From contig NZ_CP075188.1 of assembly GCF_020510525.1 (NCBI RefSeq), positions 3,906,001 through 3,970,000 of the forward strand: 64,000 nt of DNA, written 5' to 3'. Positions 1 through 64,000 of the stretch are shown here, piece after piece. The stretch comes from Quatrionicoccus australiensis. Its GTDB lineage: Bacteria; Pseudomonadota; Gammaproteobacteria; Burkholderiales; Rhodocyclaceae. Numbering within the stretch: the first letter of the stretch is position 1; each line of letters starts with the position of its first letter. Both the position numbers and the translations under genes were made by a program. Below the pieces are notes generated by a model that saw only the letters and a program-made list of their open reading frames with translations, was not told the origin of the DNA and searched no databases.

Positions 1-726
1 CATGCCGAGACCATCCGCCAGACGCGCAGCACCCTGTGCTCGGGCCTGCGCCAGGAAAGGCGTTTCGCCCTTGCCGTACATCATGTCGTAAGCCAGGCAG
101 CCCGGTGCAAAGATACCGGCCGGCAAGGGCAGGCTGGCACCAGCCAGACTGGCCGAGGTTGCATTGATCACCAGATCGAAGGATTTACCTACCGTTTCGC
201 CGAAACTGCCGGTACCAACCGCCGCCAGATCGGCGAACGCCGCCGCCAGCGCCAGCGCCTTGTCGGCACTGCGGTTGGCAATGAACAGGCTGGCCGGCCC
301 GCCGGCCAGCAAGGGCGCAATGACACCACGCGCTGCACCGCCGGCACCGAGCAGCAGGATGTGCTTGCCGGCGAGCGAACAGCCGAGATTGTGCGTGATG
401 TCGCGGACCAGTCCGGCGCCGTCGGTGTTGTCACCGAAAATTTCGCCACCGGCAAACTGCAGCGTATTGACTGCCCCCGCCCGCGCCGCCCGCTCGCTGA
501 GCCGGGTGCTCAGGCGAAAGGCGTCCTCCTTGAAGGGCACGGTGACATTGGCGCCCTTGCCGCCGGCCGCGACAAATTCGGAAATTGCCGTTGCAAAGCC
601 GTCGACCGGTGCGAGGCGGGCTTCGTAGTGCAGATCCTGCGCCGTCAGCGCGGCAAAAGCCGCGTGGATGGCCGGCGATTTGGAATGGGCAATCGGATTG
701 CCGAAGACAGCGTAGAGATCAGGCAT
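1..726 (-). CDS. aroE: Shikimate dehydrogenase (partial, C-terminus beyond window)
   Basis: AroE reduces 3-dehydroshikimate to shikimate with NADPH in the cytoplasmic aromatic amino acid pathway. The ATG is at 726 and the reading frame is open to base 1, so about 242 N-terminal residues are visible and the last ~30 are missing. Visible family motifs are NPIAHSKSP (substrate-binding serines, residues ~9-17), KGANVTVPFKE with the catalytic lysine, the Rossmann loop GAGGAARG and NATSASLAG. It lies downstream of a TonB-like gene on the same strand with a 64-base gap. A second shikimate pathway gene (aroQ) is at 52.5 kb. Identification is secure. Confidence 0.93.
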   Translation of the reverse strand, partial: MPDLYAVFGNPIAHSKSPAIHAAFAALTAQDLHYEARLAPVDGFATAISEFVAAGGKGANVTVPFKEDAFRLSTRLSERAARAGAVNTLQFAGGEIFGDNTDGAGLVRDITHNLGCSLAGKHILLLGAGGAARGVIAPLLAGGPASLFIANRSADKALALAAAFADLAAVGTGSFGETVGKSFDLVINATSASLAGASLPLPAGIFAPGCLAYDMMYGKGETPFLAQARAQGAARLADGLGM

Positions 727-790
727 CAGCGGTAGCTAACAAGGTTGATTGACTGGATGACCGCAGCTGGGCGCGCCCGGCGGCCGGCAC

Positions 791-1681
791 TCACTTGGCG
801 GAGAGCTGATCGCCCTGGGCAAAATACCAGGTGCGGGTGATTTCGAGAACATCGGTATCGCGCCGGATATCCGGCGGGAAGGGCGAATAGGGCGAGGCCA
901 TCTGGACGATGCGGCGCGCCGCATCATCGAGCAGCTTGTGACCGGAAGAGCGGTTGATATCGACGCGCGAGACATGGCCGTCGGCGGTGATGACCACAGT
1001 CAGCACCAGCGTGCCGTACAACTTGCCGCGCGCCGCATCCGGATAGTTCAGCGTGCCGATGCGCTCGATCTTCTGCCGCCAGTCCTCGATGTACTGGGCA
1101 AAACGGTATTCCTCGGCGCGTGCACCGATGAATTTCTTGCGCGGCCGCTTGTTGTACTCATCGACCGACTTGTTGATCTCGCCTTCCAGCCGGGCCATCG
1201 CGCGCGCCGACTCGGCGAGGTCGAGACCGCTCAGGCTGGGCACCGGCGTCGGCTGCTCGCTGCTCGTCTGGCCGGTCGCCACCTTGTGCAGGCTGCGCGC
1301 CTGGGCCAGCATTTTCTGCTGTGCCGCTTCCAGTTCCTGCACGCGGCGCTGCATCTGCTGGATATCGTTACCGACCACCTGCTGCTGCGTCGGCGGCAAG
1401 GGCGTCTTGGCGCGCCGGTTTTCATCGGTATTGCCGCCACCGTCGAGATTGCTCTGGGCCAGCGCCTGCGCATCGTGCGGCTTCTTCGCCGATTTGGCAT
1501 TGACCAGGATGATATCGAGTGCCTTTTCGCGCATCGCGTTGGCGGCATCCGGGAACTTGAACTGCACGGTCAACACGACGGCGTGCAGGAAAACGGAAAC
1601 GCCGATACCGAGCGCCAACGGCGACACATCCGAAAACACGGAGGTCACACGTTGCCGCAGGCTGACGTTACGCGATTTCAC
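791..1681 (-). CDS. TonB-family C-terminal domain protein
   Basis: A 296-residue inner-membrane protein with one N-terminal transmembrane segment (about residues 21-41), a polar linker containing a coiled-coil-like stretch rich in Gln and Glu (about 85-125), and a C-terminal TonB-like domain (about 205-290) with YPDAARGKLYGTLVLTVVI and the following Val-Asp-Ile-Asn-Arg-Ser-Ser-Gly. TonB domains transmit proton-motive-force energy to outer-membrane receptors, but no ExbB/ExbD lies beside this copy and the exact partner is unknown. Its start overlaps the stop of the RNB gene by 4 bases (ATGA), so the two are translationally coupled. A separate TonB/ExbB/ExbD set is at 38-40 kb. Confidence 0.75.
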   Translation of the reverse strand: MKSRNVSLRQRVTSVFSDVSPLALGIGVSVFLHAVVLTVQFKFPDAANAMREKALDIILVNAKSAKKPHDAQALAQSNLDGGGNTDENRRAKTPLPPTQQQVVGNDIQQMQRRVQELEAAQQKMLAQARSLHKVATGQTSSEQPTPVPSLSGLDLAESARAMARLEGEINKSVDEYNKRPRKKFIGARAEEYRFAQYIEDWRQKIERIGTLNYPDAARGKLYGTLVLTVVITADGHVSRVDINRSSGHKLLDDAARRIVQMASPYSPFPPDIRRDTDVLEITRTWYFAQGDQLSAK

Positions 1682-3582
1682 GGCGCCTCGTCCTCCACCG
1701 CCTCTTCAGCAGCTGTCGTATCCCCCAGCAAACTGGCGAAACGGCAGCTCACTTCCGGCGCCAGCAGGTCGATGCTCTCGACGGCCAGACGCACGCGCTG
1801 GCCGGGCGGCAAGTCACCCGGCAGGGACGGCACGCGCAACAGCAGCGGCAGATGGTCGAGCTTGACGCTCTGCTCGCGGCGCACGGTGGCGTCGATTTCC
1901 GTGATGTTGTGCTGCTGCAGCCAGCGCAGGCACCAGTAACGTTCCATCTGGCGCTGGAAATCGGCGTAGGCAGCGTAAGTCAGCTCGAAATCGCGCATGG
2001 CGCCGAACAATTCGGCCGATTTCTGCGCAAAGGCCGGGGTTTCGCCCTTCAAACAGGCGATCAGCTGCCATTGATTGACCAGATCGCAGTAGCGGCGCAG
2101 CGGCGAGGTCATCCAGGCGTATTGCGGCACGCCCAGACCTTCGTGCGGCAGCGGCGAGGTCGTCATGCGCACCTTGCCCTGCGTCTGGGCGCGGTACAGG
2201 CAGGCAACATTCTTCTCGGCGAGCAGGCCGCCCCAGGTCGAATTGGCGACGATCATCAGCTCGGCGACCAGCTTGTCGAGCGGACTGCCGCGCTTCCTTT
2301 CGGAAATGCCGACGGTACACGCATCCGGATCGGCCAGATCGCCGACGATCTCGAAGTTATAGTCGTTGATGCCCTGCATCGCCGACGGCTTGCCGCGGCG
2401 ACCTTCACAGGCATTGGCAAAATGCCAGAGATGCACCAGTTCGTCCTTGAACGGCGCATCGGGCAGCGGGCCGTTGATGGTTTCGGCGTTGAACCAGGGC
2501 TCGATTTCGTGATGGCGCAGATTGGCGGCGATGTGCACCATTTCCAGCCGCGACTCGTGCGAAACGATCTCCAACGAATCGTTGACCGTCAGGTAGAGCG
2601 ACACCGCCGGGCAATCGACGCCGCCGGCCAGCGTGTAGTTCTGGACCACGGCATCGGGCAGCATGGTGATCTTGTTGCCCGGCATGTAAACCGTGGACAG
2701 GCGGGCACGCGCCACGCCGTCGAGCGGCGAGCCATGTTCGATGGCCAGGCCGGGCGCCGCGATGTGGATGCCGATGCGCGAGCCGATGCCGGGCAATTTG
2801 ACGACCGACAACGCATCGTCGATCTCGGTGGTGTTGGCATCGTCGATCGAGAAGGCGCGCACGTCGGCGCGCGGCAGGTCGCGCGGCAACTTCGGCGCAT
2901 CGAGCGCCGGGAAATTGACGCCCTTGGGGAACTGCTCGTGCAGGAAGCGGCGGTAGTGCAGGAAGTAGGCCGACTTGATCGCGCCACACTTGAACAGCAT
3001 CTGCGCTGCCGACAGGCCGAGTTCGGCGCAGGCCGTCTCGAAAGCCTTGGTTTCCGGCTTGTTGCGGTCCGGCGCGTAGAGCAGCGCATCGGTCAGCGCA
3101 CCGATCGCCGCCGGCAGCCGGAATTCCTTCAGTTCTGCGATCCAGCTTTCAACCGTGAGCGCTTGCTGACGCTTTTTTTCAAGACTGGCCAGAGCAGCTG
3201 CGAGAATGTCGGCAGGCGCCTTGCGGAAGCGGCCCTTGCCTTTGCGATGGAAATAGACGGGCGCGGCGTGCACGGCAAGCAGCACCGCCGTCGCTTCGAC
3301 CGGGTTGGGCTCGTGTCCGTAGTAATCACGGGCAAAATCAAGAAACGAAAATTCGCCATCGTTGACACACTCCCAGAGAAAATCCGGTTCGATCTCTTCG
3401 GCCAGCGGCGCGGCCTGTTCCAGCAGGGCCGCCGACGAGGGCTTCTCGAACCGCAGCAACACGGTTGCTGCCTTGATCTTGCTGCGCTTGCCCGTCGGCA
3501 ACTCGACCTGCAACGAGCTGTCGTTGTCGGCCATCACATTGCCGGCCTTGAAGCCGCCATCTTCTTCGAACAATACATTCAT
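1678..3582 (-). CDS. Ribonuclease II-family (RNB) exoribonuclease
   Basis: A 634-residue RNB-domain protein, predicted to degrade RNA 3' to 5' in the cytoplasm. The catalytic Asp cluster SIDDANTTEIDDALS is at about residues 244-258, followed by the RNB-typical IGIHIAAPG and, near the C-terminus, YAWMTSPLRRYCDLVNQ. The N-terminus is unlike E. coli Rnb and matches the shorter RNB proteins common in betaproteobacteria. I chose ATG 3582 (MNVLFEEDGG). The upstream in-frame ATG at 3657 would lie inside the esterase gene. It sits between the esterase and the TonB-like gene in a tight minus-strand run. Whether it is RNase II or a divergent paralogue cannot be settled here. Confidence 0.82.
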   Translation of the reverse strand: MNVLFEEDGGFKAGNVMADNDSSLQVELPTGKRSKIKAATVLLRFEKPSSAALLEQAAPLAEEIEPDFLWECVNDGEFSFLDFARDYYGHEPNPVEATAVLLAVHAAPVYFHRKGKGRFRKAPADILAAALASLEKKRQQALTVESWIAELKEFRLPAAIGALTDALLYAPDRNKPETKAFETACAELGLSAAQMLFKCGAIKSAYFLHYRRFLHEQFPKGVNFPALDAPKLPRDLPRADVRAFSIDDANTTEIDDALSVVKLPGIGSRIGIHIAAPGLAIEHGSPLDGVARARLSTVYMPGNKITMLPDAVVQNYTLAGGVDCPAVSLYLTVNDSLEIVSHESRLEMVHIAANLRHHEIEPWFNAETINGPLPDAPFKDELVHLWHFANACEGRRGKPSAMQGINDYNFEIVGDLADPDACTVGISERKRGSPLDKLVAELMIVANSTWGGLLAEKNVACLYRAQTQGKVRMTTSPLPHEGLGVPQYAWMTSPLRRYCDLVNQWQLIACLKGETPAFAQKSAELFGAMRDFELTYAAYADFQRQMERYWCLRWLQQHNITEIDATVRREQSVKLDHLPLLLRVPSLPGDLPPGQRVRLAVESIDLLAPEVSCRFASLLGDTTAAEEAVEDEAP

Positions 3583-3589
3583 CGGCGGA

Positions 3590-4159
3590 TTATAACCCAG
3601 CGTATTCAATGATTTGCGGCACGAAATCAGGAAACTTCGTGAAGCCGTGGTCGCCATCCGGCAAGACCGTTTGCCGGCAAGCGGCGTAAAAGGACTGCGC
3701 CTGCCGGTAATCGAGCACCTCGTCGCCCTCTTCCAGCAGCACCCAGTAGCGCGCCGGCGTCGGCCGGCTGACCTGCGCCTTCAGTTGTGCCGCATGGTTT
3801 TCCGTGAAAACGAAGGGTTCACCGCTGTGGAAGTTGGCATGCTCGCCAACGAATTTGCCCAGATTCAGGAGGTCGACCGTTGCCGGATTGATCAATACCG
3901 CATTCAGGCCGTAGTTCTCCGCCAGATGATTGGCGTAATGCCCGCCCAGCGAGGAGCCAACCAGCGTCAACGGGCCGTCGGCGGCTTCGACCAGCGCTGA
4001 AACGGCAGCCATCGCCTCGTCCGGCACCGGCGACAGTTGCGGGCAGGCAAAGTGTTCCGCCAGCCCGCGCCGCGCCATCTCAGCTTCGAGCAGGCGCGAT
4101 TTCCACGAAGCCGGCGAAGAACAGAAACCGTGCAGGTAGATGATGCCGGGCGATTTCAA
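3590..4159 (-). CDS. YqiA/YcfP-family alpha/beta-hydrolase (esterase)
   Basis: A 189-residue alpha/beta hydrolase of the small YqiA type. It has the N-terminal YLHGF strand-turn, the nucleophile elbow G-S-S-L-G (Ser about residue 70), an acid region EEGDEVLDY and a catalytic His in DGDHGF. YqiA enzymes hydrolyse short acyl esters and CoA esters in vitro; the natural substrate is unknown. There is no ATG: the frame begins with TTG at 4159, overlapping the uppP TGA, or GTG at 4171. Both imply translational coupling to uppP. The longer open frame upstream is antisense noise over uppP. Confidence 0.78.
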
Positions 4160-4980
4160 TGTGCCGACCACTCGACCCAGCCGAACTGGGCGGTCAACAG
4201 CACGACAATGCCGAAAACGATGCGATACCAGGCGAACACCGTGAAATCGTGGCTGGAGATGTAACGCAGCAGCCAGCGCACGCACAGGAAGGCCGAAACG
4301 AAGGCAGAAATGAAACCGACCACCCACATGCCGAGATCGTCGGCATTGAGCAGGGCGCGCTCCTTGTACAGCTGATAGGCCGTCGCCACGCTCAGGGTCG
4401 GGATCGCGAGGAAAAAGGAAAACTCGGTCGCCGCCTGGCGCGACAGCCCGAACAGCAGGCCGCCGATGATCGTCGCGCCCGAGCGCGAGGTGCCGGGAAT
4501 CAGCGCCACAGCCTGCGCCAGCCCCATCTTCAGCGCATCGAGCAGGCTCATTTCGTCTACCGTCTGGACCCGGATTTTATGTTCGCGCTTTTCCGCCCAG
4601 AGAATGACGAAGGCGCCCAGGATGAAGGTCGTCGCCACCGCATACGGGTTGAACAGATTGGCCTTGATCGCCTTGCCGAAGGCCAGCCCGAGCACGGCGA
4701 GCGGCAGGAAGGCAACAAACAGGTTGAGGATGAATTTCTGTGCCGCCGCTTCGTTCAAGGCGCCGCGTGCCACCGTGAGCAGACGCGCCCGGTATTCCCA
4801 GACCACCGCCAGGATGGCGCCGGACTGGATGACAATTTCGAACAACTTGCCGCGATCGTCGTTGAAATCGAGCAGATCGCCGGCCAGGATCAGGTGCCCG
4901 GTCGAGGAAATCGGCAGAAATTCGGTCAGCCCCTCGACAATGCCGAGGATCAGGGCTTTCAGGAGAAGAATCGCGTCCAT
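4156..4980 (-). CDS. uppP: Undecaprenyl-diphosphatase UppP (BacA)
   Basis: A 274-residue polytopic inner-membrane enzyme that removes a phosphate from undecaprenyl pyrophosphate, recycling the lipid carrier for peptidoglycan and LPS. The BacA signature [14 protein letters not shown] is at residues 16-29 and the second catalytic motif [10 protein letters not shown] is in the middle. About eight hydrophobic segments are visible. Length matches E. coli UppP (273). The ATG at 4980 begins the minus-strand run uppP, esterase, RNB, TonB-like, aroE. Confidence 0.95.
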
Positions 4981-5013
4981 GGGATGCAGCCAGTGTTGGG
5001 AGGCCGCATTCTA

Positions 5014-5280
5014 CTATTCCGGACGGGTTGCCGCCTCCAGATTCGCCAGCCAAATGAGCGCCTGCTCACGCGATTCGCCGCACATTTCCACCGACGGCTG
5101 CAAGCCGCCGCAACAGGCCGGCCGCTCCGGTCGACCGAAAATCAGGCAGCGAAAATCCGCATCCAGATGCCGGCACGGCACGCCAGCCGGCTTGTCCAGC
5201 GAGGAAATCGACGGCGCAATGCAGCAGGCGCCGCAGCTGGGGCGGCAATCGAGTACGGGAGATTCGGGGACTTGGGGCAC
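5014..5280 (-). CDS. YkgJ-family cysteine-cluster protein
   Basis: A small protein with the Cys pattern of the YkgJ family (putative zinc- or iron-chelating domain): CRPSCGACC, then a Cys before [19 protein letters not shown] and MCG. YkgJ proteins are cytoplasmic, of unknown function, and the clustered cysteines suggest metal binding. I placed the start at GTG 5280, giving 88 residues beginning just before the first Cys. The frame is open to a TTG at 5388, whose extra 36 residues lack family character. It is the last minus-strand gene before the 5.3-5.8 kb AT-richer pocket. Confidence 0.68.
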
Positions 5281-5378
5281 GCGGGTATTGTCGCAGAAAG
5301 GGGAGGAATCCTGATTTGGTGACGACAAATGGGGAGGCGCGCTATCGGCCAGAAACGGACAGCGGGGGTATATGCGAT

Positions 5379-5483
5379 ATGATTCCAACCCCTAAGAGGG
5401 AGATCAGATTGGATACTATCGTCGGACTTATTGGTGGTGTAGCGATTGTGCTGGTTTTGCTCGGCATCGCTCGCAGAGAGTGA
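5379..5483 (+). CDS. Possible small single-span membrane protein
   Basis: A 34-codon frame from ATG 5379, or 24 codons from TTG 5409, which has AGAGGGAG just upstream. The C-terminal half is one strongly hydrophobic helix ([20 protein letters not shown]) followed by Arg-Arg-Glu, like a single-pass membrane peptide with a basic cytoplasmic tail. It lies in a stretch of lower GC than its neighbours, on the opposite strand. No homologue was recognised, and an open frame this short could arise by chance. Confidence 0.3.
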
Positions 5484-5504
5484 AACAATAAAAGCCGTGG
5501 CGTC

Positions 5505-5684
5505 ATGACGACGAAGAGGTACTCGGCTCTCTTACCGCTAGCTTTCACTATTCTGGCTGTATGTGGATTCTATTGGTCGTATGCCGCCGCTATGTCAGAA
5601 CACTACATAGAGGCTGTCTCTCTATTACTTACCTCCATTATTGTCCTACCCAAAAGTGTTCGGGGTTTGTTTTCTCGAACGTAA
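5505..5684 (+). CDS. Possible small two-span membrane protein
   Basis: A 59-codon frame from ATG 5505 to TAA 5684. It shows two hydrophobic segments, about residues 8-29 (ending in aromatic and Ala residues) and 36-49, and a basic C-terminus with Lys, Arg and Arg. It starts 21 bases after the stop of the preceding small frame on the same strand, so the pair could be co-transcribed. The ribosome-binding site is weak. Codon use is AT-richer than in the flanking genes. The rest of this gap to 5779 shows only a GGTCAACC-containing stretch at about 5744. No function can be named. Confidence 0.3.
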   Translation: MTTKRYSALLPLAFTILAVCGFYWSYAAAMSEHYIEAVSLLLTSIIVLPKSVRGLFSRT

Positions 5685-5779
5685 CCCTTTTAGGTGCTAC
5701 CTACACTACCGTAGGTCAGCTTAGGGCACACAGAAGTCGCCCACCGGTCAACCACCCCAAAACCCCGTTTTTCCCCACC

Positions 5780-6978
5780 TCACTCATGCCGTAAGGCCTC
5801 GATCGGATCAAGCCGGGCCGCCCGGCGCGCCGGGACGTAGCCGAAGATCACGCCGATGGCTGCCGAGAAGCCGAAAGCGGTCAGGTTGATCGCCGGGTTG
5901 AACAGGAAGGGCATGTGCATCAGCGTGGACAGCCCGAGGCAGGCGACGAAGGCGAGGGCGATGCCGACCAGGCCGCCGAAGGCGGAGAGGACGACGGCTT
6001 CGATGAGGAATTGCCAGAGCACCTCGTTTTCCAGCGCGCCGATGGCCAGCCGGATGCCGATCTCGCGGGTGCGTTCGGTGACCGACACCAGCATGATGTT
6101 CATGATGCCGATGCCGCCGACCAGCAGGCTGACCGCGGCGACCGCGCCGAGCAGCGCGGTCATCGTGCCGATGGTGCCGGACAGGGTTTCGGCGATCTGC
6201 TTGGTGTCCATCACGTTGAAATTGTCGTCGGCGTTTTCGGCCAGCTTGCGGCGTTCGCGCAGCAGGCTGCGGATCTGGGCGATGGCGACGGTCGAATTGG
6301 TGCTGTCCTTGAGCGAGACCATGATGTTGCCGATATCGAGCGAGCCGGTCAGCCGGCGTTGCGCGGTGCGCAGCGGCATCAGCACGGTATCGTCCTGATC
6401 CTGCCCCATGCCGCCCTGGCCCTTGGCAACGAGCAGACCGATCACCTCGCAGTCGAAGGTCTTGACGCGAATGCTGCTGCCGACCGGGTTGCCGGCGCCG
6501 AACAGCTCCTTCCTGACCGTATTGCCGATCACGCAGACGGCCTTGCCGGCGCGTTCCTCGTCGTCGTTGAACTGCCGCCCGGCGGCGATTTTCCAGTTGC
6601 CGGAGATGAAGTAGTCGTTGCTCGTGCCGCTCACCGTCGACGACCAGTTCTGGGTGCCGGCGACCAGCGTCACGGCGCTGCCGACCACGGGTGCGACAGC
6701 CTTGAGGCCATTGACCTGCTGCTGGATGGCTTCGACGTCGGCGATCTTGAATTTGGGCGCGCCAGCGCTGTCGCGGCCCGGACCGAGGCGCTGGCCGGGC
6801 ATGACCATCAGCAGGTTGCTGCCGAGACTGGAAATCTGGTCGGAGACCATTTTCGTCGCGCCGTTGCCCAGCGTCACCATGGTGATCACCGCGCCGACGC
6901 CGATCACGATGCCGAGCACGGTCAGGAAGGAGCGCAACAGGTTGCGGCGGATCTCGCGCAGGGCGAGCAGGAGGGCGT

Positions 6979-6988
<10 letters not shown>
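5780..6988 (-). CDS. MacB-type ABC transporter permease
   Basis: A 402-residue inner-membrane protein of the MacB/FtsX class. It has one N-terminal transmembrane helix (about residues 17-40, LRSFLTVLGIVIGVGAVI), a large periplasmic MacB_PCD domain, then three C-terminal helices. The FtsX-like ERTREIGIRLAIGA motif follows the second helix. MacB uses ATP-driven conformational change to expel substrates through MacA and a TolC channel. In E. coli MacB the ATPase is fused; here it is separate and its 3' end overlaps this start by 10 bases. It is the last gene of the minus-strand exporter run starting at 12.5 kb. Substrate unknown. Confidence 0.88.
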
Positions 6989-7683
<695 letters not shown>

Positions 7684-7691
7684 GCGCGGCC

Positions 7692-7750
7692 ACCGGTCGA
7701 CATGGCAAAAACGCCTTTTTTCAGCGGTCGACCGGTAAAAAAGGGCGAAA
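7692..7750. repeat. Two GGTCGAC-type palindromic repeats between macA-like and ATPase genes
   Basis: The short gap between the MacA-like stop and the ATPase start holds accggtcgacatggcaaaa at 7692-7710 and cagcggtcgaccggt at 7722-7736, the second flanked by T and A runs so that the whole is an imperfect inverted repeat. The same core with an A-rich tail recurs at 11845, 46032 and 55036. It may form a hairpin in the transcript. Its role is unknown. Confidence 0.5.
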
Positions 7751-9043
7751 TCACTTCTTCGCCTCCTGGTAATCGGTGATCACCGCCATGCCGGCTTTCA
7801 ACTCGCCACCGAGCACTTCGGTCTGGCGGCCGTTGCTGACGCCGGTCTTGATCGCCACCGCCTGCGGCCCGCTGTCGCTCATCACCCAGACTTTCGCCTC
7901 GCCACTGCCGGCGGCGGCAACGGGCTTCTGCTTGGCCGGGCTGGGCGGCGGGCCGGGCAGCATGCGCGACAGGAAACTGCGCTCCGGCATCTGGGCACCG
8001 CCGGCGCCGGGCGGCGTGAAGCGCAGCGCCGCGTTGGGCACGAGCAGCGCGTTCTCGCGCTCGGCGGTGACGATGCTGGCGGTCGCCGTCATGCCTGGAC
8101 GCAGCACCAGATCGTCGTTATTGACCTGCAAAATGGTCTTGTAGGTGACGACATTGTCGGTCGTCGTCGAGCCGAGACCGACGCGCTTGATCTGCGCCGG
8201 AAACTTGCGTCCCGGCCAGGCCGAGACGGTAAACGTCGCTTTTTGCCCGTTTTTAACGTTGCCGACATCGGCCTCGTCGACCTTGACCTGCAATTCCATC
8301 TTGGACAAATCCTCAGCCAGCACGAACAGCACCGGCGTCGTCATCGCCGCCGCCACGGTCTGGCCCGGCTCGACCTTGCGGGTCAGCACGACGCCATCGA
8401 CCGGCGAACGGATGGTCGCCTTGCCGAGATTGGTTTCGTCGGTTTTCAGGGTCGCCCGCGCCTGCACGACATCGGCCCGGGCACTCGCCTCGCTGGCGAT
8501 GGCGCGGGCCAGCGTCGCCTCGGCGGTATCGAGTTCGCTCTTGGCCGGCACCTTGCCGCCGGAGAGTTCGGCGACGCGCTGCATGCGGCTGAGGGAAGCC
8601 CGGCTTTCGGCAACCGTCGCCTGCGCCAGCGCGACGCCGGCCTCGGCCGCAGCCAGCGCCGCCTGCGACTTGGCGACCGAATCGCTCAACTTGGCGGTAT
8701 CGAGCTGGGCCAGCAACTGGCCTTTCCTGACCACGTCGTTTTCGAGCACCAGCACGCTGGCCAGCGTGCCCGAGAGTTCGGAGCCGACGTCGACCGACTT
8801 GGTCGGTTGCAGCGTGCCGCTCGCCGAGGCAGTGACCAGCAGCTTGCCGCTGACCGCCTCTTCGCTGACAAACTGGCCGGTCGGCGCCTTGCTGCCGCCG
8901 GCCAGCAGCAAGCCGGCCACGATGGCGACGAACAGGCCGGCCGCCGGCAGACCCCAGCGTTTGAGACGGTTGCCGCCGCTTTTTGGCAGGGCGTTGCGGA
9001 GCAGCGCGTTGAGCGCTTCGGTGGAATTGTCGGTCGGGGTCAT
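7751..9043 (-). CDS. MacA-like periplasmic adaptor (membrane fusion protein)
   Basis: A 430-residue adaptor linking the inner-membrane ABC pump to an outer-membrane channel. It shows a membrane anchor at about residues 30-50 (WGLPAAGLFVAIVAGLLLAG), a lipoyl/barrel-sandwich half, a long alpha-helical hairpin rich in Ala, Gln and Glu (about 115-200), the second lipoyl half (VDGVVLTRKVEPGQTV) and beta-barrel domains. A Pro-rich insertion around residues 345-375 precedes the C-terminal domain. The stop of the upstream TolC-type gene is offset by only 4 bases from this ATG. Homologues are annotated MacA or efflux RND/ABC adaptor. Confidence 0.88.
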   Translation of the reverse strand: MTPTDNSTEALNALLRNALPKSGGNRLKRWGLPAAGLFVAIVAGLLLAGGSKAPTGQFVSEEAVSGKLLVTASASGTLQPTKSVDVGSELSGTLASVLVLENDVVRKGQLLAQLDTAKLSDSVAKSQAALAAAEAGVALAQATVAESRASLSRMQRVAELSGGKVPAKSELDTAEATLARAIASEASARADVVQARATLKTDETNLGKATIRSPVDGVVLTRKVEPGQTVAAAMTTPVLFVLAEDLSKMELQVKVDEADVGNVKNGQKATFTVSAWPGRKFPAQIKRVGLGSTTTDNVVTYKTILQVNNDDLVLRPGMTATASIVTAERENALLVPNAALRFTPPGAGGAQMPERSFLSRMLPGPPPSPAKQKPVAAAGSGEAKVWVMSDSGPQAVAIKTGVSNGRQTEVLGGELKAGMAVITDYQEAKK

Positions 9044-10476
9044 GCTTTGCCTTCGCCGGCCGCGGGCTGTTGCCAGCCGCCGCCCAGCGCCTTGTAGAGA
9101 GTGATCAGACTGGTCAGCACCGTCGTTTCGGCACTCGCCAGGTTGTCTTCGGCGATCAGCCGGGTACGTTCGGTTTCCAGCACCTTCTGGAAGTCGGCGA
9201 GACCGGACTCGTACTGGCTGCGCGCCAGCAGTGCGGCGTTCTTGGCCGCTTCCGCCGCGGCGCGCCGGGCGCTTACCCGCTCGCGGGCCTGCGCGTAGGC
9301 ATAGAGGCTGTTTTCGATTTCTTCCAGCGCGGTCAACACTGCGGATTCGTAGGAAATCAGCGCCTGCTCCTGCACCGCGTTCTGGATTTCGACCTGGGCG
9401 CGCAGTCGACCGCCGTCGAACAGCGTCGCTGCGAGCGAACCGGCCAGCGAGCGCGCCAAGGTGCCGCTGCCGCCCAGCGCCGACAGGCCGTAAGCCTGCC
9501 AGCCGAAGCTGCCGGACAGCGTCAGGCTGGGGAAGCGCGCCGCGACTTTTTGCCCGACGCGCGCCGTTTCGGCGGCCAGCGTGCGCTCGGCGGCGACCAG
9601 ATCCGGGCGCTGGCGCAGCACGTCGGCCGGGATGCCGGCGGCGACGCTATCCGGCGCTTCCGGCAAGGGCTTGGTCGCGGCGAGTTCGGCCTGCAGCGCG
9701 CCGGGTTGCCGGCCGAGCAGGATGGCGAGCCGGTTTTCGGCGGCGACCAGACCGTTCTGCAGATCGGGAATGCTCGCCCGCGTCTGCTCGCGCGTCGTGC
9801 GCGCCTGCTCGACGTCGAGACTGCTCGCCAGCCCGGCCTCGTTGCGCCATTGCGTGATCTGCAGGGTTTCCGCCTGACTGGCCAGATTGGCGCGGGCAAT
9901 CGCCAGACGCTGCTGGTAGCCGCGCAGTTCGACGTAATTGCGCGCCACTTCGGCGACCAGCGACACGCGCGTGTTGTCGAGGCTGGCCTGACTGGCCGCG
10001 AGATCGGCATTGGCCGCCTCGATGCCGCGCCGCGTGCCGCCGAACAGGTCAAGCTCCCAGCTGGCGTCGAATCCGGCCTGGTACAGCGTGTTGACCGTCG
10101 CGTTCGGCGCGATCTCGCTGGCGCTCTTGCTGCGCGAAGCGCCGCCCGAGACGCCGACGCTGGGCGCCAGCCCGGCCACCGCCTGACTGCGGCTGGCGCG
10201 GGCCTGACGCAAGCGGGCCTGCGCCGCGCGCAAGTCGAGACTAGATTGCAGCGCGGCCGTGACCAGGCCATCCAGTTGCGGATCGTTCAGTTGCCGCCAC
10301 CAGGTCGCCGGATCGACGGCCGGGGCGGCCATGGCGGCCGGTTCGGCGCGCAGCCAGGCTTGTGGCAGGCGCAGTTCGGGCAGGCGGTAATCCGGCCCGA
10401 CCAGCGGCTGCAGCAGCGAGCAACCGCCGAGCAAAATGGAAAGGCTGGCGGCCAGCAGGGTTTGTCGGTATTTCAT
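9040..10476 (-). CDS. TolC/NodT-family outer-membrane efflux lipoprotein
   Basis: A 478-residue outer-membrane factor. The signal peptide ends in a lipobox (LLGGC, Cys at about 19), giving a lipid-anchored NodT-type channel. Two OEP repeats follow, with long amphipathic helices (RAAQARLRQARASRSQAVAG and the matching second copy) and the family GIPADVLRQRPDL motif in the second half. It forms the outer-membrane exit duct for the adjoining MacA-like/ATPase/permease pump; its stop overlaps the adaptor start. The gap to the upstream hydrolase is about 90 bases. Confidence 0.92.
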   Translation of the reverse strand: MKYRQTLLAASLSILLGGCSLLQPLVGPDYRLPELRLPQAWLRAEPAAMAAPAVDPATWWRQLNDPQLDGLVTAALQSSLDLRAAQARLRQARASRSQAVAGLAPSVGVSGGASRSKSASEIAPNATVNTLYQAGFDASWELDLFGGTRRGIEAANADLAASQASLDNTRVSLVAEVARNYVELRGYQQRLAIARANLASQAETLQITQWRNEAGLASSLDVEQARTTREQTRASIPDLQNGLVAAENRLAILLGRQPGALQAELAATKPLPEAPDSVAAGIPADVLRQRPDLVAAERTLAAETARVGQKVAARFPSLTLSGSFGWQAYGLSALGGSGTLARSLAGSLAATLFDGGRLRAQVEIQNAVQEQALISYESAVLTALEEIENSLYAYAQARERVSARRAAAEAAKNAALLARSQYESGLADFQKVLETERTRLIAEDNLASAETTVLTSLITLYKALGGGWQQPAAGEGKA

Positions 10477-10569
10477 GATTCAGTCAGGCAAGGTCGAAGG
10501 CGTATTTTCCGGATGCGAGCGCGCTGCCGGACGGGTACGGATGTAAATCCGGGTAAAGACGCCGGCATC

Positions 10570-11796
10570 TCATTTGTGCCGCAACTCGCCGAGATCGCCC
10601 AGCCAGCGCTCGGCATCGCGCTCCAGCCACTCGCCGGCAAGCGCATCGCGGCGCAGGATGGCATCGAGAAAAGCGACGCTGACGCGCTGCACGGCGACCG
10701 CATGCCGCGGGTTATCCGCCGATGCCTGCCGGCTCATGCCGGCACTGCCCGGCCGCTCGCCTGCACCACCGCCCATCCCGCCGCCGGGACCACCCTGACC
10801 GCCACCCGGACCGCCTCTCGAGCGGCCGCCGGCATCGGCCCGAGGCGCATCTGCCGCGTCATCCGGCCCGCCGCCGCGCCGGGCATCACCCGACAAGGCG
10901 CGGTGCGAACCACCGGCGAGCAGCAACAGGTATTTGTCGCCGGCCGGCATGTAGGTATAGGGCGCCGTGCGCACACTCAGCGCCGTCACGACGCCGAAGC
11001 TGTCGCTGTCTTCGCTTGCCGTCGCAAGCAGCACCGGCAGGTGAACATCGCTGAAACGCCGCGCCAGACCCGCGCCGGCACTGGCATAGGGACTGATCAC
11101 GATGGCCGCGCGCGGCGTCTGCGGCAATGCCGGCAGAACCACGCCGGGCACCTTTTCGCCGGCCAGCGCCTGCACCGTCTGGGCGCCGAGATCGTAGCCG
11201 GCAAATACGAGCTGCGCCGTATCGATACGGTCATACGGCGCTTCCCGCCGGTCGACCCGCTTTTTGAGCTCAAAAAGCACGCTGCCAACCGCACGCAAGC
11301 GCTCGTTGAGCGCTGCCGTTGCGTAGTTCTCGCGCGCCAGCGCCGTGTAATCGGCATCCTTGGCATAGCGTCCGGGCATCTGCGCGAAGCGCGGCAATTG
11401 CAGGGCGAGCACCGCGTAACCCGCTTCCGCCCAGGCGCTGCGCCACTGTTTGCCGGCGTCGGCCGGCTCGCCCAGACCGGGCAGATAGACGATCAGCGGA
11501 TGCGTGCCGCTGCCACGCGGCACCAGCAGACTGACCGGGACAGGCGCGGGCGCGGCGGGATCGCCGCTCGGCCAAGGCTCGGCCAGGGTATCGAAGCCAT
11601 GCCGGACTTCCGGCTGGTAAGCGCGCTCGGCGTAGCGCTGCACAGCCGCATCTTCGGCCGGCGGCGCCCGGCGCGGTGCGGTGCAGGCACCGAGCAACAG
11701 GCTCATGACGAGCAGCAGCAGGAGCGCAACATGCTCCTGCGGCCGGCCGAAGCCGGGCATCAGCGGAGCATAGGAATAGGACCAGGAAGCGAGCAT
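10570..11796 (-). CDS. Lipoprotein alpha/beta-hydrolase with Gly-rich insertion
   Basis: An envelope-anchored protein of about 408 residues. The N-terminus has a hydrophobic segment and lipobox LLLGAC. The body resembles dienelactone-type alpha/beta hydrolases: PLIVYLPGLGEP near the oxyanion strand, FAGYDLGAQT where the nucleophile elbow is expected (Asp instead of the usual Ser in G-x-S-x-G), and a C-terminal SHR that could hold the catalytic His. A low-complexity Gly/Arg/Pro/Met insertion lies shortly before the C-terminus. ATG 11796 has AAGAAAG upstream; ATG 11760 is an alternative. It lies between the Spy-like and TolC-type genes. The missing Ser suggests it may not be a standard esterase. 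Confidence 0.55.
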   Translation of the reverse strand: MLASWSYSYAPLMPGFGRPQEHVALLLLLVMSLLLGACTAPRRAPPAEDAAVQRYAERAYQPEVRHGFDTLAEPWPSGDPAAPAPVPVSLLVPRGSGTHPLIVYLPGLGEPADAGKQWRSAWAEAGYAVLALQLPRFAQMPGRYAKDADYTALARENYATAALNERLRAVGSVLFELKKRVDRREAPYDRIDTAQLVFAGYDLGAQTVQALAGEKVPGVVLPALPQTPRAAIVISPYASAGAGLARRFSDVHLPVLLATASEDSDSFGVVTALSVRTAPYTYMPAGDKYLLLLAGGSHRALSGDARRGGGPDDAADAPRADAGGRSRGGPGGGQGGPGGGMGGGAGERPGSAGMSRQASADNPRHAVAVQRVSVAFLDAILRRDALAGEWLERDAERWLGDLGELRHK

Positions 11797-11844
11797 GGCG
11801 GCTTTCTTGAAAGAGGTCGGGACGGCGGCAAAACAGGCCTCAGC

Positions 11845-11901
11845 CAGCGGTCGACCGGCCGGAAAGGGCAAAAATCAGGGCTACCGAAGCAGCCCCTGAT
11901 G
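11845..11901. repeat. GGTCGACC repeat plus hairpin between Spy-like and hydrolase genes
   Basis: The intergenic gap holds cagcggtcgaccgg at 11845-11858, followed by an A-rich tail and a hairpin with arms atcaggg and ccctgat (about 11874-11901). The first part matches the repeat seen at 7722, 46032 and 55036. The hairpin lacks a clear U-tract in either direction, so it is more likely an RNA processing or stability element than a terminator. Confidence 0.4.
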
Positions 11902-11932
11902 CTGGCGGCAGCGCACGGCTGCCGTCTGTGTC

Positions 11933-12475
11933 TCAACGCACCGGCGGCGGATTGCGCCCTTCACCGGCCGGACCGCGCGGAACATCTGCCTGCGCCCTGG
12001 TCTCGGCCAGTTGCTTGCGCTGTTCCGGGGTCAGGACGTCGGCAATCTGACGATCCACCTTGACCCGGGCCAGCGCCGACTCGGCAGCCGCCTTGCCGAT
12101 CGCCTCGCTCAGGGCGCGCGCCTTGGCCTCGCTGTAATCAGGCGCGGCAGCCAGCTTGCGCAACTCCTCGTTGGCCTTCTGCTCGGCCTTGGCCCGCTCG
12201 CGCATGGCCGGGGCCTGCGCATGCATGATCTCGAACACCTTGTCGCGCTGCGCCTCGCTCAGATTGAGGCCGCGCAAAGCCAGCATCGGCGACTCCGGCC
12301 CACCCTGCGCCATCCGGTCCATAGCACCAGCCCGCTTGCCATGCGGGCCACGACTCTCCATGCCGGCGCAGTCGCCCTGCGGCCCGGGCGCCGCCGACAC
12401 CGCCAGCGGCACGGCCAGCGCCAGCGCAGCAGCCGCGAGAAAACGTTTCAAAGTGGGGGAGCTGATCTTGTTCAT
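11933..12475 (-). CDS. Spy/CpxP-family periplasmic protein
   Basis: A 180-residue secreted protein starting at ATG 12475, preceded by GAAAGGAAC. The signal peptide (about residues 1-29, Lys-Arg then Ala/Leu-rich, ending VSAAPG) is followed by an all-helical body with the LTxxQ motif (LTPEQRKQL) near the C-terminus and a first motif NLSEAQRDKVFEIM. Spy and CpxP proteins act as periplasmic chaperones or stress sensors, and relatives are called periplasmic heavy-metal sensors. As the first gene of a run ending in the MacAB-TolC-type pump, it suggests the exporter answers an envelope or metal stress. That link is inferred. Confidence 0.75.
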   Translation of the reverse strand: MNKISSPTLKRFLAAAALALAVPLAVSAAPGPQGDCAGMESRGPHGKRAGAMDRMAQGGPESPMLALRGLNLSEAQRDKVFEIMHAQAPAMRERAKAEQKANEELRKLAAAPDYSEAKARALSEAIGKAAAESALARVKVDRQIADVLTPEQRKQLAETRAQADVPRGPAGEGRNPPPVR

Positions 12476-12612
12476 GTCCTGTTCCTTTCGAGGGATAAGC
12501 AAGCCGGCAAAAGCGGCGTTGCGACAGGACGAATACTCTTACCAGCACGGGTTAATGGCGGTTAACGGGCTGTAAATGAACGTAAATGCGGTAAGCAAAC
12601 ATTTCATGGACG

Positions 12613-12645
12613 TAAAAAAAGGCGACTGAATCAGTCGCCTTTTTT
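12613..12645. terminator. Bidirectional rho-independent terminator
   Basis: A 9-bp perfect stem, GGCGACTGA (12621-12629) and TCAGTCGCC (12631-12639), is flanked by an A-run on the left and a T-run on the right. It therefore works on both strands, and as the minus-strand terminator of thiC it sits 25 bases beyond the thiC stop. Confidence 0.88.
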
Positions 12646-12669
12646 GCTGCTTTTTCGCAGTTGACCGTA

Positions 12670-14735
<2,066 letters not shown>

Positions 14736-14866
14736 TGGGTCGCAAGTTACTGGAAACACAGGCAAAATGCAAGGAAGGCCATTCTGCGCTCAAGATTTCT
14801 CGAATCTGGTCGAAATAACGTTACCAAGCGCCAGAATTCAAACGAAAAAGATCAAAGGGGTTTCAG

Positions 14867-16375
14867 ATGCGTCTTCTCACCATTGCCGCCGTCCTGCTCA
14901 GCCTGCCCTTCGCGGCCGGCGCAGCGCCGACCTGGCAGACCATTTCCTCCGAGCCGGGCAAGAAGATCGAGCTCGACCGCACCAGCATCAAGCGCGAAGA
15001 CGGCGACAAGGTGCAGGCACTGGCCCGCGTCATCCTCGACAAGGAGCTGATCGACCAGAAGACCGGCAACAGCTACCGCTTCATCGAGGCCACCACCCGC
15101 TACGACTGTGCCGGGCGCAATGCCAGCACACTCAAGCGCGTCCTCAAGAAGGGCGAAGGCGATGTGGTCCGTGAAGAAAACCTGAAGAGTCCCGACCTGC
15201 CGGTACGTAGCGGCACGCTCGACGATAAGGTGCTGCGCGAAGTCTGCCGGCCGCAGAAGGAAAGCGCTGCCGAACTCGCGCAAAAGGCCAACGAAGCCGC
15301 CGGCCAGCTGAAACAGGCCAACGACGCCCTGCTCCAGAAGCAGCTGGCCAAGACGGAAAAGCCCGCTGCCGCGATCAAGACTGCCGACCAGGGCCAAGCC
15401 GCGGAAGCAACCAAGGTGTCGGAAAGCAGTCCGATTCCGTCGATCCGGCCGAATCTGAAAGCCGCCGCCGAGGCCGCCAAGGAAGCCCCCGCCAAGCAGG
15501 CTGCGCCAGCCCCGGCAGCGCATGCAGCCCCCGCAGCGCATGCTGCACCGGCGGCCCATGCGGCACCGGCGCCTGTCGCACCCAAAGCCGCCATGGTCGT
15601 CGTGCACAGCACCGCCGCAGCCCCCAAGGCGAAAAAGGCAGCGAAGCAGGAAGGCTACATGCTGGAAATCGCGCACAGCGAACCGGCCGTGCAACACGCC
15701 CACATTCACTGGGATTACGAAGGTGCCGGCGGCCCGGAAAACTGGTCCAAGCTCGATCCGAAAAATACGGCCTGTGCCATCGGCCAGCGCCAGTCACCGA
15801 TCGACATCAGGGACGGCATCAAGGTTGACCTCGAACCGATCAAGTTCAACTACCGCCCGTCGACTTTCCGTATCGTCGATAACGGCCACACCGTGCAGGT
15901 TGCCGTCGCCGACAGCTCGATCTCGCTGACCGGCAAGACTTACGAACTGGTGCAATTCCACTTCCACCGTCCGTCGGAAGAAAAGGTCAATGGCCAGCGT
16001 TTCGACATGGTCGCCCACCTGGTGCACAAGTCCGACGAAGGCCAGCTCGCCGTCGTTGCCGTGCTGCTTGAGCGGGGCAATGAAAACCCCTTCATCCAGA
16101 CCCTGTGGAACAACATGCCGCTGGAAAAGAATGCCGAAGTGTTGCCGCCCGATCTGGCCATCGACCCGGCCACGCTGCTCCCGTCGAACCGCAGCTATTA
16201 CACCTACATGGGTTCGCTGACCACGCCGCCCTGCTCGGAAGGCGTGCTGTGGCTGGTCATGAAGCAGCCGGTGCAGGTTTCGGCCGAGCAGATCAACATC
16301 TTCAGCCGGCTCTACAAGAACAACGCCCGCCCGATCCAGCCGGCAGCCGGCCGTCTGATCAAGGAAGGTCGTTGA
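14867..16375 (+). CDS. Secreted alpha-carbonic anhydrase with N-terminal CNP1/surface-adhesin-E-like domain
   Basis: A 502-residue periplasmic protein. Signal peptide 1-20; an N-terminal beta domain (about 21-128) with two Cys (81, 127) resembling CNP1/surface-adhesin-E-like modules; a Gln/Ala helix (about 133-165); a disordered Ala-Pro-His linker with six-residue repeats (about 211-240); then a complete alpha-carbonic anhydrase (about 276-500). Zinc ligands are His365, His367 and His384 (QFHFH and AHLVH). QSPIDI (309-314), FHRPSEE and TTPPCSEGV (452-460) are intact, with Cys303-Cys456 as the expected disulfide. It should interconvert CO2 and bicarbonate in the envelope. AAAGGGG precedes ATG 14867. 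It is monocistronic and divergent from thiC. Confidence 0.88.
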   Translation: MRLLTIAAVLLSLPFAAGAAPTWQTISSEPGKKIELDRTSIKREDGDKVQALARVILDKELIDQKTGNSYRFIEATTRYDCAGRNASTLKRVLKKGEGDVVREENLKSPDLPVRSGTLDDKVLREVCRPQKESAAELAQKANEAAGQLKQANDALLQKQLAKTEKPAAAIKTADQGQAAEATKVSESSPIPSIRPNLKAAAEAAKEAPAKQAAPAPAAHAAPAAHAAPAAHAAPAPVAPKAAMVVVHSTAAAPKAKKAAKQEGYMLEIAHSEPAVQHAHIHWDYEGAGGPENWSKLDPKNTACAIGQRQSPIDIRDGIKVDLEPIKFNYRPSTFRIVDNGHTVQVAVADSSISLTGKTYELVQFHFHRPSEEKVNGQRFDMVAHLVHKSDEGQLAVVAVLLERGNENPFIQTLWNNMPLEKNAEVLPPDLAIDPATLLPSNRSYYTYMGSLTTPPCSEGVLWLVMKQPVQVSAEQINIFSRLYKNNARPIQPAAGRLIKEGR

Positions 16376-16394
16376 CCTGAAACAAACGGCGGTG

Positions 16395-16426
16395 GTAACT
16401 TAATGACCGATCAGTCATTAAGTTAC
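16395..16426. promoter_or_regulatory. Palindromic operator adjoining the tetR-family start codon
   Basis: Perfect inverted repeat with 13-base arms, gtaacttaatgac (16395-16407) and gtcattaagttac (16414-16426), with a 6-base centre cgatca. The inner TGACCGATCAGTCA resembles known TetR-family operators. It ends two bases before ATG 16429, so the regulator probably represses its own transcription. No ribosome-binding site separates it from the start codon. Confidence 0.8.
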
Positions 16427-16428
16427 CC

Positions 16429-17070
16429 ATGTCCGTTACCGCACCCCGCAAACGCCGCAAGGAAGCCCGTCCCGCCGAATTGACGGCTGCCGCACTCGGG
16501 CTTTTTGTTGAAAAGGGCTTCGCCGCCACCCGCCTTGAAGATGTCGCCGCCCGCGCCGGGGTTTCCAAGGGCACGCTCTATCTCTACTTCGATAGCAAGG
16601 AAGCCTTGTTCAAGGCGGTGATCCAGGAAGGCATCATCCCGGTGATGCTGGAGAACGAGGAAATTGCCGCCCGCCATACCGGCTGCAGTTTCGAATTGAT
16701 GGAAAAACTGCTCGCCAACTGGTGGAGCAAGATCGGGCAAACCGATTTCGCCGGCATTCCCAAGCTGATGGTGGCCGAAGCGCGCAACTTCCCGGAAGTC
16801 GCCCAGTATTACTACGAAAACGTCATCCGCCGCGGGCGGGCACTGGTCGGTGCAGCGCTGGAGCGCGGCATGGCCAGCGGCGAATTCCGCCAGCTGGACG
16901 TCGAAACGAGCATCGACGTGATCATCGCCCCCATCCTGATGCTGCTGATCTGGCGTTTTTCGCTGGCTTGCTGCCAGAGTGCCGAAGGCGATCCACAGCT
17001 TTATCTGCAGATTCATATCGACCTGCTGCGGCAGGGCCTGCGCAGGCTAGCCCCGGAGACTCAGGTATAA
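16429..17070 (+). CDS. TetR/AcrR-family transcriptional regulator
   Basis: A 213-residue repressor. The N-terminal helix-turn-helix (about residues 15-62) has the family pattern AALGLFVEKGFAATRLEDVA, then AGVSKGTLYLYFDSKEALF. The rest is the helical ligand-binding and dimer domain with a hydrophobic helix near 165-180. It is followed at 17132 by pcm, a rhodanese and a TolC-family outer-membrane gene, so it probably controls that export-linked operon as well as itself through the palindromes at 16395 and 17093. The start at 16429 lacks a Shine-Dalgarno, which suggests a leaderless transcript. The ligand is unknown. Confidence 0.9.
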   Translation: MSVTAPRKRRKEARPAELTAAALGLFVEKGFAATRLEDVAARAGVSKGTLYLYFDSKEALFKAVIQEGIIPVMLENEEIAARHTGCSFELMEKLLANWWSKIGQTDFAGIPKLMVAEARNFPEVAQYYYENVIRRGRALVGAALERGMASGEFRQLDVETSIDVIIAPILMLLIWRFSLACCQSAEGDPQLYLQIHIDLLRQGLRRLAPETQV

Positions 17071-17092
17071 TTTTGCTTTGTCGGAATCACTA

Positions 17093-17110
17093 TATTAGCT
17101 TGTGCTAATA
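17093..17110. promoter_or_regulatory. Inverted repeat in promoter region of pcm-rhodanese-tolC
   Basis: Arms tattagc (17093-17099) and gctaata (17104-17110) around ttgt, 22 bases upstream of the pcm ATG and next to AT-rich promoter-like sequence (tataat at about 17066). It differs in sequence from the palindrome at 16395, so it may bind a different regulator. Confidence 0.45.
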
Positions 17111-17131
17111 TTAAGCCTGCGGAGAACCCCA

Positions 17132-17785
17132 ATGAATATCGAGCAAGCACGCTTCAACATGATCGAACAGCAGATCCGGCCCTGGGAGGTTCTGGATCCG
17201 CAGGTTCTTGACCTGCTTTTTGTCGTCAAGCGCGAGGATTTCGTGCCTGCGGCCTATCGCAACCTGGCTTTCGCCGACATGGAAATCCCGCTCGGCAGCG
17301 GTCAGGTCATGCTGGCACCGCGCGTCGAAGCCAAGCTGCTGCAGGAACTGGGCGTAAAGAAAACCGACAAGGTTCTCGAAATCGGTACCGGCAGCGGTTA
17401 CATGGCTGCCCTGCTGGCCGCCCGCGCCGAACACGTCGTCAGCGTCGAATGCCGCCCGGAGCTGGCCGAAATGGCGCGCCAGAATCTCGAACGCGCCGGC
17501 ATCAGCAATGTCTCGATCGAAGTCTGCGACGGCGCCAACGGCTTTTCCGGCCGCGGCCCCTATGACGCGATTGTCGTTTCCGCCTCTGTTCCGGCCGTTC
17601 CGGAAGCCCTGCTCAAGCAACTGCGCGTCGGTGGCCGCCTGGCCATCACGGTCGGCGAAGCGCCGGTCATGGAAGCCCAGCTGATCACCTGCACCGCTGA
17701 CGGCATCTACAACACGGTCAACCTCTTCGAAACTGTCATTCCGGCGCTGGATGGTACGCCAGCCAAGGCCAACTTCACGTTCTGA
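17132..17785 (+). CDS. pcm: Protein-L-isoaspartate O-methyltransferase
   Basis: A 217-residue SAM-dependent methyltransferase that starts repair of isoaspartyl residues in damaged proteins. The SAM-binding motif I VLEIGTGSGYMAALLA (about residues 79-94), motif II region HVVSVECRPEL and the post-motif PYDAIVVSASV are present. ATG 17132 with GGAGA upstream was chosen; the frame is open to 17102 without a better start. Its stop overlaps the rhodanese ATG (TGATG). Pcm upstream of a TolC-family gene is a common proteobacterial order. Confidence 0.88.
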   Translation: MNIEQARFNMIEQQIRPWEVLDPQVLDLLFVVKREDFVPAAYRNLAFADMEIPLGSGQVMLAPRVEAKLLQELGVKKTDKVLEIGTGSGYMAALLAARAEHVVSVECRPELAEMARQNLERAGISNVSIEVCDGANGFSGRGPYDAIVVSASVPAVPEALLKQLRVGGRLAITVGEAPVMEAQLITCTADGIYNTVNLFETVIPALDGTPAKANFTF

Positions 17786-18108
17786 TGAATCAACTCTCAC
17801 CCCGCCAACTCGCAGAATGGCTGGCCGATGCCAGCCGCCCGCAACCCTTGTTGCTCGACGTACGCGAGGCGTGGGAGTTCGAGCATTGCCAGCTGGCCGA
17901 CTCACTGCACATTCCGATGCATGTGGTGCCGGCCCGTTGTGAAGAGCTGAGTCCGGAGCGCGACATCGTCGTGATCTGTCATCACGGTGGCCGCAGCATG
18001 CAGGTTGCCATGTTTCTCGAACGCCGGGGTTATGGCGCCGTTCATAATTTGTCAGGCGGCGTCGACGCTTGGGCAACCGATGTCGACCCCAGCCTTCGCC
18101 GCTATTGA
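17785..18108 (+). CDS. Single-domain rhodanese-like protein
   Basis: A 107-residue cytoplasmic rhodanese with LLDVREAWEFEHCQL (the CH2A motif) and the active-site loop CHHGGRS, whose Cys (about residue 68) would carry the persulfide. Single-domain rhodaneses move sulfane sulfur to varied acceptors. It is coupled to pcm by an overlapping TGATG and is followed by tolC after 4 bases, so the three genes form an operon. Confidence 0.88.
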   Translation: MNQLSPRQLAEWLADASRPQPLLLDVREAWEFEHCQLADSLHIPMHVVPARCEELSPERDIVVICHHGGRSMQVAMFLERRGYGAVHNLSGGVDAWATDVDPSLRRY

Positions 18109-18112
18109 GGGA

Positions 18113-19444
18113 ATGATGAAAAAACTTGCCTGGCTGATTGTTTCTCCACTGTTCGCGTCGCCGCTCTGCGCAGCCGACCTGATGCAGGTGTATCGCACTG
18201 CGCAGGATAACGATCCGACCTTTGCCGCCGCGCGCTCGGTACTCGATGCCGGCCGCGAAAAGGCACCGCAAGGCCGGGCCGGCCTGCTGCCCAACCTGTC
18301 GCTGTCGGGCAACACGACCTGGAACGACAATGAAATCAGCCAGCATGGTGGCGGCACGCTGGCCAAGCCGCGCTACAACTCGAACGGTTACCAGCTGACC
18401 CTTTCCCAGCCGCTGTTCCGCTGGCAGAACTGGGTCACCTACGACCAGGCCAAGATCCAGGTCGTCCAGGCCGAAGTCAATTTCACGCAGGCCAGACAGG
18501 ATCTGATCCTGCGCGTCGCCCAGGCATATTTCGACGTCAATTACGCAACCGAAAACCTCAAGGCGGTGAAGGCCAACAAGAGCGCCATCGGTCAACAACT
18601 CGAATCGGCCAAAAAGAACTTCGAGGTGGGCACCGCCACCATCACCGACACGCATGAAGCCCAGGCCCGCTTCGACCTCGCCTCGGCGCAGGAAATCGCT
18701 GCCGAAAGCGATCTCGAGGTCAAACAGCATGCGCTGGCTGCCATTCTCGGCAAGGAACCCGGCCTGCTCGCCGTCGTCCGCAAGGATGCGCCGCTGACGC
18801 CGCCGCAGCCGAACGACATGGGCCAGTGGGTCGCCGCTGCCGAAAAGGACAGCCTCGCCGTCCAGGTGCAGCAGGCCAATGCCGACATCGCCGCGCGTGA
18901 ACTGGACAAGCAGCGTGCCGGTCACTATCCGACGCTGGACCTGGTGGCCAACAAGGGCTATTCCAAGTCGTTTCTCCAGACCTACGGTGGTGCCTACGAC
19001 ACTGACTTCCAGAACATCGGCCTGCAACTGAACATCCCGCTCTTCCAGGGCGGTCTGGTCGTTTCCCGCCAGCGCGAGGCAGCCGCCAACCGCACTGCCG
19101 CAGAATCCAGCCTGGAAGCGACGCGCCGCGGCGCGGCCCTGTCTGCCCGCCAGTATTACCTCGGCGTGGTCAATGGTCTGGCGCAGGTGCGCGCCCTGCA
19201 GGCAGCGCTGGTGTCATCGCAATCGGCACTGGAATCGAACAAGCTGGGTTATGAAGTCGGCGTGCGCATCAATATCGATGTGCTCAATGCCGAGAACCAG
19301 GTCTACGTGACCCGCCGCGATCTGGCCAAGGCCACGCTCGACACGCTGATGGCGCAACTGCGCCTGAAGGCTGCGGTCGGCGCACTCGGCGACGACGACG
19401 TCGCGCAGATCAACAGCCTGCTCGACCCGTCCAGCGCGCAATAA
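18113..19444 (+). CDS. tolC: TolC-family outer-membrane channel protein
   Basis: A 443-residue trimeric outer-membrane channel used by type I secretion and drug pumps. The signal peptide (MMKKLAWLIVSPLFASPLCA) is at residues 1-20, followed by DLMQVYRTAQDNDPTFAAA, the TolC N-terminus, and two repeats of coiled-coil and beta strands with GLQLNIPLFQGG between them. Two ATGs (18113 and 18116) follow GAGGGA. It has no lipobox, so it differs from the NodT-type channel at 9040. The 3' end overlaps the convergent waaA gene by 35 bases. No inner-membrane pump is adjacent, fitting a general-purpose TolC. Confidence 0.9.
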   Translation: MMKKLAWLIVSPLFASPLCAADLMQVYRTAQDNDPTFAAARSVLDAGREKAPQGRAGLLPNLSLSGNTTWNDNEISQHGGGTLAKPRYNSNGYQLTLSQPLFRWQNWVTYDQAKIQVVQAEVNFTQARQDLILRVAQAYFDVNYATENLKAVKANKSAIGQQLESAKKNFEVGTATITDTHEAQARFDLASAQEIAAESDLEVKQHALAAILGKEPGLLAVVRKDAPLTPPQPNDMGQWVAAAEKDSLAVQVQQANADIAARELDKQRAGHYPTLDLVANKGYSKSFLQTYGGAYDTDFQNIGLQLNIPLFQGGLVVSRQREAAANRTAAESSLEATRRGAALSARQYYLGVVNGLAQVRALQAALVSSQSALESNKLGYEVGVRINIDVLNAENQVYVTRRDLAKATLDTLMAQLRLKAAVGALGDDDVAQINSLLDPSSAQ

Positions 19445-20669
19445 GATCCAGGGTGCGCAAGGCCGCACCCTGATGCGCCGCCGCAAAGCGGCTCGCCGAC
19501 TGGCGCATCAGCACCAGTTCATTCTCATTCTGCAATAAACCGGCTACCGCCTCGCCCAGCGCAGCCGGGCTGGCGACACGGCGTGCCGCGCCGGCGGCGA
19601 TGGCATCTTCGGTCGCCTGCAGGAAATTGAAGGTATGCGGCCCGACCAGCACCGGACAGCCGCAGGCGGCCGCCTCGATCAGGTTCTGCCCGCCGAGCGG
19701 CAACAGGCTGCCGCCGATGAAGGCGAGATCGGCCAGCGCGTAGTAAGCCGCCATCTCGCCCATGCTGTCACCGAGCCAAACCTGCGTTTCGGCCGTGGGC
19801 AAACCCTCGCTGCGGCGTACGCTGCTCAAGCCTTGCCTGGCCAGCAAACCGGCCACCTCACTGAAGCGCTGCGGATGACGCGGCACCAGCACGAGCAGGG
19901 CATTCGGCACACTGACGCGTGACCACGCCGCCAGCACCAGTTCTTCCTCGCCTTCACGCGTGCTTGCCGCCAGCCAGACCGGGCGCGGGCCGATGGCGCG
20001 CCGCCACTCCGCACCCAGCGCCAGCCTTTCCGCCGCCGGCGTGACGTCGAATTTGAGGTTGCCGCAGACGTCGACCGCTGTGGCGCCGAGCGCCGCGATC
20101 CGTTCGGCGTCACCCGGCGTCTGCGCGGCAACCCCGGCCAGCGCGGCAAAAGCCGGCCGCACCAGACTGGCGAGCTTGCCGTAACCGCGTGCCGAACGCT
20201 CGGACAGCCGGGCATTGGCGAGCATGACCGGGACCCGGTGATGCAACGCGGCGCGCAGCAGGTTGGGCCAGATCTCGGTTTCCATCAAGACGCCGAAGGC
20301 CGGCGAAAAGTGCGAAAAAAAGCGGTCGACCGCACCGGGATAATCGTAGGGCAGGTAAGCCTGGATGACGCGTTCGCCATAGACCTCCTGCCCGGTCGCA
20401 CGCCCGGTCGGCGTCATGCCGGTAAGCAGGATGCGGTGTTCCGGCCAGCGCGCCAGCAAGCCTTCGATCAAGGGCTGCGCGGCGCGCGTTTCGCCGACCG
20501 ACACGGCATGCACCCAAATCAGGCCTTGCGGCGGCGTCGACCGGTAGAACCCGTAGCGCTCGCGCAGGTGGTGCAGATACTCCGGCTGTTTGCGGGCGCG
20601 CCAGAGCAGACGCAGCCAGACCAGCGGCGTGATCAGGTAGAGGATCAGGGAATACAGCGAGCGGGCCAT
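19410..20669 (-). CDS. waaA: Kdo transferase WaaA
   Basis: A 419-residue glycosyltransferase that adds Kdo from CMP-Kdo to lipid IVA at the inner membrane. The N-terminal anchor SLYSLILYLITPLVWLRLLW is followed by WVHAVSVGETRAA (with the conserved Glu), METEIWPNLL, NLKFD and the C-terminal GGQNLIEAAACGCPVLVGPH motif. ATG 20669 overlaps the waaC stop (ATGA). Its 3' end overlaps tolC by 35 bases in convergent orientation. A longer frame reaching 21518 is antisense or out-of-gene extension over waaC. Confidence 0.94.
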   Translation of the reverse strand: MARSLYSLILYLITPLVWLRLLWRARKQPEYLHHLRERYGFYRSTPPQGLIWVHAVSVGETRAAQPLIEGLLARWPEHRILLTGMTPTGRATGQEVYGERVIQAYLPYDYPGAVDRFFSHFSPAFGVLMETEIWPNLLRAALHHRVPVMLANARLSERSARGYGKLASLVRPAFAALAGVAAQTPGDAERIAALGATAVDVCGNLKFDVTPAAERLALGAEWRRAIGPRPVWLAASTREGEEELVLAAWSRVSVPNALLVLVPRHPQRFSEVAGLLARQGLSSVRRSEGLPTAETQVWLGDSMGEMAAYYALADLAFIGGSLLPLGGQNLIEAAACGCPVLVGPHTFNFLQATEDAIAAGAARRVASPAALGEAVAGLLQNENELVLMRQSASRFAAAHQGAALRTLDLIARWTGRAGC

Positions 20670-21622
20670 CAGCCGAGCACCGGCTGCAGTTCGGCGAGCA
20701 CGGCGGCGACGTCCGGAATCTGCGCCTTGCCGCCGAGGTTGCGGCAAAAGCCGGTGCCGAGCACGCCGGTCAGGCCGGGATCGGTCGCGGTGTACAGCGC
20801 CACGGTCGGGATATCCAGCGCCACGGCGAGGTGGGTCAGACCGGTATCGACGCCGATCGCGGCGCGCGCGCCGGCCAGTACCGCGGCCAGATCCGGGATA
20901 TACATCGGCGGCGCGGCGACGGCACCGGGAATACCGGCCGCCAGCCGGGCCGCCCGCTCGCGTTCGGGCTGCGTGCCGGCCGGCAGCACGGCGCGGATGC
21001 CCTGCGCGTGCAAGGCGCGGCCAATTTCCAGCCAGTGTTCGTCGGGCCACAGCTTGTCGTCTCGACTGGTCGCGGTCAGGAAGACGACGTAAGGCGCGGG
21101 TGGCAGCCAGTCGGCAGCGGACGGCGCCACCGCGATGCCGTAATCCGGGCCGTCTTCGACGGCGTAACCAAGTGCCGCACCGACCAGCTGGCGGTTGCGC
21201 ACCACCGCGTGCAGATCGCGGGAAATGCTGAAGTGCTGGCCATAGAGACTGGCCGCCAGCGGCTCGCGCGCCGAATCGGCGGCATAGCCGGCGAGCGGGC
21301 CGCGCGCCCGGCGGGCAATGAAGGCGCTCTTGACCAGGCCCTGCGTGTCGATCACCAGATCGTAGCTCTCGCGCTGGATGAGCCGGCCGAAAGCCGAAAT
21401 CTCGCGCCAGGTCGCACCACTCAACAGCTTCTTGCGCCAGCGCCGGATGGCGACCGGAATCACCTGATCGACCGCCGGATGCAGGCGGGGAATGGCGGCG
21501 AAATTCTCCTCCACGCACCAGTCGACCGTTGCGGCGGGGAAATTGCGGCGGATGTCGCTGACCACGGGCAGATTGTGGATGACGTCGCCGAGCGAGGAAG
21601 TTTTCACGAGCAGAATGCGCAT
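20669..21622 (-). CDS. waaC: LPS heptosyltransferase I
   Basis: A 317-residue GT9 enzyme that transfers the first heptose to Kdo2-lipid A. It begins MRILLVKTSSLGDVIHNLP, the classic WaaC start, and contains DTQGLVKSA, the FLTATSRDDKLWP nucleotide-sugar segment and GVDTGLTHLAVAL with the Asp-Thr-Gly-Leu-x-His donor motif. ATG 21622 is chosen over the upstream open frame. It is coupled to waaA and divergent from the glycosyltransferase at 21663 across a 40-base gap. Confidence 0.94.
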   Translation of the reverse strand: MRILLVKTSSLGDVIHNLPVVSDIRRNFPAATVDWCVEENFAAIPRLHPAVDQVIPVAIRRWRKKLLSGATWREISAFGRLIQRESYDLVIDTQGLVKSAFIARRARGPLAGYAADSAREPLAASLYGQHFSISRDLHAVVRNRQLVGAALGYAVEDGPDYGIAVAPSAADWLPPAPYVVFLTATSRDDKLWPDEHWLEIGRALHAQGIRAVLPAGTQPERERAARLAAGIPGAVAAPPMYIPDLAAVLAGARAAIGVDTGLTHLAVALDIPTVALYTATDPGLTGVLGTGFCRNLGGKAQIPDVAAVLAELQPVLG

Positions 21623-21662
21623 CGGCAGATAAAATGACGTCTTTTCAAAGTCGCCATTATAA

Positions 21663-22433
21663 ATGCCCGCTTCGCGCCAGCCGCTATCCGTTGCCATCAT
21701 CACGCTCAATGCGGCAACACAGCTTGAAGCCTGCCTGCACAGCGCCCGCTTCGCCGACGAGATCGTCGTCGTCGATTCCGGCAGCACCGACGGCACGTGC
21801 GAACTGGCCGAACGCCATGGCGCCCGCGTCATCGATCAGGACTGGCTGGGCTTCGGGCCGCAGAAACAGTTCGCCGTCGACGCCGCCACCCATGACTGGG
21901 TGCTCTGCCTCGATGCCGACGAACGCGTCACGCCCGAACTGCAGGCGGCCATCGAAAAGGCCCTTGTCGCACCGTCGACCGCTGCCTACCGCTTCGCGCG
22001 CTGCAACCGTTTTCTCGGGCGCTACCTGCGCCATGGCGAAGGCTATCCGGACTGGAGCCTGCGCCTGTTTGACCGCCGCCAGGCGCGCTGGTCGGACGAT
22101 GCCGTGCACGAAAAGATCATCACCAACGCCAGCGTCGGCACGCTGACCGGCGACCTGCTGCACGACTCGGCCGAAACGCTGGCCGCCTATCTCGCCAAGC
22201 AGAACCGCTACACCACGCTGGCCGCCGAGATGGCACTGGCTGCCGGCAAGCGCACCGGTTTTGCGCGCATCGCGCTCAGCCCGCTGGTGCGCTTCATCAA
22301 GTTCTATTTCATCCGCCAGGGCTTCCGCGATGGTCTGCCCGGGCTGATCCACATCGCCATCGGCTGTTTCAACAGCTTCATGAAATATTCCAAGATGCTG
22401 GAGCGCAGGAACGACTCTGCTGCGCTGCGGTAA
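21663..22433 (+). CDS. GT2 glycosyltransferase, WaaE/KdtX-like
   Basis: A 256-residue family 2 glycosyltransferase. It has SVAIITLNAATQLEACL, the nucleotide-binding VVVDSGSTDGT, the DxD-like LDADER at about residues 78-83, and a C-terminal amphipathic region around PLVRFIKFYFIRQGFRDG. This matches WaaE/KdtX proteins, which add glucose to the first heptose of the LPS inner core. Position next to waaC/waaA supports a core role. The sugar cannot be read from sequence. Confidence 0.85.
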   Translation: MPASRQPLSVAIITLNAATQLEACLHSARFADEIVVVDSGSTDGTCELAERHGARVIDQDWLGFGPQKQFAVDAATHDWVLCLDADERVTPELQAAIEKALVAPSTAAYRFARCNRFLGRYLRHGEGYPDWSLRLFDRRQARWSDDAVHEKIITNASVGTLTGDLLHDSAETLAAYLAKQNRYTTLAAEMALAAGKRTGFARIALSPLVRFIKFYFIRQGFRDGLPGLIHIAIGCFNSFMKYSKMLERRNDSAALR

Positions 22434-22464
22434 AATCCCGACTTTCCCTCGCAGGATCCTGAAC

Positions 22465-22563
22465 ATGAAAATTCTCGTCACCGGCGCCGCCGGGTTTAGT
22501 TCCGGCGTAACGCGCCAAGGCGCATTAGCCTTCTCTGAAACCCGCACTGGAGAAAAAGCATGA
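22465..22563 (+). other. 32-codon leader frame that repeats the start of the epimerase gene
   Basis: ATG 22465, with AGGA upstream, encodes MKILVTGAAGF, nearly the same as the first 11 residues of the following epimerase ([11 protein letters not shown]). It then continues out of homology and stops at 22563, overlapping the epimerase ATG (ATGA). The duplicated 33 bases differ at about 8 positions, mostly synonymous. It could be a remnant 5' end of an older epimerase gene or a functional coupled leader peptide. Confidence 0.5.
22504..22530 (+). promoter_or_regulatory. Stable hairpin inside the epimerase leader
   Basis: GGC-g-TAA-c-GCGCC-AA-GGCGC-a-TTA-GCC folds into a stem of about 11 pairs with one bulge, one mismatch and a 2-base turn (the turn will open somewhat in RNA). 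It lies inside the 32-codon leader frame. No U-tract follows, so it is not a terminator. Function unknown. Confidence 0.4.
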
Positions 22564-23567
22564 AAATCCTGGTAACCGGCAGTGCGGGTTTTATCGGCAT
22601 GAGCACCGCCCTGCGCCTGCTGGCGCGCGGCGACGAAGTGGTCGGCATCGACAACCTCAACGACTACTACGAAGTCTCGCTCAAGGAAGCGCGTCTGGCG
22701 CAGTTGCAGCCGCATGCCAACTTCCGCTTCATCAAGCTCGACATCGCCGACCGTCCGGGCATCGAGAAGCTGTTCGCCGACGAGAAATTCGACCGCGTCA
22801 TCCACCTCGCCGCCCAGGCCGGCGTGCGCTACTCGATCAAGAATCCGCACGCCTACGTGGACAGCAACCTGGTCGGCTTCGTGAACATCCTCGAAGGCTG
22901 CCGCCACAACAAGGTGCAGCACCTGGTCTATGCCTCCAGCTCCAGCGTCTACGGTGGCAACACCAAGATGCCCTTCTCCGAGCACGACAGCGTCGACCAC
23001 CCGGTCAGCCTGTATGCCGCGACCAAGAAGGCCAACGAGCTGATGGCGCACACCTACAGCCATCTCTACGGCCTACCCACCACCGGCCTGCGCTTCTTCA
23101 CGGTCTATGGCCCGTGGGGCCGCCCGGACATGTCGCCCTTCCTGTTTGCCGGCGCCATCCTCAACGACCGGGCGATCGACGTCTTCAACCACGGCAACAT
23201 GCAGCGCGATTTCACCTATATCGACGACATCGTCGAAGGCGTCATCCGCACCATGGACCGCGTCGCCGAGCCGAATCCCGGCTACGTGCCGGACGAAGCC
23301 GATCCGGCAACCAGCAACGTGCCCTACCGCGTCTTCAACATCGGCAACAACGATCCGGTGCAACTGCTCGACTTCATCGGCGCCATCGAAACCGGCATCG
23401 GCAAGAAGGCCGAGAAGCGCCTGCTGCCGATGCAGGACGGCGATGTGCCGGCGACCTACGCCGATACCGCGCTGCTCAACGAATGGGTCGGCTTCGCACC
23501 GTCCACCGCTATCCAGGAAGGCGTCAATCGTTTCGTCGCCTGGTATCGCGACTACTACAAGCTTTAA
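22560..23567 (+). CDS. NAD-dependent epimerase, UDP-glucuronate 4-epimerase-like
   Basis: A 335-residue extended short-chain dehydrogenase. It has the Rossmann motif GSAGFIG (residues 7-13), the catalytic Ser-Ser-Ser-Val-Tyr-Gly and YAATKKANE (YxxxK), and [13 protein letters not shown], typical of UDP-glucuronate/galacturonate 4-epimerases used in capsule and LPS synthesis. GGAG precedes ATG 22560. It lies between the LPS glycosyltransferase and glmS, consistent with envelope polysaccharide precursor supply. The exact nucleotide sugar is inferred from family resemblance. Confidence 0.85.
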
Positions 23568-23576
23568 GGAACTCTC

Positions 23577-25400
<1,824 letters not shown>

Positions 25401-25410
25401 ATCGGCCGCA

Positions 25411-26061
25411 ATGAGCGATAACACCTGGCAGGCATGGTTTGACGGTGCGACCAAGCACAGCAACCCCGGCCTGCGCGGTATCGGCGCCGTGCTCAAGGGC
25501 CCGGCCGGCCAGATCGTCGAGATCGCCCAGGAAATCGGCGAAGGCACCAACAACGAAGCGGAATACTGCGCCCTGATGGCGGTGCTCGACGCCGCCGTCG
25601 ACGCCGGCGTGCAGGACCTGGTCGTCTATGGCGACAGCCAGCTGGTGATCAAGCAGGTCAATGGCGAATGGCTGATCAACTCGCAAAGCCTGGTGCCGCT
25701 CTGCAAGACGGTGCGCGAACTGCGGACGCAGATCGCCAGGGTCCGCCTGTGCTGGATTCCGCGCGAAGAAAACGGCGAAGCCGACGCCCTCTCCAAGCGC
25801 GCCATCGGAATTGCCGCCCCCGTAGCGGTCGACCGCTCGGTATGGATGAAAATCACCGAAATCGGCAAACCCTTCGGCCTCTCCGGCGTCGCCCTCGGCA
25901 AACGCATGGACGCCGCCAAACTGCGCGAAAACGGCAAACCCACCCAGCTTGCTTTGGAAAAAGGCTGCGCGCTGCGCGTCGAAAACAACTTCGGCCATGA
26001 AGATTTCTGGCACCGGAAACTGTTGCCGGCAGCGCTGAAAGAGGCGATGTTGCTGGATTGA
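25411..26061 (+). CDS. RNase HI-like protein with C-terminal extension
   Basis: A 216-residue protein. Residues ~5-130 are an RNase H fold with the acidic catalytic set: Asp in WFDGATKHSNPG, Glu in NNEAEYCALM, Asp in YGDSQLVIKQVNGEW and Asp in NGEADALSKRA. About 85 further residues hold VWMKITEIGKPFGLSG...LGKRM, which looks like a small helix-turn-helix, ending HRKLLPAALKEAMLLD. The N-terminal part resembles RNase HI/reverse-transcriptase-like RNase H proteins that cut RNA in RNA:DNA hybrids. ATG 25411 is 10 bases after glmS. Confidence 0.75.
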   Translation: MSDNTWQAWFDGATKHSNPGLRGIGAVLKGPAGQIVEIAQEIGEGTNNEAEYCALMAVLDAAVDAGVQDLVVYGDSQLVIKQVNGEWLINSQSLVPLCKTVRELRTQIARVRLCWIPREENGEADALSKRAIGIAAPVAVDRSVWMKITEIGKPFGLSGVALGKRMDAAKLRENGKPTQLALEKGCALRVENNFGHEDFWHRKLLPAALKEAMLLD

Positions 26062-26239
26062 GGGGCGGAGGGATTCCGTTTAGAGCCGCCATTCAAGTTT
26101 TTCTCCTTGTAGATAGACATGTCTGCCGGAGCCTACCCTCAACGAGTCGAGCAATTATTTTGAATTGCCATGATCCCCGATTGTTTTCATGCGGGCCGCT
26201 AGGTCCGTTAAGCAACGGTTCGGAACCACGGAGCGCTCA

Positions 26240-26764
26240 GTGAACAACGAACAACTGGTCTACCAACACATTGGGGAATTTGAAGTCTCGTTCCAAAGGA
26301 TTGAGAATAAGCTACGGGAGATTGGATGGTTCGTCATCGATCCAGATCGTTTGAAATGGCCACCTCCGGATCTGCGAAACCTCACCAACGAAAAGCTCGT
26401 GGATCGCGTCCATGAACTTTTCTTGCAGGCCCTTCCAAAGTGCAAATTACCCGCAGAATTAGAAGCCGATTTCGAGAATTCCTCTGCATCCTCAGTCAGG
26501 CAGTTGCATCAACTACGCAGAGACAGAAACCGGATACTTCATTCAGCGTTCATTGAACTCAAGGCAGGTGAAGAGGATCAAGGAATTCTGCGCTCCAGCC
26601 CAAAGCTACAGATTGATGAGGAAACAGGAGAGCCCCTCTTTGATCAAGAGCTCCTCTCTGCGAAATCCTTCACCTCTGAGATGAAGGCTATGGCCGAGTT
26701 ATCGCTGTTCCTGAACCGTGCCTACATACAACTTATTCATCGGTATCACAGCGGGGGCGCCTAA
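26240..26764 (+). CDS. Hypothetical protein with HEPN-type RNxxxH motif
   Basis: A 174-residue protein from GTG 26240 with GGAG at a good distance; the frame extends to 26189. It is mostly helical and charged. The stretch LRRDRNRILHSAFIEL contains R96-N-R-I-L-H101, which fits the R-N-x-x-x-H catalytic motif of HEPN ribonucleases, placed after a helix as in that family. HEPN proteins are common in toxin-antitoxin and anti-phage systems. The DNA is clearly AT-richer than the flanks, suggesting acquisition. No partner antitoxin or nucleotidyltransferase gene is adjacent. The gap 26062-26239 before it shows only a minor CCGTT/AACGG hairpin. The family call rests on one short motif. Confidence 0.45.
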   Translation: MNNEQLVYQHIGEFEVSFQRIENKLREIGWFVIDPDRLKWPPPDLRNLTNEKLVDRVHELFLQALPKCKLPAELEADFENSSASSVRQLHQLRRDRNRILHSAFIELKAGEEDQGILRSSPKLQIDEETGEPLFDQELLSAKSFTSEMKAMAELSLFLNRAYIQLIHRYHSGGA

Positions 26765-26825
26765 TTCAAGCATTCCTGAGCGTCAGATTCTCAAAGCGGC
26801 ACACACCCACAAATAGCACTCCATC

Positions 26826-26981
26826 TCACCACTTCCCCTCCAGCGCCAGCATCACCATCCTTACCCCACGTTCGGTCGGGTTCAGGGACCATGACACAGC
26901 GCCGGCGTAGGCTTCCTGCTGGCGGCGGATGTCGGTTTTCAGCAGGTTCTGGCCAGAGAGGCGCAGGTTAAGCGTCTGCAT
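26826..26981 (-). pseudogene. C-terminal remnant of a TonB-dependent receptor
   Basis: The minus-strand frame ending at 26826 encodes NLRLSGQNLLKTDIRR...VMLALEGKW, which matches the C-terminal strands of TonB-dependent receptors and ends LEGKW, exactly like the intact receptor at 27488 (LTLEGKW). Just upstream, in another frame, SVLDA matches the SVLDAYW segment of that receptor, so a frameshift or deletion has occurred. The rest of the gene is absent, and the cytochrome c' gene lies immediately upstream at 27021. It probably descends from a tandem receptor copy. Confidence 0.7.
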
Positions 26982-27020
26982 CAAGCACCGACAAAACTCT
27001 GCCTTGCGCCCGATACACCA

Positions 27021-27485
27021 TCATTCGCGAATCTTGAAGTCGTCGTGGCAGGCCCGGCAGGCCTGTACCACTTTGCCATACTGCTGCTTGATGGCAGCTA
27101 CATCCGCCGCTTGGGCAACAGTCAGCAGGGTGCCGGCCTCGCGTGCCAAGGCGCCGGCACGCTCGCCGGCCAATGCCGGATTGCGGAAGATTTCCGGGCG
27201 TGCCGTCGTTTCATGCCAGCCGCTTCCACTCTCGCTACCCGGCGGATACAAGCCTCCCATGCCGGCTGTCGCGAGCGCATTGAGCAGGCTGGCCGACCGA
27301 ATCACCTCGTCACGGCTGAACTGCCCCTCGACGTTGGCACGAATGCGCGAAGTACTCCAGCTCATCACCTGATAGGCCGACTGGCGCCATTTAATGCTCG
27401 TTTCCGGCCGGACCTGCTGCGCCTGCAATGGCAGCAGCCAAGACGAAAATAACAGGCCAGCGATCAAAGAAGAGATGCGCTGCAT
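27021..27485 (-). CDS. Cytochrome c' (periplasmic c-type cytochrome)
   Basis: About 154 residues with a Sec signal peptide (MQRISSLIAGLLFSSWLLPLQAQ) and a C-terminal haem site CRACH followed by DDFKIRE. A single CxxCH near the C-terminus of a four-helix bundle is diagnostic of class II cytochrome c', which binds NO and may protect against it or carry electrons. ATG 27485 was chosen; ATG 27494 overlaps the receptor's stop (ATGGTAA). It is the last gene of the long 27-40 kb minus-strand cluster and is close-coupled to the TonB receptor. Confidence 0.85.
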   Translation of the reverse strand: MQRISSLIAGLLFSSWLLPLQAQQVRPETSIKWRQSAYQVMSWSTSRIRANVEGQFSRDEVIRSASLLNALATAGMGGLYPPGSESGSGWHETTARPEIFRNPALAGERAGALAREAGTLLTVAQAADVAAIKQQYGKVVQACRACHDDFKIRE

Positions 27486-27487
27486 GC

Positions 27488-29590
27488 TTACCATTTCCCT
27501 TCCAGCGTCAGGAGAGCCGAGCGTGGTTGCTTGTCCAGGCTGCCCAACTGCCAGTCCTGTCCACCAGAATAGGCGCGCACCGTGCGCCGGCTGTCATCGC
27601 CGAGAATGTTCTGCAAAGTCAGACGAAGATTGACCGAACGGCTGACCTTTCTCACCCAGTAGGCGTCGAGCACCGAACGCGCCTTGTTTTCCGCCCACAA
27701 CTCTCCGGGAACATCGGTCTTTGTCTTGCCAGTCTGTTGCAGCAGAACGCCGGCATTCGAGGCAAGACTGGACAAGGTCTGATCGTAACCCAGCGTCCAG
27801 ACATAGCTGGGTACCTCACGCGCCGCGCGACTGACACCCAGACGCCTGTCTTCAACCGTCGCCCGTGGCAGGGTCAGGTGAGTGCGCAAGGAACCGCCGG
27901 CCAGGCCGATCAGCTCGCCCTTGATTTTGCCGTCGATTTCGACGCCCCAGTGCCGGGCATCGCCTTCGTTGTAGGGACGCTCGACCCAGCGGGCGCCCTC
28001 AAGTACGGTACGGCGTTCGATGAAGTCGGAGGTGTCGCGCACATAGGCATTCAGGCCGACAACCGCAATCTCGCCCGGCCAGTAATGTTCGAGCGCCAGA
28101 TCCAGGCTGGTCGACTTCTCCGGCCGCAGATCCGGGTTTCCCCGACGATCCGCTTCCAGCGGCGAGTTGGTGCTGACCGAACGGACCGGCGCATTGCTGA
28201 TTTCTTCGAGTTTTGGCGCTTTCATGCCCATACCGAGCGATGAGCGGAATACCCAGCCCTCGCTGAACTCCCAGCGAGCGGAAATGGAGGGGGAAAGCGC
28301 GGCATGCTGTTTGCCCGGAGAATCAGCGGCAAGATCGATCGACTCGCCCCGGACCCCGGTCGTCAGACTAAAGTCCTTGGCAAGCGCCCATTCATCCTGC
28401 AACCAGAGCGTTGCCTGCTTTTCTTTCGCGCGGAAAACATCGCTGCCGGTAAAAGTCCCGGTGTAATTCTGACGTTCGGTACGATTCAGGGTGATGTACT
28501 CCAGGCCCAAGGCCGAAACGTGATCGGCCCAGCCGTGATCGGCCCGCAAAGCCGCGTTAACTTCATCCTCACCGCGCCGATAGCGCTCTGTCGATCGCAC
28601 GCCACTGCTGTCGCGCGTCACGTCCCGATTCTGTTCGCTATTGACCAGGGTCAGGCGGGCGGACAACTTGCTGCCCGCCACTACGGTTTCTCCTTCGAAA
28701 CGCAAGCGCGCCGCCCGCCGGTCGCTTTCTTCCCGGTCATTGCGCTGCAATACGGTACTCGCGCCGGTTCCGAGCACCGGGTCGGCGTATTCGTCACGCG
28801 TCAAAGTCGCGGTACGCTCGCCCTTCGCCATGAACAACATCGGCCACAGGCTGAAGCTGCTTTGCCCTTCCTTCCAGTTCAGCTTGGGACCAAGGAAAAG
28901 CTCGGATATCTGGTTACGCCCCTGTTCGCGATCCGTTTGCCAGAGCGTGCGTACCCCGGCATTCGACTCCTGTCGAATCAGACGCTTGTCGACCGGGCTG
29001 TTCGACTGGCTGATCGACAGGGGAATACTCCACGACCACGCACCACTGCTGCCGGTCTTGGTCAGGGATAGCTGGGCAACCGGCTCGTCACCCCGGACAC
29101 CGCCTGCCGCCTTGAAAGTCAAAGAATCGTTTCGCCTCGCCTTGTTGGTCACCAGATTGACAGTCACCGGCGTCGAGCTGCCGAATTCGGCCGTCGCGCC
29201 TTTCATGATCTCAACCCGCTCCAATTCGCCGGCCGGCATGCGCGCGACAATCAGCAAGGCATGGCGGGCATCACCCGGTGGACGTTCGCCATCGATCAAT
29301 ACTTGTACGGAATCCCTGACCATGCCGCGCGATCGCAAGGCCACCGAACCGTCGCTACTGGGAACTCCGGCATCGATGCCGGGCAGCTTGCTGAGTACTT
29401 CGCCCACATACAAACCGCCAGTCGCCTCGATGCCCTGGCGGTCGATGATTGTCTTTTGCGTTGCCGCCTGCCGCCTTTCGTCAATATCGGAGCCGGTCGC
29501 GTTGACCGTCACTTCGGCAAGCACCCGCTCCTGGGCTTGAACAGCACCCAGGCAGGAAAGGGCAAGAGGCAGGATAAATACTGGTTTCAA
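27488..29590 (-). CDS. TonB-dependent outer-membrane receptor (second of cluster)
   Basis: A receptor of about 700 residues. Start TTG 29590 (KPVFILPLALSCLGAVQAQ signal peptide) has GGAG upstream; no ATG is available. The plug domain (about 25-150) contains GLYVGEVLSKLPGID, VLIDGERPPG and RVEIMKGATAEFG, then a 22-stranded barrel ending LTLEGKW. It imports a ligand too large for porins using TonB energy. The ligand is unknown. The gene sits between a CcdA/TauE-like membrane protein and cytochrome c', and a remnant of a similar receptor lies just beyond. Confidence 0.88.
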   Translation of the reverse strand: MKPVFILPLALSCLGAVQAQERVLAEVTVNATGSDIDERRQAATQKTIIDRQGIEATGGLYVGEVLSKLPGIDAGVPSSDGSVALRSRGMVRDSVQVLIDGERPPGDARHALLIVARMPAGELERVEIMKGATAEFGSSTPVTVNLVTNKARRNDSLTFKAAGGVRGDEPVAQLSLTKTGSSGAWSWSIPLSISQSNSPVDKRLIRQESNAGVRTLWQTDREQGRNQISELFLGPKLNWKEGQSSFSLWPMLFMAKGERTATLTRDEYADPVLGTGASTVLQRNDREESDRRAARLRFEGETVVAGSKLSARLTLVNSEQNRDVTRDSSGVRSTERYRRGEDEVNAALRADHGWADHVSALGLEYITLNRTERQNYTGTFTGSDVFRAKEKQATLWLQDEWALAKDFSLTTGVRGESIDLAADSPGKQHAALSPSISARWEFSEGWVFRSSLGMGMKAPKLEEISNAPVRSVSTNSPLEADRRGNPDLRPEKSTSLDLALEHYWPGEIAVVGLNAYVRDTSDFIERRTVLEGARWVERPYNEGDARHWGVEIDGKIKGELIGLAGGSLRTHLTLPRATVEDRRLGVSRAAREVPSYVWTLGYDQTLSSLASNAGVLLQQTGKTKTDVPGELWAENKARSVLDAYWVRKVSRSVNLRLTLQNILGDDSRRTVRAYSGGQDWQLGSLDKQPRSALLTLEGKW

Positions 29591-29606
29591 CTGATGACTC
29601 CGATCT

Positions 29607-30308
29607 TCAATACAGGCGCAGCAACTGCGTGATGCCCACGGCAACCAGCAAACCTGCGCTAAGTCCTTCCAGACGCGGCAGCCAGGTGCCGAGCCGGGCT
29701 CGCAACTGCTCACCGAAATACGCCACCACAACGCCATAAACCAGTGACGGTGCGGTTATCGCCCCCAAACCAAAACACAGACCAAGCAGTGCGCCCAAAC
29801 CGGAACTACCGGTCGCCGCAGACGAAATCAGAACCGCGCTCAAGGGTGCGCAAGGTGTCAGCGCCATGCCCACCCCCATCAGGAACAGGCCGAACGGCAT
29901 CATCTGCGTCGCCGCAGGAGGCTTGCGCGATGACCATGCGACAACGGCTTCGCCAGCCGACCCGGCCTTGCACGACGATCCACGGCACCGCCTGGAGAGC
30001 AGGGAAACGCCCACCAGCAGCATCGCCAGGCCGATCGCCAGATGCACCACCCAGCCCTCGACCCCAGCCACGAAACGCGCCCCCCACCAACCGCTGATCG
30101 CACCGAATCCGGAATAAACCGTCAGTCGCCCGAGCGACAGGGGCAGCAGGATTTTCCAGGACTGCCTGACGCCCTGATCCGCATTCAGGAACACCGGCCC
30201 CAGATACGGCAGGCAACTGACCAGACAGGGGCCGAGACCGTAGAGCATGCCCAGCCCCAGTGCCATGGGCAGTCCGATGGCACTGACCGCATCCGGTGCC
30301 AGGCTCAA
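29607..30308 (-). CDS. CcdA/TauE-like (DsbD_2-type) membrane protein
   Basis: A 233-residue polytopic inner-membrane protein with about six helices in two repeats. The first repeat carries GLGPCLVSCLPYLGP and the second ALTPCAPLSAVL. Paired Pro-Cys motifs in helices 1 and 4 are typical of the DsbD/CcdA-like and sulfite-exporter/UreH-like groups, which move reducing equivalents or small ions. A loop after helix 3 is rich in Arg, Cys and Ser (RRCRGSSC), a possible thiol pair. Start TTG 30308 overlaps the activator's stop (TTGA); ATG 30266 is the alternative. Transport versus electron transfer cannot be decided. Confidence 0.65.
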   Translation of the reverse strand: MSLAPDAVSAIGLPMALGLGMLYGLGPCLVSCLPYLGPVFLNADQGVRQSWKILLPLSLGRLTVYSGFGAISGWWGARFVAGVEGWVVHLAIGLAMLLVGVSLLSRRCRGSSCKAGSAGEAVVAWSSRKPPAATQMMPFGLFLMGVGMALTPCAPLSAVLISSAATGSSGLGALLGLCFGLGAITAPSLVYGVVVAYFGEQLRARLGTWLPRLEGLSAGLLVAVGITQLLRLY

Positions 30309-31117
30309 AGCCCGTCCTTCAGATCGGCCAGGTACTCGCTGCGCGCCAGCACCGCCGCGCCGTAAGCCGTCGTGGTCTGCGGATATTCGGGCACCACCAG
30401 CTCCCGCTGCAGTTCGTCCTGGATGGCGGCCACCAGGCCCTTGTTGAGCGCCGGTCCACCATCGAAATAGACCCGATCCTCGATCCCGACCCGCTTGGCG
30501 AGACGAACCGTGCGCTTGGCAATCGAATAATGGATGCCGGCCACGATCTCTTCCTTGCCGTGCCCGTTGGCCAGCAGCCCGATGATTTCCGATTCGGCAA
30601 AGACCGTGCAGGTGCTGTTGATCGACAGCGGCGCCCCTTTGCCGTTGAAGTGGTAATCACCCAGTTCCTCGAGGTCGATATCCATGTTGCGCGCGGCGAC
30701 ATCGAGAAAGCGCCCGGTCCCGGCGGCGCACTTGTCATTCATGACGAAATTCGTCACGCAACCGGCGTCGTCGATCTGGATGGCTTTCGAATCCTGGCCG
30801 CCGATGTTGATGATGGTCCGCACCCCGCCATAGGCCTTTCCGGTTTCGTGGGCACCGATCGCATTGGCGGTGATTTCGCTGATCGAGTCATCGGCCTCCT
30901 TGAACAGTTTCCGGCCGTAACCGGTGGCAATCAGGTATTTAACCTCGCTGCGGTCGACCCCGCTTTTTTCCAGCAAAACGCGCAAGGCTTCCTTGGCGTT
31001 CTTGTGAAAGAGGCTGCCTGAATCGGCGACATGGACACCCTTGATCTTCCCTTCGGCATCAACCAGGGCTACCTTGATGGCGGTCGATCCGATATCGATT
31101 CCTGCGAAATAGCTCAT
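30305..31117 (-). CDS. ATP-dependent activator of double-cubane/2-hydroxyacyl-CoA dehydratase (BadFG/HgdC/YjiL family)
   Basis: A 270-residue ASKHA-fold ATPase. It begins FAGIDIGSTAIKVALVD (phosphate 1 loop), has IGGQDSKAI, and two cysteines, Cys130 (NDKCAAGTGRF) and Cys170 (NSTCTVFAESE). These correspond to the residues that bridge a [4Fe-4S] cluster between the two subunits of HgdC-type activators. DGGPALNKG forms the adenosine loop. Such proteins couple ATP hydrolysis to injection of a very low-potential electron into their partner. Its ATG overlaps the stop of the partner gene at 31114 (ATGA), so both are made together. Confidence 0.9.
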   Translation of the reverse strand: MSYFAGIDIGSTAIKVALVDAEGKIKGVHVADSGSLFHKNAKEALRVLLEKSGVDRSEVKYLIATGYGRKLFKEADDSISEITANAIGAHETGKAYGGVRTIINIGGQDSKAIQIDDAGCVTNFVMNDKCAAGTGRFLDVAARNMDIDLEELGDYHFNGKGAPLSINSTCTVFAESEIIGLLANGHGKEEIVAGIHYSIAKRTVRLAKRVGIEDRVYFDGGPALNKGLVAAIQDELQRELVVPEYPQTTTAYGAAVLARSEYLADLKDGL

Positions 31118-32325
31118 GTCCGTTGCTGCCTTTTCCGGGTCTTGATGGATTCGAGAAAAGCCTCGATCCGGGTCGATAACTGCCCCATGTCGTCCGGGCT
31201 GTAGTCGGTTTCGATGTACAGCATCGGAATGCCCGCCTTGTTCAGGGCATCCGAAACGCTGCGCTGCTCCATTTCGTAAACCTGGCAACCGGCAAAGGAT
31301 TGATAGACGACTCCATCGGCCTTGAAAGTGCTTGCCAGTTCGAGCAAGCGACGCAGGCGATCATCGTTGCGGGTAAAGATCGGGCAGGTGCAGGGCTTGA
31401 GATACTTGTCGGCCAGACTGTCGACCATGTCGTTGAGCAGCCATTCGTCGACCGCCGTCATGTCGTAGAGCATGCGGTTGGCCGAACAGGTTTCGTCAGC
31501 CACCACGACGCCGCCGGCCTGCTCGATGAGCAGGGGCAGCTTCAGGTTCGGGAAGATCGGCGGCGAACCGGTAAACACAATGCGCGGCGCTTTTTTCTGG
31601 GCGGCGTTGAAAGCCGCTTTTTCGCGTTCGGCCAATTCGAGATTCAGCACTTCGAGCGCAGCAGTCCACCGCTCGATATCGTCAAAAAAGTAGGCATTGG
31701 TGACCAGAAAGGCATCCTTGCCGAGAAATACCGAGGGCGAACTCTTCCGGAAGCCGTTCATCTTCCGGAAAGCAGCCTGGGCGCGGGCCGTCTTGGCCAT
31801 CGCTGCGCGCAGTTTCGGCTTGGTCAGTTTTTCGCCGGTCAGGGCGCGCAGACGTTCCGAGAACTGTCGGACCGAACGCTGCCAATAGACTCGCGAGGCT
31901 TCGCTTTCCTTGACGTTGGGAAACTCCAGGTCATGTACGACATGGCCCATCCCTTCCATCATCGCGCTGGATTTCTTTTTCTGGTCGCAGGTCGTCGGAT
32001 TGACGATGAGGTCGAGCTTGCCCAGTTTGGGAATGGCGTTCTCGGAACACAGCATGCCCAGTGTCGCCTTGACCAGCGAACAGGATTTGGCCGGCATGAA
32101 ATCGGCGCCGATCTGGTCGTAGTGATACGACCCATTGCACAGCCGGACCGGCGAGGCGCCGTGCGCATAAATCAGTTCCTCCGGGGCCTGGATGCAGGTG
32201 ATGCCGACCTGCGGTCCCTGCCTCTCCAGCGACTCGCCGCGGATATAGACCTTGCGGAACAAATCGTAGAAATAGCTCATCCCGGCCGGATTTTCGAGAA
32301 AGTCATCGACGATGTGATCAAGCAT
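31114..32325 (-). CDS. Double-cubane-cluster protein-like reductase (HgdB/YjiM family)
   Basis: A 403-residue member of the 2-hydroxyglutaryl-CoA dehydratase D-component family, with GITCIQAPEELIYAHG at the start. Cysteines lie at 44, 63, 82, 93, 113, 280, 312, 314 and 347, several in family-conserved positions (NPTTCDQKKK, ADETCSANRM, QSFAGCQVYE). The stand-alone single-subunit form paired with an activator matches the YjiM/YjiL type, whose studied relative carries an [Fe8S9] double-cubane cluster and reduces small molecules in an ATP-dependent way. No second dehydratase subunit or CoA-pathway gene is nearby. ATG 32325 has GGAGG upstream. Substrate unknown. Confidence 0.8.
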   Translation of the reverse strand: MLDHIVDDFLENPAGMSYFYDLFRKVYIRGESLERQGPQVGITCIQAPEELIYAHGASPVRLCNGSYHYDQIGADFMPAKSCSLVKATLGMLCSENAIPKLGKLDLIVNPTTCDQKKKSSAMMEGMGHVVHDLEFPNVKESEASRVYWQRSVRQFSERLRALTGEKLTKPKLRAAMAKTARAQAAFRKMNGFRKSSPSVFLGKDAFLVTNAYFFDDIERWTAALEVLNLELAEREKAAFNAAQKKAPRIVFTGSPPIFPNLKLPLLIEQAGGVVVADETCSANRMLYDMTAVDEWLLNDMVDSLADKYLKPCTCPIFTRNDDRLRRLLELASTFKADGVVYQSFAGCQVYEMEQRSVSDALNKAGIPMLYIETDYSPDDMGQLSTRIEAFLESIKTRKRQQRT

Positions 32326-32377
32326 GACCTCCGCCTCACGCGCCTGCCGGCTCTGGTGAAACGGAACGGGCTGGCGC

Positions 32378-33379
32378 TCAGGACTTCGGTTGGTCAAGAT
32401 GGATTCCTTTGTGCATGCGTTTGATGAATCCCGCTTCGGTCGATTCAAAGAAGGTAATGGTGGCAAACTTGGCCTTCAGGGCGCCGGGTTCCGGGCAGGA
32501 GGCAACACACTTGAGGCACAGCGTGCAGTCGTCCATCATGATTCGCGGGTTGCTGACGTCGTCGGCAATTTCCTTGATCTCCATGTCGCAAACCCGATAG
32601 CAATCACCGCAGCGCGTACATTTGCTGCCGTCCTTTTTCAGGGTGAGCAGGGCCGGTTTGGAAATCAGGTAATGCAGGGCGCTCATCGGGCAGAAGAAGC
32701 AGAAGAAGCGCTTCTTGACGAAAGCGCCGACGAAAAACAGGCCAGCGACCACCATGCCCAGGGTTGTCATGACCATTTTTGCCGTCGTCGAGAAGTCGAT
32801 CGTCCAGTGATCGAATTTTCCGGTCAGGGTCGGAATGATCATCCGGCCGGGACAAATCATGCAGAAAGGCGACCCCATGTCCTTCGAGAACCAGCCGGCG
32901 CCGATACCGAGCGGGATCAGCAGCATCAGGGCAAGCAGGACGTACTTGATCTGCGCCAGCACGCGGAATTGTTCCAGGGTATAGCGCCCGTAACGAATGC
33001 CCAGGCGGCGGCGCAATGCGGTAATCCAGTCCTGGATCGTGCCGAGCGGGCAGGCCAGCCCGCACCAGCCCTTGTTGAAAACGATGAACCACAGGCCGAA
33101 AGTCAGAAAGCCGGTCAGGATGGTCAGGGCGGCGGTGCTGAACAGCTTCTCCCACTTCCAGGCGAACTGGTGTTGCAGCGGGATCAGGTAGCACATCCCG
33201 CCGCGTCCTTCGGTGTTGTAGCCGCAGGAAAAGGTCGGCAGGTTGTTGCCGAGATTGATCCCGACATAGCCGCCATAGACGAACAAAATGAAAAAGGACA
33301 ACTGGAGCCAGAAGCGGAAACGGTTCCAGTCGACCATGTCGAAAGCGGCCTTCACTCGCCCCACCTCAGCTCCCTTCAC
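32378..33379 (-). CDS. NapH-type membrane polyferredoxin
   Basis: A 333-residue inner-membrane iron-sulfur protein with four to five helices. Membrane-proximal Cys motifs CGLACPLG, CMICPGR and CFFCPMS are followed by a C-terminal ferredoxin domain with two [4Fe-4S] sites (CTRCGDCYRVC and CTLCLKCVASC). NapH and NosR/CcoG-like proteins pass quinol-derived electrons to periplasmic or cytoplasmic partners. Here the ferredoxin tail could feed the activator of the next gene. Start is GTG 33379 (overlapping the previous stop by 14 bases), with GTG 33364 better spaced from AGGGAG. No NapG or nitrate reductase genes are adjacent. Confidence 0.85.
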   Translation of the reverse strand: MKGAEVGRVKAAFDMVDWNRFRFWLQLSFFILFVYGGYVGINLGNNLPTFSCGYNTEGRGGMCYLIPLQHQFAWKWEKLFSTAALTILTGFLTFGLWFIVFNKGWCGLACPLGTIQDWITALRRRLGIRYGRYTLEQFRVLAQIKYVLLALMLLIPLGIGAGWFSKDMGSPFCMICPGRMIIPTLTGKFDHWTIDFSTTAKMVMTTLGMVVAGLFFVGAFVKKRFFCFFCPMSALHYLISKPALLTLKKDGSKCTRCGDCYRVCDMEIKEIADDVSNPRIMMDDCTLCLKCVASCPEPGALKAKFATITFFESTEAGFIKRMHKGIHLDQPKS

Positions 33380-34370
33380 TGAAGCGGACTTCCTGGAAGG
33401 GCTTTACCCGGCGCCGGCGATAGAGATAAACCCCCAGCCCGCCGAAAGCGAGCACGAATACGGCAATACCGAGGCCATAGGCGTAAGACTTGTAGTCATT
33501 GGGTGATGGCGCGTATTTGCCGGACAGGGTGGCCTGATAATGGACTTTCTTATAGGCACTTCCCTGGAGCGTGCCGGCCTCGGCCACCTCGCGGTCGGCG
33601 ACCAGGACAAAGTTTTCCTTGGTACGGCGACGGAAGTCGTTCCAGGCCGGAAAGTAATCGCGAATCAGCGTAAATTCGACGACGCCCTGTTCGTTCGAGA
33701 TGGCCTTCTTTTGCCAGCCCTGCTGCGTCAGCATGGTGACCGGCACCCCGGCCAGCGGCTGGCCGCGGCCAAGCACGGTGAACTGCAGCGTGTCACCCGA
33801 AACGATACGGGTGAACAGCTTCTCCTTGTCCATGTGTTGGCGCACCAACTCGAGCGGCTGCTCCGGATCGCTGATCGCCTTGAGTTGCTCGGGGGCAACC
33901 TCGCGTTCGCAGCAACTTCCCTTGAGCACTTCCGCCTTGGCTGTCTGGACCCATAGGGTTTGCTCGCTCAACAACTCACGACGGGCGTAAGCATTGTTGA
34001 AGCCGAGTTCCTTGAACTCCATTTTGCTGTGCGCCAGGCCGCTTGCCGGCGTCTGATCGACCGTACTACGCTTACCGAGCGCATCACGCAAAAGCAGTTT
34101 GCCGGAGAACGCTTTCTCGTCGAGGTAGGCCGCATCGGACAACTGATCGCCCTCTCGGAACCAAAGGCGCTTGGTCGAGTTGTGAATGGTGTCAGCCTCC
34201 TCGCCGTTCATCACGGCATCGGTATTGCCATGCGCGTGCGTCGCCGCAGGCTGTGCCTTTTTCGGTGCGCTGTCGGTCAGCCAGAACAACTCGGGCGCCG
34301 CCTGGGCCGCGCCGGGAACGAACAACAGGGCGGCAAGCAATAGCGCAGCAAAATGAACCGGAGATTTCAT
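33366..34370 (-). CDS. Periplasmic DUF4198-like protein with C-terminal membrane anchor
   Basis: About 334 residues from ATG 34370 (GAAAGGGG upstream). A signal peptide ending in GAAQA is followed by a periplasmic part and one C-terminal helix (YAYGLGIAVFVLAFGGLGVYLY) with an Arg-Arg-Arg-Arg tail. The central region has a DUF4198/carboxypeptidase-regulatory-like beta domain (VSGDTLQFTVLGRGQPLAGV... and DREV). A Cys-Cys pair (GSCCERE) precedes it. Such proteins often accompany metal or siderophore uptake genes. Here it lies between the PepSY protein and the polyferredoxin. Function unproven. Confidence 0.6.
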   Translation of the reverse strand: MKSPVHFAALLLAALLFVPGAAQAAPELFWLTDSAPKKAQPAATHAHGNTDAVMNGEEADTIHNSTKRLWFREGDQLSDAAYLDEKAFSGKLLLRDALGKRSTVDQTPASGLAHSKMEFKELGFNNAYARRELLSEQTLWVQTAKAEVLKGSCCEREVAPEQLKAISDPEQPLELVRQHMDKEKLFTRIVSGDTLQFTVLGRGQPLAGVPVTMLTQQGWQKKAISNEQGVVEFTLIRDYFPAWNDFRRRTKENFVLVADREVAEAGTLQGSAYKKVHYQATLSGKYAPSPNDYKSYAYGLGIAVFVLAFGGLGVYLYRRRRVKPFQEVRFSEGS

Positions 34371-34402
34371 GGGAAGACCCCTTTCCTGGTTTTGAAAGAT
34401 AT

Positions 34403-35656
34403 TCACGCTTCGATCGGCGCCGCTGCCTGTTGCTCAGATACCGGTGTCTGGCGCGCCCGGCGCCGCATGGCCAGGTCCTTTTCGCTACGGTGCTTGCGCA
34501 ACCAGACGTTGAAGCCGGTCACGCACATCGCCAGCAGGGCCAATGAACAGAGACAGATGATGATCTGGCCGGCCAGGCCGAATGCCACGCCGGAATGCAG
34601 AGGCATTTGCCAGGCAATAAAGGTATCGGCACCACTGCGATTGGCTGCCAAGCGGGTCGAACTCACTACGCCATCGCGCATGCGGACATACACCGTGTTG
34701 TTGCCAATCGGCGCGACATCCGTCGGCAGCTTGAGGCGTACGGCGTATAGCCCCTTGGTGAAATCACGATTTACATAGCTGACCCGGGCCTCCGGCAAAA
34801 CCTGCAAGGCCGCTGCGGCAGCCTGCTCGGGAGGCACAATCGAGTCGTCCAGCCCGACCTTCCCGGCACTGGCTACGGTCGACGTGCTGGAAATCGGAGA
34901 AAACACGCCAATGACCGGTTTGACCAGGTCCGGCAAATTGAAATAGGCCGAGCTGAATGCAACCACGATCATCACCGGCAAGGTCAGCAAACTGGCTGAA
35001 CGATGCAGGTCATAATTGAGTTTGTATCCGCCCTGGCGGGAGCGAATGCCCAGCAGCGGCCGCCACGCCTTGATGCTGCGCCAGAGTCGCGGCCAGGCCA
35101 GCGTCAGACCGAGAAAGCTCGACAGCAGCCAGACCAGGGCACTTCCTCCCATCAGCCAGACGCCCCATTTTTCGAGAAACAGGGAGTAATGCAGACGCAG
35201 CATGAAGGGAATGAAGTTGACACGGTCGACCGCGAAATCGGAGGTATTTCTCTGTCCGAGGATTTCACCGCTATACGGATTCACAAATACCTGATTGAAA
35301 GCAACGGCCGACTTCATGCCCGGCACATGCTTGTGCACGACATGCGCGTCCATCCGCGATTTCAGGGAAACCCGCAACGCCTCATCCGGTGCTGCCGGAT
35401 AAGTCAGGGTCGAAACCAAAGCGTCGGGAAAGGCTGTCTCGATCCGCCCGATCAGCTCCAACTGTGGCAAGGCCTTGTCCCCCGGCTGAACCTTGAACAG
35501 TTGCGGGTTCAGAAAGGCGTCGATTTCCCAGCGAAAGGAAACAAATACGCCGGTGAACGCAGCCACAAAAAGAAAGGCCAGCAGGGCGAGCCCGCTCCAG
35601 CGATGGAGCTTGGTGATCAATTGCCGGCTCTTGCCGGTCAGCGCCAGGGAAGACAT
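34403..35656 (-). CDS. PepSY-associated transmembrane protein
   Basis: A 417-residue PepSY_TM protein with four helices. The first is in KLHRWSGLALLAFLFVAAFTG (the HRW motif), then a periplasmic PepSY region with YSGEILGQRN and LHYSLF, helices at about 180-200 and 245-265 (LNYDLHRSASLLTLPVMIVVAFS) and a last helix QIIICLCSLALLAMCVTG. The histidines in the helices are potential haem ligands. PepSY_TM proteins next to TonB receptors are thought to reduce imported ferric complexes. Start ATG 35656 has GAGG upstream; ATG 35671 is possible. Confidence 0.82.
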   Translation of the reverse strand: MSSLALTGKSRQLITKLHRWSGLALLAFLFVAAFTGVFVSFRWEIDAFLNPQLFKVQPGDKALPQLELIGRIETAFPDALVSTLTYPAAPDEALRVSLKSRMDAHVVHKHVPGMKSAVAFNQVFVNPYSGEILGQRNTSDFAVDRVNFIPFMLRLHYSLFLEKWGVWLMGGSALVWLLSSFLGLTLAWPRLWRSIKAWRPLLGIRSRQGGYKLNYDLHRSASLLTLPVMIVVAFSSAYFNLPDLVKPVIGVFSPISSTSTVASAGKVGLDDSIVPPEQAAAAALQVLPEARVSYVNRDFTKGLYAVRLKLPTDVAPIGNNTVYVRMRDGVVSSTRLAANRSGADTFIAWQMPLHSGVAFGLAGQIIICLCSLALLAMCVTGFNVWLRKHRSEKDLAMRRRARQTPVSEQQAAAPIEA

Positions 35657-35733
35657 AGCTTGCCTCGTCATATCGGGATAACGGAAAGAACGTCGGACAG
35701 GGGCGCGACCGGGGCCGGCACCTGTCCGAGCGA

Positions 35734-38046
35734 TCAGAAGGAGGCCGAGACCTGCAGCGCCAGATTGCGTCCCGGCATCAGGTAATACTCGTAGTACTTC
35801 TTGTCGAAGACGTTGTTCACCAGGAAGCTCGCCTTGAAGTTCCTGTCGATTTGATAGGAGAGCTTCATGTCGGATACCCAATACTTCGACACCCCGCCAT
35901 AGACGTTCTTTTCGGTGTCGCTGTTGGTCGCATTGGAATAAGTCAGACCGCTATAGCGCGACAGCCAGCTGCCGGACCACTGGTGATACTTGGCGTCCAA
36001 CCCCAGGCTGGCCATGTTCTTCGGAACAAATACCAATTGCTTGTCGAGCAGGCCGGTACCGGTGTTGTCCTTGGTGATCCGCGCATCGGTATAGGTATAG
36101 CTGGCACTGGCCCGCAGCCAGCGCGTCAGCGGCATGTCGCCGCTCAGCTCCACCCCTTTGGTCAGGCCTTCGGCGGCGTTGGTTTTCTGGCTGAGAATGG
36201 TGACCGTAGCCGGAATGGATGCCGTGTAAGGCCCGGTGTAGGTGGTTTCCTTCGAATAGATCATGTCGCTGATCTTGGTATGGAAATACGCCATCCGGAT
36301 GTTTGCTCCATTCTTCAGGTTGATTTCCGTTCCCAGATCCCAGGCCTGGGCTTTTTCCGGCTTGAGATTGAAATCGGAAGTAATCAGCTTGGCACCGGAA
36401 ACAGTATCGGCGGCATACAGGTCGTACAGGGTCGGCGCGCGGAAAGCATTCCCCATCGACGACTTCAGGGTCACCCCGTCAATCAGCTTGTAGACCAGGG
36501 CAACACGCGGGCTCAGTGCTGAATAGGAGTGCTCATCGACATTGACCAGCGGATTGATGCCCGCCGGCTTCTTGATCGTTCCATGCGTAGACCAGTCGTC
36601 ATAACGCGCCCCGAGATAGAGGGTAGCGGCGGAGGTGAGGCTGTATTGATCCTGGATAAAAATCGAATTGGTCCGGGTGTAACCATCTGCACTGTCCGTC
36701 GTTGCCGTTTTGCTGTCGTCGTTACGCCAGTCGGAAACGGTATAGACCCGGCGATTGAGTTGCCCGGTATTGACGGCCAGCCCGGTAACGATGAAATGAT
36801 CGTTGCCGGCGCCAAAGCTCAACTGAAGCTGTGCATCGTTCGTGATGTTCGGCGTATGCGTTGCCGTACCTGGACCACCGGAATAGGAAGTTGCCGCTGT
36901 AGTCCCCTTGGACAGGTAGAAAGCATCGCGGTCGAAACGGGAAACGTCGAACTTGAGCAAATAGTCGCCGAAGATCTTGCCTTCGTAACCGGCAAAATAG
37001 CGCTTATCAACTTTCGAGTTCTCACCGGGCAGGGAAAGCGAGGCTTCCGTCAGGCTGGCAATGCGTTTTCCGTCAATCTGCAGGTTGGTCGCTGGAAGAG
37101 TGACGTCACCGGCCGCACTCTTCAGGTAAAGGTTGTACGGGCTGTAACCGATCTTGCTGTCATAGTAGGTAAGCCCTGCCTTGACCTTGCTATCCGGCGA
37201 GATGTCATAAAACAGGGTGGCATTGAAATTCTGGGCGGTCGATGCAACCGCCCCCTTGTCACCGATGATGTACTGCGTCACACCCGTGTTATCGACTGTC
37301 TTCGTCCACCCCGAAACCGCTGTCGTACATGTGCCGCAAGCACCGGGCTTGACCGTGAGAAAGTCATTCTTGGCATATCCCTCCATCTTCTGGTGGTAAT
37401 AGCTCAAGGAAACTCCGAGGCCGCTCGCGAAGCGATCGCGATAGCCAAACTCATACTTGGTCCGCTCGCCATCGCCAAAGCCCTGCGTATAGCCGGCATT
37501 GATCTCGCGTTTGGTCGGTGCCTTGGTGATCACGTTGATCACGCCACCAATGGCATCGCTGCCATATAGCGAGGAGGAAACGCCGGGCACGACTTCGATC
37601 CGCTCGACATCCCCCAGGCCAAGCGTGGAGAGATTCAGGTTGCCCGAATTAGCATCGGCCAGGCTAGCCACGCCGTCGATCACCACCTTGGTTCTTGCCC
37701 CGTAGGCCCCGCGCAGCGAAATGATGGACGATCCGGCATCGCGGCTCGTATTGCCGACCGCGCCTCCGCGCAGATAAAGAGCAGGAACCTGAGCCGTCAG
37801 CACGTCGCCGAGGCGAATTGCATTCGAGTTTTCAATCTTGCTGGCGGTAATCACCGAAACATTGGACGGCGCTTCGGCTGTCGCTTGTTCAATCTTTGAA
37901 GCACTGACTACAACGTGGGAAAGCTGGCTGTCTTCATCGGCAAACGCTGGTGCAAATGTGCCGGCAAAAGCGCTGGCCACCAGCGCGCCTAGTATTTTCC
38001 GACGAAAGGCAGGGGCGCAGACGTCAGGCAGGTGCGTATTTTTCAT
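35734..38046 (-). CDS. TonB-dependent outer-membrane receptor (first of cluster)
   Basis: A 770-residue receptor from ATG 38046. The signal region spans about 40 residues (ILGALVASAFAGTFAPAFA), followed by the TonB box region QLSHVVVSASK and a plug with AIRLGDVLTAQVPALYLRGG, KVVIDGVASL and IEVVPGVSSSLYGSDAIGGVINVITK. The 22-strand barrel ends in aromatic QVSASF. It resembles catecholate/colicin-type receptors. An insert in an early barrel loop carries Gly-Ala-Cys-Gly-Thr-Cys. It follows exbD after 50 bases. Ligand unknown; the PepSY neighbour suggests a metal complex. Confidence 0.9.
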   Translation of the reverse strand: MKNTHLPDVCAPAFRRKILGALVASAFAGTFAPAFADEDSQLSHVVVSASKIEQATAEAPSNVSVITASKIENSNAIRLGDVLTAQVPALYLRGGAVGNTSRDAGSSIISLRGAYGARTKVVIDGVASLADANSGNLNLSTLGLGDVERIEVVPGVSSSLYGSDAIGGVINVITKAPTKREINAGYTQGFGDGERTKYEFGYRDRFASGLGVSLSYYHQKMEGYAKNDFLTVKPGACGTCTTAVSGWTKTVDNTGVTQYIIGDKGAVASTAQNFNATLFYDISPDSKVKAGLTYYDSKIGYSPYNLYLKSAAGDVTLPATNLQIDGKRIASLTEASLSLPGENSKVDKRYFAGYEGKIFGDYLLKFDVSRFDRDAFYLSKGTTAATSYSGGPGTATHTPNITNDAQLQLSFGAGNDHFIVTGLAVNTGQLNRRVYTVSDWRNDDSKTATTDSADGYTRTNSIFIQDQYSLTSAATLYLGARYDDWSTHGTIKKPAGINPLVNVDEHSYSALSPRVALVYKLIDGVTLKSSMGNAFRAPTLYDLYAADTVSGAKLITSDFNLKPEKAQAWDLGTEINLKNGANIRMAYFHTKISDMIYSKETTYTGPYTASIPATVTILSQKTNAAEGLTKGVELSGDMPLTRWLRASASYTYTDARITKDNTGTGLLDKQLVFVPKNMASLGLDAKYHQWSGSWLSRYSGLTYSNATNSDTEKNVYGGVSKYWVSDMKLSYQIDRNFKASFLVNNVFDKKYYEYYLMPGRNLALQVSASF

Positions 38047-38096
38047 GAGAAGGTATTTCCGGAAATATCGGATGAAATAAGAAGGAATAGCGGGAA

Positions 38097-38510
38097 TCAG
38101 CGCGCTTCCTGCGGCTGCGTCACGAATGCGATCTTCATCAGGCCGTTGCGCTGCGCTGCTGCCATCACGTCGGCGACGACTTCGTAGCGGGTCGAGCGGT
38201 CGGCGCGCAGGTGCAACTCGGGGTTGCCGGCGGTGAGTCCGGCGAAGCGCGCATCGAGTGCGTCGCGGTGCACCGCCTCGCCGTCGAGGAAAACGATGCC
38301 TTGCGCGTCGATCGCCAACTGGATGACGAGCGGCTTGTCGTCGAGCTTGCTCGAGCTGACCTGCGGCAGATCGACCGGGATCGCCTGGTGAAAGAGCGGT
38401 GCGGTGATGATGAAGATAACGAGCAGGACGAGCATCACGTCGACCAGCGGCGTCGTGTTGATGTCGGCCATGGGCATGTTCTGGCCTTCGCCGAAGGAAC
38501 CGAAAGACAT
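38097..38510 (-). CDS. exbD: ExbD/TolR-family biopolymer transport protein
   Basis: A 137-residue inner-membrane protein with one N-terminal helix (LVDVMLVLLVIFIITAPLF) carrying the essential Asp (NTTPLVD) and a periplasmic domain. With ExbB it forms the proton-driven motor of TonB. It starts 9 bases after the exbB stop. Confidence 0.92.
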   Translation of the reverse strand: MSFGSFGEGQNMPMADINTTPLVDVMLVLLVIFIITAPLFHQAIPVDLPQVSSSKLDDKPLVIQLAIDAQGIVFLDGEAVHRDALDARFAGLTAGNPELHLRADRSTRYEVVADVMAAAQRNGLMKIAFVTQPQEAR

Positions 38511-38519
38511 CGCCGCTCC

Positions 38520-39206
38520 CTACGCTGCTTTGGCCAGCGCATAGCGCGAGCCGGTGGTCAGGAATGTATGCAGGTCGTGCGCGAAGCCGTCGAGGTAGGC
38601 GGCCGACAGGCGGTTGGCGCGGTTCAGTGCGTTGTAGGCGAGCACAGCGGGAATCGCGACGAACAGGCCGGCGGCCGTCATGATCAGCGCCTCGCCGACC
38701 GGCCCGGCGACCTTGTCGAGCACCACCTGGGTGGCGCCGGAGAGACCGACCAGCGCGTGGTAGATGCCCCATACCGTACCGAACAGGCCGATGAAGGGCG
38801 CCGTCGAACCGACCGAGGCGAGCAGGGTCAGGCCCGATTCACAGCGCGCCTGGGCATGCACCATGTAGTTGCGCAGGCTGCGCGTCAGCACTTCGCTGAC
38901 CGAGATGCCGCCGCCTATCGTCACTTCCTTCTGCTGCGCATGCATTTTCGCGACATGCGCCGCGGTATCGGCCATGCCGGCAAAGATGCCGGTCGTATCC
39001 TTTTCCCGGATGGCGGCCAGGCCGCGCTCGAGATCGGCGGCGCCCCAGAAGGCGTCGAAGGCCTGATCGATGCTACGGTTGAGCTTCAACTGGGCAAAGA
39101 AGCGGCTGCCGATGATCGCCCAGCTGAGCAGCGAAAGAATGGCCAGCACGACCGCGATGGAATGGGTGACGATATCGCCCTGGTTCCAGAAATGCATGAT
39201 GCCCAT
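38520..39206 (-). CDS. exbB: ExbB/MotA-TolQ-family proton channel protein
   Basis: A 228-residue inner-membrane protein with three helices: near residues 15-35 (SIAVVLAILSLLSWAIIG), then ASVGSTAPFIGLFGTVWGIYHAL and AGLFVAIPAVLAYN, both characteristic of ExbB/TolQ. It forms the proton channel with ExbD. It lies between tonB (15-base gap) and exbD. Confidence 0.93.
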   Translation of the reverse strand: MGIMHFWNQGDIVTHSIAVVLAILSLLSWAIIGSRFFAQLKLNRSIDQAFDAFWGAADLERGLAAIREKDTTGIFAGMADTAAHVAKMHAQQKEVTIGGGISVSEVLTRSLRNYMVHAQARCESGLTLLASVGSTAPFIGLFGTVWGIYHALVGLSGATQVVLDKVAGPVGEALIMTAAGLFVAIPAVLAYNALNRANRLSAAYLDGFAHDLHTFLTTGSRYALAKAA

Positions 39207-39221
39207 GAATGACTCCTGATC

Positions 39222-39884
39222 TTAAGAAAGGGAAAAAACAACCGGCACGACCACCCAGGAAGCGACCTGGAGCGTGCCGCGCTTGGCCGGCACGAAGCGC
39301 CACTGGGCGACGGTGTCGAGCGCCGACTGGTCGAGCCGGGGAAAACCGCTGCTGCGCTTGAGTTCGACCTTGAGCGCCTGGCCCTCGGGGCCGACATGGA
39401 CGCGCAGATAGACGGTGCCGGTTTCGGCAAGCTGGCGCGAAGCGCGCGGATAGGGCGGCTTCGGGTTGGACAGGTAATCGGCGTCGAAACGGGCCTCGAC
39501 CAGCGGCTCGACCGCAGCAACGGCGACCGGCGCCGGAGCCGGCGCTGGCAGAGCGGCGGGAACGGGCGGCTGGACCGGCACGACGAAATTGCTCGTGGCG
39601 CTTTCCGTCTTGCTGGCAAGAATCGGTACCGGCTGGGTTTTCTGCGGCTGGCGTGGCAGCACCTTGGGCGGTGGCGGCAACACTTTCTTCTCTTCCGGCC
39701 GAACCGCCTCGACCATGCGCACGGCGAGCGGCCGTGCCACGTCGATCACGCTGTCGGCGTGGCCGATACCCAAAACGACGAGGGCCACCAGCAGCCCATG
39801 CACGAGCAGGGCCGAACCGATGCCGCCGGCGGCATGCTCGCGACCGGATGGATTGCCGTAGCTGCGCGGAAAAAACAAGGACAC
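39222..39884 (-). CDS. tonB: TonB energy transducer
   Basis: About 220 residues from GTG 39884, which has AAGGGG at good spacing; ATG 39929 or TTG 40043 would lengthen it. One N-terminal helix (SALLVHGLLVALVVLGIG with the His of TonB), a Pro-rich spacer (Pro-Pro-Pro-Pro-Lys and many Pro-Ala), and the C-terminal TonB domain with YPRASRQLAETGTVYLRVHV and SALDTVAQWRFVPA. It is the first gene of the 40-27 kb run and its upstream region carries RegA-like palindromes. It powers the two receptors in the cluster. Confidence 0.9.
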   Translation of the reverse strand: MSLFFPRSYGNPSGREHAAGGIGSALLVHGLLVALVVLGIGHADSVIDVARPLAVRMVEAVRPEEKKVLPPPPKVLPRQPQKTQPVPILASKTESATSNFVVPVQPPVPAALPAPAPAPVAVAAVEPLVEARFDADYLSNPKPPYPRASRQLAETGTVYLRVHVGPEGQALKVELKRSSGFPRLDQSALDTVAQWRFVPAKRGTLQVASWVVVPVVFSLS

Positions 39885-39961
39885 GCCGTAACCCCTTCCC
39901 TGAAATTCGGAGATCGCACCGGCGGGCATTTCTTGTGTTTTTTGCGCGTCGACCGGTACGG

Positions 39962-40055
39962 GCGGCAATTTGCCGCGGGGCGCATTGTTACCATTCGTTA
40001 CACAAGCCGAAAGTGGCAAATTGTCGCAGGAGGGGTGCGACAATTTGCCACTTTC
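39962..40055. promoter_or_regulatory. RegA/PrrA-like palindromes between tonB cluster and regA-like gene
   Basis: Three related sites: GCGGCAA-T-TTGCCGC at 39962-39976, and a perfect inverted repeat with 20-base arms at 40009-40028 and 40036-40055, separated by 7 bases. Each long arm itself contains GTGGCAAATTGTCGC, so all fit the pattern GYGRCAAWTTGYCRC. This resembles published RegA/PrrA/RegR half-sites (GCGRC and GNCGC). They lie in the divergent promoter region between the TonB operon and the RegA-type regulator at 40110. Confidence 0.7.
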
Positions 40056-40109
40056 CCCTTGTTTTTCAGGCTGTTATGGTCCGCGCTTTTCCATCCCGGA
40101 CGAGGCAAA

Positions 40110-40730
40110 ATGACACAGGGAACGGGTTTGGCGGCAAGCCGCGTGCTGGTCATCGACGATGACAACGTCTTTCGCCACAGCCTGGCGCGCGCCTTGCGGC
40201 GGCATGGCCTGGTGGTAAGCGACACCGGCCATTACGCGGCGGTACTGCGGCTGGCTGAAGAGCAGCAGCCGGATTTCGTACTGCTCGACCTCAATCTCGG
40301 CGACGACTCGGGCATCAACCTGATTGCGCCGCTGCGCGCCGCCCTGCCCGCCTGCCGCATCGTCGTGCTGAGCGGCTGCGGCAACCTGCCGGTTGCCGTC
40401 AATTGCATCAAGCAGGGCGCCGCCGACTACCTGGTCAAACCGGTCGAGGCGAGCGCCATCCTCGCCGCACTCTTCAAACGCGATCTTGCCGCCCGGGCCG
40501 TGCCGAGCAGCGAGCGCATGCCGCTCGAAGCGCTGGAAAGGGCGCATATCAGCCAGGTGCTGGCCGAGAACGACGGCAACATCAGCCGCACGGCCGAAAT
40601 CCTGAAAATGCACCGGCGCACCCTGCAGCGCAAGCTGTCGAAATTCCAGCCGGCCAGCCGGGGCAACGAAGCCGGCGCCAGGGACGTCCGGCGCAGCGGC
40701 TGCACTGGCGAGACGCCCGGCCCGGCCTGA
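40110..40730 (+). CDS. RegA/PrrA/ActR-family redox response regulator
   Basis: A 206-residue response regulator. The receiver domain (about 10-125) has the acidic pair IDDD, phosphorylatable Asp in VLLDLNLGDD (about residue 57) and the Lys of YLVKPVE. The C-terminal Fis-type helix-turn-helix (about 140-182) has HISQVLAENDGNISRTAEILKMHRRTLQRKLSKF, the RegA/PrrA signature. These regulators respond to the redox state of the quinone pool via RegB/PrrB. No sensor kinase gene is adjacent. It is divergent from the TonB cluster and convergent with the RND pump. ATG 40110 has GAGG upstream. Confidence 0.88.
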   Translation: MTQGTGLAASRVLVIDDDNVFRHSLARALRRHGLVVSDTGHYAAVLRLAEEQQPDFVLLDLNLGDDSGINLIAPLRAALPACRIVVLSGCGNLPVAVNCIKQGAADYLVKPVEASAILAALFKRDLAARAVPSSERMPLEALERAHISQVLAENDGNISRTAEILKMHRRTLQRKLSKFQPASRGNEAGARDVRRSGCTGETPGPA

Positions 40731-40741
40731 GCCGGACGCGC

Positions 40742-43700
40742 TTATTCCTCGACCGGCACCGCCTTCGGCACGAAACGGTCGAGATAGAGATAGACGACCG
40801 GCGTCAGGTAGAGGGTCAGGAACTGCGACAGCAGCAGGCCGCCGACCACGGCCAGGCCGAGCGGCCGGCGCACTTCGGCACCGGCGCCGATGCCGAGCGC
40901 GATCGGCAGGGTGCCGGCGAGCGCCGCCATGGTCGTCATCATGATCGGCCGGAAGCGGATGATGCAGGCGTTGAAAATCGCTTCGCGCGCGGCGACCAGC
41001 TTGTTGCGCTGCTGATCAAGCGCGAAGTCGATCATCATGATGGCGTTTTTCTTGACGATACCGATCAGCATGATGACGCCGACGAAGGCGTAGAGACTGA
41101 GATCGACGCCGAACAGCAGCAGCGTCACCAGCGCACCGAGACCGGCCGCCGGCAGGCCGGAAAGAATGGTCAGCGGGTGAATGAAGCTCTCGTACAGGAT
41201 GCCGAGCACGATATAGACGACCAGGATGGCGATCAGCAACAGCACGCCGAGACCCTTCAACGATGACTGGAAGGCCTGCGCCGTGCCCTGCAGGCTGGTA
41301 TTGAGCGCCACCGGCAGGCTGATCCGGCTTTCCATGCCCTTGATGCGGTCGACCGCATCGCCCAGCGAAACGCCGGGCAGCAGGTTGAAGGAAATCGTCA
41401 CCGAGGGCAGCTGGCCCTGGTGATTGACGGTCAGCGCCTGCGTCTTGCGGCTGATCCGCGCCACCGTGTCGAGCGGCACCAGCTTGCCGCCGCTCGCCCG
41501 CACATAGAGGCGCGACAGCATCGCCGGCTCGGCCTGGAATTCGGGCGCCACTTCGAGAATCACCTGGTACTGGTTGGCGGCACCGTAGATGGTCGAGATC
41601 TGGCGCGAGCTGAAAGCGCTCTGCAGCGCATCCTCGACCTGGGCATAAGTCAGGCCGAGCGAGGACAGCTTGTCGCGGTCGATGTCGAGCGCGACGACCG
41701 GGCTCTGGTTGTTGAGATTGCTGGTGACATCGACAAAACCGGGCAGCTTGCGGATTTCGCCGAGCAGCTTGCCGGTCCACTCGTAAAGTTCGTCAAGATC
41801 GGTGTCCTGCAGTGTGTATTGGTACTGCGCCGCGGTCAGCTGGCCGCCGATGCGGATCACCGGCGGATTCTGCATGTACACCTTGAGGCCGGGAATGGCA
41901 GCGAGCTTGGGACGCAGTTGCTGGATGATCTGGTCCGGCGTCAGCTCGCGCTCGTCGCGCGGCTTGAGCAGCATGAAGATGGTGCCGGTATTCGACGTCG
42001 GCCGGATGCCGCCGCTGCCGACCGAGGACATGAAGGAACGGATGTTCGGGTCCTGCGCGACAATCGCCGCGGCCGCCCGCTGATGCTCGACCATGGAAGC
42101 GAAGGAAGCATCCTGCGCGCCTTCGGTGAAGGCAATCAGCTGGCCGCTGTCGCCGCTCGGGATGAAGTCCTTGGGCACCGAGACGAAGGCCAGCACGGTC
42201 AACGCCAGGCTGAGGAAGAAACTGGCCAGAATCAGGCGCGGCCGCGCCATTGCCCAGGACAGGCTGCGCTCGTAGGCATTCTTCATCGCCTCGAAGAAAC
42301 GCTCGAAGGCATTGAAGACGCGACCGTGCTGCTCGGCCTCGATGTGCTTGAGATAGCGGCTGCACAGCATCGGCGTCAGGGTCAGCGAGACGAAGCCGGA
42401 GACCAGGATGGCGGCGCAGATGGTGACCGCGAATTCGTGCAGCAGGCGACCGACGATGCCGCTCATGAAGAGCACCGGGATGAACACCGCGATCAGCGAA
42501 ATGGTCATCGAGATGATCGTGAAGCCGATTTCGCGCGCCCCCTTGATCGCCGCCTCGAATGGCGTTTCGCCGGCTTCCATGTGGCGCACGATGTTCTCGA
42601 GCATGACGATCGCGTCGTCGACAACGAAACCGACCGCCAGCGTCAGCGCGAGCAGCGACAGGTTGTCGAGGCTGTAGCCGAGCGCGTACATCACGGCGAA
42701 GGTGCCGATCACCGAAATCGGCAGCGCCAGACCGGGAATCACCGTCGCCGACAGGTTGCGCAGGAAAAGCAGGATGACCAGGATAACCAGGGCGCCGGCC
42801 AGCAGCAGCGTGAACTGCACGTCGTCGATGGCCTCGCGGATCGAGATGCTGCGGTCGTACAGCGTCGTCATCTCGATCGCCGCCGGCAGCTTGGCCTGGA
42901 AGCCGGGCAGGATCTTCTTGATCGAATCGACCGTCTCGATGGTGTTGCTGCCCGGCTGGCGCTGGATGGCGAGCACGATGGCGCGCTTGTCCACGTTCCA
43001 GCTGGCGATTTTGTTGTTCTCGACGGCGTCGACCGGTGTGGCGACCTCTTCCAGGCGGATCGGCGCACCGTTACGCCAGGCAACGATCAGCGGCCGGTAG
43101 GCGGCGGCATTGGCAAGCTGGCCGTTATCCTTGATCGCGAAGGTCTGGCGGATGCCGTCAAAAATCCCGACCGGCTGGTTGACGTTGGCCTGGCTGATCG
43201 CCTGCTGCAACTCGTCGATACCCATGCCGCGCGCTGCCAGCTGATCCGGGTTGGCGCGGATGCGGACGGCGAATTTCTGGGCGCCGTACACCTGCACCTG
43301 CGCCACGCCGGGCACCGTGGACAGTCGCTGCGCAAGCTGCGTCTGGGCGTATTCGTCGACCACCGGCAGCGGTAGCGTCGGCGACGACAGCGCGATGTAG
43401 AAGACCGGCGAATCGGCCGGATTGACCTTGCGGAAGGACGGCGGCGTCGGCATGTTGGGCGGCAGCTTGCGCAGCGCCGCGGAAATCGCCGACTGCACGT
43501 CCTGCGCCGCCGCATCGATATTGCGCTCGAGCGAGAACTGCAGCGTGATCGAGGTCGAGCCCTGGGCGCTGGTCGAGGTCATCGAATCGAGCCCGGCAAT
43601 CGTCGAGAACTGCCCTTCGAGCGGCGTTGCCACGGCGGCCGCCATGGTTTCCGGCGAGGCGCCGGGCAGGCTGGCACTGACCGAAATGGTCGGAAAATCG

Positions 43701-43819
43701 ACGCTGGGCAGTTCGGAAACCGGCAGTGCGCGGTAGGCAATGACGCCAAAGATGACCGCCGCCGCGATCAGCAGCGTCGTCATCACCGGCCGGCGGATAC
43801 ACAGTTCAGGCAGTTGCAT
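40742..43819 (-). CDS. RND multidrug efflux transporter, MdtB/MdtC-like
   Basis: A 1025-residue inner-membrane RND pump with twelve helices. The N-terminus LCIRRPVMTTLLIAAAVIFG and GxxPxxD-like conserved helix segments with the proton-relay acids in helix 4 (LTLAVGFVVDDAIVMLENI) and AGALVILVILLFLRN are present. Sequence character is closest to MdtB/MdtC of E. coli. It expels diverse amphiphilic compounds with an adaptor and a TolC channel. It is 12 bases after the adaptor gene and convergent with the regA-like gene. No second RND subunit is adjacent. Confidence 0.93.
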   Translation of the reverse strand: MQLPELCIRRPVMTTLLIAAAVIFGVIAYRALPVSELPSVDFPTISVSASLPGASPETMAAAVATPLEGQFSTIAGLDSMTSTSAQGSTSITLQFSLERNIDAAAQDVQSAISAALRKLPPNMPTPPSFRKVNPADSPVFYIALSSPTLPLPVVDEYAQTQLAQRLSTVPGVAQVQVYGAQKFAVRIRANPDQLAARGMGIDELQQAISQANVNQPVGIFDGIRQTFAIKDNGQLANAAAYRPLIVAWRNGAPIRLEEVATPVDAVENNKIASWNVDKRAIVLAIQRQPGSNTIETVDSIKKILPGFQAKLPAAIEMTTLYDRSISIREAIDDVQFTLLLAGALVILVILLFLRNLSATVIPGLALPISVIGTFAVMYALGYSLDNLSLLALTLAVGFVVDDAIVMLENIVRHMEAGETPFEAAIKGAREIGFTIISMTISLIAVFIPVLFMSGIVGRLLHEFAVTICAAILVSGFVSLTLTPMLCSRYLKHIEAEQHGRVFNAFERFFEAMKNAYERSLSWAMARPRLILASFFLSLALTVLAFVSVPKDFIPSGDSGQLIAFTEGAQDASFASMVEHQRAAAAIVAQDPNIRSFMSSVGSGGIRPTSNTGTIFMLLKPRDERELTPDQIIQQLRPKLAAIPGLKVYMQNPPVIRIGGQLTAAQYQYTLQDTDLDELYEWTGKLLGEIRKLPGFVDVTSNLNNQSPVVALDIDRDKLSSLGLTYAQVEDALQSAFSSRQISTIYGAANQYQVILEVAPEFQAEPAMLSRLYVRASGGKLVPLDTVARISRKTQALTVNHQGQLPSVTISFNLLPGVSLGDAVDRIKGMESRISLPVALNTSLQGTAQAFQSSLKGLGVLLLIAILVVYIVLGILYESFIHPLTILSGLPAAGLGALVTLLLFGVDLSLYAFVGVIMLIGIVKKNAIMMIDFALDQQRNKLVAAREAIFNACIIRFRPIMMTTMAALAGTLPIALGIGAGAEVRRPLGLAVVGGLLLSQFLTLYLTPVVYLYLDRFVPKAVPVEE

Positions 43820-43831
43820 GCGCGGCTCCGC

Positions 43832-44995
43832 TTATTTGGCCGGAACGGCAGCCGGCGCCGCGGCCGGCTTCTTCGCCACCACTTTGGCGCCTGGCGTCAG
43901 GCGCAGCTGACCATCGGTAACCACCGTTTCGTCGGCGGCAATCCCCTTGAGCACGGCCGTCGCACCGGCATGACTGGCACCGACCTCGATCTTGCGCACG
44001 GCCACCTTGTCTTCCGCCTCGACGACATAGACGAAGGCGCCATCCGGCCCCTGCTGGATCGCCTCGCTGGGCACCGCAACGACGTTATCCAGCGTATCCA
44101 GATTCAGCGTCAGGTTGAGAAACTGGCCGGGCATCAGGGCTTCGTTGCGGTTCTCGAACAGGGCCTTGAGCAAAATCGTGCCGGTGGCGGCGTCGACCGT
44201 ATTGTCGACAAAGCGGACCTGGCCGGTAAAAGTCGTCTGCCGCTCGCCGGGCAGATTGACGCTGACCGTCAGCCCCGCCCTCTCGACCTTCTCGGCCTTG
44301 GCTTGCGCGGCGCGCAGACGCGGCAGGTATTTTTCCGGCAGCGCGAAGCCGACATAGAGCGGCTGCACGCGATTGATCACGGCCAGCCCGGTGTCGTTGG
44401 CCTTGACTGTAGCACCGGGAAACACCAGCTTGGCGCCGACCACACCGGCAAACGGCGCGCGGATGCTGGTGTAGGAAAGCTGCGAGCGGGCCAGCTCCAG
44501 CGCCGCCTGGTCGGCGCGGCGGGTGGCGCTCAGCGCGGCCTCGTTGCTGCGCATTTCATTGACCTTTTCCTCGGAGACGAAGTTGCGCGCACGCAGCGCA
44601 ACATAGCGCTCGGTGTCGGCCTTCGCCTTGGCCAGTTGTGCATCGTCGCGCGCCAGCGCCGCCTCGGCCTGCTGCAGGCGGAGGGTGAAATCATTGCCGT
44701 CAAGGCGGATCAGTTCCTCGCCCTGGCGCACATGCTGGCCTTCAGTGAATTGCAGGCTGGCGACCTGGCCATCGACCCGCGACTTGACGGTCACCGTCTC
44801 GTAAGCCTCCGCTCGTCCCACTGCGGTCAGGACGACCGGCATGTCCTGGGCGACGGCTTTGGCCAGCACCACCGGTACCGGTGGCGACACCTTGGCAACG
44901 GCCGTGTTCCCCGCCGAGGAGCTCCAGTACCACCAGGCTGCGCCGGTTGCGACGGCCGCAATGCCGACCATCAAGGGCAAGTTCTTCTTTTTCAT
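43832..44995 (-). CDS. RND efflux periplasmic adaptor, MdtA-like
   Basis: A 387-residue membrane-fusion protein with an N-terminal anchor (LPLMVGIAAVATGAAWWYW), lipoyl halves (VKSRVDGQVASLQFTEGQHV and TSIRAPFAGVVGAK), an alpha-hairpin of Ala/Gln residues (about 95-160) and beta-barrel domains. It hooks the following MdtBC-like pump to an outer-membrane channel. It is the first gene of the pair. The 99-base gap to apaH holds an AT-rich stretch (about 45002-45030) that could contain its promoter. Confidence 0.92.
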   Translation of the reverse strand: MKKKNLPLMVGIAAVATGAAWWYWSSSAGNTAVAKVSPPVPVVLAKAVAQDMPVVLTAVGRAEAYETVTVKSRVDGQVASLQFTEGQHVRQGEELIRLDGNDFTLRLQQAEAALARDDAQLAKAKADTERYVALRARNFVSEEKVNEMRSNEAALSATRRADQAALELARSQLSYTSIRAPFAGVVGAKLVFPGATVKANDTGLAVINRVQPLYVGFALPEKYLPRLRAAQAKAEKVERAGLTVSVNLPGERQTTFTGQVRFVDNTVDAATGTILLKALFENRNEALMPGQFLNLTLNLDTLDNVVAVPSEAIQQGPDGAFVYVVEAEDKVAVRKIEVGASHAGATAVLKGIAADETVVTDGQLRLTPGAKVVAKKPAAAPAAVPAK

Positions 44996-45094
44996 GTTTT
45001 ATTCTGCGAACTGAATAATTGATTAAACCGGATGGTAACGACAATTCTGCCGAATATGTCGGCTCGTCACGCAGTGACCGGTCCCGACTGCGGA

Positions 45095-45925
45095 TTACTT
45101 GACGAGAACCACCGATTCGCCAACCGCGCAATCGACCTGGAAGACCTGACGGTCCTCGAGGCGCACCGCGGTCAGATGGCCGCCCCACAGGCAGCCGGAA
45201 TCGAGCGCCAGCATGTTGTCGGAAAGGCGGAAACCGAGCGCCGACCAGTGCCCGGTGACCAGCACCGACTTGGCGCTCTTGCGCCCGGGCACTTCGAACC
45301 ACGGCATGTAGCCGGCCGGCGCCCGCGCCAGCTCGCCCTTGACCTTGAAATCCATGACACCGTCGGCGCTGCAGAAGCGCATCCGGGTCATCGCATTGAC
45401 CACGGCGCGCAGACGCGGCCAGCCTTCGAGATCATCGGACCAGCGATCGGGTTGGCTGCCCCACATGTTGGCAATGAATTCGCGGTATTGCTCGCCCTGC
45501 AGCGCCGCCTCAACCTCGCGCGCCAGCTTGCGCGCCTTCTTGATGCTCCATTGCGGCAACAGGCCGGCATGCACCATGCAGTAGTCGTCCTCGACATGGC
45601 AGAGCGGCTGCTGCCGCAGCCAGTCGAGCAGTTCGGCACAATCCGGGGCATCGAGAATGGGCTGCAGCGTGTCGTCCTTGCCGCGCGCCTTGGCGCCGCC
45701 TTCGGCGACCATCAACAGGTAGAGATCATGGTTGCCAAGCACGGTCAGCGCCGCCTTGCCCAGACTCCTGACAAAGCGCAGCGTCTCCAGCGAGCGCGGC
45801 CCGCGGTTGACCAGGTCGCCGACCAGCCAGAGCCGGTCACGGGCGGGATCGAAGGCGCATTTGGCGAGCAATTGCTGCAGTGAATCGAAACACCCCTGAA
45901 TGTCGCCTATGGCGTAAGTAGCCAT
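45095..45925 (-). CDS. apaH: Bis(5'-nucleosyl)-tetraphosphatase, symmetrical (ApaH)
   Basis: A 276-residue metallophosphatase that cleaves Ap4A to two ADP and is also known to remove Np4 caps from RNA. The calcineurin-type motifs are GDIQGCFDSL (residues 7-16), GDLVNRGPRS (about 36-45), GNHDLYLL (about 65) and H in HAGLLPQW. Length is normal (E. coli 280). It stands alone between the RND operon and the olsA-like gene. Confidence 0.95.
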   Translation of the reverse strand: MATYAIGDIQGCFDSLQQLLAKCAFDPARDRLWLVGDLVNRGPRSLETLRFVRSLGKAALTVLGNHDLYLLMVAEGGAKARGKDDTLQPILDAPDCAELLDWLRQQPLCHVEDDYCMVHAGLLPQWSIKKARKLAREVEAALQGEQYREFIANMWGSQPDRWSDDLEGWPRLRAVVNAMTRMRFCSADGVMDFKVKGELARAPAGYMPWFEVPGRKSAKSVLVTGHWSALGFRLSDNMLALDSGCLWGGHLTAVRLEDRQVFQVDCAVGESVVLVK

Positions 45926-46031
45926 GCCTCACCAATCCGCAAAAATTAAGTGCCGGGCCGGGCTGACGGATGCCGGCTGGCGAAGACCTGATTTTCTCCC
46001 AAATCAGGAGATAGGCGAAATCTGCTTTGCG

Positions 46032-46047
46032 CAGCGGTCGACCGCTG
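46032..46047. repeat. Perfect 16-bp GGTCGACC-centred palindrome at olsA-like 3' end
   Basis: CAGCGGTCGACCGCTG is a perfect palindrome, 3 bases beyond the olsA-like stop and about 105 bases before apaH. It is followed by gaaatcaggccaaat, an A-rich tail like the copies at 7722, 11845 and 55036. A separate hairpin (cctgattt/aaatcagg, 45987-46008) lies close by; with no U-tract, it is a weak terminator candidate at best. Confidence 0.5.
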
Positions 46048-46050
46048 AAA

Positions 46051-46971
46051 TCAGGCCAAATCTGCGGAACTGGTCAGCGGCTGGCTGGCGGCAGGTGCGC
46101 TGACCGGCAAATCGGCGGCTGGCGCCTCGACCAGCGGCAAGCGCGCGCCCAGCGCAATCGCTTCGCGCGCTTCGGCCGCAACCTGCCGGCGGTCTTCGCC
46201 CTGCAGGCCGCGCAAGGGCGTGGTCACCAGACGGGCAATCAGCCGGCGCCGGCCAAGAATGGCCCGTGTGCATTGGCCGAGCGAAATATCGCCGTCGTAA
46301 CGCGGCGCCAGGCTGCGCTCACCGTCCAGTTCCCAGTAGGAAAGCGCCACCGGCAGCACCGGTCGGCCGGCACTCAGCGCCGGTTGCAGCAGCGCGGCGT
46401 GGAAATGCAGCAGGCTGCGCCCGTCCGTCGTCGTGCCTTCAGGGAAGACGGCGACATGCCGGCCGCGTCCGAGCAGGGCCGCGATCTCGTCATTGACGAT
46501 GCGGGCATGCCCGCGACTGCCGCGACGCAGGAAGATGGTGTCGTTCTTCGCCGCCAGCCAGCCGATCAGCGGCCAGTTGCGCACTTCCGCCTTGGAGACG
46601 AAAGCCGAAGGCAGCGCCGCATTGATGACGTAGATGTCTATCCACGAAATGTGGTTGGCGACCACCAGCGCACCGGGCGCGACGTGCGTCAGATCGGCCT
46701 CGACCTCGATGCCGAGGCTGTCGAGCAGGGCAATCGCCCAGCTCGACTTCAGGCGCAGACGCGCCGCCTCGGTACACAAGGGAAAAATCGCGAAACTGAT
46801 CAGTACGCCGGCAATGACCAGCAGCGTCAGGCGAAGGATCCGGAAACAGCGGATCGGAAAGTTGGTTTGGTTCAGTCTGCTTGCCCCAGGTAATGCTTGG
46901 CGTAACGATTGGAAACCTTGGCCATCGGCAACAGGATGGGCAGGTCGGCCGTGTTGAAATCGGGATCCCAT
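46051..46971 (-). CDS. 1-acyl-glycerol-phosphate-type acyltransferase, OlsA-like
   Basis: A PlsC-family membrane acyltransferase: helix RILRLTLLVIAGVLISFAIF, then NHISWIDIYVI (the HxxxxD motif), KAEVRNWPLIGWLA and FPEGTTTDGRSLL. It transfers an acyl chain to a lipid hydroxyl. Being coupled to an OlsB-like gene it is probably the lyso-ornithine-lipid acyltransferase OlsA. The only standard start upstream of the domain is ATG 46971, overlapping the upstream gene by 100 bases and giving 306 residues. A CTG at 46875 overlapping that gene's TGA is an attractive non-standard alternative (274 residues). Confidence 0.78.
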   Translation of the reverse strand: MGSRFQHGRPAHPVADGQGFQSLRQALPGASRLNQTNFPIRCFRILRLTLLVIAGVLISFAIFPLCTEAARLRLKSSWAIALLDSLGIEVEADLTHVAPGALVVANHISWIDIYVINAALPSAFVSKAEVRNWPLIGWLAAKNDTIFLRRGSRGHARIVNDEIAALLGRGRHVAVFPEGTTTDGRSLLHFHAALLQPALSAGRPVLPVALSYWELDGERSLAPRYDGDISLGQCTRAILGRRRLIARLVTTPLRGLQGEDRRQVAAEAREAIALGARLPLVEAPAADLPVSAPAASQPLTSSADLA

Positions 46972-47630
46972 GCCGGCTCACCGCAAATCCACGCGCCGGC
47001 ACGCAGGTAACCCTTGATCAGCGGCGGCGTTTCGGCCGGCCGGTCCTGCTGCAGGGCGGCCAGCGGCAGCGGGCAGCGCGGGAAAACGCGGTATTCCTGC
47101 GGTCCCAGATATTCGGACAGGCGATTATACAAGCTGGCAGCAGCATGTCCGCCGTCGGCCATGCTGATCGAGGCGCAGCCGGTCAGGTAGTCGTAGCCTT
47201 TCTCGGTCATGTACTGGGCGAGGCCGGACCAGAGCAGGGTAATCGTCGCGCCGGTGCGGTAATCGGGATGCACGCAGGAGCGGCCGATCTCGACCAGGCG
47301 CGGCCGCAGGTGCTGCAGGCGGGTCAGGTCGAATTCGTTTTCGGAGTAGTAGCCGATCTGGCGCGCGTTTTCCGGCGACAGGATGCGATAGGTACCGACC
47401 ACTTCGCCGCTTTGCGTGTCGCGCACCACCAGGTGCTCGCAGTACGGGTCGTAGATGTCGTGATCGACGCCCGGCGTACGGCTCGGCAGGTTGGCACCCA
47501 TCTCGCCGGCGAAGACGCGGTAGCGCAGGCGCTGCGCTTCGAGAATGTCACTCGGGCTGCGCGCAAAACCGACCGCGAGCTGATGGCGTTTGGGACGATC
47601 GCGACCCGCTTCCTTGCGGATATTTTCCAT
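46872..47630 (-). CDS. L-ornithine N-alpha-acyltransferase, OlsB-like
   Basis: A 252-residue GNAT-fold N-acyltransferase (hemolysin/OlsB type): FARSPSDILEAQRLRYRVFAGEMGA, DPYCEHLVVRD, EIGRSCVHPDYRTGATITLLW and YDYLTGCASISM, the family landmarks. OlsB joins a 3-hydroxyacyl chain to ornithine, the first step of ornithine lipid synthesis. AAGGAGAACAAA precedes ATG 47630. With the overlapping OlsA-like gene it forms a two-gene pathway for phosphate-free membrane lipids. Substrate preference is inferred. Confidence 0.82.
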   Translation of the reverse strand: MENIRKEAGRDRPKRHQLAVGFARSPSDILEAQRLRYRVFAGEMGANLPSRTPGVDHDIYDPYCEHLVVRDTQSGEVVGTYRILSPENARQIGYYSENEFDLTRLQHLRPRLVEIGRSCVHPDYRTGATITLLWSGLAQYMTEKGYDYLTGCASISMADGGHAAASLYNRLSEYLGPQEYRVFPRCPLPLAALQQDRPAETPPLIKGYLRAGAWICGEPAWDPDFNTADLPILLPMAKVSNRYAKHYLGQAD

Positions 47631-47725
47631 TTTGTTCTCCTTGTTTGTCTGGAGAACAAGTCTGGATGAGCGTTGTTACATACGCGTTGCCCGAAGATGA
47701 CGCGTATGTTTCAAGCGAGTGCCTC

Positions 47726-48661
47726 TTACCAGGGCAGGGAACCGAAAGCGCGCTGGTAACGCGCACCGATCTCCTCGCGGCTCGGCTGGTGGTTCTGGCC
47801 GCCGCGATGCGCGATCTTGATCGCGCCCATCACCGCCGCCAGACGGCCGGTCGTCAGCCAGTCGTAGCCATTGACGATGCCGTAGAGCAGGCCGGAACGG
47901 TAGGCATCGCCGCAACCGGTCGGATCGAGCACCTGCTCGGCTTCGACGCAGGGAATTTCGATACGCTGGCCATCGGCGTAGATCTCGGAACCTTCGCCAC
48001 CGCGGGTGACGATCAGCGCCTTCACTTCCTTGGCGAGCTGTTCCAGGCTGCGCCCGGTGCGGTCGCAAGCCAGCTTGGCTTCGTAGTCGTTGAAACAGGC
48101 GTAGTCGGCGAGCTGCAGGAAATCGAGCAGCTCGTCGCCGTTGAACATCGGCAGACCCTGACCCGGATCGAAGATGAACGGCACGCCGGCCGCAGCGAAG
48201 TCGCGCGCGTGCTGCATCATGCCTTCACGGCCATCCGGTGCGACGATGCCGAGTTTGGCGCCCTTGACCTGCTCGACCTTGTTGAGGTGCGAGAACGTCA
48301 TCGCGCCCGGGTGGAAGGCGGTGATCTGGTTGTCGTCGAGGTCGGTAGTGATGAAACACTGCGCCGTGAAAGTACCAGGCACCTGACGGACATGTGTGCG
48401 CGGCAAACCAAACTTGTCGAGACGCTCAAGATAGGGCATCGCGTCATCGCCGACCGTGGCCATGATCATCGGCTCGCCACCAAGCAACATCAGGTTGTAG
48501 GCGATATTGGCGGCGCAGCCACCGTATTCGCGGCGCAGTTCGGGCACCAGAAAGGAAACGTTCAGAATGTGGATCTGCTCGGGCAGGATGTGGTTCTTGA
48601 AGCGGTCGGGAAAGACCATGATGTTGTCGAAAGCCAGCGAACCGCAGATCAGGGTAGTCAT
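47726..48661 (-). CDS. PfkB-family carbohydrate/nucleoside kinase
   Basis: A 311-residue ribokinase-like protein with GGCAANIAYNLMLLG near the N-terminus and the C-terminal anion-hole motif DPTGCGDAYRSGLLYG holding the catalytic Asp. The closest character is adenosine-kinase-like PfkB proteins of proteobacteria. Substrate unknown. It starts 9 bases after the zinc-ribbon gene, as the last member of the accB-accC-prmA run. Confidence 0.85.
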   Translation of the reverse strand: MTTLICGSLAFDNIMVFPDRFKNHILPEQIHILNVSFLVPELRREYGGCAANIAYNLMLLGGEPMIMATVGDDAMPYLERLDKFGLPRTHVRQVPGTFTAQCFITTDLDDNQITAFHPGAMTFSHLNKVEQVKGAKLGIVAPDGREGMMQHARDFAAAGVPFIFDPGQGLPMFNGDELLDFLQLADYACFNDYEAKLACDRTGRSLEQLAKEVKALIVTRGGEGSEIYADGQRIEIPCVEAEQVLDPTGCGDAYRSGLLYGIVNGYDWLTTGRLAAVMGAIKIAHRGGQNHQPSREEIGARYQRAFGSLPW

Positions 48662-48670
48662 CGAGAATTC

Positions 48671-49752
<1,082 letters not shown>

Positions 49753-49753
<1 letters not shown>

Positions 49754-50643
49754 CAGGGCTTGACCCCACTCAGGCAGACCCAGTCCTCGCGCGTATCGGC
49801 GACCTGCAGCGGCAGCCACTGCGCGTAGATGCCGATGATTTCCTCGGCCTGCTCGCGCAGGATGCCGGACAGCGCCAGACGACCGCCGGAGCGGACATGG
49901 GCACAGATCGCCGGCGCCAGCACGCGCAAGGGGTTGGACAGGATATTGGCAACGACCAGATCGTACTCGCCGGCCACCGGCTGCGCCGAATCGGCGAACA
50001 GGGCGGTAACGCCGTTACGCTCGGCATTGGCCTTGGCCGCCTCAACCGCCTGCGGATCGATGTCGACCCCGGCAACACGCCCGGCACCCAAACGTGCCGC
50101 AGCAATCGCCAGAATGCCGGAGCCGCAGCCATAGTCGAGCACGGTGCAATCGGCACTGACCGTACGCTCCAGCCACTCCAGGCAAAGCCGGGTGGTCGGA
50201 TGCGAACCGGTGCCGAAGGCCATTCCCGGGTCGAGAATCAGGTTGACCGCTGCCGGATCGGGCGATTCGTGCCAGGACGGCACGATCCACAGACGTTCGG
50301 AAACGCGGATCGGATCGAACTGCGACTGGGTCAGCTGCACCCAATTCTGCTCTTCGACCGTTTCGATGGAAAACGCGGGCACCTCGTCCAGACCGATCGC
50401 TGCACCAGCCTCGGCAAGCAGCGCATGCGCATCGGCATCGGCCTCAAGCAAGGCAACGACGCGCGAATGCGCCCAGCCCGGCGAGTTGACCGAGCCCGGC
50501 TCGCCGAACTGCGGCTGCTCGTCCGGCGTGCCGGCGTCGGCATCCTCGATGCTGGCTGCCAGCGCACCGGCTTCGAGCAGGGCGTCGCAGAGCGGTTCGG
50601 CGCGCGAGGCGTCGGTCAGGAAACTGACACTTTGCCAAGCCAT
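49753..50643 (-). CDS. prmA: Ribosomal protein L11 methyltransferase PrmA
   Basis: A 296-residue SAM-dependent methyltransferase that trimethylates L11. The N-terminal L11-recognition domain is followed by the methyltransferase fold with [20 protein letters not shown] (motif I), [12 protein letters not shown] and the catalytic-loop [24 protein letters not shown] precedes motif I as usual. It starts 1 base after the accC stop. Confidence 0.95.
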
Positions 50644-50644
50644 G

Positions 50645-52009
50645 TCAGTTCTTCACTTCGCCCTTGTCGGCGAGTTTCTGTTCGAGGTAGTGAATGCTCG
50701 TGCCACCTTCGACGAAGCGCGCGTCCTGCATCAGTTCCTGATGCAGCGGGATATTGGTCTTGATGCCCTGGATGCTCATCTCGGACAGCGCGATACGCAT
50801 GCGACGGATGGCCTGCTCGCGGGTATCGCCGTAAGCGATGACCTTGGCAACCATGGAGTCGTAATGCGACGGCACGGTATAGCCTTGGTAGATGTGCGTA
50901 TCGACACGGATACCGGGACCGCCGGGCGGGTGATAGAACTCGATCTTGCCGGGACAGGGCACGAACGTGAAGGGATCTTCGGCGTTAATGCGGCATTCGA
51001 TGGCATGACCACGGAACACGATGTCCTTCTGCTTGTAGCGCAGCTTCTCGCCGGCCGCAACGCGGATCTGTTCCTGGACGAGATCGACGCCGGTGATCAT
51101 TTCGGTCACCGGGTGTTCGACCTGGATGCGGGTGTTCATTTCAATGAAATAGAACTCGCCGTTTTCATAGAGGAATTCGAAAGTGCCAGCGCCACGGTAA
51201 CCGATCTTGCGGCAGGCTTCGGCACAGCGCTCGCCGATGCGGGCGATCAGACGGGCCGGAATATGCGGGGCCGGCGCTTCTTCGATGACCTTCTGGTGGC
51301 GGCGCTGCATCGAGCAGTCGCGTTCGCCGAGATAGATCGCACTCTTGTACTCGTCGGCGAGAACCTGGATTTCCACGTGACGCGGGTTTTCCAGGTACTT
51401 TTCCATGTACACCGCCGGGTTGCCGAAGAAAGTGCCGGCTTCCTGACGGGTCATCGCCACGGCATTGACCAGCGCAGCTTCGGTATGCACGACACGCATG
51501 CCGCGACCACCGCCGCCACCGGCTGCCTTGATGATCACCGGGTAGCCAACGGCACGGGCAATCTTGACGATTTCCTTCGGATCTTCCGGCAGGGCGCCAT
51601 CGGAACCGGGAACGCAAGGGACGCCGGCTTCCTTCATCGCTGCCTTGGCAGAAACCTTGTCGCCCATCAGGCGGATGGTTTCGGCACGCGGCCCGATGAA
51701 GACGAAACCGGAGGTTTCGACGCGTTCGGCGAAATCGGCGTTTTCCGAAAGGAAGCCGTAGCCCGGGTGAATGGCCTGGGCATCGGTCACTTCGGCAGCC
51801 GAAATGATCGCCGGCACATTGAGATAGCTCAGCGTCGACGAAGCCGGGCCGATACAGACCGATTCGTCGGCCAGCTTGACGTACTTGGCGTGACGGTCGG
51901 CCTCGGAATAGACGACGACGGTCTTGATGCCAAGTTCGCGGCAGGCGCGCTGAATCCGCAGGGCAATTTCCCCGCGGTTGGCGATCAGAATTTTTTCAAA
52001 CATGGCCAT
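50645..52009 (-). CDS. accC: Biotin carboxylase AccC
   Basis: A 454-residue ATP-grasp enzyme that carboxylates biotin on AccB with bicarbonate, the first half-reaction of acetyl-CoA carboxylase. Visible are [28 protein letters not shown] (ATP-binding Gly-rich loop), [33 protein letters not shown] and the C-terminal [20 protein letters not shown] 52009 or 52003 are both possible; 52003 matches E. coli. It follows accB by 2 bases. Confidence 0.97.
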
Positions 52010-52011
52010 GA

Positions 52012-52464
52012 TTAGCCAATCACGAACAGCGGTTCACCAAATTCGACCGGCTCGCCGTTGTCGAGCAGGATGGCCTTGACCACGCCGGAAGCGTCGGCTT
52101 CGATCTCGTTGAGCAGCTTCATGGCTTCGATGATGCACAGGGTTTCGCCCTGCTTGACGCTCTGGCCGACCTGCACGAAAGCTTCGGCACCCGGCGACGG
52201 CGAGCGGTAGAAGGTACCGACCATCGGCGACTTGACGACGTGGCCTTCCGGCAGATCATCCTCGTCATCGAGGTTGACCGACGAGGCGGCCGGCGCACCC
52301 GGTGCAACCGGAGCCGGTGCGGCGTAGTACTGCTGCGGCGCGGCGGCAACGGCGCCGTAATGCTTGGCGATACGGACTTTTTCTTCGCCCTCGGTCACTT
52401 CCAGCTCGGAGATACCCGATTCCTGAACGAGGTCGATAAGTTTCTTGAGTTTACGCAGATCCAT
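52012..52464 (-). CDS. accB: Biotin carboxyl carrier protein AccB
   Basis: A 150-residue carrier subunit of acetyl-CoA carboxylase. [23 protein letters not shown] at the start, a Pro/Ala linker, and the biotinyl domain with the biotin attachment [10 protein letters not shown] (EAMK, Lys about 122) and the FYRSPSPGA thumb region. ATG 52464 was preferred to the frame start at 52500. It heads accB-accC-prmA-zinc ribbon-PfkB, 56 bases after aroQ. Confidence 0.96.
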
Positions 52465-52520
52465 GGAGACTCCCTTCGATATTGCGCCAGTTCGACGCAA
52501 GAAGCCGGCTTTTGGCCGGA

Positions 52521-53000
52521 CTATTCAATGTTGATCTTGTTGAGCAGGTACTCGAGCGCCAGCAGGTAGCCCTCGTGACCCAGCCCGCAAATGACGCCGA
52601 CGGCCAGATCGGAAAAGTACGAGTGATGCCGGAAGGACTCCCGCGCATGCACATTGGACAGATGCACTTCGACAAACGGAATGGCCACTGCGGCCAGCGC
52701 ATCGCGCAGCGCCACGCTGGTATGCGTGTAGGCGGCAGGATTGATGATGATGGCGCGCACGCCCTGTTCGCGAGCGGCATGGATGCGCTCGATCAAGGCC
52801 CCTTCGTGATTGCTCTGGAAGGCCTCGAGATCAACCTCGGCAGCTTCCGCCATGCGGGCCAGTGCCATGTTGATGTCGGACAGGGTAACCCGACCGTAAT
52901 GCTCGGGTTCACGAGTGCCAAGCAGGTTCAGATTCGGACCATGCACCACCAGGATGCGAGCCCTTTCGACCGGCTTGGAAGCGGTTTTTTGCTTCTTCAT
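52521..53000 (-). CDS. aroQ: Type II 3-dehydroquinate dehydratase
   Basis: A 159-residue dodecameric enzyme of the shikimate pathway: [21 protein letters not shown] (catalytic Arg then Tyr), [31 protein letters not shown] and [21 protein letters not shown]. The type II signature is complete. It lies immediately upstream of accB, a common betaproteobacterial order. Confidence 0.97.
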
Positions 53001-53039
53001 AGCTGCAAGTTTGCCGTAAATGGCCGCATTTTGTCCAGC

Positions 53040-53630
53040 CTATTCCAAAAGTAAGGCGCGCAGGCCTTCGGCGCGAATGCGCTCGCGCGGATGGCCGTCG
53101 CGATGCTTCATCGTCACCCGCTCCATCTGCGGCGGCAGGATCACCAGATTGACATCGGCAACCTCGGTTTCCAGCACCAGCACCGCCTCGGCCCTGTCGT
53201 TGCGCGCCTCGGCATGCTCGAAGTCGATATTGCGGTTAAGCAGGAAAATCTCGACCTCTTTCGCACTGTCGGCAAAGAGCAGGATATCGATGGTCGAATA
53301 CTCGCCCGCCGTGCCATCGAGCACAGAACCGGTCAGGTAGGGCCGGAAAGCTTCCAGCAATTCGAGGATGTGCAGGGCCGCCTGACGCTGCGCCAGCAGC
53401 AGTTCGGCATGCCCTTCCTCCTCGAACAGGCTGCGATAAGCACGCAACTCGACATCGATCTCGGCGTTATCGGGATAGGTCGTGTGTTCAGGCAGGCCGA
53501 GCTGCCGGGCCGCCTTGCGTTTGGCGAGGTGATAATCGGTAATGCCGTCCTCCACCATCAGGCGGGCGGCGGCGGCGGCGATACTGGCCCGGGCATGGGT
53601 ACTCGGGCGCTGCCTGTCATGACGGGGCAT
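53040..53630 (-). CDS. Conserved hypothetical protein, nucleotidyltransferase-like
   Basis: A 196-residue cytoplasmic protein with a helical N-terminus (ARLMVEDGITDYHLAKRKAARQLGL) and a mixed alpha/beta C-terminal part with STIDILLFADSAKEVEIFLL and VLVLETEVADVNLVILPPQ. The acidic DIL...D pattern is reminiscent of minimal nucleotidyltransferase folds, but the usual GSxxxGxxxxxSDxD motif is not clear. It is divergent from mpl with a 50-base gap. No function can be assigned. Confidence 0.55.
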   Translation of the reverse strand: MPRHDRQRPSTHARASIAAAAARLMVEDGITDYHLAKRKAARQLGLPEHTTYPDNAEIDVELRAYRSLFEEEGHAELLLAQRQAALHILELLEAFRPYLTGSVLDGTAGEYSTIDILLFADSAKEVEIFLLNRNIDFEHAEARNDRAEAVLVLETEVADVNLVILPPQMERVTMKHRDGHPRERIRAEGLRALLLE

Positions 53631-53680
53631 AGATGCTCAATCAGGGTAAAATCGCCCCCATTCTAACGGGCTTCTGTGAC

Positions 53681-55027
53681 ATGCACATTCACATTCTGGG
53701 TATCTGCGGCACCTTCATGGGCGGCGTCGCCCAACTGGCGGTTGCCGCCGGCCATCGCGTCACCGGCTGCGACGCCAATGTCTATCCGCCGATGAGCGAC
53801 CAGTTGCGCGCTGCCGGGGTCGATCTGATCGAAGGTTTCGGTATTGAACAGCTGGCACTGAATCCGGACGTATTTGTCGTCGGCAACGCCATTTCGCGCG
53901 GCAACCCGCTGCTCGAAGCCGTGCTCGACAAGGGCCTGCCCTATGTTTCCGGACCACAATGGCTGGCCGAAAACGTGCTGCAGGGACGCTGGGTGCTCGG
54001 CGTCGCCGGCACGCACGGCAAGACGACGACCAGCTCGATGCTGGCCTGGATCCTCGAAGACGCCAATATGGCACCGGGTTTCCTGATCGGTGGCGTGCCG
54101 CTCAATTTTGGCGTCTCGGCCCGCCTCGGTGACACGCCCTTCTTCGTCATCGAAGCCGACGAATACGACACCGCCTTCTGCGACAAGCGCTCCAAGTTCG
54201 TGCATTACAAGCCGCGCACCGTGGTTTTGAACAACCTGGAATTTGATCACGCCGACATCTTCGCCGATCTGGCTGCCATCGAAACGCAGTTCCACCACCT
54301 CGTGCGCACCCTGCCTGCCTCCGGCCTGATCGTCTCGAATGCCGGCGAAGCCAGTCTCGAACGCGTGCTGGCGCGCGGCTGCTGGACGCCGGTCGAACGC
54401 TTCAACGATACGGCCGGTTATCGCGTCACTGGCGACGATGCCAGCGGCGAGCTGGTATTGCATGGCCCGCAAGGCGAGATCGGGCGCTGCACCTGGGCGC
54501 TGTCCGGCGAGCACAACCGCGCCAATGCCTGCGCCGCGCTGCTCGCGGCGCGCCACGTCGGCGTGCCACTGGACAAGGGGCTGGAAGCGCTTTCCCGTTT
54601 CGTGAATGTCAAACGCCGCATGGAAGTGCGTGGCGAAGTGCGCGGCATCACCGTGTATGACGATTTCGCACACCATCCGACGGCCATTGCCACCACGGTC
54701 GCCGGCCTGCGCCGCAAGGTGGGTGCCGCCCGCATCCTGGCCGTTTTCGAGCCGCGCTCCAACACCATGAAACTGGGCACGATGAAAAGCCAGTTGCCGG
54801 ACAGCCTGCGCGAGGTCGATCTCGCCTTCTGCTACGGCGGCAATCTCGGCTGGGATGCCCGCGAAGCGCTGGCCCCGATGGGCGAACGCGCGCAGGTTGA
54901 AGACAATCTCGACGAACTTGTCGGCAAGATCGTTGCCGCGGCTCGTCCCGGCGACCAGATCCTGGTCATGAGCAACGGCGGTTTCGGCGGCATACACGGC
55001 AAGTTGCTGGCCGCATTGGCCAATTAG
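53681..55027 (+). CDS. mpl: UDP-N-acetylmuramate:L-alanyl-gamma-D-glutamyl-meso-diaminopimelate ligase
   Basis: A 448-residue Mur-ligase-family enzyme that recycles the murein tripeptide onto UDP-MurNAc. MHIHILGICGTFMGG starts the Rossmann-like domain, VAGTHGKTTTSSMLAW is the ATP P-loop, EADEYDTAFCDKRSKF is the Mpl-specific segment, and YDDFAHHPTAIATT the C-terminal domain. ATG 53681 was chosen; the open frame begins 48 bases earlier without signals. It is followed by a terminator. Confidence 0.95.
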   Translation: MHIHILGICGTFMGGVAQLAVAAGHRVTGCDANVYPPMSDQLRAAGVDLIEGFGIEQLALNPDVFVVGNAISRGNPLLEAVLDKGLPYVSGPQWLAENVLQGRWVLGVAGTHGKTTTSSMLAWILEDANMAPGFLIGGVPLNFGVSARLGDTPFFVIEADEYDTAFCDKRSKFVHYKPRTVVLNNLEFDHADIFADLAAIETQFHHLVRTLPASGLIVSNAGEASLERVLARGCWTPVERFNDTAGYRVTGDDASGELVLHGPQGEIGRCTWALSGEHNRANACAALLAARHVGVPLDKGLEALSRFVNVKRRMEVRGEVRGITVYDDFAHHPTAIATTVAGLRRKVGAARILAVFEPRSNTMKLGTMKSQLPDSLREVDLAFCYGGNLGWDAREALAPMGERAQVEDNLDELVGKIVAAARPGDQILVMSNGGFGGIHGKLLAALAN

Positions 55028-55035
55028 GCGGCCGC

Positions 55036-55051
55036 CAGCGGTCAACCGCCG
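55036..55051. repeat. GGTCAACC variant of the dispersed repeat after mpl
   Basis: cagcggtcaaccgccg followed by caaaaaggcaaaaatgaaaa resembles the copies at 7722 and 11845 in both palindromic core and A-rich tail. It lies between the mpl stop and the shared terminator. Confidence 0.45.
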
Positions 55052-55067
55052 CAAAAAGGCAAAAATG

Positions 55068-55106
55068 AAAATGGCGCAGGAAGGTTTCCCCTCCTGCGCC
55101 ATTTTT
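55068..55106. terminator. Bidirectional rho-independent terminator between mpl and maeB
   Basis: A 13-bp stem aaatggcgcagga (55069-55081) and tcctgcgccattt (55092-55104) with a 10-base loop, flanked by A-rich sequence on the left and TTTTT on the right. It can end both converging genes. Confidence 0.88.
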
Positions 55107-55120
55107 GCGTCTGCAGTCGC

Positions 55121-57397
55121 TTAGCGTTCCATCGACTCGACCACGGCCAGCGCCGTCATGTTGACCAGGCGACGCACGGTGGCGGTCGAGGTCAGGACAT
55201 GCACCGGACGTGCCGCGCCGAGCAGGATGGGGCCGATCGTCACGCCTTCGCCAGCCGTCATCTTCAACAGGTTGTAGGAGATGTTGGCGGCGTCGATGTT
55301 GGGCATGATCAGCAGGTTGGCTTCGCCCTTCAGGGTCGATTCCGGATGTGCAGCCAGACGGACATCTTCGGACAATGCCGAATCGCCATGCATTTCGCCG
55401 TCGATTTCCATTTCGCCATGGGTCATCGCCGACACCAGCGCCGAAGCACGACTCATCTTGTGCGCCGACTCGGAGCTGCCGGAACCGAAATTGGAGTGCG
55501 AAAGCAGGGCAACCTTCGGGTGCAGGCCAAAACGCTTGACCTGTTCAGCAGCACTGATCGTCATTTCGGCGATTTCTTCTGCCGTCGGGTTCTCGTTGAT
55601 GTGGGTATCGCAGATGAACAGCGAGCGACCCGGCAGCATCAGGTAGTTCATCGCGGCCAGCGTATTGACGCCCTGGCGCTTGCCGATGACTTCCTTGACC
55701 ACGCCCATGTGATGACTGAACTGACCGGTCATGCCGCAGATCAGGCCGTCGGCGTAGCCGAGCTTCAACAGCATGGCACCAATCAGCGTCGGCTTGCGGC
55801 GCAGGGCTTCCTTGGCAATGGCCGGCGTCACGCCACGGCGCGCCATCAACTGGTGATAGGCCGTCCAGCATTCGCGATAGCGCTCGTCGGATTCCGGATT
55901 GACGATGTCGAAGTCGACACCGGACTTGATGCGCAGATTGGCCTTGGCCAGACGATGTTCGATGACTTCCGGACGACCGATCAGGATCGGACGGGCGAAT
56001 TTTTCTTCGATCACGACCTGAACGGCGCGCAAAACGCGCTCATCTTCGCCTTCGGCATAGATGATGCGCTTGCCCTGGGCCTGACGGGCAGCCTGGAAAA
56101 TGGCGCGCATGCCGACACCGGTGTGATAGACGAATTCCGACAGCTTGGCACGGTAGGCATCCCAGTCGGTGATCGGACGGGTAGCAACGCCGGAATCGAT
56201 GGCAGCCTGGGCGACGGCCGGCGCAATCTTGACGATCAGGCGCGGGTCAAAAGGCGTCGGAATCAGGTATTCGGGGCCGAAGCTCAGATCACGGCCAGGG
56301 TAGGCCATGGCCACTTCGTCAGTGACTTCGGCTTCGGCCAATTCGGCAATCGCACGCACCGAGGCCAGCTTCATCTCTTCGGTAATGCGCGTCGCGCCAA
56401 CATCGAGCGCACCGCGGAAGATGAAGGGGAAACACAGCACGTTGTTGACCTGGTTCACGTAGTCGGAACGGCCGGTGGCGATGATCGCATCCGGGCGGAC
56501 TTCCTTGACCAGTTCCGGCATGATTTCCGGCGTCGGGTTAGCCAGCGCGAAGACCATCGGCTTTTCGGCCATGCTGACGACCATTTCCTGCTTGACAACA
56601 CCGGCAGCAGAGAGACCGAGGAAGATATCGGCGCCGACCAGCGCTTCGCCCAGCGTGCGCTTTTCGGTGTTCTGGGCGTAGCGGGCCTTGGTTTCGTCCA
56701 TGCCACCCGGACGACCGACGTAGATGACGCCCTTCGAGTCGCAAATGGTAATGTTCTCGCGCTTGACGCCAAGATCGCACCACAGGTTCACACAGGAAAT
56801 GGCAGCCGCACCGGCGCCGGAGACGACGACCTTGACCTCTTCGATCTTCTTGCCGACGACCTTCAGGCCGTTGAGCATGGCGGCGCCGGAAATGATCGCC
56901 GTACCGTGCTGGTCATCGTGAAAAACGGGGATATTCATCCGCGCCTTGAGCTTCTCTTCGATATAGAAGCATTCCGGCGCCTTGATGTCTTCCAGATTGA
57001 TACCGCCGAGCGTCGGCTCCATGGCGGCGATCATGTCGATCAGCTTGTCCGGATCGTTTTCCGACAATTCAATGTCGAAAACGTCGATGCCGGCGAATTT
57101 CTTGAACAGGCAACCCTTGCCTTCCATGACCGGCTTGGCGGCGAGCGGGCCGATGTTGCCGAGCCCGAGCACGGCGGTGCCGTTGGTGATGACGCCGACC
57201 AGATTGGCGCGCGAGGTGTACCAGGCGGCGGTGGCCGGATCTTCGACGATCGCGTCACAGGCGGCGGCAACGCCAGGAGAGTAGGCCAGCGCCAGATCGC
57301 GCTGGTTGGTCAGGCCCTTGGTCGGGCGCACGGAAATCTTGCCCGGGGTGGGCCAGCGATGGTATTCGAGAGCGGCTTCGCGCAGATCCTTTTCCAC
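55121..57397 (-). CDS. maeB: NADP-dependent malic enzyme with phosphotransacetylase-like domain (MaeB)
   Basis: A 758-residue protein. The N-terminal half (about 1-430) is malic enzyme: [32 protein letters not shown] and a Rossmann segment [17 protein letters not shown]. The C-terminal half (about 431-758) is phosphotransacetylase-like ([15 protein letters not shown] and [15 protein letters not shown]), usually regulatory in MaeB. It decarboxylates malate to pyruvate and makes NADPH. Start is GTG 57397 with CAGGAGAATCC upstream. The gap 57398-57545 to the next gene is AT-rich and shows only a weak aggcc repeat. Confidence 0.94.
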
Positions 57398-57545
57398 GGA
57401 TTCTCCTGAGGGTTTGTCTGTTAGGGAAAACCCCGTAGATTACTCCAACTTATTGGGGCCCGAAAGCGTAATTATGAATTACAGTTACAATTACGTACAA
57501 TCCGAAAGGCCTTTGCAGGCCGCTCTGACGCAGCTGCCCCCTAAC

Positions 57546-59633
57546 CTAGAAGCGATGCGAGACGGTCAGGCGGAAGCTGCGCGGTTCGCTCGGATGAATA
57601 TGCCGGTCGTCGTAGCCACCGGCCGTTCCGTCGGCGCAACCGGCCGGGTTGGCCGCCTCGCCGGCAGTGCGCGAGCAATACCAGTACTCGATGTCATTCA
57701 CCTTGCGGTCGAACAGGTTGTACACGTCGAGCGCCAGTTGCGTGCGCTTGTCGATCTTGTAGCCGATGCGCAGGTTGGTCAGCGTCGATGCCGAAGAGCG
57801 CACCGAATTGTCCTCGATCAACGGCCGCGGCCCGAAGTAGCGCAGGCGCAGGGCGCCGTACCATGGGCCGAGGTTGTCCAGGGTCAGGCCGAGATTGGCC
57901 GTGCCGGTCACCGCCCCCGGAATGTAGTCACCGACGACCGGATCGTGGTCGCGGAAGCGGGCATGCGACCAGGCGAGGTCGGCATCGAGGGCCAGCCAGT
58001 CGGACAGCACGTAAAGATTGGTCCATTCGACACCGTAACGCCGCGACGGGCGCGACGCTTCGGTGGTCCCGGCATCGCCGACGAAGAGCAGTTCGGAGGC
58101 GGCCGTCAGTTGCCAGAGCGCGACGGTCGACTGCCAGCCAGGCAGGATTTCCGAACGCAGGCCAATTTCGTAGCCGCGCGTGCGCACCAGCGGCTGCACC
58201 TTGCTGACCGGCGTCACACCGTCGGCCGGATCGACGCGTATCGTCGTGCCGCGCGCATCATTGGAATGAAAGCCGTGGCCGTAATTGAAATAAAGCTCGG
58301 TCTTGCGCCACGGCCCGAGGACGAGTGACAGCTTGGGGGTCAGCATCTGGTCGCTGGCCCGGCCGGAATTGGCTCTTAAACTGGCGTCGACCGTAAAGTC
58401 GTAGGCATCGGCGCGCAGGCCCTGGATCGAACGGAACCAGTCGGTCCACCGCGTCTCGTTCTGCGCCCACAGCCCGATGCTGCGCTGCGTGACCTTGTCT
58501 TCGCGGATGGTGGACAAGGTTTCGCGATTGCTCGTCGCGTACAGCCCGACCGGGCTCAGACGGTCGACGCGCGTTTGCAGGCCAAAACTGTTCGTCACAT
58601 CAAAACCGGCCCAGTTGTCGAAGACCGCATGCGATGCCGAGAAACCACCGGCCTGACGATGTTCGGACTGCTTGAACTGATCGCCCGGCGGGCAGCCGTT
58701 GTTCAGGCAGTACTGGAAGTTGGACCACAGGTCGAGGTTCGATTGCAGCCACCAGACATTCGCCCTGCTCTGCGCCTTGCCCCAATGCTTCGCCCATTCG
58801 CCGGACAGGCTGTAGCGCTGCGTCTCGCCGCCAGTGCTCGAATCGAGCGAACCGTAGCGGTCGACCGCGCCGCTGTCGATGGCGCGCTGGGCGATCTGAT
58901 CGGTCGAGGTCCAGCGCCCACGATAGGCCATGCCGGTGATGGCAAAACCGTTGTTGCGCGTCCCCTGGCTGTAACTGAGCACGCCGTTCAGCTTGCGGTA
59001 ATGCTCGTCGACCTGCCACGGACCGTCGTTATGGAACAACTCCAGGCCGTAGAGCAGATGGCCGCCGGCCAGTTCCGGCGAACTGGCGAGCAGGCTGCGC
59101 GCGTAGCCGTTCTGGCCGAGCGTCAGTTGCGCTAGCGTGCCGTCGATACGCCGGCGGTAATCGATATGCGCCGCGCCGGCCGAGGAGAAATCGCCTTCCG
59201 ACGCGTAATACGGTCCCTTGCGAAAACTGATGCGGTCGACCAGTTCCGGGATCAGGAAATTGAGATCGGTATAGCCCTGGCCATGCGCATGTGTCGGCAT
59301 GTTGACCGGCACGCCGCCGACGTAGGTCGCAAAATCGGTGCCGTGGTCGAGATTGAAACCGCGCAGGAAATACTGGTTGGCCTTGCCGTCGCCGGCATGC
59401 TGCGTGACGATCAGGCCGGGCACCATCTCCAGCGCCTCGCCGGGTCGCAACATCGGTACGGCGGCCAGACGCTGGCTGGACACCACGCCCGCGCTGCCCG
59501 CCGTCGCGATGCCTTCGAGATTTTCGGTCTGCGCGCGTACTTCGACCGGCGAGAGCTGGACCGCCTCTTCCGCCGCCACACCGGCACAGGCGAGCAAAAA
59601 ATATGAGCAAATTAATTTTTGTCTTAACGGCAT
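57546..59633 (-). CDS. TonB-dependent receptor of the nickel locus
   Basis: A 695-residue outer-membrane receptor from ATG 59633. Signal peptide ending VAAEE, TonB box-like VQLSPVEVRAQ, plug with RPGEALEMVPGLIVTQHAGDGKANQYFLRGFNLDHGTDFATYV, then GVPVNMPTHAHGQGY and a 22-strand barrel ending RLTVSHRF. A His-Ala-His segment and several histidines lie in the plug. It is 44 bases downstream of a nickel permease behind a NikR-like box, so it is probably a nickel-complex importer (FrpB4/NikX type). Assignment is by context. Confidence 0.8.
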   Translation of the reverse strand: MPLRQKLICSYFLLACAGVAAEEAVQLSPVEVRAQTENLEGIATAGSAGVVSSQRLAAVPMLRPGEALEMVPGLIVTQHAGDGKANQYFLRGFNLDHGTDFATYVGGVPVNMPTHAHGQGYTDLNFLIPELVDRISFRKGPYYASEGDFSSAGAAHIDYRRRIDGTLAQLTLGQNGYARSLLASSPELAGGHLLYGLELFHNDGPWQVDEHYRKLNGVLSYSQGTRNNGFAITGMAYRGRWTSTDQIAQRAIDSGAVDRYGSLDSSTGGETQRYSLSGEWAKHWGKAQSRANVWWLQSNLDLWSNFQYCLNNGCPPGDQFKQSEHRQAGGFSASHAVFDNWAGFDVTNSFGLQTRVDRLSPVGLYATSNRETLSTIREDKVTQRSIGLWAQNETRWTDWFRSIQGLRADAYDFTVDASLRANSGRASDQMLTPKLSLVLGPWRKTELYFNYGHGFHSNDARGTTIRVDPADGVTPVSKVQPLVRTRGYEIGLRSEILPGWQSTVALWQLTAASELLFVGDAGTTEASRPSRRYGVEWTNLYVLSDWLALDADLAWSHARFRDHDPVVGDYIPGAVTGTANLGLTLDNLGPWYGALRLRYFGPRPLIEDNSVRSSASTLTNLRIGYKIDKRTQLALDVYNLFDRKVNDIEYWYCSRTAGEAANPAGCADGTAGGYDDRHIHPSEPRSFRLTVSHRF

Positions 59634-59677
59634 CGTCAAAAAAAGCCGGTTGCCCGGCCATCCCCTCAATAAATCAG

Positions 59678-60487
59678 TCAGGCCACGGCCGGCCGACGCG
59701 TCAGGCGCACTGCCGCAACAAAACTCAAGGCGATGATCGCCACCAGCATGAACCCGAAAACCAGCTCCTTGCCCTCGCTCCAGGCATCGACCGCCGGCGA
59801 CAGCAGCTTGGCAGCGCCGAAGGCGGCGACCAGCAGGCTGATGCCGGAAACGACCAGGCCCATGACGCGCGAGGCGACCAGCGCCACCTGGTCGGCGCGG
59901 GCGATCAGGCGGGCAATCCACAGGCCGTTGATGCCGTCGGTGAGCAGCATGCCGAGCATGAACAGTGAAGCGAGGATCAGCGCGTGTTCCCAGCCGCCAA
60001 ACTGGGTTGCGGTCAGCGCAAAGAAGGCAGCCTGCGACAAGGTATCGAAGGACAGCGCGAACAGGGCGCCGACCAGTGCAATCAGGGCCGGATGCGAAAC
60101 ATGCCGCAGATTGCCGAGCAGCTTGCCCTTGAGGCCGACCGGCTGGACGATCTCGTCCGGTCCGGCGGCGAGCACGGCAGCCAGGTTGAGGCTGCCAAGC
60201 GCAACCAGGAAGGCGATGGAAATCACGGCGCCGAGCAGGCCGAACCATTCCGGCACTTCCCAACGCCCGGCGATGGCCGAGACGCCGAGCGCGATGGCCA
60301 TGACCACAGCGCCATGGCCGAGCGAGAACAGGGTGCCGCAATAGCGCGCCAGAGCCGGCCGCTGCCGCGCGTTGTAGCGGGTCAGACCGTCGATGGTGGC
60401 GAGGTGGTCGGCGTCGAAACCGTGCTTCATGCCGAGCACGAAGGTCAGGATGAGCAGCGACAGCCAGTCGGTGGGCAGGGTTTCCAT
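59678..60487 (-). CDS. NiCoT-family nickel/cobalt permease
   Basis: A 269-residue inner-membrane permease with about eight helices. HGFDADHLATIDGLTR in helix II matches the HxxxxDH signature of HoxN/NixA. Other family blocks are LFSLGHGAVV and FALSFDTLSQAAFFAL. It imports Ni2+ (or Co2+). ATG 60487 was chosen; a TTG at 60523 would place the NikR-like palindrome inside the gene. It lies upstream of a TonB receptor and downstream of a HupT-like kinase and nikR, all on the minus strand. Nickel would serve hydrogenase or urease, neither of which is in the window. Confidence 0.88.
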   Translation of the reverse strand: METLPTDWLSLLILTFVLGMKHGFDADHLATIDGLTRYNARQRPALARYCGTLFSLGHGAVVMAIALGVSAIAGRWEVPEWFGLLGAVISIAFLVALGSLNLAAVLAAGPDEIVQPVGLKGKLLGNLRHVSHPALIALVGALFALSFDTLSQAAFFALTATQFGGWEHALILASLFMLGMLLTDGINGLWIARLIARADQVALVASRVMGLVVSGISLLVAAFGAAKLLSPAVDAWSEGKELVFGFMLVAIIALSFVAAVRLTRRPAVA

Positions 60488-60494
60488 GGCGTCC

Positions 60495-60521
60495 GTATGA
60501 ATGATTTTATTATCTTCATAC
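60495..60521. promoter_or_regulatory. NikR-box-like palindrome upstream of NiCoT gene
   Basis: GTATGA (60495-60500), 15 bases, TCATAC (60516-60521). The half-sites equal the E. coli NikR operator (GTATGA-N16-TCATAC), with a spacer one base shorter. The extended arms GTATGAA/TTCATAC are symmetrical. It lies 8 bases before ATG 60487, and nikR is 1.4 kb away. Confidence 0.75.
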
Positions 60522-60600
60522 AATTTGCGTGCCAGCGCAATAAGTCATTGTTCGTATTGCTTCTGCCCGGTTTTGCCGCGACCTCGTGCTGGCAAAGTGG

Positions 60601-61959
60601 TCAGTGACTTTCCAGCGGCAGTGACAAGACGAATTCCGCCCCGCCATCCGGCGCATTGCCGGCTGTCAGGCGGCCGCCGTGCCGTTCGACGATGCCGTAG
60701 CTGATCGACAGGCCGAGCCCGGTGCCCTGGCCAACCGGCTTGGTGGTGAAAAACGGCTCGAACAGCCGGCCCAGATATTCCGCCGCAATGCCCGGCCCGT
60801 TGTCGATGAAATGCAGGAAGGCCATGCCGTCGGCGCGACTGCCGACAATCTTCAGCGTCGCCGGCGACTGGTTGGCGGTGGCATCACAGGCATTCTGGAT
60901 CAGGTTCATGACCACCTGCTGCAACTGGCCGGACGAACCGGAGCAGCGCAAATCGGCCGGCAAATCGAGGTCGACCGCAAATTTGCTCGCCGCGCTCTGC
61001 ACCACCCAGCGCATCGAGCGCTCGACCACCTCGTTGAGACTGACCTGCTCGGGCTGCATCTTGTCCACCGCCGAAAAGCGTTTCAGCGCATCGACGATGT
61101 CGCGCGTGCGTTCGGCGCCCTCGATCATGCCGTCGATGAGTTGCGGCATATCGGCGACGATGCGGTCGATGCGCAGTTCGTCGCGCATTGCCTGCAAGCC
61201 GGCATCGGCCGCCGCCGGGCTGGCGTGCACGGCATTGAGATAGGCGTCGAGGCGGCCGGCGTAACGCTGCAGCGACAGCACGTTGCCGAGCACGAAACTG
61301 ATCGGGTTATTCAGTTCATGCGCGACGCCGGCCACCAGGCGACCCAGCGAAACCATCTTCTCGGCATGCAGCAACTGGCCCTGCGTGCGTTTCAGGTCGT
61401 CGTGCGCCTGGCGCAGCGCCGAATAGGCTCGCCGCAGTTCGCCAACCGGACGACCGGTGACCACCATGCCCATCAGTTTGCCGGTCTGCGACAGGCGCGG
61501 CGTGCAGTTCATCGAGACCGGTACGGTCGACCCGTCGCCGGCGCGCAAAAAGAACTCGCAGTCGTGCACGCCCTCGCGCCCGAAGCGGGCAAAGATTTCA
61601 CGCGCCTTGGCCCGTTCGACATCGTCGGCAAACAGGTCGAAGACCGGCTTGTGCTGCAGCTCTTCTATCGTCTTGCCGGCGATGTGCGACAGCGAGGGAT
61701 TGACCTCCTCGATATTGCCGTTGCGGTCGCAGACGATCAGGATGTCCGACATCGAGGCGAGCACGCTCTCGATGAACTGGTGCGACTCCTCGAGCGCGGC
61801 ATTCTTCTCTTCGAGCGCCACTTCGTACTGGAGGAGGTCGTTGTAGACCTCGTCCATTTTCTGGATGACTTCGATCCAGGCCTGCTCGCCGAGCTGCTCG
61901 GTGGCCGCCGGCAAGGGCGAATCGAGGCCCGGATCAGCGGGCCGGCCGGTAGTGGACAT
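60601..61959 (-). CDS. PAS-domain sensor histidine kinase, HupT/HoxJ-like
   Basis: A 452-residue kinase from ATG 61959, overlapping the nikR stop. N-terminal coiled region with WIEVIQKMDEVYNDLLQYEVALEEKN, PAS domain (FIESVLASMSDILIVCDRNGNIEEVN), HisKA with phospho-His in GVAHELNNPISF, and HATPase with NLIQNACDA (N-box), DNGPGI and GTGLGLSISYGI. There are no transmembrane helices. The N-terminal pattern matches HupT/HoxJ kinases, which with HupUV/HoxBC repress or tune hydrogenase genes in response to H2. The cognate regulator is not in the window. The nickel neighbours support a hydrogenase link. Confidence 0.75.
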   Translation of the reverse strand: MSTTGRPADPGLDSPLPAATEQLGEQAWIEVIQKMDEVYNDLLQYEVALEEKNAALEESHQFIESVLASMSDILIVCDRNGNIEEVNPSLSHIAGKTIEELQHKPVFDLFADDVERAKAREIFARFGREGVHDCEFFLRAGDGSTVPVSMNCTPRLSQTGKLMGMVVTGRPVGELRRAYSALRQAHDDLKRTQGQLLHAEKMVSLGRLVAGVAHELNNPISFVLGNVLSLQRYAGRLDAYLNAVHASPAAADAGLQAMRDELRIDRIVADMPQLIDGMIEGAERTRDIVDALKRFSAVDKMQPEQVSLNEVVERSMRWVVQSAASKFAVDLDLPADLRCSGSSGQLQQVVMNLIQNACDATANQSPATLKIVGSRADGMAFLHFIDNGPGIAAEYLGRLFEPFFTTKPVGQGTGLGLSISYGIVERHGGRLTAGNAPDGGAEFVLSLPLESH

Positions 61960-62398
61960 GCGCTGCGCCGTGTTCGTCGTGGGCGTGATGATGCTCGGGT
62001 TCGAGGGCAATCACGTTGAGCTTGCCGTGGCGCACGCCGCTCTCGGCCATCAGCTGGTCGGCAAATTGTCTGACCTCGGCGGTCGACCCTTTCAAAATGA
62101 CGGTTTCCAGACAATTGTCGTGATCGAGATGGCTATGCATCGCGGCCACGGTCAGGTCGTGATGGTCGTGCTGCAGGCCGGTGATACGTTCGGCCAGTTC
62201 GCGCTCGTGGTGGTTGTACACGTAGGACAAGTTGGCGACGCAATGCCCGGCCGGCGGATCGCGCTGGCGGTCGCTCTCGATGGCGCCACGAATCAGGTCG
62301 CGCACCGCTTCCGAGCGGTTGCTGTAGCCGCGCGCCGCGATCAGCTCGTCGAACTGGCTGGCCAGCGACTCGTCCAGCGAAATGGTAAAGCGCTCCAT
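61934..62398 (-). CDS. nikR: Nickel-responsive regulator NikR
   Basis: A 154-residue protein with the ribbon-helix-helix N-terminus MERFTISLDESLASQFDELIAARGYSNRSEAVRDLIR and an ACT-like nickel-binding domain with His and Cys ligands (HHDLTVAAMHSHLDHDNCLETVIL). The C-terminus has a His-rich tail (EHHHAHDEHGAAHVHY), probably an extra metal buffer. With Ni2+ it represses uptake genes, most likely via the palindrome at 60495. Its 3' end overlaps the HupT-like start by 26 bases. Confidence 0.93.
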   Translation of the reverse strand: MERFTISLDESLASQFDELIAARGYSNRSEAVRDLIRGAIESDRQRDPPAGHCVANLSYVYNHHERELAERITGLQHDHHDLTVAAMHSHLDHDNCLETVILKGSTAEVRQFADQLMAESGVRHGKLNVIALEPEHHHAHDEHGAAHVHYRPAR

Positions 62399-62572
62399 CG
62401 ATCATCCCCTTGGCGAAAACACCGGCAACAATGCCGGCATTCCCGATGGCGTGCAAGTCACCCGCGACAAAAAGCTGGAACGGGAAATGCTAGGAAAAGA
62501 CTGCAGTTCGGGAATCACGCTCTGGCATCCCTGCTTTCACAAGAAGCACATGTCGCATCAGGAGGATTCATC

Positions 62573-63538
62573 ATGGCTCATACCGACATCCGACTCGCTG
62601 TCGCCGAAGAACGCACCATCTACGACGTGGCCGCCATCGAACGCGCCATGGAAGAGGCCGCCGGCAACCGCAACGAAGCGCTCGCCACCCTGTACGACAA
62701 GATGAAGCAGCGCGGTGGCGGCCGTTTCCTGATCCGCCCGACCGGCGCCGACATGATCGATGACCTCTACGACAGCTGCCCCAATTTCAGCGACGTCATC
62801 GACGACCTGCGCAAATACGTCGCGCTGTCGGTGGCCGGCAACGAGCCGATGAGCTTCACGCCCATCCTGCTGCTCGGCGAACCGGGCATCGGCAAGACGC
62901 ATTTCGCCCGCGAACTGGCGGCCCGCCTCGGCACCGGCCACGAATTCATCTCGATGAGCGCCTTGACCGCCGGCTGGGTGCTTTCCGGCGCCTCGTCGCA
63001 ATGGAACAACGCCAAGCCGGGCAAGGTGGCGCACACTTTGGTGCATGGCGACTACGCCAACCCCATCGTGGTGCTCGATGAGATCGACAAGGCCGGCGGC
63101 GATTCACGCTACGACCCGATGGGTGCCCTGTACAGTCTGCTCGAACACGACACGGCGCGCGCCTTCAAGGACGAGTTCATTGATATCGACATCGACGCCT
63201 CGCACATCCTGTGGGTGACGACAGCCAACGACGAGCGTTCGATACCGGAACCCATCCTCAACCGCATGAACGTGTATGAAGTGCCGCGCCCCGACCACGA
63301 CGCTGCCATCAGCATCGCCGCCGCGCTCTATCGCGAGATCGTCGGCGAGCATGACTGGGGCTTCCCGCCGGAAGCCGAGGAAAGCGTGCTCGAACGCCTC
63401 GGTTCGCTGCCGCCGCGCGACATGCGCAAGCGTCTGCTCGCCGCCTTTGGCACGGCCAAGCTGGAAGGCCGCAACTGGCTGGAAGCGGCCGATTTCGAAC
63501 AGGCCCGCATGGGGCGCAGTCGCAAGATCGGCTTCTGA
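62573..63538 (+). CDS. Stand-alone Lon-type AAA+ ATPase
   Basis: A 321-residue AAA+ protein from ATG 62573 with AGGAGG upstream. Walker A GEPGIGKTH (about 104-112), Walker B IVVLDEIDKA (about 163-172), sensor 1 VTTAND and an arginine-finger region PILNRMNVYE resemble the Lon ATPase module. There is no N-terminal LON domain and no Ser-Lys protease domain; the C-terminus ends after the small AAA lid. An N-terminal helical segment (about 1-60) is unrecognised. It may remodel a partner protein rather than degrade it. It is divergent from nikR and convergent with a diguanylate cyclase. Confidence 0.8.
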   Translation: MAHTDIRLAVAEERTIYDVAAIERAMEEAAGNRNEALATLYDKMKQRGGGRFLIRPTGADMIDDLYDSCPNFSDVIDDLRKYVALSVAGNEPMSFTPILLLGEPGIGKTHFARELAARLGTGHEFISMSALTAGWVLSGASSQWNNAKPGKVAHTLVHGDYANPIVVLDEIDKAGGDSRYDPMGALYSLLEHDTARAFKDEFIDIDIDASHILWVTTANDERSIPEPILNRMNVYEVPRPDHDAAISIAAALYREIVGEHDWGFPPEAEESVLERLGSLPPRDMRKRLLAAFGTAKLEGRNWLEAADFEQARMGRSRKIGF

Positions 63539-63571
63539 AAACGCGCCCGGCCGCACCGGTCGGGCGCCCGC

Positions 63572-64000
63572 TCAAACGATGCGGCGCACCCGGACCCGGT
63601 TGCGCCCGCCCTGCTTGGCGTCGTACAGCGCCTGATCGGCCACCGCAATGAACTGGTGCGGATCGAGTTCGAGTACGCGCGGCGTCATCGCGACGCCAAC
63701 GCTGATCGTCAAATGCAGGCGCCGACCGCAATCGTCGAGCGCCTCGTCGGCGATCGACAGGCGCAGGCGCTCGGCAATTGCTTCCGCGACCTCGGCATCC
63801 TCGCCGTCGAGCACAATGAGGAACTCCTCGCCGCCATAACGACCGACCCGGTTGTAATCGCGCACACAGCTGTTCAGGCGGGCGGCGACCGCACGCAGGG
63901 CACGGTCGCCGGCATGATGCCCGTGCCCGTCGTTGATCTTCTTGAAAAAATCGATGTCTATCATCAACAGGCTGAGCGGCAGCCCCTCGCGGCGCGCCCG
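63572..64000 (-). CDS. GGDEF-domain diguanylate cyclase (partial, N-terminus beyond window)
   Basis: The last 142 residues of a protein whose start lies beyond base 64000; the frame is open to the edge. The GGDEF domain is clear: LLMIDIDFFKKINDGHGHHAGDRAL, then RYGGEEFLIVL (GGEEF active site, consistent with activity) and ADQALYDAKQGGRNRV. It makes c-di-GMP. The N-terminal sensor part is not seen. Between it and the AAA+ gene a gcgcccg/cgggcgc stem (63543-63567) lacks a U-tract. Confidence 0.93.
   Translation of the reverse strand, partial: RARREGLPLSLLMIDIDFFKKINDGHGHHAGDRALRAVAARLNSCVRDYNRVGRYGGEEFLIVLDGEDAEVAEAIAERLRLSIADEALDDCGRRLHLTISVGVAMTPRVLELDPHQFIAVADQALYDAKQGGRNRVRVRRIV

Follow-up and report, generated by a model that had tools for sequence, protein, structure and literature searches.

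The DCCP/DCCP-R pair of Carboxydothermus and the E. coli YjiM/YjiL pair belong to one family (NF040772) of double-cubane-cluster proteins (DCCPs), each with an adjoining activator. DCCPs reduce acetylene, hydrazine and azide and have been presented as archetypes of a reductase family, the physiological relevance of which is unclear (available text of PMC11971306). Benzoyl-CoA reductases and 2-hydroxyacyl-CoA dehydratases similarly combine HGD-D family proteins with a BcrAD/BadFG-type activator. A Fer4_5 membrane architecture with a cytoplasmic 2[4Fe-4S] motif is seen in NapGH and, by description only, in CcoG (available text of PMC13038864). In Bordetella, the CrtA-CrpH operon has a TonB receptor followed by a PepSY_TM gene, sometimes with ExbBD/TonB, and is tied to copper enzymes (available text of PMC12914433 and PMC13038864), while the NosL/NosDFY system delivers copper to N2O reductase. 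The locus described here resembles all of these: it codes for an NF040772 protein of the HGD-D family with an adjoining BcrAD/BadFG-type activator, a polyferredoxin of the NapGH/CcoG architecture and a receptor followed by a PepSY_TM protein; moreover, NosL is fused or adjacent in several related loci and the promoter box is common to nosZ.

In the window, i.e., the whole analyzed stretch of 64,000 nucleotides from Quatrionicoccus australiensis, we observe a cluster of 12 genes, all on the minus strand and running from 39.9 to 27.0 kb, with domains assigned by Pfam and NCBIfam. It begins with TonB (39222..39884, PF03544; GTG start chosen, with the ATG at 39929 as the alternative), an ExbB/TolQ-type proton channel (38520..39206, PF01618), ExbD/TolR (38097..38510, PF02472), TonB-dependent receptor 1 (35734..38046, PF00593 + PF07715) and a FoxB-like PepSY_TM protein (34403..35671, PF03929). 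These are followed by a DUF4198-like protein (33366..34370, sub-cut-off Pfam match and predicted fold), a NapH-type membrane polyferredoxin (32378..33355, Fer4_5 + Fer4_10), the YjiM-like DCCP (31114..32397, NF040772), a YjiL/HgdC-like ATP-dependent activator (30305..31117, TIGR00241 at 233.8 bits and PF01869), a DsbD_2 membrane protein (29607..30308, PF13386), TonB-dependent receptor 2 (27488..29590, PF00593 + PF07715) and a cytochrome c′ (27021..27494, PF01322). With the chosen starts, the gaps are 15 bases for tonB–exbB, 9 for exbB–exbD, 50 for exbD–receptor 1, 62 for receptor 1–PepSY, 32 for PepSY–DUF4198, 10 for DUF4198–NapH and 16 for DsbD_2–receptor 2. Several pairs overlap, namely DCCP–activator and activator–DsbD_2 by 4 bases each, receptor 2–cytochrome c′ by 7 and NapH–DCCP by 20, the last becoming a gap of 52 if the DCCP starts at the ATG at 32325. 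An earlier sequence-only reading had described a one-strand 12-gene cluster with overlaps and gaps of 80 bases or fewer, which is borne out with 62 as the maximum; its CcdA/TauE-like gene is actually a DsbD_2 gene, and its DUF4198-like label stands by fold and not by Pfam score (23.2 versus a cut-off of 34 bits). We rejected an insertion between glmS and an RND gene because synteny tells little here: among four congeners, the RND orthologue (81–82% identical) lies far from glmS in two and none is found at that identity in the other two.

By sequence comparison, the YjiM-like protein is a DCCP member and not a hydroxyacyl-CoA dehydratase. It scores 356.2 bits against NF040772, narrowly above the cut-off of 350, and C68, C87, C106, C137, C304, C338 and C371 align by eye with cysteines of PDB 7yyl/6eno, in which C117 and C336 have no cysteine counterpart. 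The seven aligned positions are cysteine in 69 of 69 homologues and are candidate cluster ligands. In a tree of 31 rows that includes E. coli YjiM, the window protein groups with DCCPs and apart from BCR/HAD subunits, with a split of 97/92 and long branches flagged; the homologue from L009 (G052) has a very long branch inside the cluster clade. A true 2-hydroxyacyl-CoA dehydratase or benzoyl-CoA reductase was rejected on this separate clade, the PDB alignment and the single match to PF06050 in the whole genome, the window DCCP being a single subunit whereas those enzymes have two HGD-D type subunits. The earlier proposal of a double-cubane identity is thereby upheld, the phylogeny placing the protein away from the hydroxyacyl-CoA dehydratases. 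By eye, neither the DCCP nor the activator has a signal peptide, and both appear cytoplasmic. The E. coli pair and that of G485 have neighbors other than DUF4198, NapH and receptor genes, whereas here the pair is tied firmly to membrane and uptake genes.

Recurrence of this module, which exceeds chance, was assessed in 74 loci (72 plus L104 and L105, the last on the L074 contig such that one locus is counted twice). In all 58 loci whose upstream sequence reaches 2.6 kb or more, DUF4198 and NapH are on the strand of the DCCP and no farther than 9 kb from it, and the activator is present in all 71 whose downstream sequence reaches 0.9 kb or more. Among the 42 fully flanked loci, a receptor and a DsbD_2 protein are each present in 36, and receptor 2 homologues sit after DsbD_2 in several loci. 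We accordingly regard DUF4198, NapH, the DCCP and the activator as the core and DsbD_2 as nearly so. A homologue at 42% identity (G338) keeps the order receptor–DUF4198–NapH–DCCP–activator–DsbD_2. The local HMMs were made from homologues of those very loci and speak to presence rather than independent discovery, and the gene calls in the related loci are simple ORF picks. Carrier records span Pseudomonadota, Campylobacterota, Thermodesulfobacteriota, Bacteroidota and one Acidobacteriota-labelled, possibly misbinned, bin. Thus, the gene order is conserved elsewhere, as expected of the single unit proposed earlier, and no description of this gene composition turned up among the papers listed by the literature searches, in keeping with the earlier claim of novelty. 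However, PepSY_TM, earlier held to be a partner, was matched in 4 of 74 loci (some of which end early; the profile derives from four sequences), and cytochrome c′ had BLAST matches in 4 of 72; we reject both as core members, and they look accessory.

The polyferredoxin falls below the cut-offs of two NapH models (73.8 versus 234 and 71.2 versus 213 bits). It differs from NapH in the extra invariant residues C44, C55, H62, C165 and C168, the first three being invariant in 65 of 65 homologues and lacking in E. coli NapH, and no Nap partner genes occur within the cluster. By eye, the DUF4198-like protein has an apparent signal peptide, one TM helix at its C-terminal end and a cytoplasmic tail that is invariant among homologues, unlike its His/Cys residues. 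Its predicted fold matches DUF4198/Zcp structures, including Zcp bound to Cu, Co and Zn and a Ni-bound DUF4198 protein. The DsbD_2 protein conserves C28, C32, C113 and C153. The PepSY_TM protein matches FoxB (7abw, E 3.1e-43) with four His aligning by eye; hence, a receptor followed by a PepSY_TM protein with four haem His reproduces the CrtA-CrpH order, the His having been compared with FoxB and not CrpH. Receptor 1 resembles haem/siderophore receptors and, among PDB entries, is weakly related to Cir, PhuR, BtuB and the copper receptor CrtA (9rvq), the last (E 8.1e-13) ranking below several iron and B12 receptors; neither receptor shows close kinship to known copper receptors. Unlike the window, the CrtA-CrpH operon, as described in the available text of PMC12914433 and PMC13038864, includes neither a DCCP with activator nor NapH or DUF4198; in PMC12914433, “polyferredoxin”, “DUF” and “NosL” occur 0 times.

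Divergent from the cluster, a RegA/PrrA-type response regulator with receiver and Fis-type HTH_8 domains (Pfam) is encoded on the plus strand (40110..40730); it shares 50% identity over 168 residues with a RegA-like protein whose gene adjoins that of a RegB-like kinase at another place in the genome. A sequence scan revealed, between the regulator and tonB, a palindrome of two inverted RegA-type boxes (TGCGACAATTTGCCAC; 40013..40051), a layout that recurs upstream of tonB in L034. The window promoter carries RegA/PrrA boxes, to which the regulator may bind. On the plus strand, the palindrome is also scored as terminator-like; as single copies of the box turn up at other promoters, we favor regulatory boxes over a terminator. 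The region 26700–40800 gave no promoter-like site of the sigma-70 type. The window's own 14-base arm, which offers the unbiased test, has five exact matches in 4.17 Mb, two in the palindrome itself and one each preceding the RegB/RegA-like pair, an SCO1–PCuAC operon and a second TonB–ExbBD, while one-mismatch sites precede nosZ/PCuAC–SCO1 and a NosL pair. Of the nine outside sites with at most one mismatch, three precede copper genes, one the RegB/RegA-like pair and one the second TonB; the other four (774686, 1032305, 2105927 and 3582841) adjoin no recognizable copper genes by ORF reading. Allowing up to two mismatches gives 63 sites against 23 for the reversed control, such that the two-mismatch sites may be mostly chance.

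The consensus GCGNC-N5-GNCGC, derived from RegA ChIP sites (available text of PMC5359404), is matched 8/8 at four of these sites and 7/8 at the second TonB site and in the boxes of the window, with 10 of 16 published RegA sites themselves scoring below 7 (6/8 or less). A 16-base pattern, relaxed on sites already found, has seven exact matches at six loci and, with one mismatch, three more sites at two places, against one in all for the control. A box precedes a nosZ copy in all four congeners and in G023. Near the cluster promoter, counting from 300 bases before to 120 after the longest-ORF start and leaving out L104, 16 of 25 non-Campylobacterota loci have a box (the sole sites of L050 and L058 lying after the ORF start) against 0–1 in ten shuffles, but just 1 of 24 Campylobacterota loci does; here and in the layout and Fur scans, shuffles kept base composition only. 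Judged by titles, no literature related to the box sequence was found.

The link of the cluster to copper, which the sequence-only reading had missed, appears to be new and is drawn from context. Besides the boxes common to nosZ, SCO1, PCuAC and NosL promoters, the DUF4198 protein carries a fused NosL domain in 12 of 36 Campylobacterota loci (by Pfam in L065 and by a local profile), NosL (at cut-off) and ABC genes follow the activator in L100, and nosZ, SCO1 and a NosL homologue share the contig of the cluster in G168. The window cluster differs from the NosL/NosDFY system in having no NosL, NosD, NosF or NosY of its own. All four congeners possess nosZ and lack the cluster. A universal nosZ client is not supported, clear matches (E < 1e-30) being present in 21 of 47 related-locus genomes, many of them MAGs, plus one weak partial match. 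We posit, with a probability of roughly 0.58, that the cluster acquires and reduces copper under redox control on behalf of periplasmic copper enzymes, the clients being nitrous oxide reductase where present and otherwise probably haem-copper oxidases. Counting against copper are the patchy nosZ, the congeners that have nosZ but no cluster, the four of nine outside sites without copper genes, the single box among 24 Campylobacterota loci, the distant receptors and the variable His/Cys of DUF4198. Further, Cu(II) reduction alone should need no ATP-boosted electrons.

That copper is the ligand, which way the electrons flow, which enzymes are served and what the DCCP does are all inferred. The receptors, energized by TonB/ExbBD, would bring a copper complex into the periplasm, where the DUF4198 protein might retain either the complex or its metal close to the membrane. 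The DCCP and its ATP-driven activator would couple to the polyferredoxin, carrying low-potential electrons outward to reduce the copper complex, protein thiols or copper sites, with the DsbD_2 protein perhaps helping via thiol electrons or copper transfer. More tentatively, and as a possibility short of even odds, the DCCP and activator could be an ATP-fueled electron injector for the trans-membrane polyferredoxin, driving electrons of very low potential from the cytoplasm to the periplasm to reduce copper complexes or activate copper-sulfur sites there. If so, a free-standing double-cubane protein would gain its first physiological role, and metal acquisition a novel form of electron export powered by ATP. 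With one DCCP clade tied to copper and N2O reduction, a role in copper supply becomes open to direct genetic test; if right, an ATP-driven reduction step joins bacterial copper supply in low-oxygen habitats, bearing on the limits to removal of the greenhouse gas N2O.

Alternatively, the DCCP might be the terminal reductase of an imported chalkophore or copper complex, freeing copper in the cytoplasm, with the polyferredoxin feeding electrons to the activator only. This accords with the known DCCP substrates acetylene, hydrazine and azide (available text of PMC11971306) and with two apparently cytoplasmic proteins adjoining uptake genes, but no inner-membrane chelate importer is seen in the conserved core, and a polyferredoxin in 58/58 loci with an invariant DUF4198 tail better suits a membrane complex; hence, we deem it rather unlikely. 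The earlier reading is sustained in placing TonB uptake genes beside electron-transfer genes and in its double-cubane protein, but not in the cytoplasmic reduction of an imported ligand, which outward delivery through the polyferredoxin outweighs because there is no transporter evidence.

A general low-oxygen module, in which RegA-type control denotes anaerobiosis and the cargo is a nitrogen oxide, another metal or a cofactor, likewise has a minor chance of being correct. RegA regulons are broad (available text of PMC5359404), and what RegA-type control senses may be low oxygen, not copper; the terminal cytochrome c′, carriers without nosZ and the four outside sites that adjoin no recognizable copper genes agree with this. 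On the other side, the window box marks SCO1–PCuAC, nosZ/PCuAC–SCO1 and NosL promoters, an independent NosL fusion is seen in Campylobacterota, whose loci almost lack RegA-type sites, and no riboswitch reaches the gathering threshold at the cluster, either in the window or in 10 loci. On this riboswitch result, cobalamin was also rejected, the receptors being only weakly BtuB-like.

Less probable still is that the DCCP pair matures or reductively activates copper-sulfur sites, for instance the CuZ of N2O reductase, and that copper uptake accompanies this function: the NosL fusion, the NosL and ABC genes of L100 and the box common to nosZ would fit, but about half of the carrier genomes searched lack a clear nosZ, and CuZ is periplasmic whereas the DCCP is cytoplasmic. 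Finally, an iron system, with receptors importing ferric siderophores or haem, PepSY reducing them and the DCCP aiding iron release, gains from the haem/siderophore-like receptor 1 and FoxB-like PepSY but is rejected as very improbable given the copper-gene boxes, the NosL fusion and a Fur-box scan that does not rise above background (in 50 related loci, the window promoter left out, the mean best mismatch is 8.18, versus 8.20 for shuffles). Within that scan, L048 and L052 reach 5 mismatches. A further point against iron is that the carriers include MAGs of the iron oxidizers Gallionella and Sideroxydans.

The cluster is real and conserved. All twelve genes (tonB, exbB, exbD, receptor 1, PepSY_TM, DUF4198-like, NapH-type, the YjiM-like double-cubane-cluster protein or DCCP, its ATP-dependent YjiL/HgdC-like activator, DsbD_2, receptor 2 and cytochrome c′) were found with the expected domains (Pfam/NCBIfam) on the minus strand from 39,884 to 27,021. 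This bears out the sequence-only reading of a one-strand block with short gaps and overlaps: given the starts chosen, no intergenic gap exceeds 62 bases, and DCCP–activator, activator–DsbD_2 and receptor 2–cytochrome c′ overlap by 4, 4 and 7 bases, respectively. A divergent RegA/PrrA-type response regulator (Pfam; 40110-40730, plus strand) lies upstream of the cluster, with a perfect palindrome (40013-40051) between them. Elsewhere in the window, a TPP riboswitch above the Rfam gathering score (14644-14739, minus strand) is unrelated to the cluster.

The YjiM-like protein stands apart from true hydroxyacyl-CoA dehydratases, as had been proposed. It scores 356.2 bits against the cut-off of 350 for NF040772 (double-cubane anaerobic reductase), and its closest solved structures are 7yyl (E 3e-65) and 6eno (E 1e-64), with BzdN far behind (1.7e-18); the available text of PMC11971306 terms 6ENO a DCCP. 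By eye, seven of its cysteines line up with cysteines of 7yyl/6eno, while C117 and C336 do not. In a 31-row tree, which carried long-branch warnings, the window DCCP, Escherichia coli YjiM and the cluster clade split from the family's other HGD-D proteins (97/92). Since the whole genome has a single PF06050 gene, the PF06050 search found no second dehydratase subunit.

A search with the YjiM-like protein, using one genome per species, recovered 72 loci. In one set, the hosts are for the most part MAGs of beta- and gammaproteobacteria, with Gallionella, Sideroxydans, Thiobacillus and Rhodoferax among them, and two carry an alphaproteobacterial label; the further hosts are Campylobacterota (36), Desulfobulbaceae (2), one Bacteroidota and one Bryobacterales bin, which may be misbinned, its protein grouping with betaproteobacterial ones in the tree. 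Neighbors were counted with profile HMMs built from the loci themselves (n = 74, the 72 plus two more, one a duplicate contig). Conservation of the gene order beyond this genome was thereby confirmed: same-strand DUF4198 and NapH genes no more than 9 kb away are present in 58/58 loci with 2.6 kb or more upstream, and the activator is present in 71/71 with 0.9 kb or more downstream. Among 42 fully flanked loci, a same-strand receptor and DsbD_2 are each present in 36, ExbB and ExbD each in 21, TonB in 19, an RND pump in 10 and NosL in nine, eight of these fused to DUF4198; PepSY matches are found in 4/74 loci. G338, a genome with a 42%-identical DCCP, retains the order receptor–DUF4198–NapH–DCCP–activator–DsbD_2, with divergent ExbB/ExbD/TonB-like genes adjoining. 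The arrangement differs outside the cluster clade: E. coli and the genome G485 have the DCCP–activator pair without the cluster partners. A cysteine desulfurase-like gene (judged by its first residues) adjoins the classical pair of G485 (L114:9310-10458, minus strand). DCCP matches at E ≤ 1e-80 occur in only 3/398 genomes of the phylum, this one included. The module is patchy, because only 3/199 genomes of the family pass the DCCP cut-off and none of the four congeners has an HGD-D gene.

Genomic context on which the sequence-only reading could not draw ties the cluster to copper. One arm of the palindrome, TGCGACAATTTGCC, has five exact matches in the entire genome, of which two form the palindrome itself. 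Of the remaining three, one precedes a RegB/RegA-like kinase-regulator pair (2719002), one an operon in which an unassigned ORF is followed by SCO1 and PCuAC (2722583), and one a second TonB–ExbB–ExbD set (4064014). Across the box from this second set (G000:C1:4062093-4063932; L137:2094-3933, minus strand) lies an HD-domain gene, and the set's ExbD start is by eye very like that of the window ExbD. At one mismatch, one site (2814351) lies some 70 bases 5′ of the probable nosZ start and faces a divergent PCuAC gene, beyond which SCO1 is encoded; another (996566) precedes a NosL gene pair by about 66 bases. By ORF reading, no recognizable copper genes adjoin the other four one-mismatch sites (774686, 1032305, 2105927 and 3582841). 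A third NosL gene near the pair (G000:C1:1001838-1002185, plus strand) has no box at up to one mismatch beside it. The extended site reads GCGACAAWWTGCC(G/A)C; the pattern GCGNC-N5-GNCGC is matched fully at the regB, SCO1, nosZ and nosL sites and at 7/8 positions at the window and second TonB sites. The box closely resembles Rhodobacter capsulatus RegA ChIP-seq sites in the available part of PMC5359404, where 9 of the 16 published sites compared fit this pattern at only 6/8. R. capsulatus RegA reportedly binds copper, and in group 1 species senC is reportedly cotranscribed with regA/regB (PMC9147068, in part).

A site precedes a nosZ match by 200-227 bases in all four congeners and G023; none stands before the second nosZ copies of G112 and G023, and the G168 nosZ has only two-mismatch sites in front. 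Across 35 loci, sites with two mismatches or fewer numbered 54, compared with 0-4 in five shuffles. Near cluster promoters, a site is present in 16/25 non-Campylobacterota loci (0-1 in ten shuffles), 1/24 Campylobacterota and 1/2 others. Fur boxes, scanned in 50 loci, were at background.

NosL furnishes a further link. The two Campylobacterota DUF4198 partners scanned (L065, L068) are long, with N-terminal Fer4_5 domains; in L065, NosL (57.6 bits, Pfam) lies between these and DUF4198, and Pfam detected no NosL in the L068 protein. With a local NosL profile, 12/36 Campylobacterota loci, some incomplete, have the domain inside the cluster's DUF4198 protein (L065 included); it also occurs in three short DUF4198-like proteins encoded away from the cluster. 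In the Bacteroidota locus L100, the genes that come after the activator encode ferredoxin-type and NapH-like proteins, an ABC ATPase, NosL (24.1 bits, at cut-off) and an ABC2 permease. A single G168 contig holds the cluster, nosZ, a SCO1/SenC gene and a NosL homolog (local profile, E 1.9e-7).

C44, C55 and H62 of the NapH-type protein, conserved in 65/65 homologs, probably lie in a loop on the periplasmic side; none of the three is present in E. coli NapH, which is also without C165/C168. The DUF4198 protein carries what looks like a signal peptide, a single C-terminal TM helix and a tail with invariant R318-R321/P324/E327 (49 sequences). Its AlphaFold model (pLDDT 85.3) matches Zcp structures with bound copper, cobalt or zinc (E down to 5.5e-11, TM about 0.5 of query), as well as a DUF4198 protein with bound nickel (6.8e-8). 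PepSY_TM matches 7abw (E 3.1e-43), four histidines included by eye; we take this entry, titled PepSY domain-containing protein, to be FoxB (compare the available part of PMC13038864). Receptor 1 shows weak likeness to many receptors, among them 9rvq (8.1e-13), identified as the copper receptor CrtA in the accessible text of PMC12914433, and receptor 2 has weak matches only. CrtA-CrpH is the closest precedent, and its descriptions, as far as available, include no DCCP core. The listings of literature searches covering few subscription papers showed no description of the cluster; no publication combined double-cubane with TonB-dependent, and none contained three or more of six terms for the cluster.

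Most likely, copper would be imported over the outer membrane, energized by TonB, to supply a periplasmic reduction center. From the adjacency and overlap of the genes, the membrane polyferredoxin, the Campylobacterota polyferredoxin–NosL–DUF4198 fusion and the conserved DUF4198 tail, we infer that electrons would pass from the DCCP via NapH to the periplasm. Alternatively, an imported copper ligand might be reduced in the cytoplasm by the DCCP. As plain Cu(II) reduction should need no ATP, the target would more plausibly be a tightly held complex, copper sulphide or a copper-sulphur site.

Partial paralogous sets lacking the DCCP, namely DUF4198+NapH (L053:402-2500), DUF4198+NapH+DsbD_2 (L081:1189-3650, minus strand) and NapH+DsbD_2 (L045:16385-18137), suggest that the membrane part can function without the ATP-driven pair. 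An RND pump gene, often with TonB, lies 3′ of the activator in L065 (7706-11495), L067, L075, L098 and other Campylobacterota loci, perhaps for ligand recycling or efflux. A MacA/ABC/MacB-type efflux set adjoins the cluster in L097 (12862-15970), and the same three sequence clusters are present in L045 and L047.
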